Assembly: GCA_949358305.1 (NCBI GenBank)
Contig: OX442321.1
Location: 4,799,605-4,863,604 of the forward strand
From: Strigamia acuminata
Taxonomy: Eukaryota > Arthropoda > Chilopoda > Geophilomorpha > Linotaeniidae
Direction of reading: 5' to 3'
DNA: 64,000 nt
Shown here: positions 1-64,000 of the stretch, piece by piece
Layout: each line of letters opens with the position of its first letter
Position numbering within the stretch: the first letter of the stretch is position 1
Notes under the pieces: model-generated
The model's input: the letters and a program-made list of their open reading frames with translations, nothing else
Databases searched by the model: none
Told to the model about the DNA's origin: nothing
Position numbers and translations under genes: made by a program

Positions 1-3000
1 CAAACACTGCAAATTTTTCCGAAAGCGCACCCTCACTTCAAACACCCATAAAAAGAGAACCATACACAGGAAAAATCCCAAACTTTTTTTGGCACTTCCT
101 TGACTCATCCCTAAGACACTCAACAAGTTTCAGCACCTCACACCTTCAGATACTTGAGTTACACACTCCCAAACATTGCAACCTTTTCAGAAATCGCACC
201 CTCACTTTAAACACCCATAAAAAGAGAACCATACACAGGAAAAATCCCAAACTTTTTTTGGCACTTCCTTGACTCATCCCTAAGACACTCACCAAGTTTC
301 AGCACCTCACACCTTCAGATACTTGAGTTACGCACTCCCAAACACTGCAAATTATTTCGAACTTTTCAACTTTTTCCGAAATCGCACCCTCACTTCAAAC
401 ACCCATAAAAAGAGAACCATACACACGAAAAATCCCAAATTTTTTTTTGGCACTTCCTTGACTCATCCCTAAGACACTCAACAAGTTTCAGCACCTCACA
501 CCTTCAGATACTTGAGTTACACACTCCCAAACATTGCAACCTTTTCAGAAATCGCACCCTCACTTTAAACACCCATAAAAAGAGAACCATACACAGGAAA
601 AATCCCAAACTTTTTTTGGCACTTCCTGGACTCATCCCTAAGACACTCACCAAGTTTCAGCACCTCACACCTTCAGATACTTGAGTTACATATTCACAAA
701 CACTGCAAATTTTTCCGAAAGCGCACCCTCACTTCAAACACCCATAAAAAGAGAACCATACACAGGAAAAATCCCAAACTTTTTTTGGCACTTCCTTGAC
801 TCATCCCTAAGACACTCACCAAGTTTCAGCACCTCACACCTTCAGGTAGTTGAGTTACACACTCCCAAACATTGCAACTTTTTCCGAAATCGCACCCTCA
901 CTTCAAACACCCATAAAAAGAGAACCATACACAGGAAAAATCCCAAACTTTTTTTGGCACTTCCTTGACTCATCCCTAAGACACTCACCAAGTTTCAGCA
1001 CCTCACACCTTCAGATACTTGAGTTACGCACTCCCAAACATTGCAACTTTTTCAGAAATCGCACCCTCACTTCAAACACCCATAAAAAGAGAACCATACA
1101 CAGGAAAAATCCCAAACTTTTTTTGGCACTTCCTTGACTCATCCCTAAGACACTCACCAAGTTTCAGCACCTCACACCTTCAGGTAGTTGAGTTACACAC
1201 TCCCAAACATTGCAACTTTTTCCGAAATCGCACCCTCACTTCAAACACCCATAAAAAGAGAACCATACACAGGAAAAATCCCAAACTTTTTTTGGCACTT
1301 CCTTGACTCATCCCTAAGACACTCACCAAGTTTCAGGACCTTACACCTTCAGATAGTTGAGTTACACACTCCCAAACATTGCAACTTTTCTCGAAATCGC
1401 ACCCGACTTCAAACACGCATAAAAAGAGAACCATACACAGGAAAAATCCCAACCTTTTTTTGGCACTTCCTTGACTCATCCCTAAGACACTCACCAAGTT
1501 TCAGCAGCTCACACCTTCAGATACTTGAGTTACATACTCACAAACACTGCAAATTTTTCAGAAATCGCACCCTCACTTCAAACACCCATAAAAAGAGAAC
1601 CATACACAGAAAAAATCCCAAACTTTTTTTGGCACTTCCTTGACTCATCCCTAAGACACTCAACAAGTTTCAGGACCTCACACCTTCAGATAGTTGAGTT
1701 ACACACTCCCAAATATTGCAACTTTTTCCGAAATCGCAACCCGACTTCAAACACCCATAAAAAGAGAACCATACACAGGAAAAACCCCAAACTTTTTTTG
1801 GCACTTCTTTGACTCATTCCTAAGACACTCACCAAGTTTCAGCACCTCACACCTTCAGATACCTGAGTTACATACTTACAAACACTGCAAATCTTTTCGA
1901 ACTTTTCAACATTTTCCAAAATCACACCCTCACTCCAAACACCCATAAAAAGAGAACCATACACAGGAAAAATCCCAAACTTTTTTTGGCACTTCCTGGA
2001 CTCATCCCTAAGACACTCACCAAGTTTCAGCACCTCACACCTTCAGATACTTGAGTTACATATTCACAAACACTGCAAATTTTTCCGAAAGCGCACCCTC
2101 ACTTCAAACACCCATAAAAAGAGAACCATACACAGGAAAAATCCCAAACTTTTTTTGGCACTTCCTTGACTCATCCCTAAGACACTCACCAAGTTTCAGC
2201 ACCTCACACCTTCAGATACTTGAGTTACGCACTCCCAAACACTGCAAATTATTTCGAACTTTTCAACTTTTTCCGAAATCGCACCCTCACTTCAAACACC
2301 CATAAAAAGAGAACCATACACACGAAAAATCCCAAATTTTTTTTGGCACTTCCTTGACTCATCCCTAAGACACTCAACAAGTTTCAGCACCTCACACCTT
2401 CAGATACTTGAGTTACACACTCCCAAACATTGCAACCTTTTCAGAAATCGCACCCTCACTTCAAACACCCATAAAAAGAGAACCATACACAGGAAAAATC
2501 CCAAACTTTTTTTGGCACTTCCTTGACTCATCCCTAAGACACTCACCAAGTTTCAGCACCTCACACCTTCAGATACTTGAGTTACGCACTCCCAAACATT
2601 GCAACTTTTTCAGAAATCGCACCCTCACTTCAAACACCCATAAAAAGAGAACCATACACAGGAAAAATCCCAAACTTTTTTTGGCACTTCCTTGACTCAT
2701 CCCTAAGACACTCACCAAGTTTCAGCACCTCACACCTTCAGGTAGTTGAGTTACACACTCCCAAACATTGCAACTTTTTCCGAAATCGCACCCTCACTTC
2801 AAACACCCATAAAAAGAGAACCATACACAGGAAAAATCCCAAACTTTTTTTGGCACTTCCTTGACTCATCCCTAAGACACTCACCAAGTTTCAGCACCTC
2901 ACACCTTCAGATACTTGAGTTACATATTCACAAACACTGCAAATTTTTCCGAAAGCGCACCCTCACTTCAAACACCCATAAAAAGAGAACCATACACAGG

Positions 3001-6000
3001 AAAAATCCCAAACTTTTTTTGGCACTTCCTTGACTCATCCCTAAGACACTCAACAAGTTTCAGCACCTCACACCTTCAGATACTTGAGTTACACACTCCC
3101 AAACATTGCAACCTTTTCAGAAATCGCACCCTCACTTTAAACACCCATAAAAAGAGAACCATACACAGGAAAAATCCCAAACTTTTTTTGGCACTTCCTT
3201 GACTCATCCCTAAGACACTCACCAAGTTTCAGCACCTCACACCTTCAGATACTTGAGTTACGCACTCCCAAACACTGCAAATTATTTCGAACTTTTCAAC
3301 TTTTTCCGAAATCGCACCCTCACTTCAAACACCCATAAAAAGAGAACCATACACACGAAAAATCCCAAATTTTTTTTTGGCACTTCCTTGACTCATCCCT
3401 AAGACACTCAACAAGTTTCAGCACCTCACACCTTCAGATACTTGAGTTACACACTCCCAAACATTGCAACCTTTTCAGAAATCGCACCCTCACTTTAAAC
3501 ACCCATAAAAAGAGAACCATACACAGGAAAAATCCCAAACTTTTTTTGGCACTTCCTGGACTCATCCCTAAGACACTCACCAACTTTCAGCACCTCACAC
3601 CTTCAGATACTTGAGTTACATATTCACAAACACTGCAAATTTTTCCGAAAGCGCACCCTCACTTCAAACACCCATAAAAAGAGAACCATACACAGGAAAA
3701 ATCCCAAACTTTTTTTGGCACTTCCTTGACTCATCCCTAAGACACTCACCAAGTTTCAGCACCTCACACCTTCAGGTAGTTGAGTTACACACTCCCAAAC
3801 ATTGCAACTTTTTCCGAAATCGCACCCTCACTTCAAACACCCATAAAAAGAGAACCATACACAGGAAAAATCCCAAACTTTTTTTGGCACTTCCTTGACT
3901 CATCCCTAAGACACTCACCAAGTTTCAGCACCTCACACCTTCAGATACTTGAGTTACGCACTCCCAAACATTGCAACTTTTTCAGAAATCGCACCCTCAC
4001 TTCAAACACCCATAAAAAGAGAACCATACACAGGAAAAATCCCAAACTTTTTTTGGCACTTCCTTGACTCATCCCTAAGACACTCACCAAGTTTCAGGAC
4101 CTCACACCTTCAGATAGTTGAGTTACACACTCCCAAACATTGCAACTTTTCTCGAAATCGCACCCGACTTCAAACACGCATAAAAAGAGAACCATACACA
4201 GGAAAAATCCCAACCTTTTTTTGGCACTTCCTTGACTCATCCCTAAGACACTCACCAAGTTTCAGCAGCTCACACCTTCAGATACTTGAGTTACATACTC
4301 ACAAACACTGCAAATTTTTCAGAAATCGCACCCTCACTTCAAACACCCATAAAAAGAGAACCATACACAGAAAAAATCCCAAACTTTTTTTGGCACTTCC
4401 TTGACTCATCCCTAAGACACTCACCAAGTTTCAGCACCTCACACCTTCAGATACTTGAGTTACGCACTCCCAAACATTGCAACTTTTTCAGAAATCGCAC
4501 CCTCACTTCAAACACCCATAAAAAGAGAACCATACACAGGAAAAATCCCAAACTTTTTTTGCACTTCCTTGACTCATCCCTAAGACACTCACCAAGTTTC
4601 AGCACCTCACACCTTCAGATACCTGAGTTACATACTTACAAACACTGCAAATCTTTTCGAACTTTTCAACATTTTCCAAAATCACACCCTCACTCCAAAC
4701 ACCCATAAAAAGAGAACCATACACAGGAAAAATCCCAAACTTTTTTTGGCACTTCCTGGACTCATCCCTAAGACACTCACCAAGTTTCAGCACCTCACAC
4801 CTTCAGATACTTGAGTTACATATTCACAAACACTGCAAATTTTTCCGAAAGCGCACCCTCACTTCAAACACCCATAAAAAGAGAACCATACACAGGAAAA
4901 ATCCCAAACTTTTTTTGGCACTTCCTTGACTCATCCCTAAGACACTCACCAAGTTTCAGCACCTCACACCTTCAGATACTTGAGTTACGCACTCCCAAAC
5001 ACTGCAAATTATTTCGAACTTTTCAACTTTTTCCGAAATCGCACCCTCACTTCAAACACCCATAAAAAGAGAACCATACACACGAAAAATCCCAAATTTT
5101 TTTTGGCACTTCCTTGACTCATCCCTAAGACACTCACCAAGTTTCAGCACCTCACACCTTCAGGTAGTTGAGTTACATATTCACAAACACTGCAAATTTT
5201 TCCGAAAGCGCACCCTCACTTCAAACACCCATAAAAAGAGAACCATACACAGGAAAAATCCCAAACTTTTTTTGGCACTTCCTTGACTCATCCCTAAGAC
5301 ACTCACCAAGTTTCAGCAGCTCACACCTTCAGATACTTGAGTTACATACTCACAAACACTGCAAATTTTTCAGAAATCGCACCCTCACTTCAAACACCCA
5401 TAAAAAGAGAACCATACACAGGAAAAATCCCAAACTTTTTTTGGCACTTTCTGGACTCATCCCTAAGACACTCACCAAGTTTCAGCACCTCACACCTTCA
5501 GATACTTGAGTTACATACCCACAAACACTGCAAATTTTTCCGAAATCGCACCCTCACTTCAAACACCCATAAAAAGAGAACCATACACAGGAAAAATCCC
5601 AAACTTTTTTTGGCACTTCCTTGACTCATCCCTAAGACACTCACCAAGTTTCAGCACCTCACACCTTCAGGTAGTTGAGTTACACACTCCCAAACATTGC
5701 AACTTTTTCCGAAATCGCACCCTCACTTCAAACACCCATAAAAAGAGAACCATACACAGGAAAAATCCCAAACTTTTTTTGGCACTTCCTTGACTCATCC
5801 CTAAGACACTCACCAAGTTTCAGGACCTCACACCTTCAGATAGTTGAGTTACACACTCCCAAACATTGCAACTTTTCTCGAAATCGCACCCGACTTCAAA
5901 CACGCATAAAAAGAGAACCATACACAGGAAAAATCCCAAACTTTTTTTGGCACTTCCTTGACTCATCCCTAAGACACTCACCAAGTTTCAGCAGCTCACA

Positions 6001-8244
6001 CCTTCAGATACTTGAGTTACATACTCACAAACACTGCAAATTTTTCCGAAATCGCACCCTCACTTCAAACACCCATAAAAAGAGAACCATACACAGGAAA
6101 AATCCCAAACTTTTTTTGGCACTTCCTTGACTCATCCCTAAGACACTCACCAAGTTTCAGCAGCTCACACCTTCAGATACTTGAGTTACATACTCACAAA
6201 CACTGCAAATTTTTTCGAACTTTTCAACTTTTTCCGAAATCGCAACCCGACTTCAAACACCCATAAAAAGAGAACCATACACAGGAAAAATCCCAAACTT
6301 TTTTTGGCACTTCCTGGACTCATCCCTAAGACACTCACCAAGTTTCAGGACCTCACACCTTCAGATAGTTGAGTTACACACTCCCAAACATTGCAACTTT
6401 TCTCGAAATCGCACCCGACTTCAAACACGCATAAAAAGAGAACCATACACAGGAAAAATCCCAAACTTTTTTTGGCACTTCCTTGACTCATCCCTAAGAC
6501 ACTCACCAAGTTTCAGCACCTCACACCTTCAGATACTTGAGTTACATATTCACAAACACTGCAAATTTTTCCGAAAGCGCACCCTCACTTCAAACACCCA
6601 TAAAAAGAGAACCATACACAGGAAAAATCCCAAACTTTTTTTGGCACTTCCTTGACTCATCCCTAAGACACTCACCAAGTTTCAGCACCTCACACCTTCA
6701 GATACTTGAGTTACGCACTCCCAAACATTGCAACTTTTTCAGAAATCGCACCCTTACTTCAAACACCCATAAAAAGAGAACCATACACAGGAAAAATCCC
6801 AAACTTTTTTTGGCACTTCCTTGACTCATCCCTAAGACACTCACCAAGTTTCAGCACCTCACACCTTCAGGTAGTTGAGTTACACACTCCCAAACATTGC
6901 AACTTTTTCCGAAATCGCACCCTCACTTCAAACACCCATAAAAAGAGAACCATACACAGGAAAAATCCCAAACTTTTTTTGGCACTTCCTTGACTCATCC
7001 CTAAGACACTCACCAAGTTTCAGGACCTCACACCTTCAGATAGTTGAGTTACACACTCCCAAACATTGCAACTTTTCTCGAAATCGCACCCGACTTCAAA
7101 CACGCATAAAAAGAGAACCATACACAGGAAAAATCCCAAACTTTTTTTGGCACTTCCTTGACTCATCCCTAAGACACTCACCAAGTTTCAGCAGCTCACA
7201 CCTTCAGATACTTGAGTTACATACTCACAAACACTGCAAATTTTTCAGAAATCGCACCCTCACTTCAAACACCCATAAAAAGAGAACCATACACAGGAAA
7301 AATCCCAAACTTTTTTTGGCACTTCCTGGACTCATCCCTAAGACACTCACCAAGTTTCAGCACCTCACACCTTCAGATACTTGAGTTACATACCCACAAA
7401 CACTGCAAATTTTTCCGAAATCGCACCCTCACTTCAAACACCCATAAAAAGAGAACCATACACAGGAAAAATCCCAAACTTTTTTTGGCACTTCCTTGAC
7501 TCATCCCTAAGACACTCACCAAGTTTCAGCACCTCACACCTTCAGGTAGTTGAGTTACACACTCCCAAACATTGCAACTTTTTCCGAAATCGCACCCTCA
7601 CTTCAAACACCCATAAAAAGAGAACCATACACAGGAAAAATCCCAAACTTTTTTTGGCACTTCCTTGACTCATCCCTAAGACACTCACCAAGTTTCAGCA
7701 CCTCACACCTTCAGGTAGTTGAGTTACACACTCCCAAACATTGCAACTTTTTCCGAAATCGCACCCTCACTTCAAACACCCATAAAAAGAGAACCATACA
7801 CAGGAAAAATCCCAAACTTTTTTTGGCACTTCCTTGACTCATCCCTAAGACACTCACCAAGTTTCAGCAGCTCACACCTTCAGATACTTGAGTTACATAC
7901 TCACAAACACTGCAAATTTTTTCGAACTTTTCAACTTTTTCCGAAATCGCAACCCGACTTCAAACACCCATAAAAAGAGAACCATACACAGGAAAAATCC
8001 CAAACTTTTTTTGGCACTTCCTTGACTCATCCCTAAGACACTCACCAAGTTTCAGCACCTCACACCTTCAGATACTTGAGTTACGCACTCCCAAACATTG
8101 CAACTTTTTCAGAAATCGCACCCTTACTTCAAACACCCATAAAAAGAGAACCATACACAGGAAAAATCCCAAACTTTTTTTGGCACTTCCTTGACTCATC
8201 CCTAAGACACTCACCAAGTTTCAGCACCTCACACCTTCAGGTAG

Positions 8245-9594
8245 TTGAGTTACACACTCCCAAACATTGCAACTTTTTCCGAAATCGCACCCTCACTTCA
8301 AACACCCATAAAAAGAGAACCATACACAGGAAAAATCCCAAACTTTTTTTGGCACTTCCTTGACTCATCCCTAAGACACTCACCAAGTTTCAGGACCTCA
8401 CACCTTCAGATAGTTGAGTTACACACTCCCAAACATTGCAACTTTTCTCGCAATCGCACCCGACTTCAAACACGCATAAAAAGAGAACCATACACAGGAA
8501 AAATCCCAAACTTTTTTTGGCACTTCCTTGACTCATCCCTAAGACACTCACCAAGTTTCAGCAGCTCACACCTTCAGATACTTGAGTTACATACTCACAA
8601 ACACTGCAAATTTTTCAGAAATCGCACCCTCACTTCAAACACCCATAAAAAGAGAACCATACACAGGAAAAATTACAAACTTTTTTTGGCACTTCCTTGA
8701 CTCATCCCTAAGACACTCACCAAGTTTCAGCACCTCACACCTTCAGGTAGTTGAGTTACACACTCCCAAACATTGCAACTTTTTCCGAAATCGCACCCTC
8801 ACTTCAAACACCCATAAAAAGAGAACCATACACAGGAAAAATCCCAAACTTTTTTTGGCACTTCCTTGACTCATCCCTAAGACACTCACCAAGTTTCAGC
8901 ACCTCACACCTTCAGGTAGTTGAGTTACACACTCCCAAACATTGCAACTTTTTCCGAAATCGCACCCTCACTTCAAACACCCATAAAAAGAGAACCATAC
9001 ACAGGAAAAATCCCAAACTTTTTTTGGCACTTCCTTGACTCATCCCTAAGACACTCACCAAGTTTCAGGACCTCACACCTTCAGATAGTTGAGTTACACA
9101 CTCCCAAACATTGCAACTTTTCTCGCAATCGCACCCGACTTCAAACACGCATAAAAAGAGAACCATACACAGGAAAAATCCCAAACTTTTTTTGGCACTT
9201 CCTTGACTCATCCCTAAGACACTCACCAAGTTTCAGCAGCTCACACCTTCAGATACTTGAGTTACATACTCACAAACACTGCAAATTTTTCAGAAATCGC
9301 ACCCTCACTTCAAACACCCATAAAAAGAGAACCATACACAGGAAAAATTACAAACTTTTTTTGGCACTTCCTTGACTCATCCCTAAGACACTCACCAAGT
9401 TTCAGCACCTCACACCTTCAGGTAGTTGAGTTACACACTCCCAAACATTGCAACTTTTTCCGAAATCGCACCCTCACTTCAAACACCCATAAAAAGAGAA
9501 CCATACACAGGAAAAATCCCAAACTTTTTTTGGCACTTCCTTGACTCATCCCTAAGACACTCACCAAGTTTCAGGACCTCACACCTTCAGATAG
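8245..9594. repeat. Recent 675-bp tandem duplication inside the satellite
   Basis: Two adjacent blocks of four monomers (8245-8919 and 8920-9594) share private variants found nowhere else that I could see: a CTCGCAATCGC variant near 8449 and 9124, and AAAATTACAAAC near 8670 and 9345, both exactly 675 bp apart. This shows one recent unequal exchange. Blocks of the same 675-bp spacing recur at 9426 and 10101 with the common variants. Confidence 0.85.
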
Positions 9595-12500
9595 TTGAGT
9601 TACACACTCCCAAACATTGCAACTTTTCTCGAAATCGCACCCGACTTCAAACACGCATAAAAAGAGAACCATACACAGGAAAAATCCCAAACTTTTTTTG
9701 GCACTTCCTTGACTCATCCCTAAGACACTCACCAAGTTTCAGCAGCTCACACCTTCAGATACTTGAGTTACATACTCACAAACACTGCAAATTTTTCAGA
9801 AATTGCACCCTCACTTCAAACACCCATAAAAAGAGAACCATACACAGGAAAAATCCCAAACTTTTTTTGGCACTTCCTGGACTCATCCCTAAGACACTCA
9901 CCAAGTTTCAGCACCTCACACCTTCAGATACTTGAGTTACATACCCACAAACACTGCAAATTTTTCCGAAATCGCACCCTCACTTCAAACACCCATAAAA
10001 AGAGAACCATACACAGGAAAAATCCCAAACTTTTTTTGGCACTTCCTTGACTCATCCCTAAGACACTCACCAAGTTTCAGCACCTCACACCTTCAGGTAG
10101 TTGAGTTACACACTCCCAAACATTGCAACTTTTTCCGAAATCGCACCCTCACTTCAAACACCCATAAAAAGAGAACCATACACAGGAAAAATCCCAAACT
10201 TTTTTTGGCACTTCCTTGACTCATCCCTAAGACACTCACCAAGTTTCAGGACCTCACACCTTCAGATAGTTGAGTTACACACTCCCAAACATTGCAACTT
10301 TTCTCGAAATCGCACCCGACTTCAAACACGCATAAAAAGAGAACCATACACAGGAAAAATCCCAAACTTTTTTTGGCACTTCCTTGACTCATCCCTAAGA
10401 CACTCACCAAGTTTCAGCAGCTCACACCTTCAGATACTTGAGTTACATACTCACAAACACTGCAAATTTTTCAGAAATCGCACCCTCACTTCAAACACCC
10501 ATAAAAAGAGAACCATACACAGGAAAAATCCCAAACTTTTTTTGGCATTTCCTGGACTCATCCCTAAGACACTCACCAAGTTTCAGCACCTCACACCTTC
10601 AGATACTTGAGTTACATACCCACAAACACTGCAAATTTTTCCGAAATCGCACCCTCACTTCAAACACCCATAAAAAGAGAACCATACACAGGAAAAATCC
10701 CAAACTTTTTTTGGCACTTCCTTGACTCATCCCTAAGACACTCACCAAGTTTCAGCAGCTCACACCTTCAGATACTTGAGTTACATACTCACAAACACTG
10801 CAAATTTTTTCAAACTTTTCAACTTTTTCCGAAATCGCAACCCGACTTCAAACACCCATAAAAAGAGAACCATACACAGGAAAAATCCCAAACTTTTTTT
10901 GGCACTTCCTTGACTCATCCCTAAGACACTCACCAAGTTTCAGCACCTCACACCTTCAGATACTTGAGTTACATATTCACAAACACTGCAAATTTTTCCG
11001 AAAGCGCACCCTCACTTCAAACACCCATAAAAAGAGAACCATACACAGGAAAAATCCCAAACTTTTTTTGGCACTTCCTTGACTCACCCCTAAGACACTC
11101 ACCAAGTTTCAGCACCTCACACCTTCAGATACTTGAGTTACGCACTCCCAAACATTGCAACTTTTTCAGAAATCGCACCCTCACTTCAAACACCCATAAA
11201 AAGAGAACCATACACAGGAAAAATCCCTAACTTTTTTTGGCACTTCCTTGACTCATCCCTAAGACACTCACCAAGTTTCAGCACCTCACACCTTCAGGTA
11301 GTTGAGTTACACACTCCCAAACATTGCAACTTTTTCCGAAATCGCACCCTCACTTCAAACACCCATAAAAAGAGAACCATACACAGGAAAAATCCCAAAC
11401 TTTTTTTGGCACTTCCTTGACTCATCCCTAAGACACTCACCAAGTTTCAGGACCTCACACCTTCAGATAGTTGAGTTACACACTCCCAAACATTGCAACT
11501 TTTCTCGAAATCGCACCCGACTTCAAACACGCATAAAAAGAGAACCATACACAGGAAAAATCCCAAACTTTTTTTGGCACTTCCTTGACTCATCCCTAAG
11601 ACACTCACCAAGTTTCAGCAGCTCACACCTTCAGATACTTGAGTTACATACTCACAAACACTGCAAATTTTTCAGAAATCGCACCCTTACTTCAAACACC
11701 CATAAAAAGAGAACCATACACAGGAAAAATCCCAAACTTTTTTTGGCACTTCCTGGACTCATCCCTAAGACACTCACCAAGTTTCAGCACCTCACACCTT
11801 CAGATACTTGAGTTACATACCCACAAACACTGCAAATTTTTCCGAAATCGCACCCTCACTTCAAACACCCATAAAAAGAGAACCATACACAGGAAAAATC
11901 CCAAACTTTTTTTGGCACTTCCTTGACTCATCCCTAAGACACTCACCAAGTTTCAGCAGCTCACACCTTCAGATACTTGAGTTACATACTCACAAACACT
12001 GCAAATTTTTTCAAACTTTTCAACTTTTTCCGAAATCGCAACCCGACTTCAAACACCCATAAAAAGAGAACCATACACAGAAAAAATCCCAAACTTTTTT
12101 TGGCACTTCCTTGACTCATCTTTAAGACACTCACCAAGTTTCAGCACCTCACACCTTCAGATACTTGAGTTACATACTCACAAACACTGCAAATTTTTTC
12201 GAACTTTTCAACTTATTCCGAAATCGCAACCCGACTTCAAACACCCATAAAACGAGAACCATACACAGGAAAAATCCCAAACTTTTTTTGGCACTTCCTT
12301 GACTCATCCCTAAGACACTCACCAAGTTTCAGCACCTCACACCTTCAGATACTTGAGTTACATACTCACAAACACTGCAAATTTTTCAGAAATCGCACCC
12401 TCACTTCAAACACCCATAAAAAGAGAACCATACACAGGAAAAATCCCAAACTTTTTTTGGCACTTCCTTGACTCATCCCTAAGACACTCACCAAGTTTCA

Positions 12501-12699
12501 GCAGCTCACACCTTCAGATACTTAAGTTACATACTCACAAACACTGCAAATTTTTTCAAACTTTTCAACTTTTTCCGAAATCGCAACCCGACTTCAAACA
12601 CCCATAAAAAGAGAACCATACACAGGAAAAATCCCAAACTTTTTTTGGCACTTCCTTGACTCATCCCTAAGACACTCACCAAGTTTCAGCACCTCACAC

Positions 12700-13685
12700 C
12701 TTCAGATACTTGAGTTACACACTCCCAAACATTGCAACCTTTATCGAACATTGCAACTTTTTCCGAAATTGCAACCCGACTTCAAACACCCATAAAAAGA
12801 GAACCATACACAGAAAAAATCCCAAACTTTTTTTGGCACTTCCTTGACTCATCCCTAAGACACTCACCAAGTTTCAGCACCTCACACCTTCAGATACTTG
12901 AGTTACACACTCCCAAACATTGCAACCTTTATCGAACATTGCAACTTTTTCCGAAATTGCAACCCGACTTCAAACACCCATAAAACGAGAACCATACACA
13001 GGAAAAATCCCAAACTTTTTTTGGCACTTCCTTGACTCATCCCTAAGACAGTCAACAAGTTTCAGGACCTCACACCTTCAGATAGTTGAGTTACACACTC
13101 GCAAACATTGCAATTTTTCCCGAAATCGCGCCCGACTTCAAACACCCATAAAAAGAGAACCATACACAGGAAACTTCCCAAACCTTTTTTGGCACTTCCT
13201 TGACTCATCCCTAAGACAGTCAACAAGTTTCAGGACCTCACACCTTCAGATAGTTGAGTTACACACTCCCAAACATTGCAACCTTTATCGAACATTGCAA
13301 CTTTTTCCGAAATTGCAACCCGACTTCAAACACCCATAAAACGAGAACCATACACAGGAAAAATCCCAAACTTTTTTTGGCACTTCCTTGACTCATCCCT
13401 AAGACAGTCAACAAGTTTCAGGACCTCACACCTTCAGATAGTTGAGTTACACACTCGCAAACATTGCAATTTTTCCCGAAATCGCGCCCGACTTCAAACA
13501 CCCATAAAAAGAGAACCATACACAGGAAACTTCCCAAACCTTTTTTGGCACTTCCTTGACTCATCCCTAAGACAGTCAACAAGTTTCAGGACCTCACACC
13601 TTCAGATAGTTGAGTTACACACTCCCAAACATTGCAACTTTTATCAAACATTGCAACTTTTCCCGAAATCGCACCCGACTTAACT
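12700..13685. repeat. Diverged right edge of the satellite
   Basis: The last monomers differ from the main array. They carry a CTTTATCGAACATTGCAAC segment that makes them about 188 bp, and CCCGACTTC in place of CCCTCACTTC. A 356-bp pair (188 + 168) starting at 12920 is repeated almost exactly at 13276. The array then passes into unique sequence within a few bases of 13685. Sequence decay at an array edge is usual where homogenisation by unequal exchange is weak. Confidence 0.8.
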
Positions 13686-13686
13686 T

Positions 13687-13871
13687 AAACTAAAAATATT
13701 CATCAACATTGAGGCCTTTCTTTCTTTATCTCTATCAAACTTCTATAAGTAAAAATTGAGACCAAACTTTTATCAACTTAAATTGAACTTGCAACAAATT
13801 CAGTCTTATACTTTCACAGAAATTAACGTTTTATTGCATAACTTTGGATACTCAATTGACTTCAATAGATC
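13687..13871 (+). promoter_or_regulatory. Upstream region of the first DEG/ENaC gene
   Basis: Only about 190 bp separate the satellite from the first ATG of the channel cluster. The stretch at 13690-13760 (motifs AAACTAAAAATATTCA, GAGGCCTTTC and CTTCTATAAGT) recurs at about 16422-16490, upstream of the decayed channel copy, so it is probably a conserved promoter segment. CTATAAGT could serve as a TATA-like element. Function is inferred only from the duplication. Confidence 0.4.
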
Positions 13872-15548
13872 ATGCCTCTAATTCACAATAGACGTCGAAC
13901 GAATCCAATCTGGATAAAACGTACGTAGTTAAAATAAGCTTAGTAACACTCATTTTTAAACTCCGTTATATCTGCAGGAGTCATAAAAAAACAAATTTCT
14001 AAAGCAATAACCAAAGTGTTTAAATACAAGAAGTCACGTAATCGAGTGACTGCATTCAATAATCAGATCGCAGTCATAAATTCAAAAAAAGGCTTCGCTT
14101 GTCATTTCCTGCGGTTTCTAGTCATTTCACTCTGCGTTCTCGCTTTCTCCTATCAAACTTACGATCGATTCAGATACTTTTTGTCTCGTCCGATCGATAA
14201 CAAAGTGACTTTAAAACGCAATTTATCGGTCAAGTTCCCGTCCATAACTCTATGCCCTCACTTTGACAACTCCTTCTCTTTGATTGGAAAGAGAAAGCAA
14301 AAAGCAATTGAAACAAATGAGACGAATTTTTGTGACATATCTCCTTTTGCATTGCTTGACGATACTCTTAACATTTCTACCTTATGGAGACACATGTCCT
14401 TCAAAGCAGCATTGAAACGTGCCTATGAATTGTCGGTAAGAAACTATAATGCCATTGCTATAATTTAAAAATCCAAAAAATAATTACCGGTATTTGTTTA
14501 TTTACCAGAGAAGCACAGGAGTAAAAGAAGATAATTCGTTTTTGTTTTCAGTCAAAACTGACACCAATACTATATTTGGAACATGTTACACGTATTCTTA
14601 CAGTAAGTATTGAACCTTTTTTATATCATTTAAAAAATAATAATGTTTTTGGAAATCCTTATAGAAAACCTTGTTCGTTTTCGAACAGATTTCAAGTTAG
14701 CATTCTGGTTTAAGACAAACTTGCCACTTTGCAACGAGGTCATTTCCAGAGTAAGAATAAATAATTCAATAAAAATAAAAATTTGATATTATTGTTTCTG
14801 TCTTTAAATTTAGTATTTAGTGCACAATGATGAAGATGATATCACTTATATAATATCAACTAAATTTAAAATTCAGAAAACTACCGAAGTTATAAATTAT
14901 GGCTTAATAGCAAAGAGAGTTCGTAATTGGTAAATTTTTTCATCCAATAGAAGTTAAATTAATCACAACATTTGGTTCCAGTTCAAACATCTGAATCGCA
15001 CAACAAGCCCATGCGACACCAAGAAAGTTGTATCGGAATGTGAGAAAAACTGCTTTGAAAAAACTCTGACAAATATCACTCGGTGTCGGTAAGAATTAAG
15101 AAATCTTAAAGAAAACTCATCTGCTCACACGTAATTACTGATCAAAATCAACAGATTACCTTTCACGCCTGTTTCGAACGTCCCTTTTTGCGATAATGAA
15201 AACCATTCCATCGTTGCATATGAACAAATGAAGTCTCATACCGTTAAGTTTAATTATTTGAAAAAATGCAATTGCCCTAACGTATGCGACGAGACTTTGT
15301 ACACCGTTCATTTACGATTCAACGCAGTATCTAAGACCTCCTCTTTATACATCTGCTTTAACAACAACGTGATCGAAGAAATTGAAGAACATTACTCCTA
15401 CAGTTTCATCTCTTTCGTGTGCGACTTCGGTGGCAATTTGGGTCTCTTTTTAGGGCTGAGCATCCCTGCAATATTTGACCTTGCACAGACATTCCTTACT
15501 TTCTCTGTCAAAAAATTCACTTCACTTAAGCTTAAAAATAATTACTAA
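13872..15548 (+). CDS. DEG/ENaC-type ion channel subunit, cluster gene 1 (7 exons)
   Basis: Predicted exons: 13872-13920, 13978-14435, 14509-14602, 14665-14750, 14814-14918, 14982-15088 and 15155-15548. They total 1293 nt and encode 430 residues without a stop; all introns are GT-AG. This is a family of trimeric, usually amiloride-sensitive sodium channels of the plasma membrane. The start of TM1 is near residue 60 and is followed by YDRF and the family signature FPSITLCP near residue 103. A cysteine-rich extracellular domain ends in KCNCPNVCDETLY, and TM2 carries GGNLGLFLGLS, whose GLS fits the G-x-S selectivity filter. The tail after TM2 is short. The His-Gly gating motif that normally precedes TM1 is not visible. 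It is shorter than the usual 500-700 residues. Ligand and tissue cannot be told from sequence. The start is chosen because the exon-1 phase (one extra base) fits exon 2 exactly, as in genes 2 and 3. Confidence 0.9.
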
Positions 15549-17235
15549 TGCTGTATTTAATGTTTTGAAAAAAATATGGGTCTGCACTCAATTCTTCACC
15601 AAAGCACTGACTGACTAAATGACTAAAACCACATCAGACCCAGAAATGTAACTAGCAAATTCAAATAAAATAATAGAAATGCTTACCTCATTACATCAAT
15701 CTTGTCTAATCTCTAACTTCACCGGTCCAGTAACTGCAACAAATATCATTGTAAAACTAAATTTTGCATCGTTGTCCTTGTCCTGACAACGAATTAATTC
15801 TTAATTCTTAATTCTTAATTCTTAAATGTAATTGAAGGTAATATCTCTGGGCGAGGACATTGCTGGCTAAGGTGAAGGAAATACACTTGTCCATCATTAC
15901 TCTAAACAAAAGTTTCTACACCAAGCTGGATGTTACGAAATGTGCTACACACAATAATATTCCGCTGACAGTGTCATCCAAATGGTTTGGCCAATCCGCT
16001 TTCACGACCAAACTTAAACCAACTATTTATAAATACAATTGAGAGCTTGGTAACAATACCAGTCACTCGTAACAAATGCCACGAAAGTGCAAGCTTCGCG
16101 AATTTTTTTTCCTTAAGTTTGGTTATTTTAAAAAACTTTCATTTGTACGAAATCGATTCGTCTGAGAAAATTGAAACACGCTATATCGCTATTGTATGTT
16201 TAACGTGTACGCTAATTGGCCACTGATTGTCCTTTTTCGTGCCGTCAATTTAATGCGCTGTTGTCCTTGCTCTGGCCCTTAATGGGTTTTTAATTCCAAT
16301 CTCACAGCTACATTTCATTAATCCTGCCAATCCCAACAGTCAAAGCGATACCCTAACACAAGCAGAAATCTTTCTGGTAAATCTCACACGTTATTAATGT
16401 CTTTGCATTTAGCAAGTTACAAAAACTAAAAATATTCAACAACAGTGAGGCCTTTCACCAGTATCAAATTTCTATAAGTGAAAAGTGTATTTGTGGTGAA
16501 GCTGATGCTGCAATAATAAATGTAAGTATATGTATACTTGTAATGTGCTAAAGCAAATTGCACGAAATGAACCAAGAAAAACATGGACACGTATCCACAC
16601 GTTCAGAGTGTTTTGCCACCGATGGCGCCACATAATACAGTATACAGTCACACTGTATAAATCATAAACGTGCAGAAACAATAGTATGTTAAGTGAAATT
16701 CATGGCCTTACATGTTCTACCCCTTATTCATTTTTTAAGGTGGCTTAATACAGTAATACAGTACTTAATACAGTATTGTTTCTGCACGTTTATGATTTAT
16801 ATAACATCTGTGATCGCTTGGCCTCCCAAGGGTGACTGCGTCACTACCAACACACTGCCCAATGGCCTCAAGGACACCCCTCCTTGTGGAGTGAGATGAC
16901 CCTGTAAGAGGAGGAGGAAGCTGAGTGGTGTAGGGAGAGAAAAGAGCGGTGAGTCTCAACCGAGACAGACGTAGAAGTGAAGTCCTGAAGCCAGCAAAAG
17001 CAGTCGTGCCCTGTGTTGACTCTTCTCCCCCCTATCCACCACTGTGAAGCTCAGTGGTGAGATGTTGGATCCACCACAGCCTCCATGAACGATTGCATGG
17101 GCCGTACGGGTGAGTTTGCCAGTTAAGCTGGTAAGCCATAAGCGTGTCAAGTGAGCTTGTAAATGACCCCCTCTTAAACTTGTACTAGGCAAGCTTTGGA
17201 ATTTTACTCGCTCCCTCGTGTTTCCACCTTTAACC
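15549..17235. other. Intergenic stretch with remnants; no gene seen
   Basis: No supported gene. It contains a short heptamer repeat (TTAATTC, 15791-15826), a second copy of the channel upstream segment (16422-16490), a 28-bp perfect inverted repeat (16656-16683 with 16774-16801), and a more GC-rich stretch of unknown origin at about 16810-17200. Together with the channel exon fragment at 17236 it is probably the decayed site of a further channel gene. Confidence 0.6.
16656..16801. repeat. 28-bp perfect inverted repeat with 90-bp spacer
   Basis: Bases 16656-16683 (starting TATAAATCATAAACG) are the exact reverse complement of 16774-16801. The spacer holds several copies of AATACAGTA. It could be the ends of a small DNA element or a fixed hairpin; no target-site duplication was recognised. 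Confidence 0.75.
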
Positions 17236-17280
17236 ATCTATTTTGACAATGATGTGATTGAAGAAATTAAAGAATACTAC
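17236..17280 (+). pseudogene. DEG/ENaC last-exon fragment, cut by a MITE
   Basis: The short stretch reads FDNDVIEEIKEYYY, matching the segment just before TM2 in the intact neighbours (FDNNVIEEIEEFYSY in gene 2). It ends exactly where the inverted-repeat element at 17281 begins, and the expected TM2 code does not resume after that element. It is a remnant of a lost channel gene between genes 1 and 2. Confidence 0.8.
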
Positions 17281-17575
17281 TATACTCTGACCAACCCTTA
17301 GAAGGGGACCAGTTCCTCGAGCCGGTTTACTCGTGTAGGACTACATAAAAGTAGGCCAAAATACCAGAAACACAATGGATGTGCATACGTTGCTTCCAGA
17401 CTTTTAAAAACATTTTATTATTAAATATAAGTCAATTTACATCATTTTAAAAATCTAAAGTAATCAAACTAATTAAAACCATAACAAAACTACTTTTCTT
17501 GGTAGAAGTATACATGCAACAGTTAGGAGTAAACAGGCTTGAACTGGTCCCCTTCTAAGGGTTAGTCAGAGTATA
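17281..17575. mobile_element. TA-type MITE, TATACTCTG family, copy A
   Basis: A 295-bp element with near-perfect terminal inverted repeats of about 35 bp (left TATACTCTGACC, right GTCAGAGTATA). The terminal TA at both ends suggests TA target duplication as in Tc1/mariner-like MITEs. The interior (GTTTACT, GTGTAG, ACACCAGAA-like motifs) is related to copies at 33872 and 50088. It interrupts the channel fragment ending at 17280. Confidence 0.85.
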
Positions 17576-17784
17576 GTCTGTCTTGACTAAGTATTGAAAC
17601 TGTAATGGAGCATGCAAAATAACGTGACCCAAAATATTGTCGTTTATTTACTTTAGTTTAGCATTATTAGGCCTAATATTAGGCTTAATACTGCTAAATC
17701 TAATTCAAATTTTCAACAAGTGTTTATACTTTACAGAAAATCTTGTTCAATTTCTTTTATTCCGATACTCGACTTTGATTGAAC

Positions 17785-20489
17785 ATGAGTCCACTACAGA
17801 TTCACAATAGATGTCGCACCAATCTCGACGGAAAAATAAGTATATCCGGTTAAGTAAAACTCAATTCAACTAATCTATAAACTCCATTAATTCGTCAGGA
17901 ATCACGAGAAACAGAGATAGTAATGCAACCTCCGGCCTAAATTCACGCTGCAGCTCCATTTATAATTTCCTTTGGATTGTAATGATTCTTATCAGCACTT
18001 TCGCTTGTTCGTATCAAACTTATGATCGATTCACCTTTTTTTTATCTCGTCCGATCGATACAAAAGTGACTTTAAAACGCAATTCATCCGTCAAGATCCC
18101 ATCCATCACTCTGTGTCCTTTCATCAACAATTACTTTCCATTGGTTGAAATAAGAAAACGAAAAGCAGAAGAAAGGAAACTGGTACATTTTTGTAATGTA
18201 TCTCATTTCATGTTGCTTGATGACACCCTTAATATTTCTACCGTATGGGATCTCATGTCCGTTAATGGAACATTGGATTCATTCAACGAATGGACTGTAT
18301 GGAAATTATAATTCGGTGGTTTGAATAATTCAACTTGTTTGTTTAAAAATGCTTTTTTCAGGTATCTAAATACATACAACAACTCGCAGGCATTAAAGTG
18401 GAGCTGAACCCGCCTCTGTTCTCTCCCAAACGTGACACCAGGACAATGCTTGGGACTTGTCACACTTATTCAATTGGTACGTGGGAAAAATTGATTATTA
18501 TTAAAATTCAAGTGAGTGGGTATTATTTTTTTCTGATAGAGCCTAATAAAAAAATATTTTTCATGTAAAAAAAAATAAATTTGGGCCTTTATCACTGTTA
18601 AATAACAATGGAAAAACTTGACTTTTTCAATGTGATACATGATGGTTGTTGGCTGGATGACCGACGTCATCAGTTCGGTGGTGGTTGGTGGTGGTGTTGT
18701 TGCGCATGCGCATGCGCAGAGGACAGTTTTCACTCCCGCAATCAAGGTCAGCCCGTATGAATCCAACCTAAGCTTAGAACAAGTTCCAGGTCAACCAAAC
18801 TAGAGAACTGATAACGTCATACTCCAATATGATTCTTTGCATTGTCAACACCCGATATTGCGATTGTTATTAAACAATGATAAATGCCCAAATTTTATTT
18901 TTTTTTTCATGAAAAATATTTTTTCATTGGGTTCTATCAGAAAAAAAAAACCCACTGAGTGTACTTGACCTTTAAAAATAATACTTCTATTTCAAATGCA
19001 TACCACTTTTTTAAAAATTGTATTTGATAGTTTAATATGTTAGCATTCCAAAGGCCTTTCGACCGTTGCCGGTCATCTTCAGTAATTATGAAAGGCTAGC
19101 ATAACCATTTGTAAGTCGATAAATGAACAGGGAAAAGTGAGTTGAATGGTTGAACAGGGAAAAGTGAGTTGAATGGTTGAACAGGGAAAAGTGAGTTGAA
19201 TGGTTGAACAGGGAAAAGTGAGTTGAATGGTTGAACAGGGAAAAGTGAGTTGAATGGTTGAACAGGGAAAAGTGAGTTGAATGGTTGAACAGGGAAAAGT
19301 GAGTTGAATGGTTGAACAGGGAAAAGTGAGTTGAATGGTTGAACAGGGAAAAGTGAGTTGAATGGTTGAACAGGGAAAAGTGAGTTGAATGGTTGAACAG
19401 GGAAAAGTGAGTTGAATGGTTGAACAGGGAAAAGTGAGTTGAATGGTTGAACATAAAACAAGTGTTTACTCTAAGAAGTACAGGAGTCGAATTGAATTCA
19501 AAATTCACAACAATACACAAGCATGTGCAATACATACCTTTCCAAACACGTTGTAGCAACATAACCATAACTTAAAACTAACAACTTAATTTTACATTCA
19601 TTTTTAGAAAAACTTATTCGCTTTCAAAAGGATGATTTACAGTTCGAATTCACGTTCCACAAACCAACAGCATTACTTTGTCAGAAAGAGGCGATCGCTG
19701 TGGTAGAATCTTGTTAATAAAATGCATGAACTCACCTCACCTTCCCATATTTTTATCTTTCAAAACAGTTTGTGCTGCACCATGATGACGATATCATCAC
19801 TTATAAAACATTAAGTGGACTCATCCCGGTGCTCCCAAATAAAACAGCTGAGTTCGGTTTATCGGCTAAGCGGGTTCGTTTTGCAACTATTTTTCATTAC
19901 AAATTATTATCGTGTAAACTACAACATTTCATTACAGTTCAAGGTTTTAAATCAAACCAAAAGCCCATGCGACACTATTCAAGCAGTAAACGAGTGTGAG
20001 AAAAACTGCTTCGAAAAAGCTCTGACAAATATCAGCCGCTGCAGGTAAGAAATAGCAAATATTGTCCACTCACTAAGATGTACTTCTTTATCTAAATTAA
20101 ACAGATTGCCCATGACTCTTGATTCAGAGATGCCATTATGCGAAAATGGAAAAGATGCATTTGATGCTTTTTACCAACTAGTGGATATGGTCGCTTCTTT
20201 TGATTATCTGACGAAATGCAATTGTCCTAAAGTGTGCGACGAAATTCTGTACACTCATTTAATGAAACACACCGAGACAACTGATACACCAGTTTTGTCC
20301 TTCTACTTTGACAACAATGTAATTGAAGAAATTGAAGAGTTTTACAGCTACAGTTTCATCTCTTTCGTGTGCGATTTCGGTGGCAATTTGGGTCTCTTTC
20401 TAGGCTTGAGCATCCCGGCCATATTTCAACTCGGAAAGGGTCTATCTCTTTATGCCTTCAAAAAAATCCACCCAAAATTGAATTTTTAG
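17785..20489 (+). CDS. DEG/ENaC-type ion channel subunit, cluster gene 2 (7 exons)
   Basis: Predicted exons: 17785-17839, 17899-18296, 18362-18476, 19608-19702, 19769-19873, 19938-20044 and 20105-20489. They total 1260 nt and encode 419 residues, open throughout. TM1 lies near residues 41-62. The post-TM1 signature is IPSITLCP, with Ile replacing the usual Phe. The cysteine motif is KCNCPKVCDEILY and TM2 holds GGNLGLFLGLS. Exon 1 uses the donor A|GTATAT, shifted relative to genes 1 and 3 but giving the same phase. The intron after exon 3 is swollen to 1131 nt by a MITE and a 27-bp minisatellite. The stop codon TAG lies within the 8-bp target duplication of the foldback element inserted directly after it. 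It is likely a paralogous subunit of the same channel family and appears intact. Confidence 0.88.
18494..18984. mobile_element. Inverted-repeat MITE in intron 3 of channel gene 2
   Basis: Arms of about 115 bp at 18494-18610 and 18865-18984 are inverted copies (shared core CTGATAGA, AAAAATATTTTTCATG, TTTGGGC, TAATAACAAT) at roughly 80 per cent identity by eye. The middle is richer in GC and contains GACGTCAT and a (GCGCAT)-like run. No coding capacity. Exact ends and target duplication are uncertain. Confidence 0.75.
19125..19452. repeat. 27-bp minisatellite, about 12 copies, in an intron
   Basis: Unit GAACAGGGAAAAGTGAGTTG plus 7 more bases, repeated about 12.1 times with no visible variation. 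The unit is a multiple of three, so two - strand frames stay open through it (nine-residue repeats such as FNHSTHFSL); these are by-products. Its perfection points to recent expansion. It lies in intron 3 of channel gene 2, next to the MITE. Confidence 0.97.
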
Positions 20490-20947
20490 GGGCGGGGTTC
20501 AGATTAGCGGGAATCAAATTTGCACGACCTGTATTTGCGCAATTCAAATTTGCGCCGACCCAAATTTGCACGTGGTCAAATTAACGCGACGCATGCGCAG
20601 TAAATTGTTTGAATTGGTGTTCATTCAATCACTTAATTTCGTCGCCGCCGCTTTTAGGCTGAGTCCGCCTCTCGTATTCCTAAGAATGCTTAACATAATG
20701 CTTGACCCCCCCCCTCCCCGAACCTAACCTTACCACTTTTTTTAAGCAATTCTCCTTCCATTGAGTAATGGTCGGCAATTAAATAAAGGGCGAGGAAATG
20801 AAGAAACTCCGCATAGGGGGTTGAGGGTATCCCAAGGCGCGCCCTGACAATCAGTCGTGACGTATGTTGCGCCAATTTGGGTCTGCGCAAATTTCAGCCA
20901 AAATAAGAACGGCGCAAATTTGGGTCGTGCAAATTTGATGCTGGCCG
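20490..20947. mobile_element. Foldback DNA element, GCGCAAATTTG family, copy A
   Basis: A 458-bp insertion bounded by the 8-bp target duplication ATTTTTAG (20482-20489 and 20948-20955). Left end GGGCGGGGTTCAGATTAGCG, right end GATGCTGGCCG. Near both ends, oppositely oriented copies of a motif of about 16 bp (CAAATTTGCGCCGACC) form the inverted part. The middle includes GCATGCGCAG and CTAACCTTACCACTTTTT. It has no transposase, so it is non-autonomous; an 8-bp duplication fits hAT or P superfamily, undecided. It sits directly after the stop codon of channel gene 2. Confidence 0.9.
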
Positions 20948-20955
20948 ATTTTTAG

Positions 20956-22994
20956 AAACCCATTTCACAAAATTTTTTCAAATGTATTTATTACGTCGCA
21001 CAAAATGAATACTACAAAAAAATTCCAAAATAAACACAAAAAATAAATTGGTGAAATGACATTTCGGAACAAGCACCCCCTAATGCTACACTGCAGCGTA
21101 GTTCACAATGTTCTACTTTCAATTAGAATGAAATAAAAACATTATCTTTAACAAACATCCAGAAAGTTTCATTTCATTAAACACTTATTTATAAAAACTG
21201 TACATATTTCAAGATTTTCATTTTCATAATGTAGTTCAAAATAATTGACAAATAAAAATTGAAAGATTCATTTGGTGTCTCTTTAATCCCTCACATATAT
21301 TATTAAAACTTTCTGAAATGCGTGTAATTGCTTAATTTGAGTATTTTTACAATAAAGTTGCAAATATACTATACCATACACTGCATCAAAATTTAAGTAA
21401 TGTAATAAAAATTCTTACCTTCCTTGTGAAGTCTCGAACTAATGCACCGTTTTATCATGCTTTTTCCATCCATTTAGCCTAACTTCTAAGATGGCTGCGC
21501 AAAAGTGGTTTGAAGATGGACTACGTTCCGTTTCATCATCATTGAGACGAATGGAGGCCTTAAAAAATAATACCATTACATTACAAACGTATGATAATTA
21601 AGAACTCACAATTGGACTACAAGAATACATATTTTTGTACACGCACTCTTATAAAGAATACAACAGTTACAACATTTACTACTGCGATAAAAGGACGTGC
21701 ACATATTATTCTGAGACAATTATACGTGTTAAACATAACCTGTAAAATTTACATTTAATAATAATGAACCTAAATGCACTCAGTATAAAATATTTAAAAT
21801 TCTTTGTATAAATCCATTTCAAATTTATTTTTTCCGATGCAACACACAAAAAGTATAATATTAAGAAGAATGTGCTTCGAAATATTTCAGCAAGCAATTG
21901 TGTTGAACGTTATATTATTTTTTCGACAGAAAATTGTATTTCCAATCCATATGTTTCAAAATAATGCTCAAATAAAATCGTAAAAAAACTAATCAGCACG
22001 TTCGTAATGGTTTCACTCTACAATGGGCGAAGGCGCGAAGCAATTTATTCACTTTTGCTAACACCATCATACTTGAACTAACATCTAAAAATGTAACGAT
22101 CACATTTAAGTTCAATGATAAAAACCCTTACTTCGTCCTATTTATGTCACGATTTTAATGAAAACATACCTACAGCAACATCGTAGTTACGGCGCAAGTT
22201 AGGCCTGTTAATCATCATCGTTTATACACTAGAGGCCTGTCTTAATAACGAATGAAACAAAATTTTTTGCAGAAATGTATTTTACTTAAGTATTCATTTA
22301 TTTGTTTATCTGTTTATGTAAGACACCTGAATAAAAATTAAAATGTGCTTTAGATATGATGTTTTTAATAAATAAAGATTATCTTGCAGTCATTTTAAAG
22401 CAGGCATCCTAGTGGCAACTTGTGGTAATTTTTGAAACCAACAGCTCGCTTTTGTTTAGCTCATCTGTTGGCCATGTGTCATCGTCCGGTCATCGTGTTC
22501 GAAGTCAAATGCCTAATCGCACATTTATTTGTTAGTTTGGAAACACTTTTTGAAAAATAAAGCCAAAAATTAAAAAAAAAAAAAAAAATCAAAAATCTTT
22601 TTCTTTATCAAAACAAATACAAAAACAAAATTATTAACCTCACCAAATTTCTAAAACACAAACAATAATGGGTAAAATAAAATAAAATTCCCGAAATCGG
22701 AACGTGTTCTACTTTCTACTGAATAAAGCAAAAACATTTCAACAAATTTCAGGAAATTTGTTTTTCAGATACAATCAAATACACCATTTCATAATTGATA
22801 ATGGTTTTGAACCAAACGAGAAGAAAAGAAATGGCGTGACAATCTGTCATGTCTGGTGACCAAACATGGCGCCACCTCCAATTTCTCCTTTTTTAAACGC
22901 CAGTTTCAACACCCGTAAAGAAAATGAGAAAAGAGAAAATCCAGTTTTCATAACTCAACATATAGAATTTCCCCACAATAACACTCATAAATAT
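20956..22994. other. AT-rich intergenic stretch; no supported gene
   Basis: No coding region I can defend. A segment near 21245-21360 (AATTGCTTAATTTGA and surroundings) resembles one near 45030-45200, so a dispersed repeat is present. A 36-codon frame begins at about 21491 (ATGGCTGCGCAAAAG) but has no recognisable domain or splice partner. A poly-A run lies near 22570. Confidence 0.6.
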
Positions 22995-23812
22995 TGTCGC
23001 GTCCTACTTTGTATAGGTTTAAATAGCGCTAACGTGTAATACTTTACCTGTGATCAATTATGCAAATACCCAAATGAATACCAAATGTATGTAAATAAAC
23101 AGGTAATTTATTCACCAGGCTTTATGCCTTTAAAATACACTCAGTAATAATTCTAGAGTCGACGTGGTCAGCGTCGAACAAAGGATTTCTCAAGATGGCG
23201 TCGTCGATTCCGCGTGGTCGGCGGAACAAAGGCGGCGTCTCGAGTTGTCGTTAATTCGTCACGGATTCGTCTTCACGGACGCGGTGGAATGCTCTTTCGA
23301 GTCTTCTATCCGTGCCTGTTGTCTAGGGTTGGTTTAGCGTCGCAGAGGCCTCGTCTAGGAACTTTGGGGTTCCCTACAAAGCACTCGGACACTTACTTCG
23401 GCGAATAATCGTCTGGGCGATTATTCTGGGTGATTTCACAAGGGCTATTCTCGTGCTTTCGCAGGAATAGCTCGCAAGTGACTTCGTGAGAGTTACAGTT
23501 CGCACTTTACTCAGCGATCCTCGATCAATCCTAACTTGTAGTTGAAGTTGGCCTGACGGTGAGGTAGTTGCTGTGTTCTTGGTGTCGTTTGTGTAAGTTC
23601 TGTCTTTTGGCGGGAATTTCTCCCTTTTATGGGTCAGTGTGAGGGGCCGGCGCAGCCAATGGGGGCTTGCCACCCGACACCTCACTCCCCTCGGGGCACA
23701 CACCTGCTCAGAGAGAGGCGGAGCCAACACGAGAGGAATGACCCGTCTGTTGTAGTGAGTCAAAGGGCAAATATCCGCTTGGGGGGAATATTTATCCCTT
23801 TTGCTCACCACA
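22995..23812 (-). repeat. 3' LTR of the 22995 element
   Basis: 818 bp, same length as the partner at 28474 with an exact offset of 5479 across all shared landmarks. It is the 3' LTR because the long gene and primer-binding site run on the - strand from the other copy. Confidence 0.93.
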
Positions 23813-23824
23813 CGTCCTTCCCCC
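23813..23824 (-). other. Polypurine tract of the 22995 element
   Basis: On the - strand the bases immediately before the 3' LTR read GGGGGAAGGACG, a purine tract in the position where plus-strand DNA synthesis is primed. Confidence 0.75.
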
Positions 23825-23843
23825 AGCTTTGAACACGGGGTGT

Positions 23844-26800
23844 TCACAAGCGATCCCTAACTCTCCTCCAGCTCTTAGCCCGTGGTAACGTATAATCAAA
23901 ACTTAAGGCTGAAGCCGGGATGTGTGGTGTCGGGAATAATTGGTTTCCGTTGGAAATAGAACGTGGGTTCACTTGCTCACTCATGGAGAACCAAACATGT
24001 TTATTTTTTGGTTTGCATGTTGTTTCGGTCTGTGTACGCCTCCAATGAGTGAGGAATACAACGAGAGTTCCACTGTCGTTGTGGGTGGCCGATGTCTCTA
24101 TGGCAATGGTCAGTACAAATGGGCTAGCCGTATGAGTTGGAATTGACTTTGTTGTTCTCGGTACTCTGGGTTGTTGATCCTGTGAGTTCTGCGATGAGTC
24201 TTGTCGCTCCCGATTGTTAGTTGATGGTGAAGTTGTCGAGGGCTCAACTGCAAGTGGTAAAATGACACACCAGGGGCTGGTTGGCTGTTGGCTAGCTGAT
24301 GTAATTGGCCAAGACAGTCCATCTCTGTCGTGTGTCAAACCATAGTGGATGTTGCTTGTCGAGGGGACAACTGGGCTCCACATGTCGCTCATTGATGGAG
24401 GTATGCTTATATCCTCTCGATTAACGGTGGTCCAAACAGCCATAGCTTGTTTTACATGGCAATCTTGGGCCAAGTCTGTATTGGACAAAGTGGCGACGGC
24501 GACTTTGGCGTTTTCCATTTCACGAAGAAAAGTCTTGAGTTTGTTACAATTGGGATTCTGCCGGCTGTTTGTATTATTGTCACGTTGCTGGTTAATGTTG
24601 ATAGGGTTTATCTTCTCACAGACTTGTGGGCGAATATTTCTCGCCTGAACGATGACTGGGTCAATTGGGGTTAATCGACTGCCCCACTTCTCGTTTGATA
24701 ACTCCACCAGATGTCGTTCATCATCTATTGGGGCTTCCGTCATTGAATTTTCGATTGAGGGGGCTGTACCGGCATTGCTTTGTTTCTGGTGCTTGGCGCG
24801 GCCGGGCCCCACTGTGGTTGGTTCTTCATTTGCAATCTCTGTCGGCAGCGTTATTAAAGTCTTGATGCAGCGGTGAATGTGTTCTGATTTTGACTGAATT
24901 TCTAACCATGTCTTTGGGGAAACTTCTGGCAGATATTGTGTCAGCCGATCCACATCCACAGGCTCTGATTTGTAGCTGTCTATTATTTGCAGCAGTTTGT
25001 AAGTATTGCCGCCCTGTCCAGCTCTGCTCGTGCCGGAACTGCCTCTTTGAACTGCCTGACTGGCAGCCGTATCCTTGGCTGCACTGAGCAGTTTGTGAAT
25101 TTCTTTCCAAACATGGTCATTAGCTTCACAGTCCGTGAATGGAATATCCGTTTCCAAATTGTGAATTCCCTCAAGTATGTCGAAATTTTGTGCAATCAGG
25201 TTTTGATTCCACTTGCACCCATATCCATATGTCTTGCTCGGGATATTCTTTAATTTGCCATCAAAATCTTTGAATATTTGAAAGACAAATTGCGTGTCAT
25301 TGTCTGATAATACTTTTTTCTTGAATTTGAATTTCAGTGCTGCATCGAATAAATTCTCTGTGATCTCCACAGCAAAGCGTTTAGCGAGGGCACAGATCTT
25401 AATCCGCCCAGTGGCAACATATTGGGGATATTGTCCAATGAGATAAGAAGTGTTTTTTCTCATCCTGTCTGGGTGGCTGGTCAGCGGGGGCTCGTGTAAC
25501 AAACAGAGGATTTGTTTCTTCAGAGTTGACTGCACTGCTATCATTCTAGTGTTGTCTGGCTCACTCCAATTGTCTTTGAAGTTTGGACACAGTTTGTCTT
25601 GCTCACAATCTGTTTTTAATGCTCCTTTCTCCATTTTTGGCTTTTCTTGATTTTCTTCCAAAATTATTGTTGCTTTCTTTATCTCTTCCCCTCCCAAGAT
25701 GTCTTCGTCCAACTGATTCGCTCTCTTGAGCTCTGAGAAGGAGCGGTTAGCAACAAACTCTTTATTGTGGCACTTCGTAGTGAGATCGGGCGGTCGGCGC
25801 TTCATTGCAAATGGTTCACAATTGGCCGCTTGATTCTGCGCCGGTCGGTTCCTTTTTTCTCTTGTCTTTTTTCGTTTCTCTTTTTGGTTTTTCTTTCTGA
25901 TGGGTTTAGTAACTTGAGGAGTTTGTAACGTCCCAACTGGAGGTGGTTGAGCCCTTTTTCCTAGCTGTTTTTGTTTCACCGTTGCTCTGGTTTTTATCGG
26001 GCTGCGTGAAGAGGCCCTAATTTGACAGTCAACTTTGGGATTATGCAACGTGCTTGATTGGTTAGGCTCCTGAATGCAGTCTTTTATTTTTTTGCTTTCA
26101 TTTAGACAGGGGGTGCCTTTATATTTGTTCATTGGAGGTAACAATCGATTCCATTGTCTGTCTTCTCGCTCGGGATGATGTTCGTCGCATTTCTGTTTGG
26201 CACAGTGAGGATGATGTGTTTTATCATTTTCAGAAGTGCTTTCTTCTGCTTCCTCCCTCTCCGAAATCGCTTGCTCCGGTTGGGCTGGAGTTACGTCGGG
26301 CTGTTTTTGTTGGACAGTTTCCTGATGAGGACTTGATTGGTCATCTTGCAAAAGCTCTGGTTTGTCATTCATATTTTCCGGCAACAAATCTTGGTTATTG
26401 TGAAATAATTGACATCGAATTCCTTTGCATTTCTTTTGAATGTCATGTTTGTTTTCATAAAACTTGTTATGCGTGGGATGCAACGGAATTAAGGTGATTA
26501 ATGGTGACTGAGACCGTTCTTGTTGTTTATTTTCCTTCTTGTGGCGAACTTTATTGTCATTATTTTCAGAGTGGTGACAATGATGTAGTCGTCCGCCTTG
26601 TGGCCAATTTGGCTGATTTTTCGAATTGTTTGGCGGCTTTTTATTGTTCCATTGCTTGTGACAATGCTTCTTTCTTTGCTTCAGCGCTTCTTCCCTTCCC
26701 TTTCGGTTTATACCGATACATTCTCGTTCATCTGTTGTGCGACTCGCGTCAATTTGTATTTGCTGATCCACGATATCATCCAAACTGGTTGAATAAGTGT

Positions 26801-28403
26801 CAGTGTTCGAGATGTTCGTACGTCGACGTGCTTGGCTGGTGCTTGTATTTCTCGCACTGTTTCCTTCATCAAATTGTTTAATTTTTTCCATTGGTTCTAA
26901 TATTGCTTGCCCTGCTTTATTTGTTTGTCCATGTTCATCACAAATATTCATGATTGGCAGTGGAGTCAGTGTAGAAACCCGTACATCGTTTGCCGTTTTA
27001 TTTTTGTTTTGGTCGCAGTTTATTCTTCCCGAAAAAGAAAAGACTGTTTTTGTTAAATTCTCTTTCTGTGCAGTCTTGCCGTCTGACGCTTTCGTTAACA
27101 GCTTGGTCAAGTGGCTGACCTTGCTCGTTACTTTGGTGTGGCTTGGACATGAAGGGGGCGTTGCTTTTCTGTCTTGAGCTTTTTTCTTTGGCTTGTGTTT
27201 ATAATTTTCAAATTCAGACTCGAGGCAGCTTAGCAGTGTTTTAGTTCTATTTGATGCTTCCTTTCTGTTGTCCTTTGTCGTTTGCTCGTGGACATGCGGC
27301 TTGGAATTGGTTACGAAATCTTTTCCCTCTTTGGCTTTCACATTCACTGCTAGTTCACGGTTTTCTTGTCTGAATTTTTTTGCTTCTTTCTCCCAGTTTT
27401 CGGCTTCCCATTTTTTTTGTTCGTCTAATTGTTGCTCTTTTTTCTCTCTAGCCTGTTCAGCTCTCATTCTTTGTATTATTCTTTCCGTTCGCTCGACTGT
27501 CCTTTTGTCGCGTTGTTGTTTTTCTTCTTCTTCCCTCCAAAGTTGTCTTCTTTCTGCGCTCAATTTTCGTTGCCGATTTATTGTTTCCAATCTCGCTTCT
27601 TCTCGAGCTTTTTCGCGGGCTTTGTAAAGGGCCTTTTGGGGGTCGGGTACAAAACCGCCTATTTCACTTGGCGTTTCTTGTTGCATGGGCGTTTCCGCTG
27701 CTGGTGTTGCGACTGGCGTTGGGGTTTGTGCCACACAAATAGCATCAGTGAGCAGGGTAATCGATTCCCAAACTGACGTTCCGACTGGAATGTCTATTAC
27801 TGCTTCGAGTTGGGCCGCTTGTTGTGTCAGCCGTATTAAATGGGCCACTTCAGGGGGAACGGAGGCAGGTCTCGCCGTAACTTGGGGAGTTATCGGGGTC
27901 CCGCCCAGGTTCCGTACTGGAGTCTGGTCCATTGGTGGCGATGGGTCACTTCGGGGGAAACGGAGGCAGGTCTCGCCGTAACTTGGGGAGTTATCGGGGT
28001 CCCGCCTTGGTTCCGTACTGGAGTTTGGTCCATTGGTGCCGATTGTATTTGTTTGCCTCGGAGTTTTGTGTGTCTCCTCGGCCACTAATATCGATACTCG
28101 TTCGGTTGATTGTTCGTGAATTTCTTCGCAATTTTCTGGAACTTCTGTATCGGTATCTTCAAAGGTTTGCGTATTCAAGGGAATCCGCTCTCGCTCTGGC
28201 CCATGGTGGGCCGCGAGCGATGCAGCTTGCTCCTTTTTCTGCGTATTAACTTTTTGTTTGTTCGCTCGGGCTTTCGCCTTAGCGGATTGTTCTGGAACTG
28301 GACCGCCCGACCTTTGGTGGTAGTCGGAGGTCCTGTTTCTCTTTCTGAGCATAGGTTGCTCGGTTTCAGACGCGGATTGTTCGTCTTTGTCTGACATTTT
28401 CAT
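23844..28403 (-). CDS. Retrotransposon polyprotein-like ORF (gag-like, with vestigial integrase)
   Basis: 1519 residues from the ATG at 28403; the frame is open further upstream to the LTR, but that part includes the primer-binding site. The stop lies 31 bases before the 3' LTR, so the gene fills the element. The first third is polar, with a long charged coiled-coil-like block (KAREKAREEARLETINRQRK and onward). No zinc knuckle and no YxDD reverse-transcriptase box are visible. Around residue 1030 the text LSDNDTQFVFQIFKDF, preceded by HEPPLTSHP and followed by KNIPSKTYGYG, resembles a retroviral-type integrase (zinc region, then SDxGTQF). The first Asp region and the final catalytic Glu region look missing, so I infer an inactive relic kept in frame. 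Product assignment beyond that is open. Confidence 0.65.
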   Translation of the reverse strand: MKMSDKDEQSASETEQPMLRKRNRTSDYHQRSGGPVPEQSAKAKARANKQKVNTQKKEQAASLAAHHGPERERIPLNTQTFEDTDTEVPENCEEIHEQSTERVSILVAEETHKTPRQTNTIGTNGPNSSTEPRRDPDNSPSYGETCLRFPRSDPSPPMDQTPVRNLGGTPITPQVTARPASVPPEVAHLIRLTQQAAQLEAVIDIPVGTSVWESITLLTDAICVAQTPTPVATPAAETPMQQETPSEIGGFVPDPQKALYKAREKAREEARLETINRQRKLSAERRQLWREEEEKQQRDKRTVERTERIIQRMRAEQAREKKEQQLDEQKKWEAENWEKEAKKFRQENRELAVNVKAKEGKDFVTNSKPHVHEQTTKDNRKEASNRTKTLLSCLESEFENYKHKPKKKAQDRKATPPSCPSHTKVTSKVSHLTKLLTKASDGKTAQKENLTKTVFSFSGRINCDQNKNKTANDVRVSTLTPLPIMNICDEHGQTNKAGQAILEPMEKIKQFDEGNSARNTSTSQARRRTNISNTDTYSTSLDDIVDQQIQIDASRTTDERECIGINRKGREEALKQRKKHCHKQWNNKKPPNNSKNQPNWPQGGRLHHCHHSENNDNKVRHKKENKQQERSQSPLITLIPLHPTHNKFYENKHDIQKKCKGIRCQLFHNNQDLLPENMNDKPELLQDDQSSPHQETVQQKQPDVTPAQPEQAISEREEAEESTSENDKTHHPHCAKQKCDEHHPEREDRQWNRLLPPMNKYKGTPCLNESKKIKDCIQEPNQSSTLHNPKVDCQIRASSRSPIKTRATVKQKQLGKRAQPPPVGTLQTPQVTKPIRKKNQKEKRKKTREKRNRPAQNQAANCEPFAMKRRPPDLTTKCHNKEFVANRSFSELKRANQLDEDILGGEEIKKATIILEENQEKPKMEKGALKTDCEQDKLCPNFKDNWSEPDNTRMIAVQSTLKKQILCLLHEPPLTSHPDRMRKNTSYLIGQYPQYVATGRIKICALAKRFAVEITENLFDAALKFKFKKKVLSDNDTQFVFQIFKDFDGKLKNIPSKTYGYGCKWNQNLIAQNFDILEGIHNLETDIPFTDCEANDHVWKEIHKLLSAAKDTAASQAVQRGSSGTSRAGQGGNTYKLLQIIDSYKSEPVDVDRLTQYLPEVSPKTWLEIQSKSEHIHRCIKTLITLPTEIANEEPTTVGPGRAKHQKQSNAGTAPSIENSMTEAPIDDERHLVELSNEKWGSRLTPIDPVIVQARNIRPQVCEKINPININQQRDNNTNSRQNPNCNKLKTFLREMENAKVAVATLSNTDLAQDCHVKQAMAVWTTVNREDISIPPSMSDMWSPVVPSTSNIHYGLTHDRDGLSWPITSASQQPTSPWCVILPLAVEPSTTSPSTNNRERQDSSQNSQDQQPRVPRTTKSIPTHTASPFVLTIAIETSATHNDSGTLVVFLTHWRRTQTETTCKPKNKHVWFSMSEQVNPRSISNGNQLFPTPHIPASALSFDYTLPRAKSWRRVRDRL
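27864..28067. repeat. 101-bp tandem duplication inside the retrotransposon ORF
   Basis: Bases around CAGGTCTCGCCGTAACTTGG occur at 27866 and again at 27967, offset 101, with flanking similarity through TCCGTACTGGAGT and GGTCCATTGGT. Because 101 is not a multiple of three, the two copies are read in different frames of the same gene: NLGGTPITPQVTARP in one, TEPRRDPDNSPSYGE in the other. Neither frame contains a stop. Confidence 0.85.
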
Positions 28404-28453
28404 TTGGTTATTTTTAAAAGAGATCACAAGTTCAGTTTGAGATTTATTTCTAA

Positions 28454-28471
28454 ATCCCGGACAGACCCCCA
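28454..28471 (-). other. Primer-binding site, tRNA-Pro-like
   Basis: On the - strand, two bases after the 5' LTR, the sequence reads TGGGGGTCTGTCCGGGAT. Its complement ends in CCA and resembles the 3' end of animal tRNA-Pro as I remember it (CCCGGAC core, CCCCCA end) with about three differences. The position is certain; the tRNA identity is tentative. Confidence 0.6.
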
Positions 28472-28473
28472 CG

Positions 28474-29291
28474 TGTCGCGTCCTACTTTGTATAGGTTTA
28501 AATAGCGCTAACGTGTAATACTTTACCTGTGATCAATTATGCAAATACCCAAATGAATACCAAATGTATGTAAATAAACAGGTAATTTATTCACCAGGCT
28601 TTATGCCTTTAAAATACACTCAGTAATAATTCTAGAGTCGACGTGGTCAGCGTCGAACAAAGGATTTCTCAAGATGGCGTCGTCGATTCCGCGTGGTCGG
28701 CGGAACAAAGGCGGCGTCTCGAGTTGTCGTTAATTCGTCACGGATTCGTCTTCACGGACGCGGTGGAATGCTCTTTCGAGTCTTCTATCCGTGCCTGTTG
28801 TCTAGGGTTGGTTTAGCGTCGCAGAGGCCTCGTCTAGGAACTTTGGGGTTCCCTACAAAGCACTCGGACACTTACTTCGGCGAATAATCGTCTGGGCGAT
28901 TATTCTGGGTGATTTCACAAGGGCTATTCTCGTGCTTTCGCAGGAATAGCTCGCAAGTGACTTCGTGAGAGTTACAGTTCGCACTTTACTCAGCGATCCT
29001 CGATCAATCCTAACTTGTAGTTGAAGTTGGCCTGACGGTGAGGTAGTTGCTGTGTTCTTGGTGTCGTTTGTGTAAGTTCTGTCTTTTGGCGGGAATTTCT
29101 CCCTTTTATGGGTCAGTGTGAGGGGCCGGCGCAGCCAATGGGGGCTTGCCACCCGACACCTCACTCCCCTCGGGGCACACACCTGCTCAGAGAGAGGCGG
29201 AGCCAACACGAGAGGAATGACCCGTCTGTTGTAGTGAGTCAAAGGGCAAATATCCGCTTGGGGGGAATATTTATCCCTTTTGCTCACCACA
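28474..29291 (-). repeat. 5' LTR of the 22995 element
   Basis: 818-bp copy adjoining the primer-binding site; it therefore carries the element promoter on the - strand. It is followed on the + side by the ATAT target duplication. Confidence 0.93.
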
Positions 29292-29790
29292 ATATATATT
29301 GCATTTTCCATATTAATCTGAATTACAAAAAAAAAAACAAGATTTTATTACAAAATGACCTTGCAACATTCTGAATGCATTATGGATTTTTCTTGCCTCG
29401 GTAAACAGAACTGACTAAAACTTCAAAGAAAACATAAAATATTTCATTAGAAATTAATTCCACAAGCGATACCATCTGAAAAAATTCACTCCCAGTCAAG
29501 TAAGAGTTTTGAATTTTCTAACCATTTCTTCAGTTGCTGTGATGTACAAAATATCAGTTAATTAGCTAAGTAAATGTATTGTAACAATAGTATATGTTAC
29601 CATAAATCTATACATAGAAATCTTTGTTGTTAGAATAAACAATACACTGCTCATATTGTAGTACAACAATCAAATAGCATGTCAACCTTTATTCTCCTCA
29701 AATAGGGTTAAGACTTAGATGCTTCAACACTAAACAGCACATTTTTTACTTGCTACGTGACCTTTGAAGCAGTTTGACCACAATTATACA
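29292..29790. other. Upstream flank of channel gene 3; nothing else seen
   Basis: AT-rich sequence between the LTR element and the first exon of channel gene 3. No repeat or gene recognised. The promoter of gene 3 should lie here or may be affected by the LTR insertion about 500 bp upstream. Confidence 0.5.
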
Positions 29791-31538
29791 ATGCCACCAC
29801 AATTTGTCAAGCCTAACGTGGGAAAAAGTACGTAGTTATACGGTAGTTGAGGAACTGACACTCAATAGTGAATTAACTCTTTTATTCTGCAGGATACACT
29901 ATCAAAATCAACGCAAAGAAAAGAGTTTTGGCTAAAAAGAATAAAAGGAATGTGAATGCTTTCAATAGTGGAATCCCAGCGCTAAAGTCAAAACAAGACT
30001 TTGTGTATAATTTCCTGCAGTTTCTAATCATTTCTCTCTGCGCTCTTGTTTGCGCATATCAAATTTATGATCGCTTCAGCTACTTTCTGTCTGAACCCAT
30101 TGACACACGAGTCAGTTTAACACGCAATTCATCCGTCAAGTTCCCATCCATAACTCTGTGTCCCGCAAACCACAATTACGTTCCGTTGGATAAACTACGA
30201 ACACTTCAAGAAAAAATAATTAATTTAAAAGCTTGCTCTGTACTCCCTTTTGCTTTATTGTACACCCTTAACATTACCACCTTGTGGCGTCTCATGTCAC
30301 TAAAAGGAACTTTAAAACATGCCTACGATTATGCGGTAAGAAAAATACATTCCACCAAAGAATTTTGAATTAAACGTTCCAATTTATTTGTCAGAGATCC
30401 AATCAAATGGAAACACGGAACCTCAACACGTCTTTTGTGAAAAGTGACATAGAAACTGTGTTTGGCACGTGTTTCACATATTCCAACAGTAAGTTTTGTA
30501 TGCTGTGCAAAAACGAATGTAAATGTGTTTACACTCGTTTTAATCACTTTTCGAATGCACCCGTGTACCTTTTTATGTTAAATTTATGTTAGACGTAAAG
30601 TCCGGCGTTTAATCGTCCTTAGGTAAAATTAATAATTCAAACTAGTAATTGTTTTTTCTACAGAAAACCTCATTCGCTTTCAAAAAGATGATTTCCGCTT
30701 AATGTTTCAACTGCAGAACAATTTAGTAAATTGTTCCCGTAAACATGGCATCAGTCGGGTATGAGTAAATAAAATTCAATTGAAATACCGGTACTCCGTA
30801 ATTTAAAACCTATCAAACTAAATACAGTTTATGCTGCACCACGATGATGCCATCGTCAAATTTAAAATAGCGTCTGGCTATTTCCATCTGCATCTCTTGG
30901 ATGTTGTAGCGTTTGGTGTAACTGCGAAACGAGTTCGTTTGACCGGAAAATTCAGCGAGAATACAATAAATTAAGTAAAACTACAATTTCTCATTCTACA
31001 GTTCAAAATTCTGAATCGGACGTCAACGCCTTGCGATACCATTAAAGTTGTCAACGAGTGCGAGGTCAACTGCTTAGAAAATGTTCTGAAAAATGTCTCG
31101 CAATGCCGGTAGTATACAGTAAAACCTATCTCTTCCCCCAGCTTGTAATTATCTATCAACAGATTTCCTTTGACCGCTGTGACAGAAGCGCCGTTGTGTA
31201 AAGTTGGAAGCGAGTCAGGACGTGCAATCGTACAATTGTTGGATTTGTCCGTGTCGTTTAATTATTTGGAAAAATGCAATTGTCCGAAAGTTTGCGACGA
31301 CATTTTTTACACCAATCACTTGAAATTGATGAAACAATCGACAGATTTGAGATCAACAATAGCCATTCACTTTGAAGACAACGTGATTGAAGAAATTGAA
31401 CAATATTACAGCTACACTTTAGTCCCTTTCGTGTGCGATGTTGGTGGCAATTTGGGTCTCTTTCTGGGTTTGAGCATCCCTGGCATGTTTGCGCTTGCAA
31501 AGTCAGTCATTACTTTGGGACAACACACAAACAAATAA
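29791..31538 (+). CDS. DEG/ENaC-type ion channel subunit, cluster gene 3 (7 exons)
   Basis: Predicted exons: 29791-29827, 29893-30335, 30395-30488, 30664-30758, 30828-30932, 31002-31108 and 31163-31538. They total 1257 nt and encode 418 residues, open throughout. The first 13-residue exon ends in phase one, as in genes 1 and 2. TM1 is near residues 53-73, then YDRF and FPSITLCP. RNSS just before FPSITLCP is a possible N-glycosylation site in the extracellular part. KCNCPKVCDDIFY and GGNLGLFLGLS mark the end of the ectodomain and TM2. No His-Gly motif before TM1. The stop overlaps AATAAA (31533-31538, followed by a second copy), a polyadenylation signal. Intron phases match genes 1, 2 and 4. 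Confidence 0.9.
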
Positions 31539-32790
31539 AATAAACCTAATGTTGCAACATACATAATCGCTAAATATTAATATCTTATAAATGCACTAAA
31601 TAATTGGGATCAAATACATTATACCGGTAACTATTTTATCATAATATTATAAATGTTTGTTGATGTCAAAGTCTGTGTTTATTTTATTAAACATCAGCTA
31701 TAAATGTATCTTTTTCCGCACACGAATCGAAATCCTGTTTTATTAGGTCTCACTTTCCTCAAAAATTGTTATTTTGTGAGGCAATAAATAACAGCTGTGT
31801 ACTACAGATCACGTCTTTGAATTAAACGAAAAATTAAAAAACAAAATATATGGGTAGATAGGAATTTTTATTTTAAACAGGTTTAGCCTGGTTTCAGAAT
31901 ATAGCGATCCGTTTTTGATACTGAAAACAGCAAAAAACGTATTGGGGCGATCATTTTGGCATCCATTAAAGAACACGGGTTCCGCCAGGTGGCGCTCCTG
32001 TTTGATTACATTTTGCCATAAATCAGCATTTTCTCCCTTTTAACTACTTTTAATATCAATTTTATCATATTAATTGGAAAGTAGACCAAAAACTGCACCA
32101 GAAAAGTCTACTTTCCAATCTTACGATTAATTTTTTAATTAATTTTTTTCAAAATTACACAAACCGGAAGTTGAAACACACCAACAAACATGCACGCAAG
32201 AAGTCTTGATCCACAAACAAGTAGTAAAAATCAATACTCAGTTGCTCCACACCATTGTAAACAATCCCCCGGACCCCACAAGTCACGCAGCACTGCAATA
32301 CACACGAAACCACAACGCGCGCACGTAAGCAGGCGAACTTTCAATTTTAACCAATCCAAACTAAACACTAGAATTTAAATAAAATGGCAGGAGAAATCAT
32401 TCCAACAGCAACACCGTAATTTATTTTGCATTTCTTTTTCTTCATTAAAAATTAATTTCAATTTGAAAAATATTGGCAAATTTTTTTCCATGAATTCTTA
32501 ATACTCACGGGAATAAATGTCAATGATTCTGAATAAATCCCAAGTTGCGTGACAAACTTTAAATTACTTTCCCTTCCGATTCCATCAATTCCTCATAAAA
32601 AATTAATTTTAATTTGCATTCGTTACTTCCTTTCATCAGATACCTTTTTACCCCAAGAAAATAATTTATTTGCCTGAAAATTGCAGCACTTCTATTCAAA
32701 AAAATTCAATCAAATAAAAAAAAATTATATTCTCAATAACTTAAAAATCCCTCCACTCGTTGAAAAGCACACAGTCGCTCTTGCAAGCAC
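31539..32790. other. Intergenic stretch between channel genes 3 and 4
   Basis: AT-rich, no gene supported. It holds a perfect 14-bp stem hairpin (ATTGGAAAGTAGAC at about 32078 against its reverse complement about 20 bases on). The remainder shows nothing I recognise. Confidence 0.55.
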
Positions 32791-35715
32791 ATGACTCTAC
32801 AACAACATGAAATCACTACAATGTGCGACCAACAATCGCGCCGTCCCGAGCTGGCAGAAAAGTTCGATTCAACCAACATGGAAGGAATCTCACTCATTTC
32901 TAAACTCTACATTCCATCTCATCCTGCAGGTCGCGCCCGGAAAAAAATAGCCTTCGTCAAGTACCACAAAACTTCAAGCACCAGAAACGATAAGTATTAC
33001 AAATCGGGTGCTCCGAAGACCTCCACCGCAAGCCTCGATCAGATCCCCACCTCGGGAAAAAGCTTTCTTTATTATTTCTTTTGGTTTCTAGTGTTAGCTT
33101 TCAGCACTTTAATTTGCTTCTACCAACTCTACGATCGATTTTCCCTTTACCTATCCAAGCCCATTGATATCAGAGTGACCCGAGTTCGCAATTCGTCCGT
33201 CAAGTTCCCATCCATAACTCTATGTCCTAAAACTGACAACTACTTAGCTTTGATTAGTCCACGATACTACAAAGCAAAAGCATTGCAAAAGAATCCAACG
33301 GCACGCCATCTTTGCGCCGTGACTCCTTTTGCTTTGCTCAGCAACACCCTTAACGTTTCAACCTTATGGGATAACATGAACATTCTTGGAATATTGGAAA
33401 AATTTTATGAACTTTCTGTAAGGGAATTTTAACGTGTAAAGCTAGGTTCGCACTTGTGTACACACTAAACGCAACGCAAGAAAACTGACGTAATGCAAGC
33501 TGCTTGCGTCCAAAAATTCTTGACGTTGAAGCCAAATCCTGCTTCAACTAACAAGTTGAATTAAGCGACGCAACGCAAGGAAAGGTCTTGCGGCTAACAA
33601 ATCACAATCGACTCCAACTCTCGTCGATTCACATCTGGTTGGCGAGACTTCGCCACGTGCAAACAAGCCGCCAATTTCGGACTCTGGAACTAGTTCTACA
33701 ACTAGATTCAATTCCAGGTTTCATTTAAACCATCTGATTGGCCAGACGCGACATCAATTGTTTCAGCTCTGTTCACAATCACAAGTGCCCTACAGTGTGA
33801 ACAGACTCAGCATTGCGTTTGACTAATTATTCCTTGCGTTGCATTGCGTCCAGATTGAACAAGTGCAAACCTATACTCTGTTCACATTCAAGAGGATCCC
33901 TGGAATCTTCGCTGCCATTGGCCGAGCCATTTCACTTGTGTAGTGATACATAAAAAAGACCCAAAACACCAGAATTGTAATGATGTACAGACATTGTAAT
34001 CGATTACGTACCTAGGTTCCAAACAAAGCAAACAATAACCTTAACAGACATGCATTTTAAAATAAAAACAACATAAAACTTTATTCTACAAATAGATAAT
34101 ATATTTTATTCCAGAATAACATTAAAATAACATCATTTCAATCATTATTATACGAAAAAAGAATTAAAATCATACGAAACTACTTTTCCTCGTGGTAGAA
34201 CTTCGACTACAGGTCTGAGTAATCAGACTAGGCCAATGGGAGCAAAGATTCCAGGGATCCTCTTGAATGTGAACAGAGTATAGCTTAAATCATTCAATTA
34301 AAATATTGAAAAATGTATTGTTCCAGAGGTCCAAAATTATACAAATGAGACCAAATGCAAAAGTGTCGCAGGATCCGCCTTCATTTCAGCAAAGAAGTAA
34401 CGTCAGGACTGTGTTTGGCACGTGCATTACGTATACTAACAGTAAGTTAAAACTGTAATTACATTTTGTGATGTCTTTTTTTTAAAATTTGCATTTATTT
34501 TTAGAAAATCTTATTCGTTTTCAAAAAGATGATTTCCAGTTAGTATTCACGTTCATGGAAAAGAGCTTGAAATTGCTTTGCGACAACAAAACCATTGTTA
34601 ATGTAAGTAAAATTATAATTCATGGATGACATTGTTCTAATCTCAAGTTTCTAAACAGATTGTGTTGCACAATGACGACTATGAATTGACTTACAATGTA
34701 TTGCGTCTAAACCAACCCGTCAGATCATTCACCCAAATTATTTTGGGCTTATCTGCTAAGCGGGTGCGTTTCGTTTTGCTAGTATTTGCCCTTAGTACCG
34801 TATTTTACCGATTAAGAGTCGCCCTCGAATAGTAGCCGCGGCTGAGACACCAAGAATAGCGTATTTTTGCAAAAGTACGGTATTGTTTTCGTATTTAACC
34901 TCACGAACGATGATCGTACGTTTCGTTCGTGACGATCAGACTTCGTTTGTTACATTAAACAAATGTAACAAACGAAAAACGGAAATTGTAATTGCTGACA
35001 AAAATGGCAGTTTTGAATAAGAACCGCGGCTCTTAATCGAAAAAATACGATATTTGTTAACTTATGCGACATTAAATTCATTAGATCATGCTTTTGAATC
35101 GAACCGAAAGCCCATGCGATACAATTCGAGTCGCAAAGGGGTGCGAGAAAACCTGCTTTGAAAATGCATTGAAAAATATGAGTTACTGCAGGTAAAATAA
35201 CAAAATAACCAATCCACTTATTGCCATTGGTAAATAAGCTGTGCTTACTGAGCCATTGCCCAATGACAATTAGTGGATGGTGTGAATAGAGTTTCCGCAT
35301 AACAATTGGTGTGTATCTCAACAGATTGCCAATAACTTCCGTTTCGGAGAGACCACTATGCGTAAATGAAACTGCTGTGTCAGATGCGTACTACCAATTG
35401 CTGGATATGATCATTAACTTTAATTATTTGGAAAATTGTAAATGTCCCAAAATATGCGACGAAATTCAGTACACGGAACACATGAAACAATCCGTATATT
35501 CTCGTGATACGAGTTTATCCATCTACTTTGAGGACGATGTGATTGAAGAAATTGAAGAGTATTACAGCTACCCTTTTATACCATTCATCTGTGATGTCGG
35601 TGGAAATTTGGGTCTCTTTTTGGGATTGAGTGTCCCCGCAGTTTTTCAAATCGCGGAGTCGGTCATCGCCTTTATTTTAAAAACGCCCATATTGAATTCA
35701 ACAAAAAAGAAATAG
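32791..35715 (+). CDS. DEG/ENaC-type ion channel subunit, cluster gene 4 (6 exons)
   Basis: Predicted exons: 32791-33417, 34327-34441, 34505-34602, 34659-34763, 35085-35191 and 35325-35715. They total 1443 nt and encode 480 residues. It differs from genes 1-3 in its N-terminus: one long first exon gives about 90 residues before TM1 (residues 92-112). The acceptor-like CATCCTGCAG|GT at about 32935 sits at the place and phase of intron 1 in the other genes but is read through. The start could also be the ATG at 32821 or 32878. FPSITLCP, NCKCPKICDEIQY and GGNLGLFLGLS are all present; the extracellular Cys pattern is kept. Two introns hold MITEs (33872-34282, 34796-35052). AATAAA lies at 35780. 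Confidence 0.87.
33872..34282. mobile_element. TA-type MITE, TATACTCTG family, copy B
   Basis: 411 bp in the first intron of channel gene 4. Terminal inverted repeats of about 38 bp, left TATACTCTGTTCACATTC, right its reverse complement ending CAGAGTATA. Interior motifs (CACCAGAAT, GTACAGACATTGTAATCG) are shared with the copy at 50088 and more distantly with 17281. Confidence 0.88.
34796..35052. mobile_element. Small inverted-repeat element in an intron of channel gene 4
   Basis: Ends TACCGTATTTTACCGATTAA and its inverted partner (TTAATCGAAAAAATACGATA) with an internal hairpin CGTTTGTTACATT / AATGTAACAAACG. About 257 bp, non-coding, MITE-like, between exons 4 and 5. Confidence 0.75.
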
Positions 35716-36308
35716 CCTCTAAAGCACTTGATATTTCTTTTTCCTTTCATTGCACAAATTGTATTGTAATTTGATCAATAATAAACACTTAAATTATTAA
35801 ATCACATGATTTCATCACTTTTCATTACTTTTCATTGAATTTCTCAACAAATTACATCCGGTTATAATTTCTTCTTAAACGTAAATAATTTTCGATTTAA
35901 TCTTTCTTATTCTGTGCTACTAGTATGCATACTCATGTCATGTTATCGGACATGTTTTCTTTTTATTGAACTAAATACTGTATTTATCTTTTCACCTCTT
36001 ATCAAAGCTTTTCCTTATCTTTGTGACCAAATAACTAAATCATCCGACTTAAAGAATCCACAGCTTTGCATTTTCGTCCTGCCATAACTTTTATCCACAA
36101 TCAGTGTCACATGACAGATATAACACCTTATCATACTTCATACAACGGGAAACTCCCTCTCATTGCTCAAGTTGCTTGAGTTTAACATTTTCTGTTCAGT
36201 TTCAATCTCAGTTTACACAGAAGGATTTTTGTAAGATCTCCGAAAATTGTTAACACAGCAGATGAGATTTTATACAATTTTCTTGTTTTGCAGGACCCAA
36301 TTTTTGAG
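35716..36308. other. Boundary between channel and BTB clusters
   Basis: Holds the 3' end of channel gene 4 (AATAAA at 35780-35785) and the 5' region of the first BTB gene. The stretch around 36147 (CGGGAAACTCCCTCTCA) resembles the CGGGAAACTCC-like segment found upstream of other BTB copies. A splice acceptor (TTTTGCAG, ending 36294) shortly before the ATG implies a non-coding first exon. Confidence 0.5.
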
Positions 36309-37094
36309 ATGGCCGTCAGTAAACACCCACTAGACTTGGCATCCAACTTGGAAGCACTTCGCCAACAGCAATCCTGCACCGACGTCGTCATGGAATGCGC
36401 AGGTGGCGTCGTCCACGCCCATAAAAACGTTTTAGTAACATCCTGCCCGTATTTCGAGAAGATGTTTACCGTAGACATGGTGGAAAAAAACACCGGATGC
36501 GTTCGATTTACAGGAATTTCAAGAAAAGTGATCGAAATCATCATCAAATATCTCTACGTCGCCGAGATCCCAACTCTAGGCAACGATTGCGACTCGTTGA
36601 GAGAGCTGATTGCAACCAGCCGCATGATGGACCTGGAAGATTTGCTCATCAACTCTTGGAAACTGACGACCAACGACTTAAACGCCGAAAAATTTGCCAA
36701 ATTGTGGGCAGTCGGAGTTGATTTCGGCTTGGAAAAAGAAGGGACGATCGAAACTTTTGTTCAAAATAACATGAAAGAGATTTCCGAAAATTCGCAAGTG
36801 CAAGATTTAACGAAAAATCAACTGACTAAACTCATCGAATGTGTTGATCGCGAGCGATTTTGCAACGAATGCATTCTATGCCTCTTCAAGTGGAAATCCA
36901 GTAGCAGTGAAGCTGTTACAGTTAAATTATTGGAGAAGCTCGACCTGCAACACTTGAATAACGCTTCTTTGTACGATTTGTTACAAAACACTCGCAGCGA
37001 CGAGAAGAAAGAAACTATGGAGAATCTTCTGACTCGAGAAGCTGTGGCACGATTGCCCAGATTCTCTGAATCAAAACTAAATATTAGTAATTAG
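36309..37094 (+). CDS. BTB-BACK protein without Kelch repeats, BTB copy 1
   Basis: 261 residues from ATG at 36309. A BTB/POZ domain occupies residues about 18-110 (SCTDVVMECAGGVVHAHKNV, CPYFEKMF, IIIKYLY), followed by a BACK-type helical region to about 225 (AKLWAVGVDFGLE). BTB domains dimerise and, in BTB-BACK-Kelch proteins, bind CUL3 to bring substrates to a ubiquitin ligase; whether these Kelch-less proteins do so is not known. Compared with copies 2 and 4, the Cys-rich tail of about 35 residues is cut off by an in-frame TAG; the code for the tail continues in the same frame to TAA at 37197. The ATG follows a splice acceptor. Confidence 0.88.
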   Translation: MAVSKHPLDLASNLEALRQQQSCTDVVMECAGGVVHAHKNVLVTSCPYFEKMFTVDMVEKNTGCVRFTGISRKVIEIIIKYLYVAEIPTLGNDCDSLRELIATSRMMDLEDLLINSWKLTTNDLNAEKFAKLWAVGVDFGLEKEGTIETFVQNNMKEISENSQVQDLTKNQLTKLIECVDRERFCNECILCLFKWKSSSSEAVTVKLLEKLDLQHLNNASLYDLLQNTRSDEKKETMENLLTREAVARLPRFSESKLNISN

Positions 37095-37199
37095 ATAATT
37101 GCACATTGTAATGTACAGTGCTGTTATAACGCCCAAGCCTGTCCAGCATCACTAGCCATGACAAATATAAAAGCTTTGTGCGGTAAATTATTGGAATAA
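37095..37199 (+). pseudogene. Detached C-terminal tail of BTB copy 1 beyond TAG
   Basis: After the TAG at 37092 the same frame runs 34 more codons with no stop and ends LCGKLLE then TAA, matching the tail of other copies (LCEKLLE in copy 4). It includes CNVQCCYNAQACPAS, similar to CYKRCCQDLWSCPAS in copy 2. It is either a recent nonsense truncation or a site of stop readthrough. Confidence 0.75.
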
Positions 37200-37230
37200 C
37201 CTTCAATACGTCCGGTTTGTATTTCCATAG

Positions 37231-37317
37231 AAATCCGACGGTGAAAAAGAGGAAGTAGCTGCAAATTTATTGGACAAAATCGACCTGGGTTGTTCGGATG
37301 ATGTGTCATTCTCCTAA
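37231..37317 (+). pseudogene. Stray BACK-end fragment after BTB copy 1
   Basis: Reads KSDGEKEEVAANLLDKIDLG, matching KSGVEKEEAAANLLNKIDLS of the gene at 63278. It begins directly after an acceptor-like CCATAG. A near copy follows BTB copy 2 at 41880. It looks like the remnant of an old exon or of an overwritten BTB copy. Confidence 0.7.
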
Positions 37318-37350
37318 AGATGCACACAGAGGCCGTCCATAAATTACGTA

Positions 37351-37740
37351 AGGGGCCGTCCATAAATTACGTAACGCCTGGAGGGGGGGGGGGGGGAGGG
37401 GGTTTTAAATTTTGTTATGGGTTGTGACAACGGGGAGAGGGGGGTCTTAATAATGTAACGTAACAAAATTTTTGAAAATTTTTGAAAATTTTCGAAATTT
37501 TTTAAAAATTTTGGAATATTTTTGATTTTTTTTTAAATTTTTGTAAAAAATTTTAAATTTGTGTAAAATTTTGTATTCTAAGCTTGTATCAAATTTTTTT
37601 TTTGGGAGGGGAGCGGGGGTGAGTTTTGTTACGTAATATTCTAGGGGGGGTTTCTGGATTTGTTACGACCTTGTTACAAGCGGGGGGGGAAGGGGTCTAA
37701 AAATCGAAAAATCAGCGTTACGTAATTTATGAACGGCCCC
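37351..37740. mobile_element. MITE with GGGGCCGTCCATAAATTACG ends
   Basis: About 390 bp bounded by GGGGCCGTCCATAAATTACG and its reverse complement (CGTAATTTATGAACGGCCCC), with G-runs and poly-T inside. A partial copy of the same end (GGCCGTCCATAAATTACGTA) lies just outside at about 37331. Non-coding. Confidence 0.85.
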
Positions 37741-37771
37741 TAACGCAAATTTTTTGGATTTTTAGACCCCT

Positions 37772-38078
37772 GGATGCTTTCGAGTTGATGGTGTTTCAAG
37801 AAAGGTGATCGAAATGATCATAAAATATCTGTACATTGCTGAGATGCCAACATTAGATGTCGGCGATTACGACTCGTTGAGAGATTTGCTTTCAACTACC
37901 CGGATGATGTATCTGCACGATTTGCGCGTTGACTGTTGGATTCAGAGCAGCCTTGATGTAAATTTGGAAACATTTGTGGGCCGTCGCAGTTGATTTCGGT
38001 TTGGAAAAAGAAGGATTGATCGAAAGTTTTCTTCAGAAAAACATCTTTACAATTTTCAAAGACGCTATCCGGTATCTA
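37772..38078 (+). pseudogene. BTB-BACK gene fragment, truncated at both ends
   Basis: Starts within the BTB domain (GCFRVDGVSRKVIEMIIKYL) and runs to the BACK region. A short deletion at about 37975 removes part of VDLWA and shifts the frame. It stops near 38078 in the same sequence (TATCTATTTTTCAAAA) that follows the fragment at 42845. Closest to BTB copy 2. Confidence 0.85.
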
Positions 38079-38527
38079 TCTATTTTTCAAAAACCAATCA
38101 AAGGAATAAATAAAAAATAAAAAAAATGAAGTTGTGTAACAAGAATTAAAATTGGATTTCCACATTAAAAAATTCGTTTACTTTGATGCTTGACCTCAAT
38201 AACAGTAAAATACAACTTCTCAAATCAATATCCTCTCTTTAATTAAAAAAACTTAATCAAAACAACAATTTGCACTTTGATTTGTGTAATGGCGACTTAT
38301 TGTGATGGCAACATACAGCGCTCACTAGCGAAAACATTTGAAACCAAGAGAACTGGCGCTAGACCAAGAACGAGGAATTCCCCTAATCTGTGACCGAGAT
38401 TGAAGATAATTTTTACCTAAAATATTCAATTTTTATCCTAAAATATTCAATTTTTATCCAAAAATATGCAGTAAAAACATATACGAATTAATAATAGTAT
38501 TCTGATAAAAATACCACACATCACATC

Positions 38528-39118
38528 GGGCAGGGTTCAGATTAGCGCAAATCAAATTTGCGCGACCCGTATTTGCGCGATTCAAATTTGCGCCGACCCA
38601 AATTTGCGCAAACCAAATTTGCGCGATTCAAATTTGCGCCGACCCAAATTTGCGCCGACCCAAATTTGCGCCGACCCAAATTTGCGCGTGGTCAAATTAG
38701 CGCGACGCATGCGCAGAACATTTCGTCGCCGCCGCTGTTAGGCTGAGTCCGCCTCTCGTATTCCTAAGAATGCCTAACAAGGGGGGGCTGGCGCCCCCCC
38801 TTGACCCCCCGCGAACCTAACCTTACCACTTTTTTTAAGCAATTCTCCTTCCATTGAGTATTGGTCAGAAATTAAATAAAGGGCAACTAAATGAAGGGCG
38901 ACGAAATGAAGAAACCCCGCAAAGGGGGTTGAGGGTATCCCAAGGCGCGCCCTGGCGGTCAGTCGTGACGTATGTTGCGCAAATTTGGACCAGCGCAAAT
39001 TTGGACCGGCGCAAATTTGGGTCGGCGCAAATTTGAATCGCGCAAATTTGGGCCGGCGCAAATTTGAGCCAAAATAAAGACGGCGCAAATTTGGGTCGCG
39101 CAAATTTGGTGCTGGCCG
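38528..39118. mobile_element. Foldback DNA element, GCGCAAATTTG family, copy B
   Basis: 591 bp with 8-bp target duplication ATCACATC (38520-38527 and 39119-39126). Ends GGGCAGGGTTCAGATTAGCG and GGTGCTGGCCG match copy A at 20490. About eight AAATTTGCGC-type units lie on the left and about eight inverted on the right, more than in copy A. The homologous unoccupied site is visible at about 43852-43862 in another copy of the BTB flank. Non-coding. Confidence 0.92.
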
Positions 39119-39126
39119 ATCACATC

Positions 39127-39331
39127 TACTACTTGGCTGAAACACTATTCAGGGTCAAGTTCACATCACATCACATCCTGTGGTTATTTATAGCATCGGC
39201 GGGGAAATCCCACATATTATTTCTCACCAACGGACTGAACTTGTTTTCATTCACTCGCTGTCAAATTTAAAAGGTCTGGTTATTTATTATTTATCGTTGT
39301 TATATCTTAACATGGAATTCTGTCATACTAT
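39127..39331 (+). promoter_or_regulatory. BTB promoter and 5' exon module (upstream of copy 2)
   Basis: A conserved block (GGTTATTTATAGCATCGG, then CCCACATATTATTTCTC, then ACTCGCTGTCAAATTTAAAAG|GT) is also found at 43870, 44510, 47380 and, diverged, at 48410. TATTTATA could be the TATA box and CAAATTTAAAAG|GT the end of a non-coding exon 1. In this copy the module is separated from its coding exon by a 1.5-kb insertion (39332-40848). Confidence 0.55.
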
Positions 39332-39548
39332 CCGCACCCATGTGTATTGGGCCGCATGTATTTTTTAATGTTAAAAATGATGTTAAAAATGATGAACTGC
39401 CAAGGACAGTTCATCATCTGCAAATGAAAGCATAACAATCCTCCAAAACTTTTTTATAAGTATATTGGTCCATGATATTCTTAATTTAATGTTGTGGACC
39501 AATAGCCATACGGAAAAACCATCCCAATAGTAAAATGGCTTGGGGTCA

Positions 39549-40312
39549 TAGGGTTTCTCTACCGGTATTTACCAGTATCAAAAACCGGTATCAAAAACCG
39601 GTATTTTCTTTTAAAAAAAACCGAATACCAAATACCGTCTTTAGTTCGGTATTTTTTACCGGTTTTTATTGTGAGAAAAATATGGAAAACACTGCTGAAA
39701 TATTTCATCTTAGGGATGGAAATGGTCAGTTTTTAACTATTTTTATTTTCAATTAATTATTATTATTGTTCTTTATATTTTTATTGAGTAAAAATTTGGT
39801 CCAATAGACTTTGTAATATTTTTAAGAATGTGAGAGGCAGCTGCTTGAAGGGCTTGACTCACTGAAGTTCCCCTTTTCCTGACCTTGTTGGAAAGCTTTA
39901 AAAGAGCAAGTAAATTTATTTACAAAACTTCTCTACGTTGTTATTATTTATTATTATTATGATTGTAATTATCATATTTAAAGAAAAAATTTTTCAAATT
40001 TATTAAATGTTTTTTGTATGTTTTATAAATGACGTCATAATTACAAAACCCATTAAAAAAGTGTGTTATTAACTGGTTTAAGCAGACACATTAACCAGAA
40101 AATAATTTTTTTTAAATCATGTATATTAAATACTGTAAACAAAAAGTGAAAAATTCTTCAGAAAAAAAATATTTTTTAAAATTTTACTTTTTAAAAAAGG
40201 AAAATGAAAATAAAAGTATTTATTTACCGAAAAATACCGGTTTTCCCGGTTTTTTTGAACATTGATTACCGAAATACCGGTTTTTCAAAAAGTCCGGTTT
40301 TTGAGAAACCCT
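39549..40312. mobile_element. Nested element with TAGGGTTTCTC ends
   Basis: About 764 bp from TAGGGTTTCTC to GAGAAACCCTA with many CCGGTATT motifs at both ends. An inverted, truncated relative is at 62751. The termini resemble hAT-type ends, but no matching 8-bp target duplication is visible, so the class is uncertain. Non-coding. Confidence 0.7.
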
Positions 40313-40374
40313 ACGGGGGATGGTTTTCTGTATGGGTATTGGTCGACAACATTAAATTAAGAATATCATGCACC

Positions 40375-40536
40375 AATATACTTATAAAAAAGTTTTGGAG
40401 GATTGTTATGCCTTCATTTGCAGATGATGAACTGCCTTTGACATGGATATTTCAGCAGAAAAATGATTCTAAGATTACTAAGCATAAATTCAAGTCATTT
40501 GCTCAGTGTTCCAAATCCATCACATTTGGGTTTTGA
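40375..40536 (+). pseudogene. Tc1-like transposase fragment
   Basis: Reads RIVMPSFADDELPLTWIFQQ then KNDSKITKHKFKSF. Tc1-family transposases have W-x-FQQDNDPKH at this place; here the catalytic Asp and Pro are replaced (FQQKNDSK). The frame ends at 40536 with no further transposase motif. Inactive remnant of the outer element. Confidence 0.7.
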
Positions 40537-40943
40537 CTTGGCCTGCATAATCACATACAAAATTTTGGTTATTCAACAAATATTTCTGAAGAAAGTGTTT
40601 TTTTTTGTGATTTTTCGAATGTGGTACTAAACCTTTTCTGCCGGCCCAACTCACGTAAGGCAATTAGCGTGGTGGCCAAATACACTTGTGCCAAGTAGCG
40701 TTTTTTTTTTTTTAAATAAAGCCCAATGTTTGTTCTTTCAGCTACATTTATTTGTTTTGATTAGAAGCATTTTTTAGGGTTTGAATTTCACCATTTTATT
40801 TTTTTTAACATTAAAAAATACGTGCGGCCCAATACACATGGGTGCGGGTAGATCAGTTTCGATTTCACATTATCGTGGGAAGAATTATAAACGACAAAAG
40901 TTATTTAATTATAAATTTCTTGTTTAACAGCACAATTTCTAAA

Positions 40944-41852
40944 ATGTCCGCTAGTAAACACCCGCTAGACTTGGCATCCAAGATGGAAGAATTACGTCAA
41001 CGGCAATCCTGTACCGACGTCGTGATGGAATGCGCAGGAGGCGTTGTCCACGCTCACAAAACCGTTTTACTAACATCTTGCCCGTATTTTGAGAAGATGT
41101 TTACCATAGACATGACGGAAAATAACACTGGACGCGTTCAATTTGATGGTATTTCAAGTAAAGTGATCGAAATGATCATAAAATATCTGTACGTTGCTGA
41201 GATGCCAACATTAGATGTCGGCGATTACGACTCGTTAAGAGATTTGCTTTCAACTACCCGGATGATGGATCTGCACGATTTGTACGTTGACTGTTGGATT
41301 CAGAGCAGCCGTGATGTAAATTTGGAAACATTTGTTGATTTGTGGGCCATCGCAGTTGATTTCGGTTTGGAAAAAGAAGGGTTAATCGAAGGTTTTCTTG
41401 AGAAAAACATCGTTACAATTTCTAAAGAAGCTCAAGTGCAAGATTTAACGCAAAATCAAATGAATAAACTGATTGATAGTCTCAAACACAGGGTATTTTG
41501 CAACGACAGCTTTCGTTGTATCCTCAAGTGGAAATCCACACACGATGAAGTTGTTGTCATTCAATTACTTAAGAAACTTGACCTGCGAGACTTGGACAAC
41601 ACACACTTGCACGATTTGCTACAAAATATGCGCAGCGACAAAACGGAAGAAACTATAGAAAATCTGCTGACTCAAGAAGCTGTGGCACGATTGGCACGAT
41701 TGCCCAAATTTGGCGAATTAGCCGAAAACCACAATATTAGTAAGCTGATAAAGGAAAATTGTTATAAGCGGTGCTGTCAAGACCTCTGGTCGTGTCCAGC
41801 ATCAGAAGCCATGAAAACGATAGAGGGTTTGTGCTTTAATCGATTGGTATAA
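40944..41852 (+). CDS. BTB-BACK protein without Kelch repeats, BTB copy 2
   Basis: 302 residues from the ATG at 40944, just after a splice acceptor (TTTAACAG, 40930). BTB domain residues about 18-112 (SCTDVVMECAGGVVHAHKTV, CPYFEKMF, MIIKYLYVAEMPTL), BACK-like region to about 230, then a tail with clustered cysteines (CYKRCCQDLWSC) ending FNRLV. Full length for this family. The likely promoter module lies before the 1.5-kb insertion at 39332, so expression may be altered. AATAAA at 42011. Role inferred only from the domains: dimerising adaptor, possibly of CUL3 ligases. Confidence 0.9.
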   Translation: MSASKHPLDLASKMEELRQRQSCTDVVMECAGGVVHAHKTVLLTSCPYFEKMFTIDMTENNTGRVQFDGISSKVIEMIIKYLYVAEMPTLDVGDYDSLRDLLSTTRMMDLHDLYVDCWIQSSRDVNLETFVDLWAIAVDFGLEKEGLIEGFLEKNIVTISKEAQVQDLTQNQMNKLIDSLKHRVFCNDSFRCILKWKSTHDEVVVIQLLKKLDLRDLDNTHLHDLLQNMRSDKTEETIENLLTQEAVARLARLPKFGELAENHNISKLIKENCYKRCCQDLWSCPASEAMKTIEGLCFNRLV

Positions 41853-41879
41853 CAATACGTCCGGTTTGAATTTTCATAG

Positions 41880-41966
41880 AAATCCGACGGTGAAAAAAAG
41901 GAAGCAGCTGCAAATTTATTGGATAAAATCGTCCTGGGTTGTTTAGACGATGCATTATTTGCCTAA
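41880..41966 (+). pseudogene. Stray BACK-end fragment after BTB copy 2
   Basis: Near copy of the fragment at 37231: KSDGEKKEAAANLLDKIVLG, stopping at TAA 41964. It again begins right after an acceptor-like TCATAG. Confidence 0.7.
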
Positions 41967-42064
41967 CGATGCGCACATACTGCATTCCATTTCTTTAATT
42001 AATTATTAAAAATAAAAGAAATTAATTATATCAATGAGAAAGAAAGAAAAAGTAAATTAACAAT

Positions 42065-42252
42065 TACAGTCAAAACTCTTTATAACGAATCGCGGTATAA
42101 CGAATTATTGATATCACGAATACCTAAAAATAGCTGATTTGGTTGGCCAGCCATAGAACACCATGTTAAAAAATTTTGATATAACGAATTCTCGTCATGA
42201 CGAATCGATTTTTAGGGCCCCTTGCGATTTGTTATAAAGAGTTTCGACTGTA
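42065..42252. mobile_element. Tc1-like MITE
   Basis: 188 bp including terminal TA duplication. Ends TACAGTCAAAACTCTTTATA and the inverted partner (TATAAAGAGTTTCGACTGTA), the usual CAGTCGAAACTC style of Tc1-type ends. Repeated ATAACGAAT inside. Non-coding. Confidence 0.88.
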
Positions 42253-42459
42253 GTTAATTAACAAGTGCAATATAAATTGTGTAGCAGCAGAAAAAAGTTC
42301 GAATTATTCTGTTCCGCAAATTCGCAGAAAAGTATTTCAAAACATCAAAGTGTCCTTCTCAAAAATTGTATTCCAAATTGTAAATTAAAAGTTATAAATA
42401 AAAAAAAAATTTAATTTGCCCACTTCACGTTTTCGACCGAGAAAACAACTTGCTTTTAT

Positions 42460-42845
42460 TTACACATGGCTGCGACACAAATCAAGCTCTAGATCCACAT
42501 CTCGCTCTATGGTTATTTAAATAATCAGCGGGAAATCTGCACATTATTTCTCGCCAAACGACTGAACTTGTTTCCATACACTCGCCGTCAAATTTCAAAG
42601 CTCTGTTCACTCATGCTCCTACATTCCTAATTGCTTTTTTTACGTAAATTCTACGATTTCAGCGACATCACGTCCCATTTCACATTTTCGCGAAAATAAG
42701 TAAAAATTACGAAAATTGTCAAATATAAATTTTTAAATATAAATTTCTTGTTTGGCACAACATAATTGTCGACATGACCTCCAATAAACACACTAAACTT
42801 GGTACACAAGTTGGAACAATTGGGTCAACAGCAATTTCAGCTTAA
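42460..42845 (+). pseudogene. BTB promoter module with truncated BTB start
   Basis: Upstream module (ATCAAGCTCTAGATCCACAT, GGTTATTTAAATAATCAGCG, CACATTATTTCTCGCC) followed by ATG at 42775 and about 60 bases homologous to the BTB start, frameshifted. It breaks off after CAACAGCAAT and continues with the 3' flank also seen at 38078. Only the promoter and the first codons survive; the donor position reads CAAAGCT rather than CAAAGGT. Confidence 0.8.
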
Positions 42846-43860
42846 ATCAATATCTATTTTTCAAAACTCAATCGAAAGAATAAATAAATAAAAAAAATGA
42901 AATTTTATAACAAGAATTAATATTGGATTCCCGCATTAAAAAATTCCTTTACTCTGATGCTTGACTTCAATACCAGTAAACCACAACTTCTCAAATCAAT
43001 ATCCCCTCTTTAATTTAAAAAACTTAAATCAAAACAACAATTTCTTTTTATCCATTTAAAATTGAATTTCCAAACACACAAGTCTGACTTCAACACTCAA
43101 CGGTCAACAGTCCACACCTTGAGATCACCAAAAATAATCAAGTTAACCACGTCATTTCATTAATTACGGTTCGAGTCTTTGAATCTTTCCAAAAATCCAC
43201 GCGACACGAATCAATTTGTAAAGGAAAACTATCAACCAAACCAAACGTAATTGATGTCGACTTTTAAACGCACATAACATTCGTGTTGGCGGTATACGAT
43301 TATTTTTTTTGCAAAAATATACATGTAAAATAATGAAAATTCCTACCTGGGCCTTTGTGTTGCTATTTCGATGCACGATCCATTATCTAACAATCAACGA
43401 CATGACGGTGTGGCATTTGGGGCAATATTCGATCTGAAATTAATATTAAAACAATTACTTTATTTGTTATGGCGATGTGAGTCAACACAACTAAATAAAT
43501 TTACGAGGCGGACTGACCGCCGTGGACAATAGATACGTGCAGATTTTAATCCAAATTATTATGCAAAAATTAAAAAACCTACCGACCGCTCTCATTTTCT
43601 AACATACTTCCCAGAATTAGTAGATCTAATTTGTAAGATACTTGTTTGCGTCAATTTGCACTTTGATTTGTGTAATGGCGACTTGTTGCGGTGGCAACAT
43701 ACAGCGCTAGCTAGCGGAAACATTTGAAATTAATAAAACTGACGCAAGACCGAGAATGGAGGTAATTTTTACCTAAAATATTCAATTTTCACCCAAAAAT
43801 ATCCAGTAAAAACATATATAAATTAATATTAGTATTCTGATAGAAATACCACACATCAGA
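42846..43860. other. Intergenic sequence of the BTB cluster, duplicated flanks
   Basis: AT-rich. Its parts recur at 38078-38520 and 45430-45950 (for example TTGTGTAATGGCGACTTGTTG, here 43665). No gene supported. The stretch at 43840-43880 preserves the unoccupied version of the site hit by the foldback element at 38528. Confidence 0.6.
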
Positions 43861-43869
43861 TCCACTACT

Positions 43870-44177
43870 TGGCTGAAGCACTATTCAGGGTCAAGTTCAC
43901 ATCACATCACATCCTGTGGTTATTTATAGCATCGGCGGGGAAATCCCACATATTATTTCTCGCCAACGGACTGAACTTGTTTCCATTCACTCGCCGTCAA
44001 ATTTTAAAGGTCTGTTTATTTATTGTGGTTATTTCTTAACATGGAATCCTACGATATCAGTTTCGATTTTACATTATCCTGGGAAGAATTATAAACGACA
44101 AAAGTTATTTAATTATAAATTTCTTGTTTCACAGCAGCAAATTTATTGGACAAAATCCAGATGATGCGTTATTTCCC
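43870..44177 (+). pseudogene. BTB promoter joined directly to a BACK tail
   Basis: Full upstream module (GGTTATTTATAGCATCGG, then CATTCACTCGCCGTC, then the intron and acceptor TTGTTTCACAG at 44135) runs without a break into AGCAAATTTATTGGACAAAA, which is the end of the BACK fragment. The whole coding body between is deleted. Nothing translatable remains. Confidence 0.8.
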
Positions 44178-45949
44178 TAACGATGCACACATACTGCATT
44201 TTATTTCTTTAATTAATGATTAAAAATAAATTTAATTAATAATTAATTAATTAACAAGTGCAATGTATCAAAATATTGCGATACTTATATAAGTTGTGTA
44301 AAGCAGAAAAAAGTTCTAATTTTTCTGTTCCGCAAATTCGCAGAAAAGTGTTTCAAAAAATAAGTGTGTCCTTATCAAAAATTATATTCCAAATTGCAAA
44401 CCAAAAGCTATAAATAAGAAAAAAAATTAATTTGTCCGCTTCACGTTTTCATTTCCTCACAACAACCGAGAAAACAAGTTGCTTTTATTTACACTTCGCT
44501 GCGACACAAATCAAGCTCAAGATCCACATCTCGCCCTTTGATTATTTAAACTATAAGCAGGAAATTTGCATATTATTTCTCGCCAAATGACTGAACTTGT
44601 TTCCATACACTCGCCGTCAAATTTCAAAACTCTGGTCACTCATTCTCCCACATTCCTAATTACTTTTTTTACGAAAATTCTACGAAACGAATATGATGCG
44701 CAATCTTCCTTTCTTAATTTCTATATAATTTAATTAAACCAACAGTTTTCTTTTTCCAATTTCCAATTGAAATTCCAAACAACGATGTAGATGTAGACCC
44801 AATTTCTCAACGCAAACCACACCAACTCTATCTGTAAATAATGCATTCCACACAACCACAGTAATTGTTAACAATAAAATACGCATAAAAACACAACCCA
44901 GACATCGCTTGAACATTTAGCACCAATTCAACGCCACATTAAAAGCTTATTATTATTTCTCACGTAAATACTGTATACGTTTCAAGCAGTATTTGCATTG
45001 TCATAGCTAAAAATTAATCCACAAATAAGAATAACATAATTAATTTAGTGTCTTTTCGACTCTTTAGTCTCTCACAAATGATATTGGAACTCTCATTTAA
45101 CATCTAAATTCAGCATTTCACACTTGTTGGTTGCATATAATTGCTTAATTTGAATGATTTCCACCAAACTCTGCAAAAACAATCATTATTACTACTTGCT
45201 AGTGTGCATGTAGTTGCTTAATATATGTGTTTTACCACACCAGGTTATGTAAATTTAGGAAGCACACACAAATTAAATTTTTCACCAGTTTTAAAACAAT
45301 ATTTCAAATAATTTCAAATTTCAAATTTCAAATTCCACAATAAGTGGTTGCATATTTCTAGGTGCTCTAACGTTTAGTTGGAGTGATTCTTCATACATAA
45401 TGTTCTAATTCATCAAATTAATTTTAACCTGGGTTTTTGTGTTGCTATTTTGCTGCACGATCCATTATCAAACAATCATTTGGGGCAATATTCGATCTGA
45501 AATAAACATTTCAACAATTACTTTATTTGTTATGGCAATGTCAGTCAACACAACTAAATAAATTTACGAGGCGGATTGTCCGCCGTGGATAATAGTTACA
45601 TGCAGATTTTAATCCAAATTATTATGCAAAAATTAAAAAAGCTACCGACCGCTCTCATTTTCTAACATATTTCACAGAGTTAATAGATAATCTAATTTGT
45701 AAGATATTTGTTTGCGTCAATTCGCACTTTGATTTGTGTCATGGTTTGTATGTTGCCATCTCGGCCATCACAACAAGTTGTTGCGATGGCAACATACAGC
45801 GCTAGCTAGCGGAAACATTTGAAACCCATAAACCTAATGCAAGACCGAGCACGAAGATAATTTTTACCAAAAGTATTCAACTTTTTACTCAAAAATATCC
45901 TGCAAAAACATATATGAGTTAATATTAGTATTCTGATAGAAATACCACG
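44178..45949. other. Intergenic sequence with another BTB promoter copy
   Basis: 44510-44640 holds a diverged promoter module (AAGATCCACATCTCGCCC, TTATTTAAACTATAAGCAGG) followed by no coding exon. 45030-45200 resembles 21245-21360. At 45737-45795 an inverted pair GTATGTTGCCATC / GATGGCAACATAC forms a hairpin. No gene supported. Confidence 0.55.
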
Positions 45950-45959
45950 GTCAAGTTCG

Positions 45960-46132
45960 CATCACATGACATCCGACATATTATTTTTTCAAAGGTTTGT
46001 TTATTTATCGGTGTTACTCCTTAACATGAAATTCTACCATATCAGTTTCGATTGCACATTATCACGGGAAGAATTATAAACGACAAAAGTTATTTAATTA
46101 TAAATTTATTTTTTAACAGCTCAATTTCTAAG
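45960..46132 (+). promoter_or_regulatory. Shortened 5' region of BTB copy 3
   Basis: Only part of the promoter module is kept: CATATTATT, then TTGTTTATTTATCGGTG, ATCAGTTTCGATTGCACATT and the acceptor TTTTTTAACAG at about 46119. The TATA-containing half seen in other copies is missing or diverged, so copy 3 may be poorly expressed. Confidence 0.4.
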
Positions 46133-46903
46133 ATGGCCGATAGTAAACACCCGCTACACTTGGCATCCAAGTTGGAAGAATTACGTCAACAGCAATCCTC
46201 TACCGACGTCGTGATGGAATGCGCAGGAGGCGTCGTTCACGCTCATAAATGCGTTTTATTAACATCTTGCCCGTATTTTGAGAAGATGTTTACCGTAGAC
46301 ATGGTGGAAAAAAACACCGGATGCGTTCGATTTACGGGAATTTCAAGAAAAGTGATCGAAATGATTATCAAATATCTCTACGTCGCTGAGATGCCAACAT
46401 TAGATGTCGGCGATTACGACTCGTTAAGAGATTTGCTTTCAACTACCCGGATGATGGATCTGAACGATTTGCACGTTGACTGTTGGATTCAGAGCAGCCG
46501 TGATGTAAATTTGGAAACATTTGTCGATTTGTGGGCCGTTGCAATTGACTTCGGTTTGGAAAAAGAAGGGTTGATCGAAGGTTTTCTTCAGAACAACATG
46601 AAAGAAATTTCAAAATATGCGTACGTGCAAGATTTAACGAAAACTCAGCTGACTAAACTGATCGAATGTGTTGATCAAAAGCGATTTTGCAGCGAATGCT
46701 TTTATTGTATCCTCAAGTCGCGATCCACACACGATGAAGCTGTTGTCGTTCAATTACTTAAGAAACTTGACCTGCGAGACTTGAACAACACATACTTACA
46801 CAATTTGTTACAATACGTTCGCAAAGACAAAACGGAAGATACTATAGAAAATCTGCTGATTGAAGAAGCTGTGGCACGATTGCTCAAATTCCGTCAAAAC
46901 TAA
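46133..46903 (+). CDS. BTB-BACK protein without Kelch repeats, BTB copy 3
   Basis: 256 residues from the ATG at 46133. BTB domain intact (SSTDVVMECAGGVVHAHKCV, with Ser in place of the usual Cys before TDVV; CPYFEKMF; MIIKYLY). The BACK-like region runs to about residue 225. The protein ends KFRQN, before the Cys-rich tail; homologous tail DNA follows (ACAGCCAGAGGTGTCCAGCATC near 46956) but is out of frame and broken. It is a mosaic: the first half is closest to copy 1 (MVEKNTGCVRFTGISRKV), the middle to copy 2 (LDVGDYDSLRDLLSTTRMMD). That suggests gene conversion or unequal exchange. Confidence 0.87.
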   Translation: MADSKHPLHLASKLEELRQQQSSTDVVMECAGGVVHAHKCVLLTSCPYFEKMFTVDMVEKNTGCVRFTGISRKVIEMIIKYLYVAEMPTLDVGDYDSLRDLLSTTRMMDLNDLHVDCWIQSSRDVNLETFVDLWAVAIDFGLEKEGLIEGFLQNNMKEISKYAYVQDLTKTQLTKLIECVDQKRFCSECFYCILKSRSTHDEAVVVQLLKKLDLRDLNNTYLHNLLQYVRKDKTEDTIENLLIEEAVARLLKFRQN

Positions 46904-47329
46904 ATTTTAGTGAGCAGATAATTGATAATTGTAATAAAATGTGCCATTACTACAGCCAGAGGTGTCCAGCATCACTAGCCACGGTAAAAATAGTGTCATG
47001 TTTTTCCAATGAAACTCTATCGATTTTCTCACCGTGATTACGTTTTTATTTTAACTTGTTCAGTGACTCGTTTATACACATTTAGTATTGATTTAGTAAA
47101 AAGGTATTTTCTTCTTATTCTATCGTTCAAGAGTTTTTGCTTACATTTTTGTTATACAATGTTGCATTGTTATTTTTTCATACACGTTATCGACACGCGC
47201 TTACTATGAATTGAATTAATTGATTTTGTACAATAAAGTTTCATTTTCATTTATCTATTCATAACATCTTCCCGCTTCACGTTTTTATTTTCTCACAACC
47301 GATGTATTGAGAAAACAACTTGCTTTTAT

Positions 47330-47528
47330 TTACACATGGCTGCGACACAAATCAAGCTCAAGATCCACATCTCGCTCGACGGTTATTTAAACCATCAGCG
47401 GGAAATTTGCACATTATTTCTCTCCAAATTTGTTTCCATACACTCGCTCTCAAATTGAAGGGTATTACAGCTTTAGCCAGCGATTTTTGTGGAAATTTGG
47501 GCCTCTTTTTCAAATCGAGCATTTTAGA
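47330..47528 (+). pseudogene. BTB promoter module fused to a DEG/ENaC TM2 fragment
   Basis: 47333-47452 matches the BTB upstream module (ATCAAGCTCAAGATCCACAT, GGTTATTTAAACCATCAGCG). It then passes into 47453-47528, which aligns with the last exon of the channel genes: ATTGAAGGGTATTACAGC, then GGAAATTTGGGCCTCTTTTT. The channel part is short and frame-broken. Confidence 0.75.
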
Positions 47529-47596
47529 TCAAAATAATTCAAAAATAAGAAATTAAAGATGAATTGAGTGTCTCTTCCCAAGTAACACAACTATAC

Positions 47597-47800
47597 AGGG
47601 TGTCCCAAAAGTCTATAAAATTATCTAATTTCATTGTTCATCAAATAAGACAATCAATTTGTACTTATGAATCTACTAAATGGCTGATAGATCCGCCATT
47701 TACTCAAGGATGTAATCTTACTGTATAATAACAATTCAACAATAAAAACTAACAATGCAACAATAAAAATTAACACCACAACAATAAATAATAATAGATT
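47597..47800. repeat. Dispersed repeat of about 190 bp, copy 1
   Basis: Shared with 53535-53735 (common TCTACTAAATGGCTGATAGA, TCAAGGATGTAATCTTACTG and an ACAATAAAAATTAACAC array). It begins with ACAGGGTGTCCCAAAAGTCT, resembling mariner-type ends. Likely a degraded DNA element. Confidence 0.75.
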
Positions 47801-47831
47801 AATCTGTATATAATAGTTAGCTTTCACCGAA

Positions 47832-47893
47832 AGATAATTGGAAAACAGTTTGATCATTGTACAAGTATGATCAAACTGTTTTCGAATTATCTA
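47832..47893. repeat. Long hairpin
   Basis: GATAATTGGAAAACAGTTTG... pairs with ...CAAACTGTTTTCGAATTATC around a spacer of about 11 bases; stem of about 25 bp with one mismatch. No terminator or transposon context recognised. Confidence 0.8.
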
Positions 47894-48360
47894 TCTCAAT
47901 GCACTCAATTTAATTTATGGTTTTAGAAATAGATTATGCCATTATTGGCGCTCATTCCTTCTCAAGAATAGTATTCCACACACACAAATCAAAAGTTTTG
48001 GAATTGATGCGTAAATTGGAGTTTGTCAATTCACGCTTTTGTTTTTTCACAGCTGTGTTATTGCCTGTATTCTACATACGATTCATGTACAATACGTACA
48101 CGTGTGTTCTGATTGCTCAGTGATTACTGACCAGTAATATATACCGGTATGTAACTGTTTAACTTTTAATAAACCACTTGTTAGTGGACCATTGATCTAA
48201 CCTGTCATTCACATTATTTATTCCTGATAATACAACACTGAAAGTGCAGTCCAAATTTCCAACAAAATAAAATCAATCAAGTTCGGTTCTTGATCAGAAA
48301 ATAAAAATCTTCACTTTTAAAATATTCTATTCCTTTCATATCTGATAAAACATGATTTTA

Positions 48361-48604
48361 TTTACACACCTGAATAGCTGCTCACATATCAAGCTCAAGG
48401 TTCACATCAATGTGTTATTTACGTGTATCAGCGGGAACTCCCCGCATATCATATCTCGCCGAGTTTCCTTGTATTCCCTCGCCGTTCAATTTCAAAGGTA
48501 TGTTCATTACTTCTCCATTCGCTGTGACTTTGTGTAATATGTATAATTCTTTGGTTTCAGTCACATCAGTTTCAATTTCACATTTTTAGAACATAATTTT
48601 TGAC
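48361..48604 (+). promoter_or_regulatory. Promoter and non-coding first exon of BTB copy 4
   Basis: Diverged copy of the family module: CAAGGTTCACATCAATGTG, TTATTTACGTGTATCAGCGG, CCGCATATCATATCTCGCC, then CAATTTCAAAG|GTATGT (donor at 48497) and an acceptor GGTTTCAG at 48560. The donor matches the splice consensus better here than in the other copies (GTCTG). TTATTTA is a possible TATA element. Confidence 0.5.
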
Positions 48605-49516
48605 ATGGCCGCCAGTAAACATGCGCTGGACTTGGCATACAAGATGGAAGAATTACGTCAACAGCAATCGTGTACCGACGTCGTGATGCAATGCGCAGGA
48701 GGCGTCGTCCACGCTCATAAAACCGTTTTAATATCGTCTTGTCCGTATTTTGAGAAGATGTTTACCGTAGACATGACGGAAAAAAACACTGGATGCGTTC
48801 GATTTGATGGTATTTCAAGTAAAGTGATCGAAATGATCGTAAAATATCTGTACGTTGCTGAGATCCCAACATTGGACCACGATTGCGCCTTGTTAGGGGA
48901 GTTAATTGAAACCAGTCGTATGATGGGTCTGGAAGATTTTCTCCTCGACTGCTGGAAACAGAGCAGCCATGATGTAAACGTAGAGACGTTTGTCGAATTG
49001 TGGGCGGTCGGCGTTGATTTCGACTTGGACAAAGAAGGGTCAATCGAAGTTTTTGCTCGGAACAACATTAAAGAAATTTCAGAAAACACGCAAGTGCACG
49101 ATTTAACGCCACCCCAAATGACTAAACTGATTGAATGTGTTGATCAAGAACAATTTTGCAACGAATGTATTCAATGCATCTTCAGATGGCAATCCATCCA
49201 CGACGGTGATGACAGTCAAGAATTCGCTGCTAATTTACTCCAGAAAGTCAACCTACGATACTTAGATGACAGGTCTTTGCATAATTTGTTAACGCGTAAT
49301 TGCAGCAATGATAAAAAAGTAACTGTCGAAAATATTCTCACTAAAGAAGCTTTGACTCGTTTGCCTAAGATGTCTGATGCCAAAATAAACATTTGTGGAA
49401 AGATACTTCAAAATTGTACCGCAGTGTGTCGATGGAGCAGACAGCACCGCTACAACTGCGAGGGCCAAACTGCATTGGAAAATATAAGAGTTTTATGCGA
49501 AAAATTACTTGAATAA
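48605..49516 (+). CDS. BTB-BACK protein without Kelch repeats, BTB copy 4
   Basis: 303 residues, ATG at 48605. BTB domain residues about 17-110 (SCTDVVMQCAGGVVHAHKTV, CPYFEKMF, MIVKYLY), BACK-like region (VELWAVGVDFDLD; LIECVDQEQFC), then a complete Cys-rich tail (CGKILQNCTAVC ... CEGQTALENIRVLCEKLLE). It is the closest relative of the C-terminal half of the chimeric gene at 50785, sharing DDRSLHNLL and EGQTALE-IRVLCE-LLE. AATAAA at 49565. It has the best-preserved upstream module of the cluster and is probably expressed. Kelch repeats, which would bind a substrate, are absent. Confidence 0.92.
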   Translation: MAASKHALDLAYKMEELRQQQSCTDVVMQCAGGVVHAHKTVLISSCPYFEKMFTVDMTEKNTGCVRFDGISSKVIEMIVKYLYVAEIPTLDHDCALLGELIETSRMMGLEDFLLDCWKQSSHDVNVETFVELWAVGVDFDLDKEGSIEVFARNNIKEISENTQVHDLTPPQMTKLIECVDQEQFCNECIQCIFRWQSIHDGDDSQEFAANLLQKVNLRYLDDRSLHNLLTRNCSNDKKVTVENILTKEALTRLPKMSDAKINICGKILQNCTAVCRWSRQHRYNCEGQTALENIRVLCEKLLE

Positions 49517-49689
49517 CGGAAACAAAGTATGGTATGCCTGTATTTCTTTTCCTTCGATTAAAAAAATAAAATAAAATACAAATTTCTTAATGTATGAATT
49601 CACAAGTGCAATACATCAAAATGTCAGCAAAATAAAGCGTGAAATGCAGAAAAAAGCCCTTAATGCGATAAACTGAAGTAACTACACTC

Positions 49690-50087
49690 CAGTGTTTTTC
49701 ATTGGGTACCCGTACCCGTACCCATACCCGTACCCGCCCGTACCCGTAGGGTACGGGCGGGTACGGGTACAGGTTTCACGGGTACGCGCGGGTACGCGTT
49801 CTCGTGTTGTACATATTTAATTTACAAATTGGCGAATTCTTTCAAGACCAGCGTCCAAACCGACTTACTCAAGCCGCATCCGATGCTGTATGGACGAAAG
49901 AAACATGCCAGTTCAAGCAAGTCCGTTGTATGGACAAATTTCTCTGACGTCGTCATGTTGGCGTTCGGGTACGGGACGGGTACGGGTCGGGTAGGGTCGG
50001 GTACGGGCGGGTACGGGTAGAGAATTTTTTTGGAGACGGGTAACGGGCGGGTAACGGGTACGATTTTTTCGCCAATGAAAAACTCTG
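49690..50087. mobile_element. hAT-like MITE with GGGTAC/CCCGTA arrays
   Basis: 398 bp between exact 8-bp target duplications CTACACTC (49682-49689, 50088-50095). Terminal inverted repeats CAGTGTTTTTCATTGG and CCAATGAAAAACTCTG. Just inside both ends lie inverted arrays built on CCCGTA / TACGGG. The 8-bp duplication and CAGxG ends fit hAT. No transposase. Inserted at the end of an older TATACTCTG-type MITE. Confidence 0.93.
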
Positions 50088-50290
50088 CTACACTCGAGTT
50101 GCACTCAAAAAGGGACTTTACAAGATGTACTCCCATTGGTCGAGCCAGTTTACTGGTGTAGTGATCCGGAAAAGTAGACCCAAACACCAGAATTGCATTA
50201 CAATGTACAGACATTGTAATCGATTGCCTAGGCAACGGCCTAAAATTCAAACTTCCAGACGATGTAAGCAATAAACACAACAAACATGAG
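50088..50290. mobile_element. TATACTCTG-family MITE, copy C (partial)
   Basis: Shares CATTGGTCGAGCCAGTTTAC, GACCCAAACACCAGAAT and GTACAGACATTGTAATCGAT with the copy at 33872. The left end is diverged (CTACACTCGAGTTGCACTC) and no inverted right end was found, so it is a partial copy. It lies just upstream of the chimeric THAP gene. Confidence 0.75.
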
Positions 50291-50579
50291 TTTGACATTT
50301 TTTAATGTGTAAAACTTCATGTTAATGATGGAAATAACATTTTTTATTAAATAAAATCAAAATAACATAAACTAAATCAAGGTAACTATATAACAAGGTA
50401 CCGCAGCCCGGGACATTCTGAGTTATGACGTCACTACTTTTGGTCGTTTCCAAATGGTCATGTGATTTGTGCCGATGGCTGTGTCGTCACCACGAGGATA
50501 GATACCTTTGACCTTGTTTACATCTCCAGCTGAAACAACGAGTTGCAACAAGTTTTGGAACCTTTATTTACAATCCAAG

Positions 50580-50780
50580 GTAAAATATCATACGAATTGT
50601 GTAAAATATTATAAGAATTGCGTAAAATATTATAAGAATTGTGTAAAATATAAGAATTGTGTAAAATATAAGAAAAAAAAGAAAAATAAAAACAAAAAAA
50701 TAAAAATAAAAATATTTTATCTAAGAATTTAGATAATATTGCTTGTGATTTTAATTTCATATTCCTTATATATTTTACAG
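50580..50780 (+). other. Probable 5' UTR intron of the chimeric gene, with tandem repeats
   Basis: Donor CAATCCAAG|GTAAAA at 50580 and acceptor TATTTTACAG at 50780 bracket the stretch before the THAP ATG. Inside, at 50585-50675, GAATTGTGTAAAATATTATAA-like units of 15-23 bp repeat about five times, followed by an A-rich run. Confidence 0.55.
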
Positions 50781-50784
50781 GAAA

Positions 50785-52028
50785 ATGGCCAACTGTGCTG
50801 TAGCTGTATGTGGCAATTACGCAAGAAAAACAAAAGGGCAAAAGATTTCTTACCATGTATTTCCAGTGGATAATCCAGCACTTTGCCGCTTATGGGTTAC
50901 ACGATGCAAGAGAAAAGACAAATTTAAGGAAAAAAATGCGAGAATATGCTCTGTTCATTTTCCTCCTGATGCTTTTCAATTAAATTCTGTGAATGAAATG
51001 CTGAATATCCCATATGTGAAAACCTTAAAGCGCACTGCTGTACCCACTGAGCATTTAACAAAAAAAGCTCCTGGTAAGAAATTTAGGACATGAAATAAAT
51101 ATATGAAAGAAATATGAAGAAAATGGAATAAATTAAATATAAACATAATATGAATTTTAATAAACAAAAAGAATATTTTACATCTTTTTAGAGTCAACTA
51201 TAACTTCGAGTGATACGATGGAAATAACAACAGAAAAGACAACTACAGATCAGCTGTCTCCTCAACCATCAGCCCTCTCACCAATTACACCACCTGATAA
51301 TCAATGTAAGCAATATTATAGTGAAAAAAATATATAGTTTGAATTAAAATTAAACTTAAATTTTTTTAACAGGTAGAATAAAGCGATATGAGGCTAGGTG
51401 TGTACGAAAGCGAGCACTAGAACACATTCAGCAAATTTCACCGAAGAAAACTCACTATGATAAGGGTTGTAGTGTCGATATAGAAGATGTAAGATTTGCT
51501 CAGTTTGAAGAAAAAAGTAAAGAGTGTGAAGCGGAAAAGAAACAGTGGAAAGCAGAAAAGAAACACCTGTACAACATGACAGAAATTGCAGAAAAAGCAA
51601 GTGTGCATGATTTAACTGCAGCTCAATTGACTGAACTCATCAAATGTGTCGACCAAGTTCAATTTTGCAGCGAATGTGTTCAATGCATTCTCAAATGGCA
51701 TTCGAACCATGACTGTGACAGCAGTCAGGAAATTGCAGCTAATTTACTTCAGAAACTTAACCTGCGACACATAGATGACAGGTCCTTGCATAATTTGTTA
51801 AGGCGTAATTGCAGAAATGGACAAAAAGAAACTGTCGAAGACATTCTGACTCGAGAAGCTTTGACTCGCTTGCCCACTATGTCTGAAGCCAAACTAAGCA
51901 TTTGTAGAGATATACTTCGAAATTGTACCATACAGTGTCCACGGTGCAGAAAGCACTGCCACTACATATGCGAGGGCCAAACTGCATTGGACACTATAAG
52001 AGTTTTATGCGAAACATTACTCGAGTAA
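50785..52028 (+). CDS. Chimeric protein: THAP zinc finger, charged linker, BTB-family BACK half
   Basis: Predicted exons: 50785-51073, 51192-51305 and 51373-52028. They total 1059 nt, 352 residues, one open frame with GT-AG introns. Residues 1-95 are a THAP domain, a C2CH zinc finger that binds DNA in P-element transposases and THAP proteins: CAVAVC, then the RLW Trp, then ICSVHF, and the AVPTEH box at its end. Exon 2 is Ser/Thr/Pro-rich. Exon 3 begins with a Lys/Glu-rich helix (EEKSKECEAEKKQWKAEKK) and passes without an intron into the BACK half of the BTB family (SVHDLTAAQLTELIKCVDQ to the end LCETLLE), closest to BTB copy 4. The BTB domain is absent. The tail has extra cysteines (CTIQCPRCRKHCHYIC). 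AATAAA at 52071. The ATG is the first after a splice acceptor. Role unknown; a DNA-binding protein is inferred. Confidence 0.88.
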
Positions 52029-52059
52029 CGGAAACTAAGGATGCATGTATTTCATTTCT

Positions 52060-52290
52060 TGCTATTAAAAAATAAACATTAAATTTAAAACAAATTAACA
52101 TAAAAGTGCAATATGTCTGATGTTTCAACTTTCAATCAAGTTGTGAATGAGCGAGGCAGTGACCATTAGCATGCTTTCGAATCAGTAATTTATTTTACGT
52201 AAATGTAGGTGGCGCTCCAGAAGGTGGCGTCGCAAAAAGGTGATATAAAAAGGAAACAAGTTAAAAGTAAACACTAAGCTTGTACGCGGA
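52060..52290. repeat. 3' flank segment duplicated at 61890-62095
   Basis: AGGTGGCGCTCCAGAAGGTG and the sequence before it (AAAGTGCAATATGTCTGATG) recur after the second LTR element at about 61935-62080. This marks a segmental duplication of the tail and 3' flank of a BTB-type gene. Confidence 0.8.
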
Positions 52291-52434
52291 TCGGATCGGA
52301 TCGGATAAGGATCGGAGCAAACAATCTGACCGCCATTTTAATTGCGGATCGGATGGGCGCTCAATCCGCGGATGGGAATCCGCTGTTCCGCGGATTGATC
52401 CAACCATGCAAACCATCCGCACGTTGTCGTAACC
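52290..52434. repeat. GCGGAT/ATCCGC-rich patch
   Basis: Direct GGATCGGATC repeats on the left and ATCCGCGGAT repeats on the right make a short self-complementary region interrupted by the solo LTR at 52435. It may be the left part of a small transposon; ends not resolved. Confidence 0.5.
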
Positions 52435-53044
52435 TTGGTTCCGGTAAATAAACTTAACGCAATATCTTACAAATAATACACTTTATTTCACACTTGTAAT
52501 AATACAAATAATACTTAATAATGTGGTGGTCTCGGATCCTTGTCGGCGGATACGATTTGTTGCTGCACGGCAGTCTTACACGTGGCTTCTGGTTGTCTAG
52601 GGTTAATGGCGTCCTGGCGAAACACGTGTTCCCAAAACGCTTCGGCGATGGTGAGATATTTCGGTCGTAGTTTTGCTACGACAAATATCTTTGGCTTGGT
52701 GTTACAGATGACTTGGGCAACTGGCATCGGTCCTCTATCAATCCGTGGTGTTCGGCCTGAAAGGTGAGGTGTGATGCTACTGTTGCTGCGATATATCTGT
52801 AAGTGGCGCTTCCGGTCAAAACACGGGTTTAAATACCCCTAATGACCGGAAATGACGTATTTGCATAAATTCGGGGAATTATGCAAAATGGCTGACGTCA
52901 TCATGTTGATTCCGCAGAAACGGTAAAACTAGTATTGCTAGTTTTCCCGTAATAATCTGACGATTAATTATTGTAAATACTAAAAACACTTTTTATTATG
53001 TTTATAAAATTATTAAACACTTTTGTGACCTCGTGGTCACCACA
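52435..53044 (-). mobile_element. Solo LTR
   Basis: 610 bp from TGTCGTAACC to GGTCACCACA flanked by the 4-bp duplication ACGT (52431-52434, 53045-53048). On the - strand it starts TGTGGTGA and ends ACGACA, like the LTRs at 22995 and 28474, so it is probably from a related family and points to -. No internal region remains, the usual outcome of LTR-LTR recombination. A 70-codon - strand frame inside it (52515-52727) is not supported as a gene. Confidence 0.85.
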
Positions 53045-53082
53045 ACGTGGAACAAGAACCTTTTTTTTTTTAACAATTAACA

Positions 53083-53261
53083 ACAGTATTAGGAATTAAG
53101 GATTCCTAATACTGTTATAAAACTCAAGACGAATTCTATTCATTTCATTTTTTGCAATGAAATGAATAAAATTCGTCTCAAGTTTCCATCGCTAACACAA
53201 AAAAATAAATAAACAAAACTTAACAAATGAACTGATTATACTGTACTAATAATCAGTTCAT
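53083..53261. repeat. Cluster of three strong hairpins
   Basis: 53083-53115 has a perfect 14-bp stem (ACAGTATTAGGAAT). 53121-53184 has a stem of about 29 bp with three mismatches (GACGAATT...ATTCATTTCATT). 53227-53261 has a perfect 13-bp stem (ATGAACTGATTAT). All three lie within 180 bp and none shows transposon ends. Confidence 0.85.
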
Positions 53262-53396
53262 GTGACGGTGACGCTCTGCGCTTCATTGCTTGACACAAGG
53301 CAAACAATATCACTGCCGGGAAAAGGTTTAAAGCGAGTGAACACATTAAGAGATAAATAAATGACATAAAATAGTTATCAAAACACTAGCTGCATT

Positions 53397-53526
53397 CAAA
53401 AACTAAAATATTTTTTGTTTTACTTCAATTTTAAAACAAAAATGACATCATTTCCTGTTTAAACCAATGTTAAAACTTTAAATACTCTTAAACTAAAATT
53501 CTTATTTTTATTTTTGAATGCAGCTA
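53397..53526. mobile_element. Tiny inverted-repeat element
   Basis: 130 bp, ends TAGCTGCATTCAAAAA and TTTTTGAATGCAGCTA, an exact 16-bp inverted pair. Interior AT-rich, non-coding. Target duplication not certain (CTA or TA). Confidence 0.75.
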
Positions 53527-53534
53527 CTACTACT

Positions 53535-53735
53535 ACTACAATTTACAGTTCTATAAAATCATCTAATTGCATTGTTTATCAAATAACACAATCGATTTGT
53601 TCTTACGAATCTACTAAATGGCTGATAGATCCGCCAATTAATCAAGGATGTAATCTTACTGGATAATAACAATACCACAATAAAAACTCACAATACAACA
53701 ATAAAAATTAACACTACAACAATAAAAAATTCTAT
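53535..53735. repeat. Dispersed repeat of about 190 bp, copy 2
   Basis: Same family as 47597-47800: TCTATAAAATCATCTAATTG, TCTACTAAATGGCTGATAGA and an ACAATAAAAATTAACAC array. Confidence 0.75.
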
Positions 53736-53905
53736 CAATAATGAAATAATGAAATAATAAAATAACGTCTTGGGATGGTAAAAAAAAACACGTTTGATTA
53801 ATATTAAAGTCGGATAACGACATCATTGGCGAGCTGTGGCTGCTTTGCCAGTGTGTTGATGCAAAGGAAATGAGATTCTTATCAAAATACATGGCTGCTC
53901 GCAGT

Positions 53906-54122
53906 CAGGGGCGGATCTAGCTTTTCGGGGGCCCGGGGCTTGAGGTTTTTTCGGGGCCCCTTTCTCAAAATTTTTAATAGCGACTTTTCTTCTTTTTTCT
54001 TTTTTTTAGCGACCTTTTTTTTTTTTTTCTTTTTTAGTACATGGCCCAGAGTCTCGGGGGCCCCCTAGAATTTGGGGGCCCGGGGCTCAAGCCCCAATAG
54101 CCCGGTGCTAGATCCACCCCTG
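53906..54122. mobile_element. hAT-like MITE, CAGGGGCGGATCTAGC ends
   Basis: 217 bp with exact 8-bp target duplication CTCGCAGT (53898-53905, 54123-54130). Ends CAGGGGCGGATCTAGC and GCTAGATCCACCCCTG. G/C-rich arms (GGGGGCCCGGGGCT) around a T-rich centre. Non-coding. Confidence 0.94.
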
Positions 54123-54295
54123 CTCGCAGTAAATGTAATTCGCGTTCTCTTTCGTAAAAACTAACAAGTTACGGTACAGTACAATTTACAAATAAAAAAA
54201 AAAAATAATTACGATTTTTTGGCTAATGATGTACTAACTGTATGTGAGTCTTTTGGAATCAAAATTGAACGGAATTTGCAAATTATCAGTAATTT

Positions 54296-54301
54296 TTTAT
54301 T
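54296..54301 (-). terminator. Polyadenylation signal of the small secreted-protein gene
   Basis: AATAAA on the - strand 22 bases past the stop codon. Confidence 0.6.
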
Positions 54302-54322
54302 CAACGAATAATTTCATGAACT

Positions 54323-54568
54323 TTAATTACACATATAATGCTCTTGACAGCACCACCACTTTTCTCCAGTCCAGCAGTGGGAGCCGTCACCGGATTTAGA
54401 ACGCATGCAAAGTGTATATTCTTTAATGCAGTCTCCTTCGCAAAAAGGTGCAGTTCCATCCCAATAACAGTCTGGTCCGGACGGCTTCTGTTTAAAATCC
54501 ATATTTGAATGCAAAAAGCCGTAATGAAAAGCCGTAATGAAGACAAAAAGAAATATAAACTGCTTCAT
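54323..54568 (-). CDS. Small secreted eight-cysteine protein
   Basis: 81 residues from the ATG at 54568, chosen because it directly follows a splice acceptor (GTCAGCAG) on the - strand; a longer frame reaches 54592 but reads through that acceptor. Residues 1-19 form a hydrophobic signal peptide (KQFIFLFVFITAFHYGF). The mature part contains DCYWDGTAPFCEGDC, then CWTGEKWWCC and a final CN: eight cysteines, likely four disulphides. The C-Y-W-x-G-T-A-P-F-C ... C-W-T-G ... C-C pattern recalls a family of small secreted proteins seen in various invertebrates, function unknown; I do not assign one. Upstream on the - strand are a donor (AAAC|GTAAGT near 54664) ending a non-coding exon and a TATAAAG-like box near 54740, so this looks like a complete, compact gene. 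Confidence 0.8.
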   Translation of the reverse strand: MKQFIFLFVFITAFHYGFLHSNMDFKQKPSGPDCYWDGTAPFCEGDCIKEYTLCMRSKSGDGSHCWTGEKWWCCQEHYMCN

Positions 54569-54903
54569 CCTGCTGACAAAAAACATAAACATATAATATT
54601 GTATTAACTGAGAATGTCAATATATGATCAAAATATAAGTGTCAATAGCACTCATTATACTTACGTTTGAGGAATTCTGTCTGTTTGAAACCAGCAACTT
54701 TGTAGTGAATGTATGACTATAAAATGTTTTGCTTTATATTATAAAGGCAATAAGGATCCAGGATTTAATTAATATCTAAGTTCAAGTTATTTTAGTGTCT
54801 TGAAATTAAGTAATCAAGTTTCATAGTTATTTGTGATGGTGTGGTCTAATCCAGGGCAACCTAGGGACAAGGTACCCTGAGTGGGACATACTCTCTCGTA
54901 AAT

Positions 54904-56428
54904 TGTGACGGTTACACTGTCATGCATTTTGCTAGTTAAGGCGTTTATTTTACCCATAGATGGCGCTAGAACGATTTAGCGGAAATTTCGAAGTTTGATT
55001 TTTTTCAGTAATTAAAATATAAATTACTATTAATATTTTAGTCTGTCTCAAGTCTAAACAGTTGTTTAATATATTTTATGTTGTTTTAACTAGTTTACTA
55101 CATAATTCTGTTGAATTATGTATAAATTTCACCCCTCGCCACCCACTGAAAGTTGGACTAATTCCGGATTACAGTCAACAGACTTAATCCGAAATGTGTC
55201 CTGTGTATCCAGTTCCTGGAACGGACCTAGTAGAGGACTATGTCCTGGCTATCCGCTTCCTAGAGCCTAGGATTGGAAGGATTTAGATGACCAGTGATCC
55301 CATTGGATCGATGATCAGCCTATTGTCCAGTACGAGTATATATTCCCGTGTAAACCGGATATATCGCTCGCTCTCTTGTTGGTGTTCTGTTCCTGACGCC
55401 ACTTGAACTGGGTCTGGTGGACTTAGGGCCACTTGGGTGAATTTAGTTCATTTTGTTGTACTTAGGGACAATGGATAGCTGTAGCTATGGAAAGGTAACA
55501 TTTATCAATTTAACATTTATTCTCAGGATTTCAGTACAGGCCGGACAAAGAAATACTTGATATTTAGTGTAAGAATCTAGAGTGGGTCGAAGATCCACAG
55601 ACACACTCCCGCCTCTTCATGCCAACATTCCGTTGTAGAAATAAGTGTAGAATCTAGAGTGGAATATTGCAATTTCACAGACGCATTATTTGGGTAATCG
55701 ACGTGGAGTAATTTCCCGGTTACTCTCCCGCCAGCCAGAACCGAGTGGAGTAATTTCCCGGCAATGGATAACCTTTCCCTACGAGAAACTTCTGATTCAA
55801 TTCGTTGTTGGTTTTGACGGAACATTTAAAAAGGCTTAAATGTTGATTGCACTCGGGGCAACAAATAGCTCGGCGCTATTTTAATTTATTCTTTATTTTT
55901 TCAGTTATTTTATCCCGCTTCGTGAATATAATATCATGTGGAATTCTGTCGAATTTACATGAATCTTTATTCAATTTATTTCGTCATGTTGATGACCGCG
56001 CTTTGCAATTATTATCCATATAATAATTACAAGTGTGACGACTGCAGAAAAGTCAACCGCACCTCTCGGATATAATTCTAAGCCTAACCATTACACACCT
56101 TTTAGATCCAAACCAGAACCAGTTAGATGTAGAAACCATTCGAATCCATACTAAGACGACATCTTTTACGTCCCGACAATAAGACCGATACACATTCTTG
56201 TTGCCCGACTGAAAACCGCAAGTGATATTATTATAGGGCTTTTGCCGACCGATTGTATAGTTTAACTTGCAGAATTTCGACCATTTGTCGGTCTAGTAGT
56301 TATATAAGTTCGAACCGGAATAAATTGTCATATGATTTGAGAAATCACAAGCCTCCGTATTTTACACTTTCACACAAGTTCTCGCTCTAATTTTCTAGCA
56401 ATTGTATCTCGCAAAGTCAATCGTCACA
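54904..56428 (+). repeat. 5' LTR of the 54904 element
   Basis: 1525 bp. GTATATATTCCC near 55338 is a possible TATA box, placing a start near 55370 and leaving a long R-U5 part. Short open frames on the - strand are repeated identically in the 3' LTR and are not genes. Confidence 0.95.
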
Positions 56429-56430
56429 CG

Positions 56431-56448
56431 TGGAGGTCCCACCGAGAT
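56431..56448 (+). other. Primer-binding site, tRNA-Gln-like
   Basis: Two bases after the LTR: TGGAGGTCCCACCGAGAT. Its complement (ATCTCGGTGGGACCTCCA) matches the 3' end of animal tRNA-Gln as I remember it, with at most one difference. Confidence 0.75.
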
Positions 56449-56479
56449 AGGTTGCATTATTAAAGTGAACTCTGTGATC

Positions 56480-57060
56480 AAAGTGTAAAATTTGAAAAAA
56501 ATGAATTTTTTGATTATTTTACGTAGATATTATAATTAGAAAATTTCCGATTTTCTCTTGGTAAAAATACTGTGTGTTATTTATTCATTTCCAAAAATCC
56601 AAGTTATCTTTTAGAAATGACTAAGTTTAATTTTTCGATTATTTTGATAACGCATTATAATCTAAAGATTTCGAATTTTCCAAGGAAAAAATCTATTTTG
56701 ACCGTCTTAAGTTTTCAAAAATATTCTTGTCATATTTTGAAAGTCTCGAAGCCATGAATTGTGATCAAAAGATGGATTAACAATTTTGTTGGCTAAAAGA
56801 CCAAAATTAATAAAATATTTATTTTATTGTTCGGTTAGAATTTGACTATTTTGATAAATTCATCATAATTAGAAAATTCCGAGTTTTTTAATAAAATCTA
56901 CTTTTGTTTTGATCAAGTTCTCTGAAAATACATTGTTATATTTTGGAAATCTCGAAGTTAGGAATTTTAATCAAAAAATTTGATTAATAATTCTGTGGCT
57001 AAAAACTGAAAATAATAAAATACTTATTTTATTTTATTTAAGTTTGGTTAAAACTTGGCC
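56480..57060. repeat. Degenerate tandem repeats in the retrotransposon leader
   Basis: About three copies of a unit near 190 bp (TTTTTCGATTATTTTGATAA, AATTAGAAAATTCCGA, TTTTGGAAATCTCGAAG, AATAATAAAATACTTATTTT) lie between the primer-binding site and gag. They make the leader unusually long (about 1.1 kb) and could carry packaging or promoter signals; that is inference. Confidence 0.65.
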
Positions 57061-57522
57061 AGTTATTCTACTGTTCTGTTAAAAGTTACGGATTTTAATC
57101 TTAATCCGTGACAAGTTAAGGAATGTGACAACGAGAACCAATCACGACGCAGTTTTGAACATGCCACCCAGATTATGGATTACTGAGAATTCTGGATTAA
57201 ATTCGTCAGAAATATCTCAGTACCACCAATCAATGCAGACTTTCTTAACAATAGAAAATACCGGAAACCAGTTGGACAAAGAAATCTTTTCCCACACTTG
57301 CTTTCTATCAGCGTGACCGTTCAGTTGTGCCTTGTGGTCAGTGCCTTCCTGGACCATTCTTGACCGAAGACAAGACAGTTTTGACCGTAGCCACTTCAGT
57401 TTAGCAGCCAAGGTTGTATAATTTCATTTTCCTTTTTAGTTTAAAAATTAAGCGTGTTTTATTTGACGCTAGTATTTGTTTAAATTTCATTTTTTTTTTT
57501 TGTGTATTTCTCGACGAGTATT

Positions 57523-59457
57523 ATGGCCCGTAGACCTGTAAGAGCACGTGGAGCACGTGGAGGTCGTGGAGCACGTAGACGTGGTAATATGCGTGAACCA
57601 CCACGGGAAATTGTGGAGTCTGATCCAGAAAGTCAGGGGGACGAAGTTGTGCCTAGAAACAATTCCAACCCAAATAGTTCTCGGACAGAACCACTTCCAG
57701 TCTCGCAAGATTTAGAAATTTACTGCCGTCATTTCCAATTGGAAGTGACGCAATTTTCAACTCTATACGAAGCGCAACAATACACGGCGAATAATTGTCA
57801 CGGAAGAATTCGTGCAATATCTCCCGATGTAGTTGTATCAAACGAGCAGAATATTTCGATAGATTTAACCGGTGCTCGTACACCAGCCGCTTACCGCTAC
57901 CAGCAGTTGCCTGGATGGCGTATGAGTGTTGCACGCGAGGCAAATGAACAACCAAATCATGCGATTTCTGTTCAACCCGCGATTCAATTACCTGCTGCTT
58001 CTTGGAGAGCAAATTTGACGGACAGAGTGGAAAATCTTGGACACGAAGATTCTTCTGTTCCAATTTCTCATAATTTACCTAGTGTGACGGTCGGAAATAA
58101 TAATTTACCCGCTCACACTGGAAATTTGAATGAATCATTTCGAGTTCCACAGCCTCTCCCACGAAGGGAAAATCTGACTAATGTTCCAATCCAGCCAAGG
58201 GGGAGAAATGAACTTTCACAAAATTTTCAATCTCGCTCCCAATCCGATGGAAACTTTAGAAATTCTAGGAATTCCTATCAGGCTCCAACAGGACATGCTC
58301 TGCCGGGAAACCGACAATTTCCCCGAGCACCTGGTGATCCCCGAGATTCCAACCCGAATTCGAGCAGTGACGACTCTCAAGCTGGTGGAGGGGGAAATTA
58401 TCATAATAATAATTTCCACCAACGGAACCATTCCCGTTCTCCTCCGCCAAATGGACGACAGAATTTTAATAGACCAAATTCTTCATCTAGGGCTCAAGGA
58501 GATCGTTCCACGCCAAATTCGAATTTGACATCTAATTTGTCAAATGAAGATGTAAGACAAATAATTCAAGGCTTAGCTAGCCAAAGTCGAGACTCTAATT
58601 TAAACCAAAAATTCGGGAAAGGAATAGCGATTCCTATTTTCGATGGAAAACAATCCGAAGTTACTCGCTTTTTAGACATTGTAAAAGCTGTAGCTTCAGG
58701 GAAGGGCATTCCACTAGACGAAATGGTACACCAAGCTGTACCAGGTCGCCTATTAGGACATGCACAACGATGGTTTCATCAACAACGCCACACATTTATT
58801 AATTGGCGAGTGTTTGAAACCCTGTTTCTCGAGCGATTCGATTTAGTACCTCTTACGAGATCTAGACGCTTAACTAATGTGAAGCAACGAGCGGACGAGT
58901 CACTGTATTGTTTCCTCTTGCGATTTACCCAAGAACAAGGGGAAATACCACGTGGAGATAGAGCAGGACTTGAAAGCCTTTTCAATAATCTGACACAAGA
59001 AAGTTTTGCATTATTAATGGCACAAGGACTATATGGTGACTACACAGTCGATGATATTTTGCAATATGTCGGCTTGAATCGCTGCATGTTCGAGAATTCA
59101 GCACAACTAGCAGCAGACCTCGAGTATGATAATCAAGAAGATAATCCTGCTCCAAAAGCCAACGAAAAATCTAAGATTTTTCCATCACTTCGCTTAACTC
59201 GAGCTGAAGATGAGGTTAAAGAAGAAAATGAGTCAGAAAATGACGAATCAACTAATGACAATAGGGTTGATCGATCATTCACGACACAGTACGAAAATAC
59301 GACAGGGAAATGCTTTTATTGTCACAAGCCCGGACATTTCAAAAAAGAATGTCCAGCTTTGGCTAAAAAATTAGCCAGAAAAGCAGATTCAGCAAATCCA
59401 AATAAAAGATTTAACCAATCTGTCCTTAGCTCAGACTCTAATAAGAGACCTAAATAA
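57523..59457 (+). CDS. gag: Retrotransposon Gag polyprotein
   Basis: 644 residues from the ATG at 57523 (the open frame begins slightly upstream at a non-ATG codon). The N-terminus is Arg/Gly-rich (RGARGGRGARRRG). The middle is low-complexity Asn/Ser/Pro. Residues about 370-535 are a retrotransposon-gag-type helical region (WFHQQRHTFINWRVFETLFL, RADESLYCFLLRFTQ). A CCHC zinc knuckle, CFYCHKPGHFKKEC, sits at about residues 596-609 for binding RNA. It forms the capsid-like particle around the element RNA. It ends without a frameshift site leading into pol, as no pol follows. Confidence 0.92.
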   Translation: MARRPVRARGARGGRGARRRGNMREPPREIVESDPESQGDEVVPRNNSNPNSSRTEPLPVSQDLEIYCRHFQLEVTQFSTLYEAQQYTANNCHGRIRAISPDVVVSNEQNISIDLTGARTPAAYRYQQLPGWRMSVAREANEQPNHAISVQPAIQLPAASWRANLTDRVENLGHEDSSVPISHNLPSVTVGNNNLPAHTGNLNESFRVPQPLPRRENLTNVPIQPRGRNELSQNFQSRSQSDGNFRNSRNSYQAPTGHALPGNRQFPRAPGDPRDSNPNSSSDDSQAGGGGNYHNNNFHQRNHSRSPPPNGRQNFNRPNSSSRAQGDRSTPNSNLTSNLSNEDVRQIIQGLASQSRDSNLNQKFGKGIAIPIFDGKQSEVTRFLDIVKAVASGKGIPLDEMVHQAVPGRLLGHAQRWFHQQRHTFINWRVFETLFLERFDLVPLTRSRRLTNVKQRADESLYCFLLRFTQEQGEIPRGDRAGLESLFNNLTQESFALLMAQGLYGDYTVDDILQYVGLNRCMFENSAQLAADLEYDNQEDNPAPKANEKSKIFPSLRLTRAEDEVKEENESENDESTNDNRVDRSFTTQYENTTGKCFYCHKPGHFKKECPALAKKLARKADSANPNKRFNQSVLSSDSNKRPK

Positions 59458-59949
59458 AATAGGGTTAGATGGATTTATGTAGATATATACGAAAATTTTA
59501 ACATGTGTTAATTCTTTTGAATTATCTGTGTGAGTTGTTCCTTATTGGAATTTATGTATTCTTAATTATGGAACTCTTTTAACTCGTAACAGGTTTATTT
59601 GCGTGAATTACATTTCAAAAAGAAATTGTCATTTCATAGGTAAAATAATTTGTCAAACTTTATTAATCATTTATGATACAAATTTTGATATTATTTAAGT
59701 TTATCTTCTTCTCTGGTATAGATATAAGTCCATTCTATAAAAGAGATTAGGATTTGAGTTTATTTTATTGAAATTGTTTTTTAATAAATAATTCTGAAAC
59801 ATTTTTTGATTAAGGTTGAGATTTATTTTAATATAAATAGGTTTTACTTACCTAGGATTGAAGCTCTTATGTTCCAGATGCCAGTGTAACCCTAATCTTG
59901 TAAGATATATATTAAATAGTATGCAAATATTTCATATTAGCATATATTT
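59458..59949. other. Non-coding stretch between gag and 3' LTR
   Basis: AT-rich, about 490 bp; the place where pol would be in an autonomous element. No remnant of protease, RT or integrase recognised. Confidence 0.7.
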
Positions 59950-59959
59950 AAGGGGGATG
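59950..59959 (+). other. Polypurine tract of the 54904 element
   Basis: AAGGGGGATG immediately before the 3' LTR. Confidence 0.8.
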
Positions 59960-61484
59960 TGTGACGGTTACACTGTCATGCATTTTGCTAGTTAAGGCGT
60001 TTATTTTACCCATAGATGGCGCTAGAACGATTTAGCGGAAATTTCGAAGTTTGATTTTTTTCAGTAATTAAAATATAAATTACTATTAATATTTTAGTCT
60101 GTCTCAAGTCTAAACAGTTGTTTAATATATTTTATGTTGTTTTAACTAGTTTACTACATAATTCTGTTGAATTATGTATAAATTTCACCCCTCGCCACCC
60201 ACTGAAAGTTGGACTAATTCCGGATTACAGTCAACAGACTTAATCCGAAATGTGTCCTGTGTATCCAGTTCCTGGAACGGACCTAGTAGAGGACTATGTC
60301 CTGGCTATCCGCTTCCTAGAGCCTAGGATTGGAAGGATTTAGATGACCAGTGATCCCATTGGATCGATGATCAGCCTATTGTCCAGTACGAGTATATATT
60401 CCCGTGTAAACCGGATATATCGCTCGCTCTCTTGTTGGTGTTCTGTTCCTGACGCCACTTGAACTGGGTCTGGTGGACTTAGGGCCACTTGGGTGAATTT
60501 AGTTCATTTTGTTGTACTTAGGGACAATGGATAGCTGTAGCTATGGAAAGGTAACATTTATCAATTTAACATTTATTCTCAGGATTTCAGTACAGGCCGG
60601 ACAAAGAAATACTTGATATTTAGTGTAAGAATCTAGAGTGGGTCGAAGATCCACAGACACACTCCCGCCTCTTCATGCCAACATTCCGTTGTAGAAATAA
60701 GTGTAGAATCTAGAGTGGAATATTGCAATTTCACAGACGCATTATTTGGGTAATCGACGTGGAGTAATTTCCCGGTTACTCTCCCGCCAGCCAGAACCGA
60801 GTGGAGTAATTTCCCGGCAATGGATAACCTTTCCCTACGAGAAACTTCTGATTCAATTCGTTGTTGGTTTTGACGGAACATTTAAAAAGGCTTAAATGTT
60901 GATTGCACTCGGGGCAACAAATAGCTCGGCGCTATTTTAATTTATTCTTTATTTTTTCAGTTATTTTATCCCGCTTCGTGAATATAATATCATGTGGAAT
61001 TCTGTCGAATTTACATGAATCTTTATTCAATTTATTTCGTCATGTTGATGACCGCGCTTTGCAATTATTATCCATATAATAATTACAAGTGTGACGACTG
61101 CAGAAAAGTCAACCGCACCTCTCGGATATAATTCTAAGCCTAACCATTACACACCTTTTAGATCCAAACCAGAACCAGTTAGATGTAGAAACCATTCGAA
61201 TCCATACTAAGACGACATCTTTTACGTCCCGACAATAAGACCGATACACATTCTTGTTGCCCGACTGAAAACCGCAAGTGATATTATTATAGGGCTTTTG
61301 CCGACCGATTGTATAGTTTAACTTGCAGAATTTCGACCATTTGTCGGTCTAGTAGTTATATAAGTTCGAACCGGAATAAATTGTCATATGATTTGAGAAA
61401 TCACAAGCCTCCGTATTTTACACTTTCACACAAGTTCTCGCTCTAATTTTCTAGCAATTGTATCTCGCAAAGTCAATCGTCACA
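59960..61484 (+). repeat. 3' LTR of the 54904 element
   Basis: 1525 bp, same length and, as far as read, same sequence as the 5' copy. Confidence 0.95.
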
Positions 61485-61488
61485 AAAT

Positions 61489-61889
61489 AAAACAGAGACT
61501 CCAGATTGTTCAGTTTGGTGGCCTTTAATATGTTGTCGATAGGTTTGAGATCCCCAGTTTAACCCATGTGCTGCCACACGGCAACCAAACCACCACACAC
61601 AGGTCAATAAATTCCATGGGTGACATGGTCGGTATTCCTTTCTATTCTGCCATAGTTAATCCCAAGCGGCCACCCTTTGTGGATCCAACATCGCACAATC
61701 TGCGTGTCCCAGTGATGAATACGGAGGAGGGTGGTACAGAACAGTGGATGAATGTGTAGTGTTTAGTTAAATTATGTCTAGTTTGTGTGATGTCGTCATT
61801 TTTTTATAACAAAAATGATCACATTTGTGTAGTCTCCTTTGAATTATTCGTTTTGACACAATAACACCTAGATATGCTATCATTTACTT
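61489..61889. other. Unassigned flank of the retrotransposon
   Basis: A 63-codon frame from 61568 has no recognised domain. Joined across the LTR insertion, the original site reads TCTCGTAAATAAAACAGAG. Nothing else identified. Confidence 0.45.
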
Positions 61890-62095
61890 CTATTGTAAAA
61901 TAATCATTAAATCTAAAAAAAATTAACATAAAAAGTGCAATATATCTGATGTTTCAATCAAGTTGTGATGGCCATTAGTATCATTTCTAATGAGTAATTT
62001 ATTTTATGGAAATGTAGGTGGCGCTCCAGAAGGTGGCGTCACTAAAAGGTGATACAAAAAGGAAACAAGTTAAAAGTAAACATGTGAGGTAAAAC
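61890..62095. repeat. Copy of the 52060 flank segment
   Basis: AAAAGTGCAATATATCTGAT and AGGTGGCGCTCCAGAAGGTG match the 3' flank of the chimeric gene, so a BTB-type 3' end was duplicated here. Confidence 0.8.
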
Positions 62096-62663
62096 AATGT
62101 CAAAAAATCACCAAAATAAATTGCGAAATAGAAAAATGCCCTCAAAGCCCTCAAAGTCATAGGAAATGATTGTAAAATGTTTTGTTCAGCAGATTTATTG
62201 CCGATTTCCACATTTTAGATTTTTCTAGATTTTTCAAAGCAAGAATTTAACAAACAAACAAATTTCTAAAAAAGATATTGGATGAAGAAATAAATTTATG
62301 ATTAACTTTTTTTCTAATTCATGAAATTAATTTTAAAATTCAATCAGAATTTTTTTTTTCAATTAAATAAAATGTTTTCAAACATTAACTCTCAGCTCCT
62401 ACAGGGAAATCCCCTTTCAGAAGTGATATCATTTAATAAAGATAGAAATGAAAGTCCTCTTTAAAAACTACGTCATTTATTAACGCTCAAGTCAGTCATA
62501 TCCTGTTTTTGCTCTGTATTGACTTGCGATTCAACACACAATCGACAACAGGTTGGTATTTCTTCCATACGCAATAACATAATTTTTCTACATACATATT
62601 TATAACATACAGGTACGTTAGTACATAGATTTAAAAGTATGATTTTGGTTTAAATACCACACA

Positions 62664-62747
62664 AATGCAAAGGCTAGCCCAAATTGCATTGCAAACTATT
62701 GGTATAAGAGTTTTATGAGAAAAATTACACGAATAACGATGACTAAG
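62664..62747 (+). pseudogene. BTB-family tail fragment
   Basis: TAAGAGTTTTATGAGAAAAA corresponds to the code for IRVLCEKLLE in BTB copy 4, with TGC (Cys) changed to TGA. The preceding bases (GCTAGCCCAAATTGCATTG) match EGQTALE. It ends in ACGAATAACG like the intact stop region and is directly followed by the element at 62751. Confidence 0.75.
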
Positions 62748-62750
62748 GAC

Positions 62751-63150
62751 TAGGGTTTCTCAAAAACGGAATTTTTTGAAAATAATAATAAAAATAATAA
62801 TAATAAATAAATAAAGTAGAGAAGTTGATTTGTAAATAAATTTACTTGCTCTTTTAAACCTGAATTTCAATCAAACGAGGTCAAGGAAAGGGGAACTTCA
62901 GTGAGTCAAACCCCTCAAGCAGGTGCCTCTAACATTCCGAAAAACATCACAATTTCTATTGGACCAAATTTTTACTCAAAAAAAATATAAAAAAACAATA
63001 ATAATAATTAATTGAAAATAAAAATAGTTAAAAACTGACCATTTCCATCCCCAAAATGAAATATTTCGGCAGTGTTTTCCATATTTTTCTCCCAATAAAA
63101 ACCGGTACAATAATACTGAACTAAAGACGGTATTCGGTATTCGGTAAATA
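62751..63150. mobile_element. Truncated, inverted relative of the 39549 element
   Basis: Starts TAGGGTTTCTCAAAAACGG and carries, in reverse orientation, the interior seen at 39780-39935 (GGTCAAGGAAAGGGGAACTT, TTCTATTGGACCAAATTTTT). The far end lacks GAGAAACCCTA. Confidence 0.8.
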
Positions 63151-63277
63151 CTAGGGACGCAATGATCAAATATAAACCAATTTAGCAAAAAGGTCGTTGA
63201 AAAAAACGAGAAATAAATTGAGTATTAATTAAATTAAAAGTATTCTCTAATTACAACAGGTGCCACAGCAAAGAAAA

Positions 63278-64000
63278 ATGGCAGAAATGCAACGTGCCAA
63301 GCTGGAAGAATTTTGTCAAAAACAATTTAACACAGACATCGTATTAGATTGCAAGGGAGGAGTTATTCACGCTCATAAACTCATTTTAATGAGCGCATGC
63401 GCCTACTTCGACCGAATGTTTTCCGTGGAAATGCTCGAAAATGATTCAGGACGCGTGAACTTTACCAAGTATTCCAAAGAAGCGATCGAGATTGTGGTGC
63501 AATATCTGTATATGTTGCACCTTCCACACGTAAAAAACCATCACATGCTGAGAGAACTAATTGAAACCTGTCACATAATGCAAATCGCACCTTTACTCCA
63601 TCATTGTTGGCAACAAATGACCAATCATCATTTAAACGTGGACACTTTTGCTCAATTGTGGGTCATTGCAGTCACATTTGAGCTGGAAAAAACTTCGAAA
63701 TTGGTGCAATTCATACACAACAACTTGGAGGAAATTTCGCAAACCGAAAGCGCACAACATTTGACCGAAAACGAAATGGCGCAGCTATTTGAATGCGTTG
63801 ATCAGGAAAGATTTTGCGACGAATGCGTCCGGTTTATATTTAAGTGGAAATCTGGAGTTGAAAAGGAGGAAGCAGCCGCCAATTTATTGAACAAAATCGA
63901 CCTGAGTTATTTAGACGATGCGTCGTTCGTAAATCTGTTGCGGATGAGTCGAAGCAAGGAGAAGAGCAGGAGCATCGAATCGGTGATTATTGGCGAAACT
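63278..64000 (+). CDS. BTB-BACK protein, BTB copy 5 (3' end outside the window)
   Basis: Open from the ATG at 63278 through the last base: 241 codons, no stop. BTB domain (NTDIVLDCKGGVIHAHKLIL, ACAYFDRMF, EIVVQYLY), then a BACK-like region (AQLWVIAVTFELE; LFECVDQERFCDECV; KWKSGVEKEEAAANLLNKID). It is the most diverged member and lies 11 kb from the others. It has the segment from which the stray fragments at 37231 and 41880 derive. An upstream acceptor-like CAACAG at about 63259 suggests a non-coding first exon. The missing end should hold the Cys-rich tail. Confidence 0.88.
   Translation, partial: MAEMQRAKLEEFCQKQFNTDIVLDCKGGVIHAHKLILMSACAYFDRMFSVEMLENDSGRVNFTKYSKEAIEIVVQYLYMLHLPHVKNHHMLRELIETCHIMQIAPLLHHCWQQMTNHHLNVDTFAQLWVIAVTFELEKTSKLVQFIHNNLEEISQTESAQHLTENEMAQLFECVDQERFCDECVRFIFKWKSGVEKEEAAANLLNKIDLSYLDDASFVNLLRMSRSKEKSRSIESVIIGET

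Follow-up and report, generated by a model that had tools for sequence, protein, structure and literature searches.

The window, meaning the whole 64,000-nt stretch analysed here (Strigamia acuminata contig OX442321.1, positions 4,799,605 to 4,863,604), carries four copies of a BTB-family gene, a truncated MITE and part of a P-type transposon whose third coding exon runs into the 3' half of a further BTB-family copy. The features on which our argument turns are the following:

36312-37094, plus strand, BTB copy 1, with a stop within the family alignment
40944-41852, plus strand, BTB copy 2, open, 302 aa
46136-46903, plus strand, BTB copy 3, with a stop within the family alignment
48605-49516, plus strand, BTB copy 4, the closest relative of the back half of the fusion; 303 aa, BTB at 54.5 bits and BACK at 23.5 bits
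50088-50377, plus strand, the 5' 290 bp of a high-copy MITE, right part missing; 95-98% identical to about 40 scored genomic copies (40 scored of 1633 candidate genome matches)
50378-51576, plus strand, 5' part of a P-type transposon copy (1,220 of 1,887 columns), beginning CAAGGTAACT
50580-50780, plus strand, probable 5'-UTR intron (GT-AG), containing 21-bp tandem units
50785-51073, plus strand, coding exon 1 (289 nt), THAP domain, from Pfam and the joined frame
51192-51305, plus strand, coding exon 2 (114 nt), linker, from the joined frame
51373-52028, plus strand, coding exon 3 (656 nt), coiled coil of the element up to 51576 and then the BACK half, with the stop codon at 52026-52028
51571-51576, plus strand, junction ACAACA, common to the element and BTB copy 4 by sequence comparison
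51571-52084, plus strand, 3' half of a BTB-family gene, including its stop codon, its 3' flank and AATAAA; 80% identical to copy 4, the similarity continuing beyond the stop

The three coding exons join across two GT-AG introns into 1,059 nt, or 352 codons plus a stop, which reproduces the three properly spliced exons and the 352-codon frame proposed in a preliminary description of this DNA. Its reading of the front as a THAP domain is borne out by Pfam, which places THAP at residues 4-88 of the fusion (E = 7.9e-15, 55.8 bits against a cut-off of 23.9). Residues 194-277 score as BACK at 20.2 bits, slightly below the cut-off of 20.9, and Pfam finds no BTB domain in the fusion, whereas all four neighbouring copies tested pass the BTB cut-off; copy 4 alone among them passes that for BACK. 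The same description had assigned the back to the C-terminal half of the local BTB family, with copy 4 as its nearest member, and had put the switch inside exon 3 near 51570 and not at an intron. Both points stand: the switch is located at 51571-51576, and a genome search with the fused tail returns 13 matches, among which copy 4 (80%) scores best after the tail itself. Two of these matches, of 36-40 bp, reach 90-94%. At the DNA level the back half matches copy 4 at 80% over 300 nt (51571-51870 against 49062-49361) and at 82% over 102 nt (51942-52043 against 49430-49531). A second haplotype of the fused tail in the assembly was considered and rejected, there being none among the 13 matches.

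A non-coding first exon probably precedes the THAP exon, judging from the sequence of the element, which starts at 50378. This upstream start, the repeat nature of the front half and the truncated MITE around it are all absent from the preliminary description. The splice sites of the 5'-UTR intron were read by eye (donor CCAAG/GTAAAA at 50579/50580, acceptor TTTTACAG/GAAAATGG at 50780/50781). At the other end, a poly-A signal (AATAAA) lies at 52071, in the BTB-derived 3' flank. A protein database search with the fusion returned none of 915 candidates at E <= 0.001, a null that is hardly informative for animals because copy 4 itself matched only two proteins among 560 candidates, both from Strigamia maritima (54% and 58% identity). 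The interval C10:4.83-5.14 Mb is an array of one short BTB-BACK family, with 32 of the 131 genome matches, six of them with a stop. One BTB copy of the array, in L068, is split by about 800 bp and has a related MITE ahead of it.

Sequence comparison identifies the front half as a P-type transposon of 1,887 bp that occurs at dispersed sites and of which the 5' two-thirds remain here. Queried with 50380-51590, the genome returned 34 matches; the near-identical copies end their alignment at the junction (51576), and only the diverged L014 aligns five bases beyond, within the coil repeats. Whole copies lie in unrelated flanks on C1 (L010 at 60.96 Mb, L011 at 2.84 Mb) and on C6 (L012), run 667-668 bp past the end of the window copy and align end to end over 1,887-1,888 bp. 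By blastn the window element is 98.2% identical to L010 and L011 and 98.0% to L012, while L010 and L011 are 100% identical to each other and L012 is 99.8% identical. The whole copies are bounded by CAAGG...CCCTG, and the end sequences CAAGG and CAGGG agree at four of their first five bases. No longer inverted repeat stands out, since 199 of 300 shuffles gave a local match between the 120-bp ends as good as or better than the real one. Target duplications, read at copies elsewhere (the right end of the window copy is lost, and L024 is seen as a right end only), are exact over 8 bp in two of the three whole copies (GCTGCCGA, TGTCCGTA), 9 bp long in the third (ACTTTGAAT), and again exact over 8 bp in L017, an 831-bp deletion derivative at C1:47.40 Mb (GGGTATAC). 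L017 keeps both element ends around unrelated sequence, as a P-MITE-like element. A copy on C121 (L065) shares with L010 the insertion and identical flanking sequence but is interrupted by an extra insert of some 2.5 kb; because insertion and flanks are the same, it is probably a second haplotype retained in the assembly. The complete identity of L010 and L011 in unrelated flanks, together with the 8-bp target duplications, indicates that P-type elements have moved very recently in this centipede genome.

The element encodes a product of 310 aa, a THAP domain and a coil ending in a stub, in which THAP is the sole Pfam match above cut-off. For the front half and its donor, the N-terminal THAP scores are 55.8 and 56.4 bits (cut-off 23.9). 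A relative of about 90% identity, L016/L063, encodes TNP-like_RNaseH_N (63.1 bits), TNP-like_GBD (41.6) and Tnp_P_element (26.0), all above cut-off, and the P transposase assignment of the window element rests on this longer relative, the element's own HTH-region stub being unscored by Pfam. This relative, at C1:13.13 Mb, is 88.7-90.5% identical across the shared exons and then runs on into the P transposase domains. The element matches L063 on both sides and lacks its middle (about 2409-3849); the 5' end of L016/L063 was looked for and not found. By these comparisons the window element is of a non-autonomous type, a 1.9-kb internal deletion derivative that encodes THAP, a coiled coil and a transposase HTH-region stub without a catalytic domain. 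Across the genome there are at least 148 matches to THAP and at least 117 to TNP-like RNase H. In translation, the coiled coils of L014 and L016 include a repeated unit of seven residues (like EAEKKQW) whose copy number differs.

On its left side the element adjoins the MITE without a gap: MITE similarity ends exactly where the element begins (50377/50378). Whole MITE copies are about 430 bp long with inverted ends of about 67 bp, and all three copies examined (L050-L052) run about 143 bp past the equivalent of 50377 to the inverted end. This remaining stretch of about 143 bp is absent beside the fusion, and its matches in the window are only to the MITE's own left end and, at 77-81%, near 17.5 kb. 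Diverged relatives of the MITE lie at 33912-34005 and 17406-17539. For the missing 667 bp of the element, likewise, the window offers nothing beyond brief similarities, most of them AT-rich (best 38 bp, E = 5e-4), and the 12 matches found in the genome all lie outside C10. Since the element starts at the MITE break, while the remainder of the MITE and the last 667 bp of the element are both gone, the order of events was MITE, then element, then deletion. A reciprocal deletion product was sought and rejected, as none of the 12 matches of the missing 667 bp lies on C10 and L068 (9.9 kb) contains no element sequence.

The junction reads CTGT-ACAACA-TGAC, where the element goes on as ACAACA-AAAC and copy 4 has GGA-ACAACA-TTAA. 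Among 200,000 random joins of element and copy 4, 0.26% share at least six bases and 2.2% share at least four. ACAACA is found in register in two of the 18 other BTB family members compared (copy 3 and L048) among the 131 matches. Because the true BTB parent is lost and copy 4 stands as its proxy, the microhomology at the junction may have been shorter than six bases.

We propose, with a probability of about 85%, that a very recent P-type transposon left its scar at this locus: the element inserted into a MITE and by a later deletion came to run in frame into the BACK-coding part of a relative of BTB copy 4. To judge by the sequence, the high-copy MITE occupied the site first, the 1.9-kb non-autonomous P-type element then inserted into it, and a later deletion took the last 667 bp of the element together with the right third of the MITE, so that exon 3 of the element is now joined at ACAACA, in frame, to the BACK-coding half of the BTB gene. 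The same deletion probably also removed the 5' half of that gene. The break may well have come from an attempted excision of the element, repaired by interrupted copying and then by microhomology end joining. For Drosophila, PMC2895639 describes P excision breaks that are repaired by interrupted synthesis and end joining, many of them at short microhomologies, and some repairs with flanking deletions, which are commoner in pol theta mutants. Transcription of the fusion would start from the element's own 5' end and be terminated by the 3' end of the BTB gene. We read the locus as a scar left by excision and repair, in frame by coincidence. The preliminary description had a P-like element breaking into a BTB copy; its attribution of the THAP half to such an element and of the back to the local BTB family holds, but the insertion was into a MITE, and the join was made by a later deletion at a 6-bp identity, with copy 4 as proxy for the parent.

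The age of the two halves bears on what the open frame means. Over 1,199 bp the window element differs from L010 and L011 by one substitution and by the loss of one 21-bp tandem unit in the 5' intron, and this sole private substitution is non-synonymous (A39T). Against L012 there are four substitutions, three of them private to L012. An open frame needs no selection here, because the P half, one substitution from L010 and L011, has had no time to decay. In the BACK half, pairwise comparison with copy 4 gives a dN/dS of 0.45 (dS 0.40, dN 0.18). Three-taxon codon models give the fusion branch an omega of 0.73, 0.98, 1.02, 1.28, 1.38 and 2.04 with six outgroups, against 0.31-0.42 elsewhere, where the outgroups are distant and have history in common and so do not amount to six independent tests. 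The branch omega is never distinguishable from 1 with any of the six (2dlnL at most 0.49), and a two-ratio model with a higher fusion branch beats one ratio (2dlnL > 3.84) with two of them. Against each of five outgroups, too, the pairwise dN/dS of the fusion half exceeds that of copy 4. Most of the fusion branch must predate the fusion, so that the parent BTB copy may already have been relaxed. Yet the BACK half contains no stop or frameshift, which argues against its plain decay, since neutral simulation with 20-60 random changes gave a stop in 65-93% of sequences. Purifying selection on the fusion was considered and is unsupported, the P half showing a single change and the BACK half no detectable constraint; the suggestion in the preliminary description that the fusion is "now kept open" is not supported by these same observations. 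We think the fusion is in all likelihood debris, neutral or slightly deleterious, and it may still be polymorphic.

A newly domesticated gene, in which a THAP-BACK protein is expressed and selected as a DNA-binding regulator of P-type elements or of nearby genes, is for the same reasons an unlikely explanation. The frame is open across three exons with GT-AG splice sites and is followed by a poly-A signal in the BTB 3' end, the 5' end of the element could be assumed to serve as promoter, and the BACK half has remained free of stops through many changes on its branch, where most simulated neutral sequences gained one; set against this are a P half that is too young, with A39T as its only change, a BACK branch omega that does not depart from 1, and pairwise ratios above those of copy 4 throughout. 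It is possible, though we doubt it, that the BTB copy was already a fragment without its 5' part before the element came, and that the deletion trimmed the element and the MITE alone. The relaxed rate on the branch of the BACK half would fit such a history, as would the stops carried by two of the three neighbouring copies 1-3 (copies 1 and 3). The absence of stops and frameshifts in the BACK half does not, and family similarity starts right at the junction, so that a single deletion is the simpler account.

Two further explanations concern how the join itself was made. The BTB piece might have been copied into the element from an ectopic template during gap repair, which would make the locus a transposon carrying a gene fragment. 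In connection with P-MITEs, PMC1562414 discusses the use of ectopic templates when P-element gaps are repaired, but we regard such a capture as very unlikely here, as neither strand of the window contains the final 20 bases of the element, even with four mismatches allowed, the similarity to copy 4 passes the stop into the 3' flank, and the piece sits inside the BTB array. Still less credible is a false join made in assembly through the element repeat. The P part is indeed a repeat with near-identical copies; however, the assembly of Strigamia acuminata was built from 98-fold HiFi reads, according to PMC10556566, and the join falls inside the repeat, where a short identity is shared and the frame is kept, with a fused tail that has no near-identical second copy.

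What the scar would encode can be approached through structural models. The AlphaFold model of copy 4 (pLDDT 77.7, pTM 0.65) has helices at residues 126-138, 146-153, 155-161 and on, and resembles the KBTBD2-CUL3 and KLHL11-Cul3 adaptors (Foldseek, best E 3.5e-8, TM 0.45-0.57 by query). The junction corresponds to copy-4 residue 153/154, between the model helices 146-153 and 155-161. Because the BTB-derived part starts at this residue, the fusion lacks the BTB domain and the presumed first two BACK helices (126-138 and 146-153). In the model of the exon-3 product (pLDDT 75.7, pTM 0.48) a single helix, residues 36-74, spans the junction, and a fold search with this model gave no matches at E <= 0.001. 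Of the element's protein, the fusion would retain THAP and the coiled coil but no transposase catalytic region. On these models, DNA binding and coil-mediated pairing may be retained, and Cullin-3 recruitment should not be present, unlike in BTB-BACK proteins. By sequence, the closest solved THAP domains are those of THAP1 (PDB 2ko0, 2l1g and 2jtg; E 1.1e-11 and 1.1e-10). THAP1 belongs to the host genes, and its C-terminus is different.

Genes in which a transposase DNA-binding domain is fused to a host domain form a known class, and such host-transposase fusion genes were reportedly treated by Cosby and colleagues in 2021. The present fusion is like these in that a mobile THAP DNA-binding domain is joined in frame to a host domain; it differs in having arisen by a deletion inside an exon and not by splicing into a host gene, and in being very young. 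To our knowledge, the known transposase-host fusions are old, selected survivors. Here a single genome shows which element was the donor, where the breakpoint lies and in what order things happened, together with a close relative of the host gene, at one substitution of age. This suggests that the P-type excision-repair cycle alone can fuse a THAP domain in frame with a gene next to it, with no need for exon capture. There is a base-rate warning here as well, in that an open chimeric frame and good splice sites come free at such a young element age. To judge from its sequence, the fusion appears unusual for its youth and legible origin, as the raw product of a chimeric gene near birth. Strict searches found no THAP plus BACK combination without BTB in the literature, which argues only weakly that none exists. 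From Octopus, THAP proteins that also carry BTB/POZ are reported, and PMC10027918 describes them as having a transposon source; they resemble the fusion in uniting THAP and BTB-family modules in one protein, whereas the fusion has no BTB domain and keeps only the later part of BACK.

P elements of reduced length frequently code for repressors, the 207-aa KP protein among them (PMC7776569). The KP element of Drosophila and other internally deleted P elements, as treated there, share with the window element a short non-autonomous form that encodes THAP and a coil without a catalytic domain. If expressed, the fusion would by analogy come closest to a truncated repressor of the KP type to which a foreign tail is attached; unlike that of KP, its tail comes from a host BTB-BACK gene, and a repressor role is suggested here by the analogy. 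If made, the protein should bind P-type element sequences and would perhaps dampen the movement of P-type elements as the KP repressor does in Drosophila. We consider it improbable that the whole chain holds, namely that a THAP-coiled coil-BACK protein was born inside an exon, when P-element excision was repaired at a microhomology and not through splicing, is putatively expressed from the element promoter, and acts in trans on its still-mobile sisters as a KP-like repressor with a BACK-derived protein-binding tail.

Other parts of the window contain further genes and possible mobile sequences. A 657-codon reading frame at 57484-59457 has a weak Retrotrans_gag match (21.1 bits, below the cut-off of 24.1), and a 1,562-codon frame on the minus strand at 23374-29344 has no Pfam match. 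The latter is flanked by nearly identical reading frames at 23374-23856 and 28853-29344, which resemble direct repeats at the two ends of an element. The stretch 13947-35715 contains fragments of several amiloride-sensitive sodium channel (ASC) genes, and all four such reading frames tested score above the Pfam cut-off.
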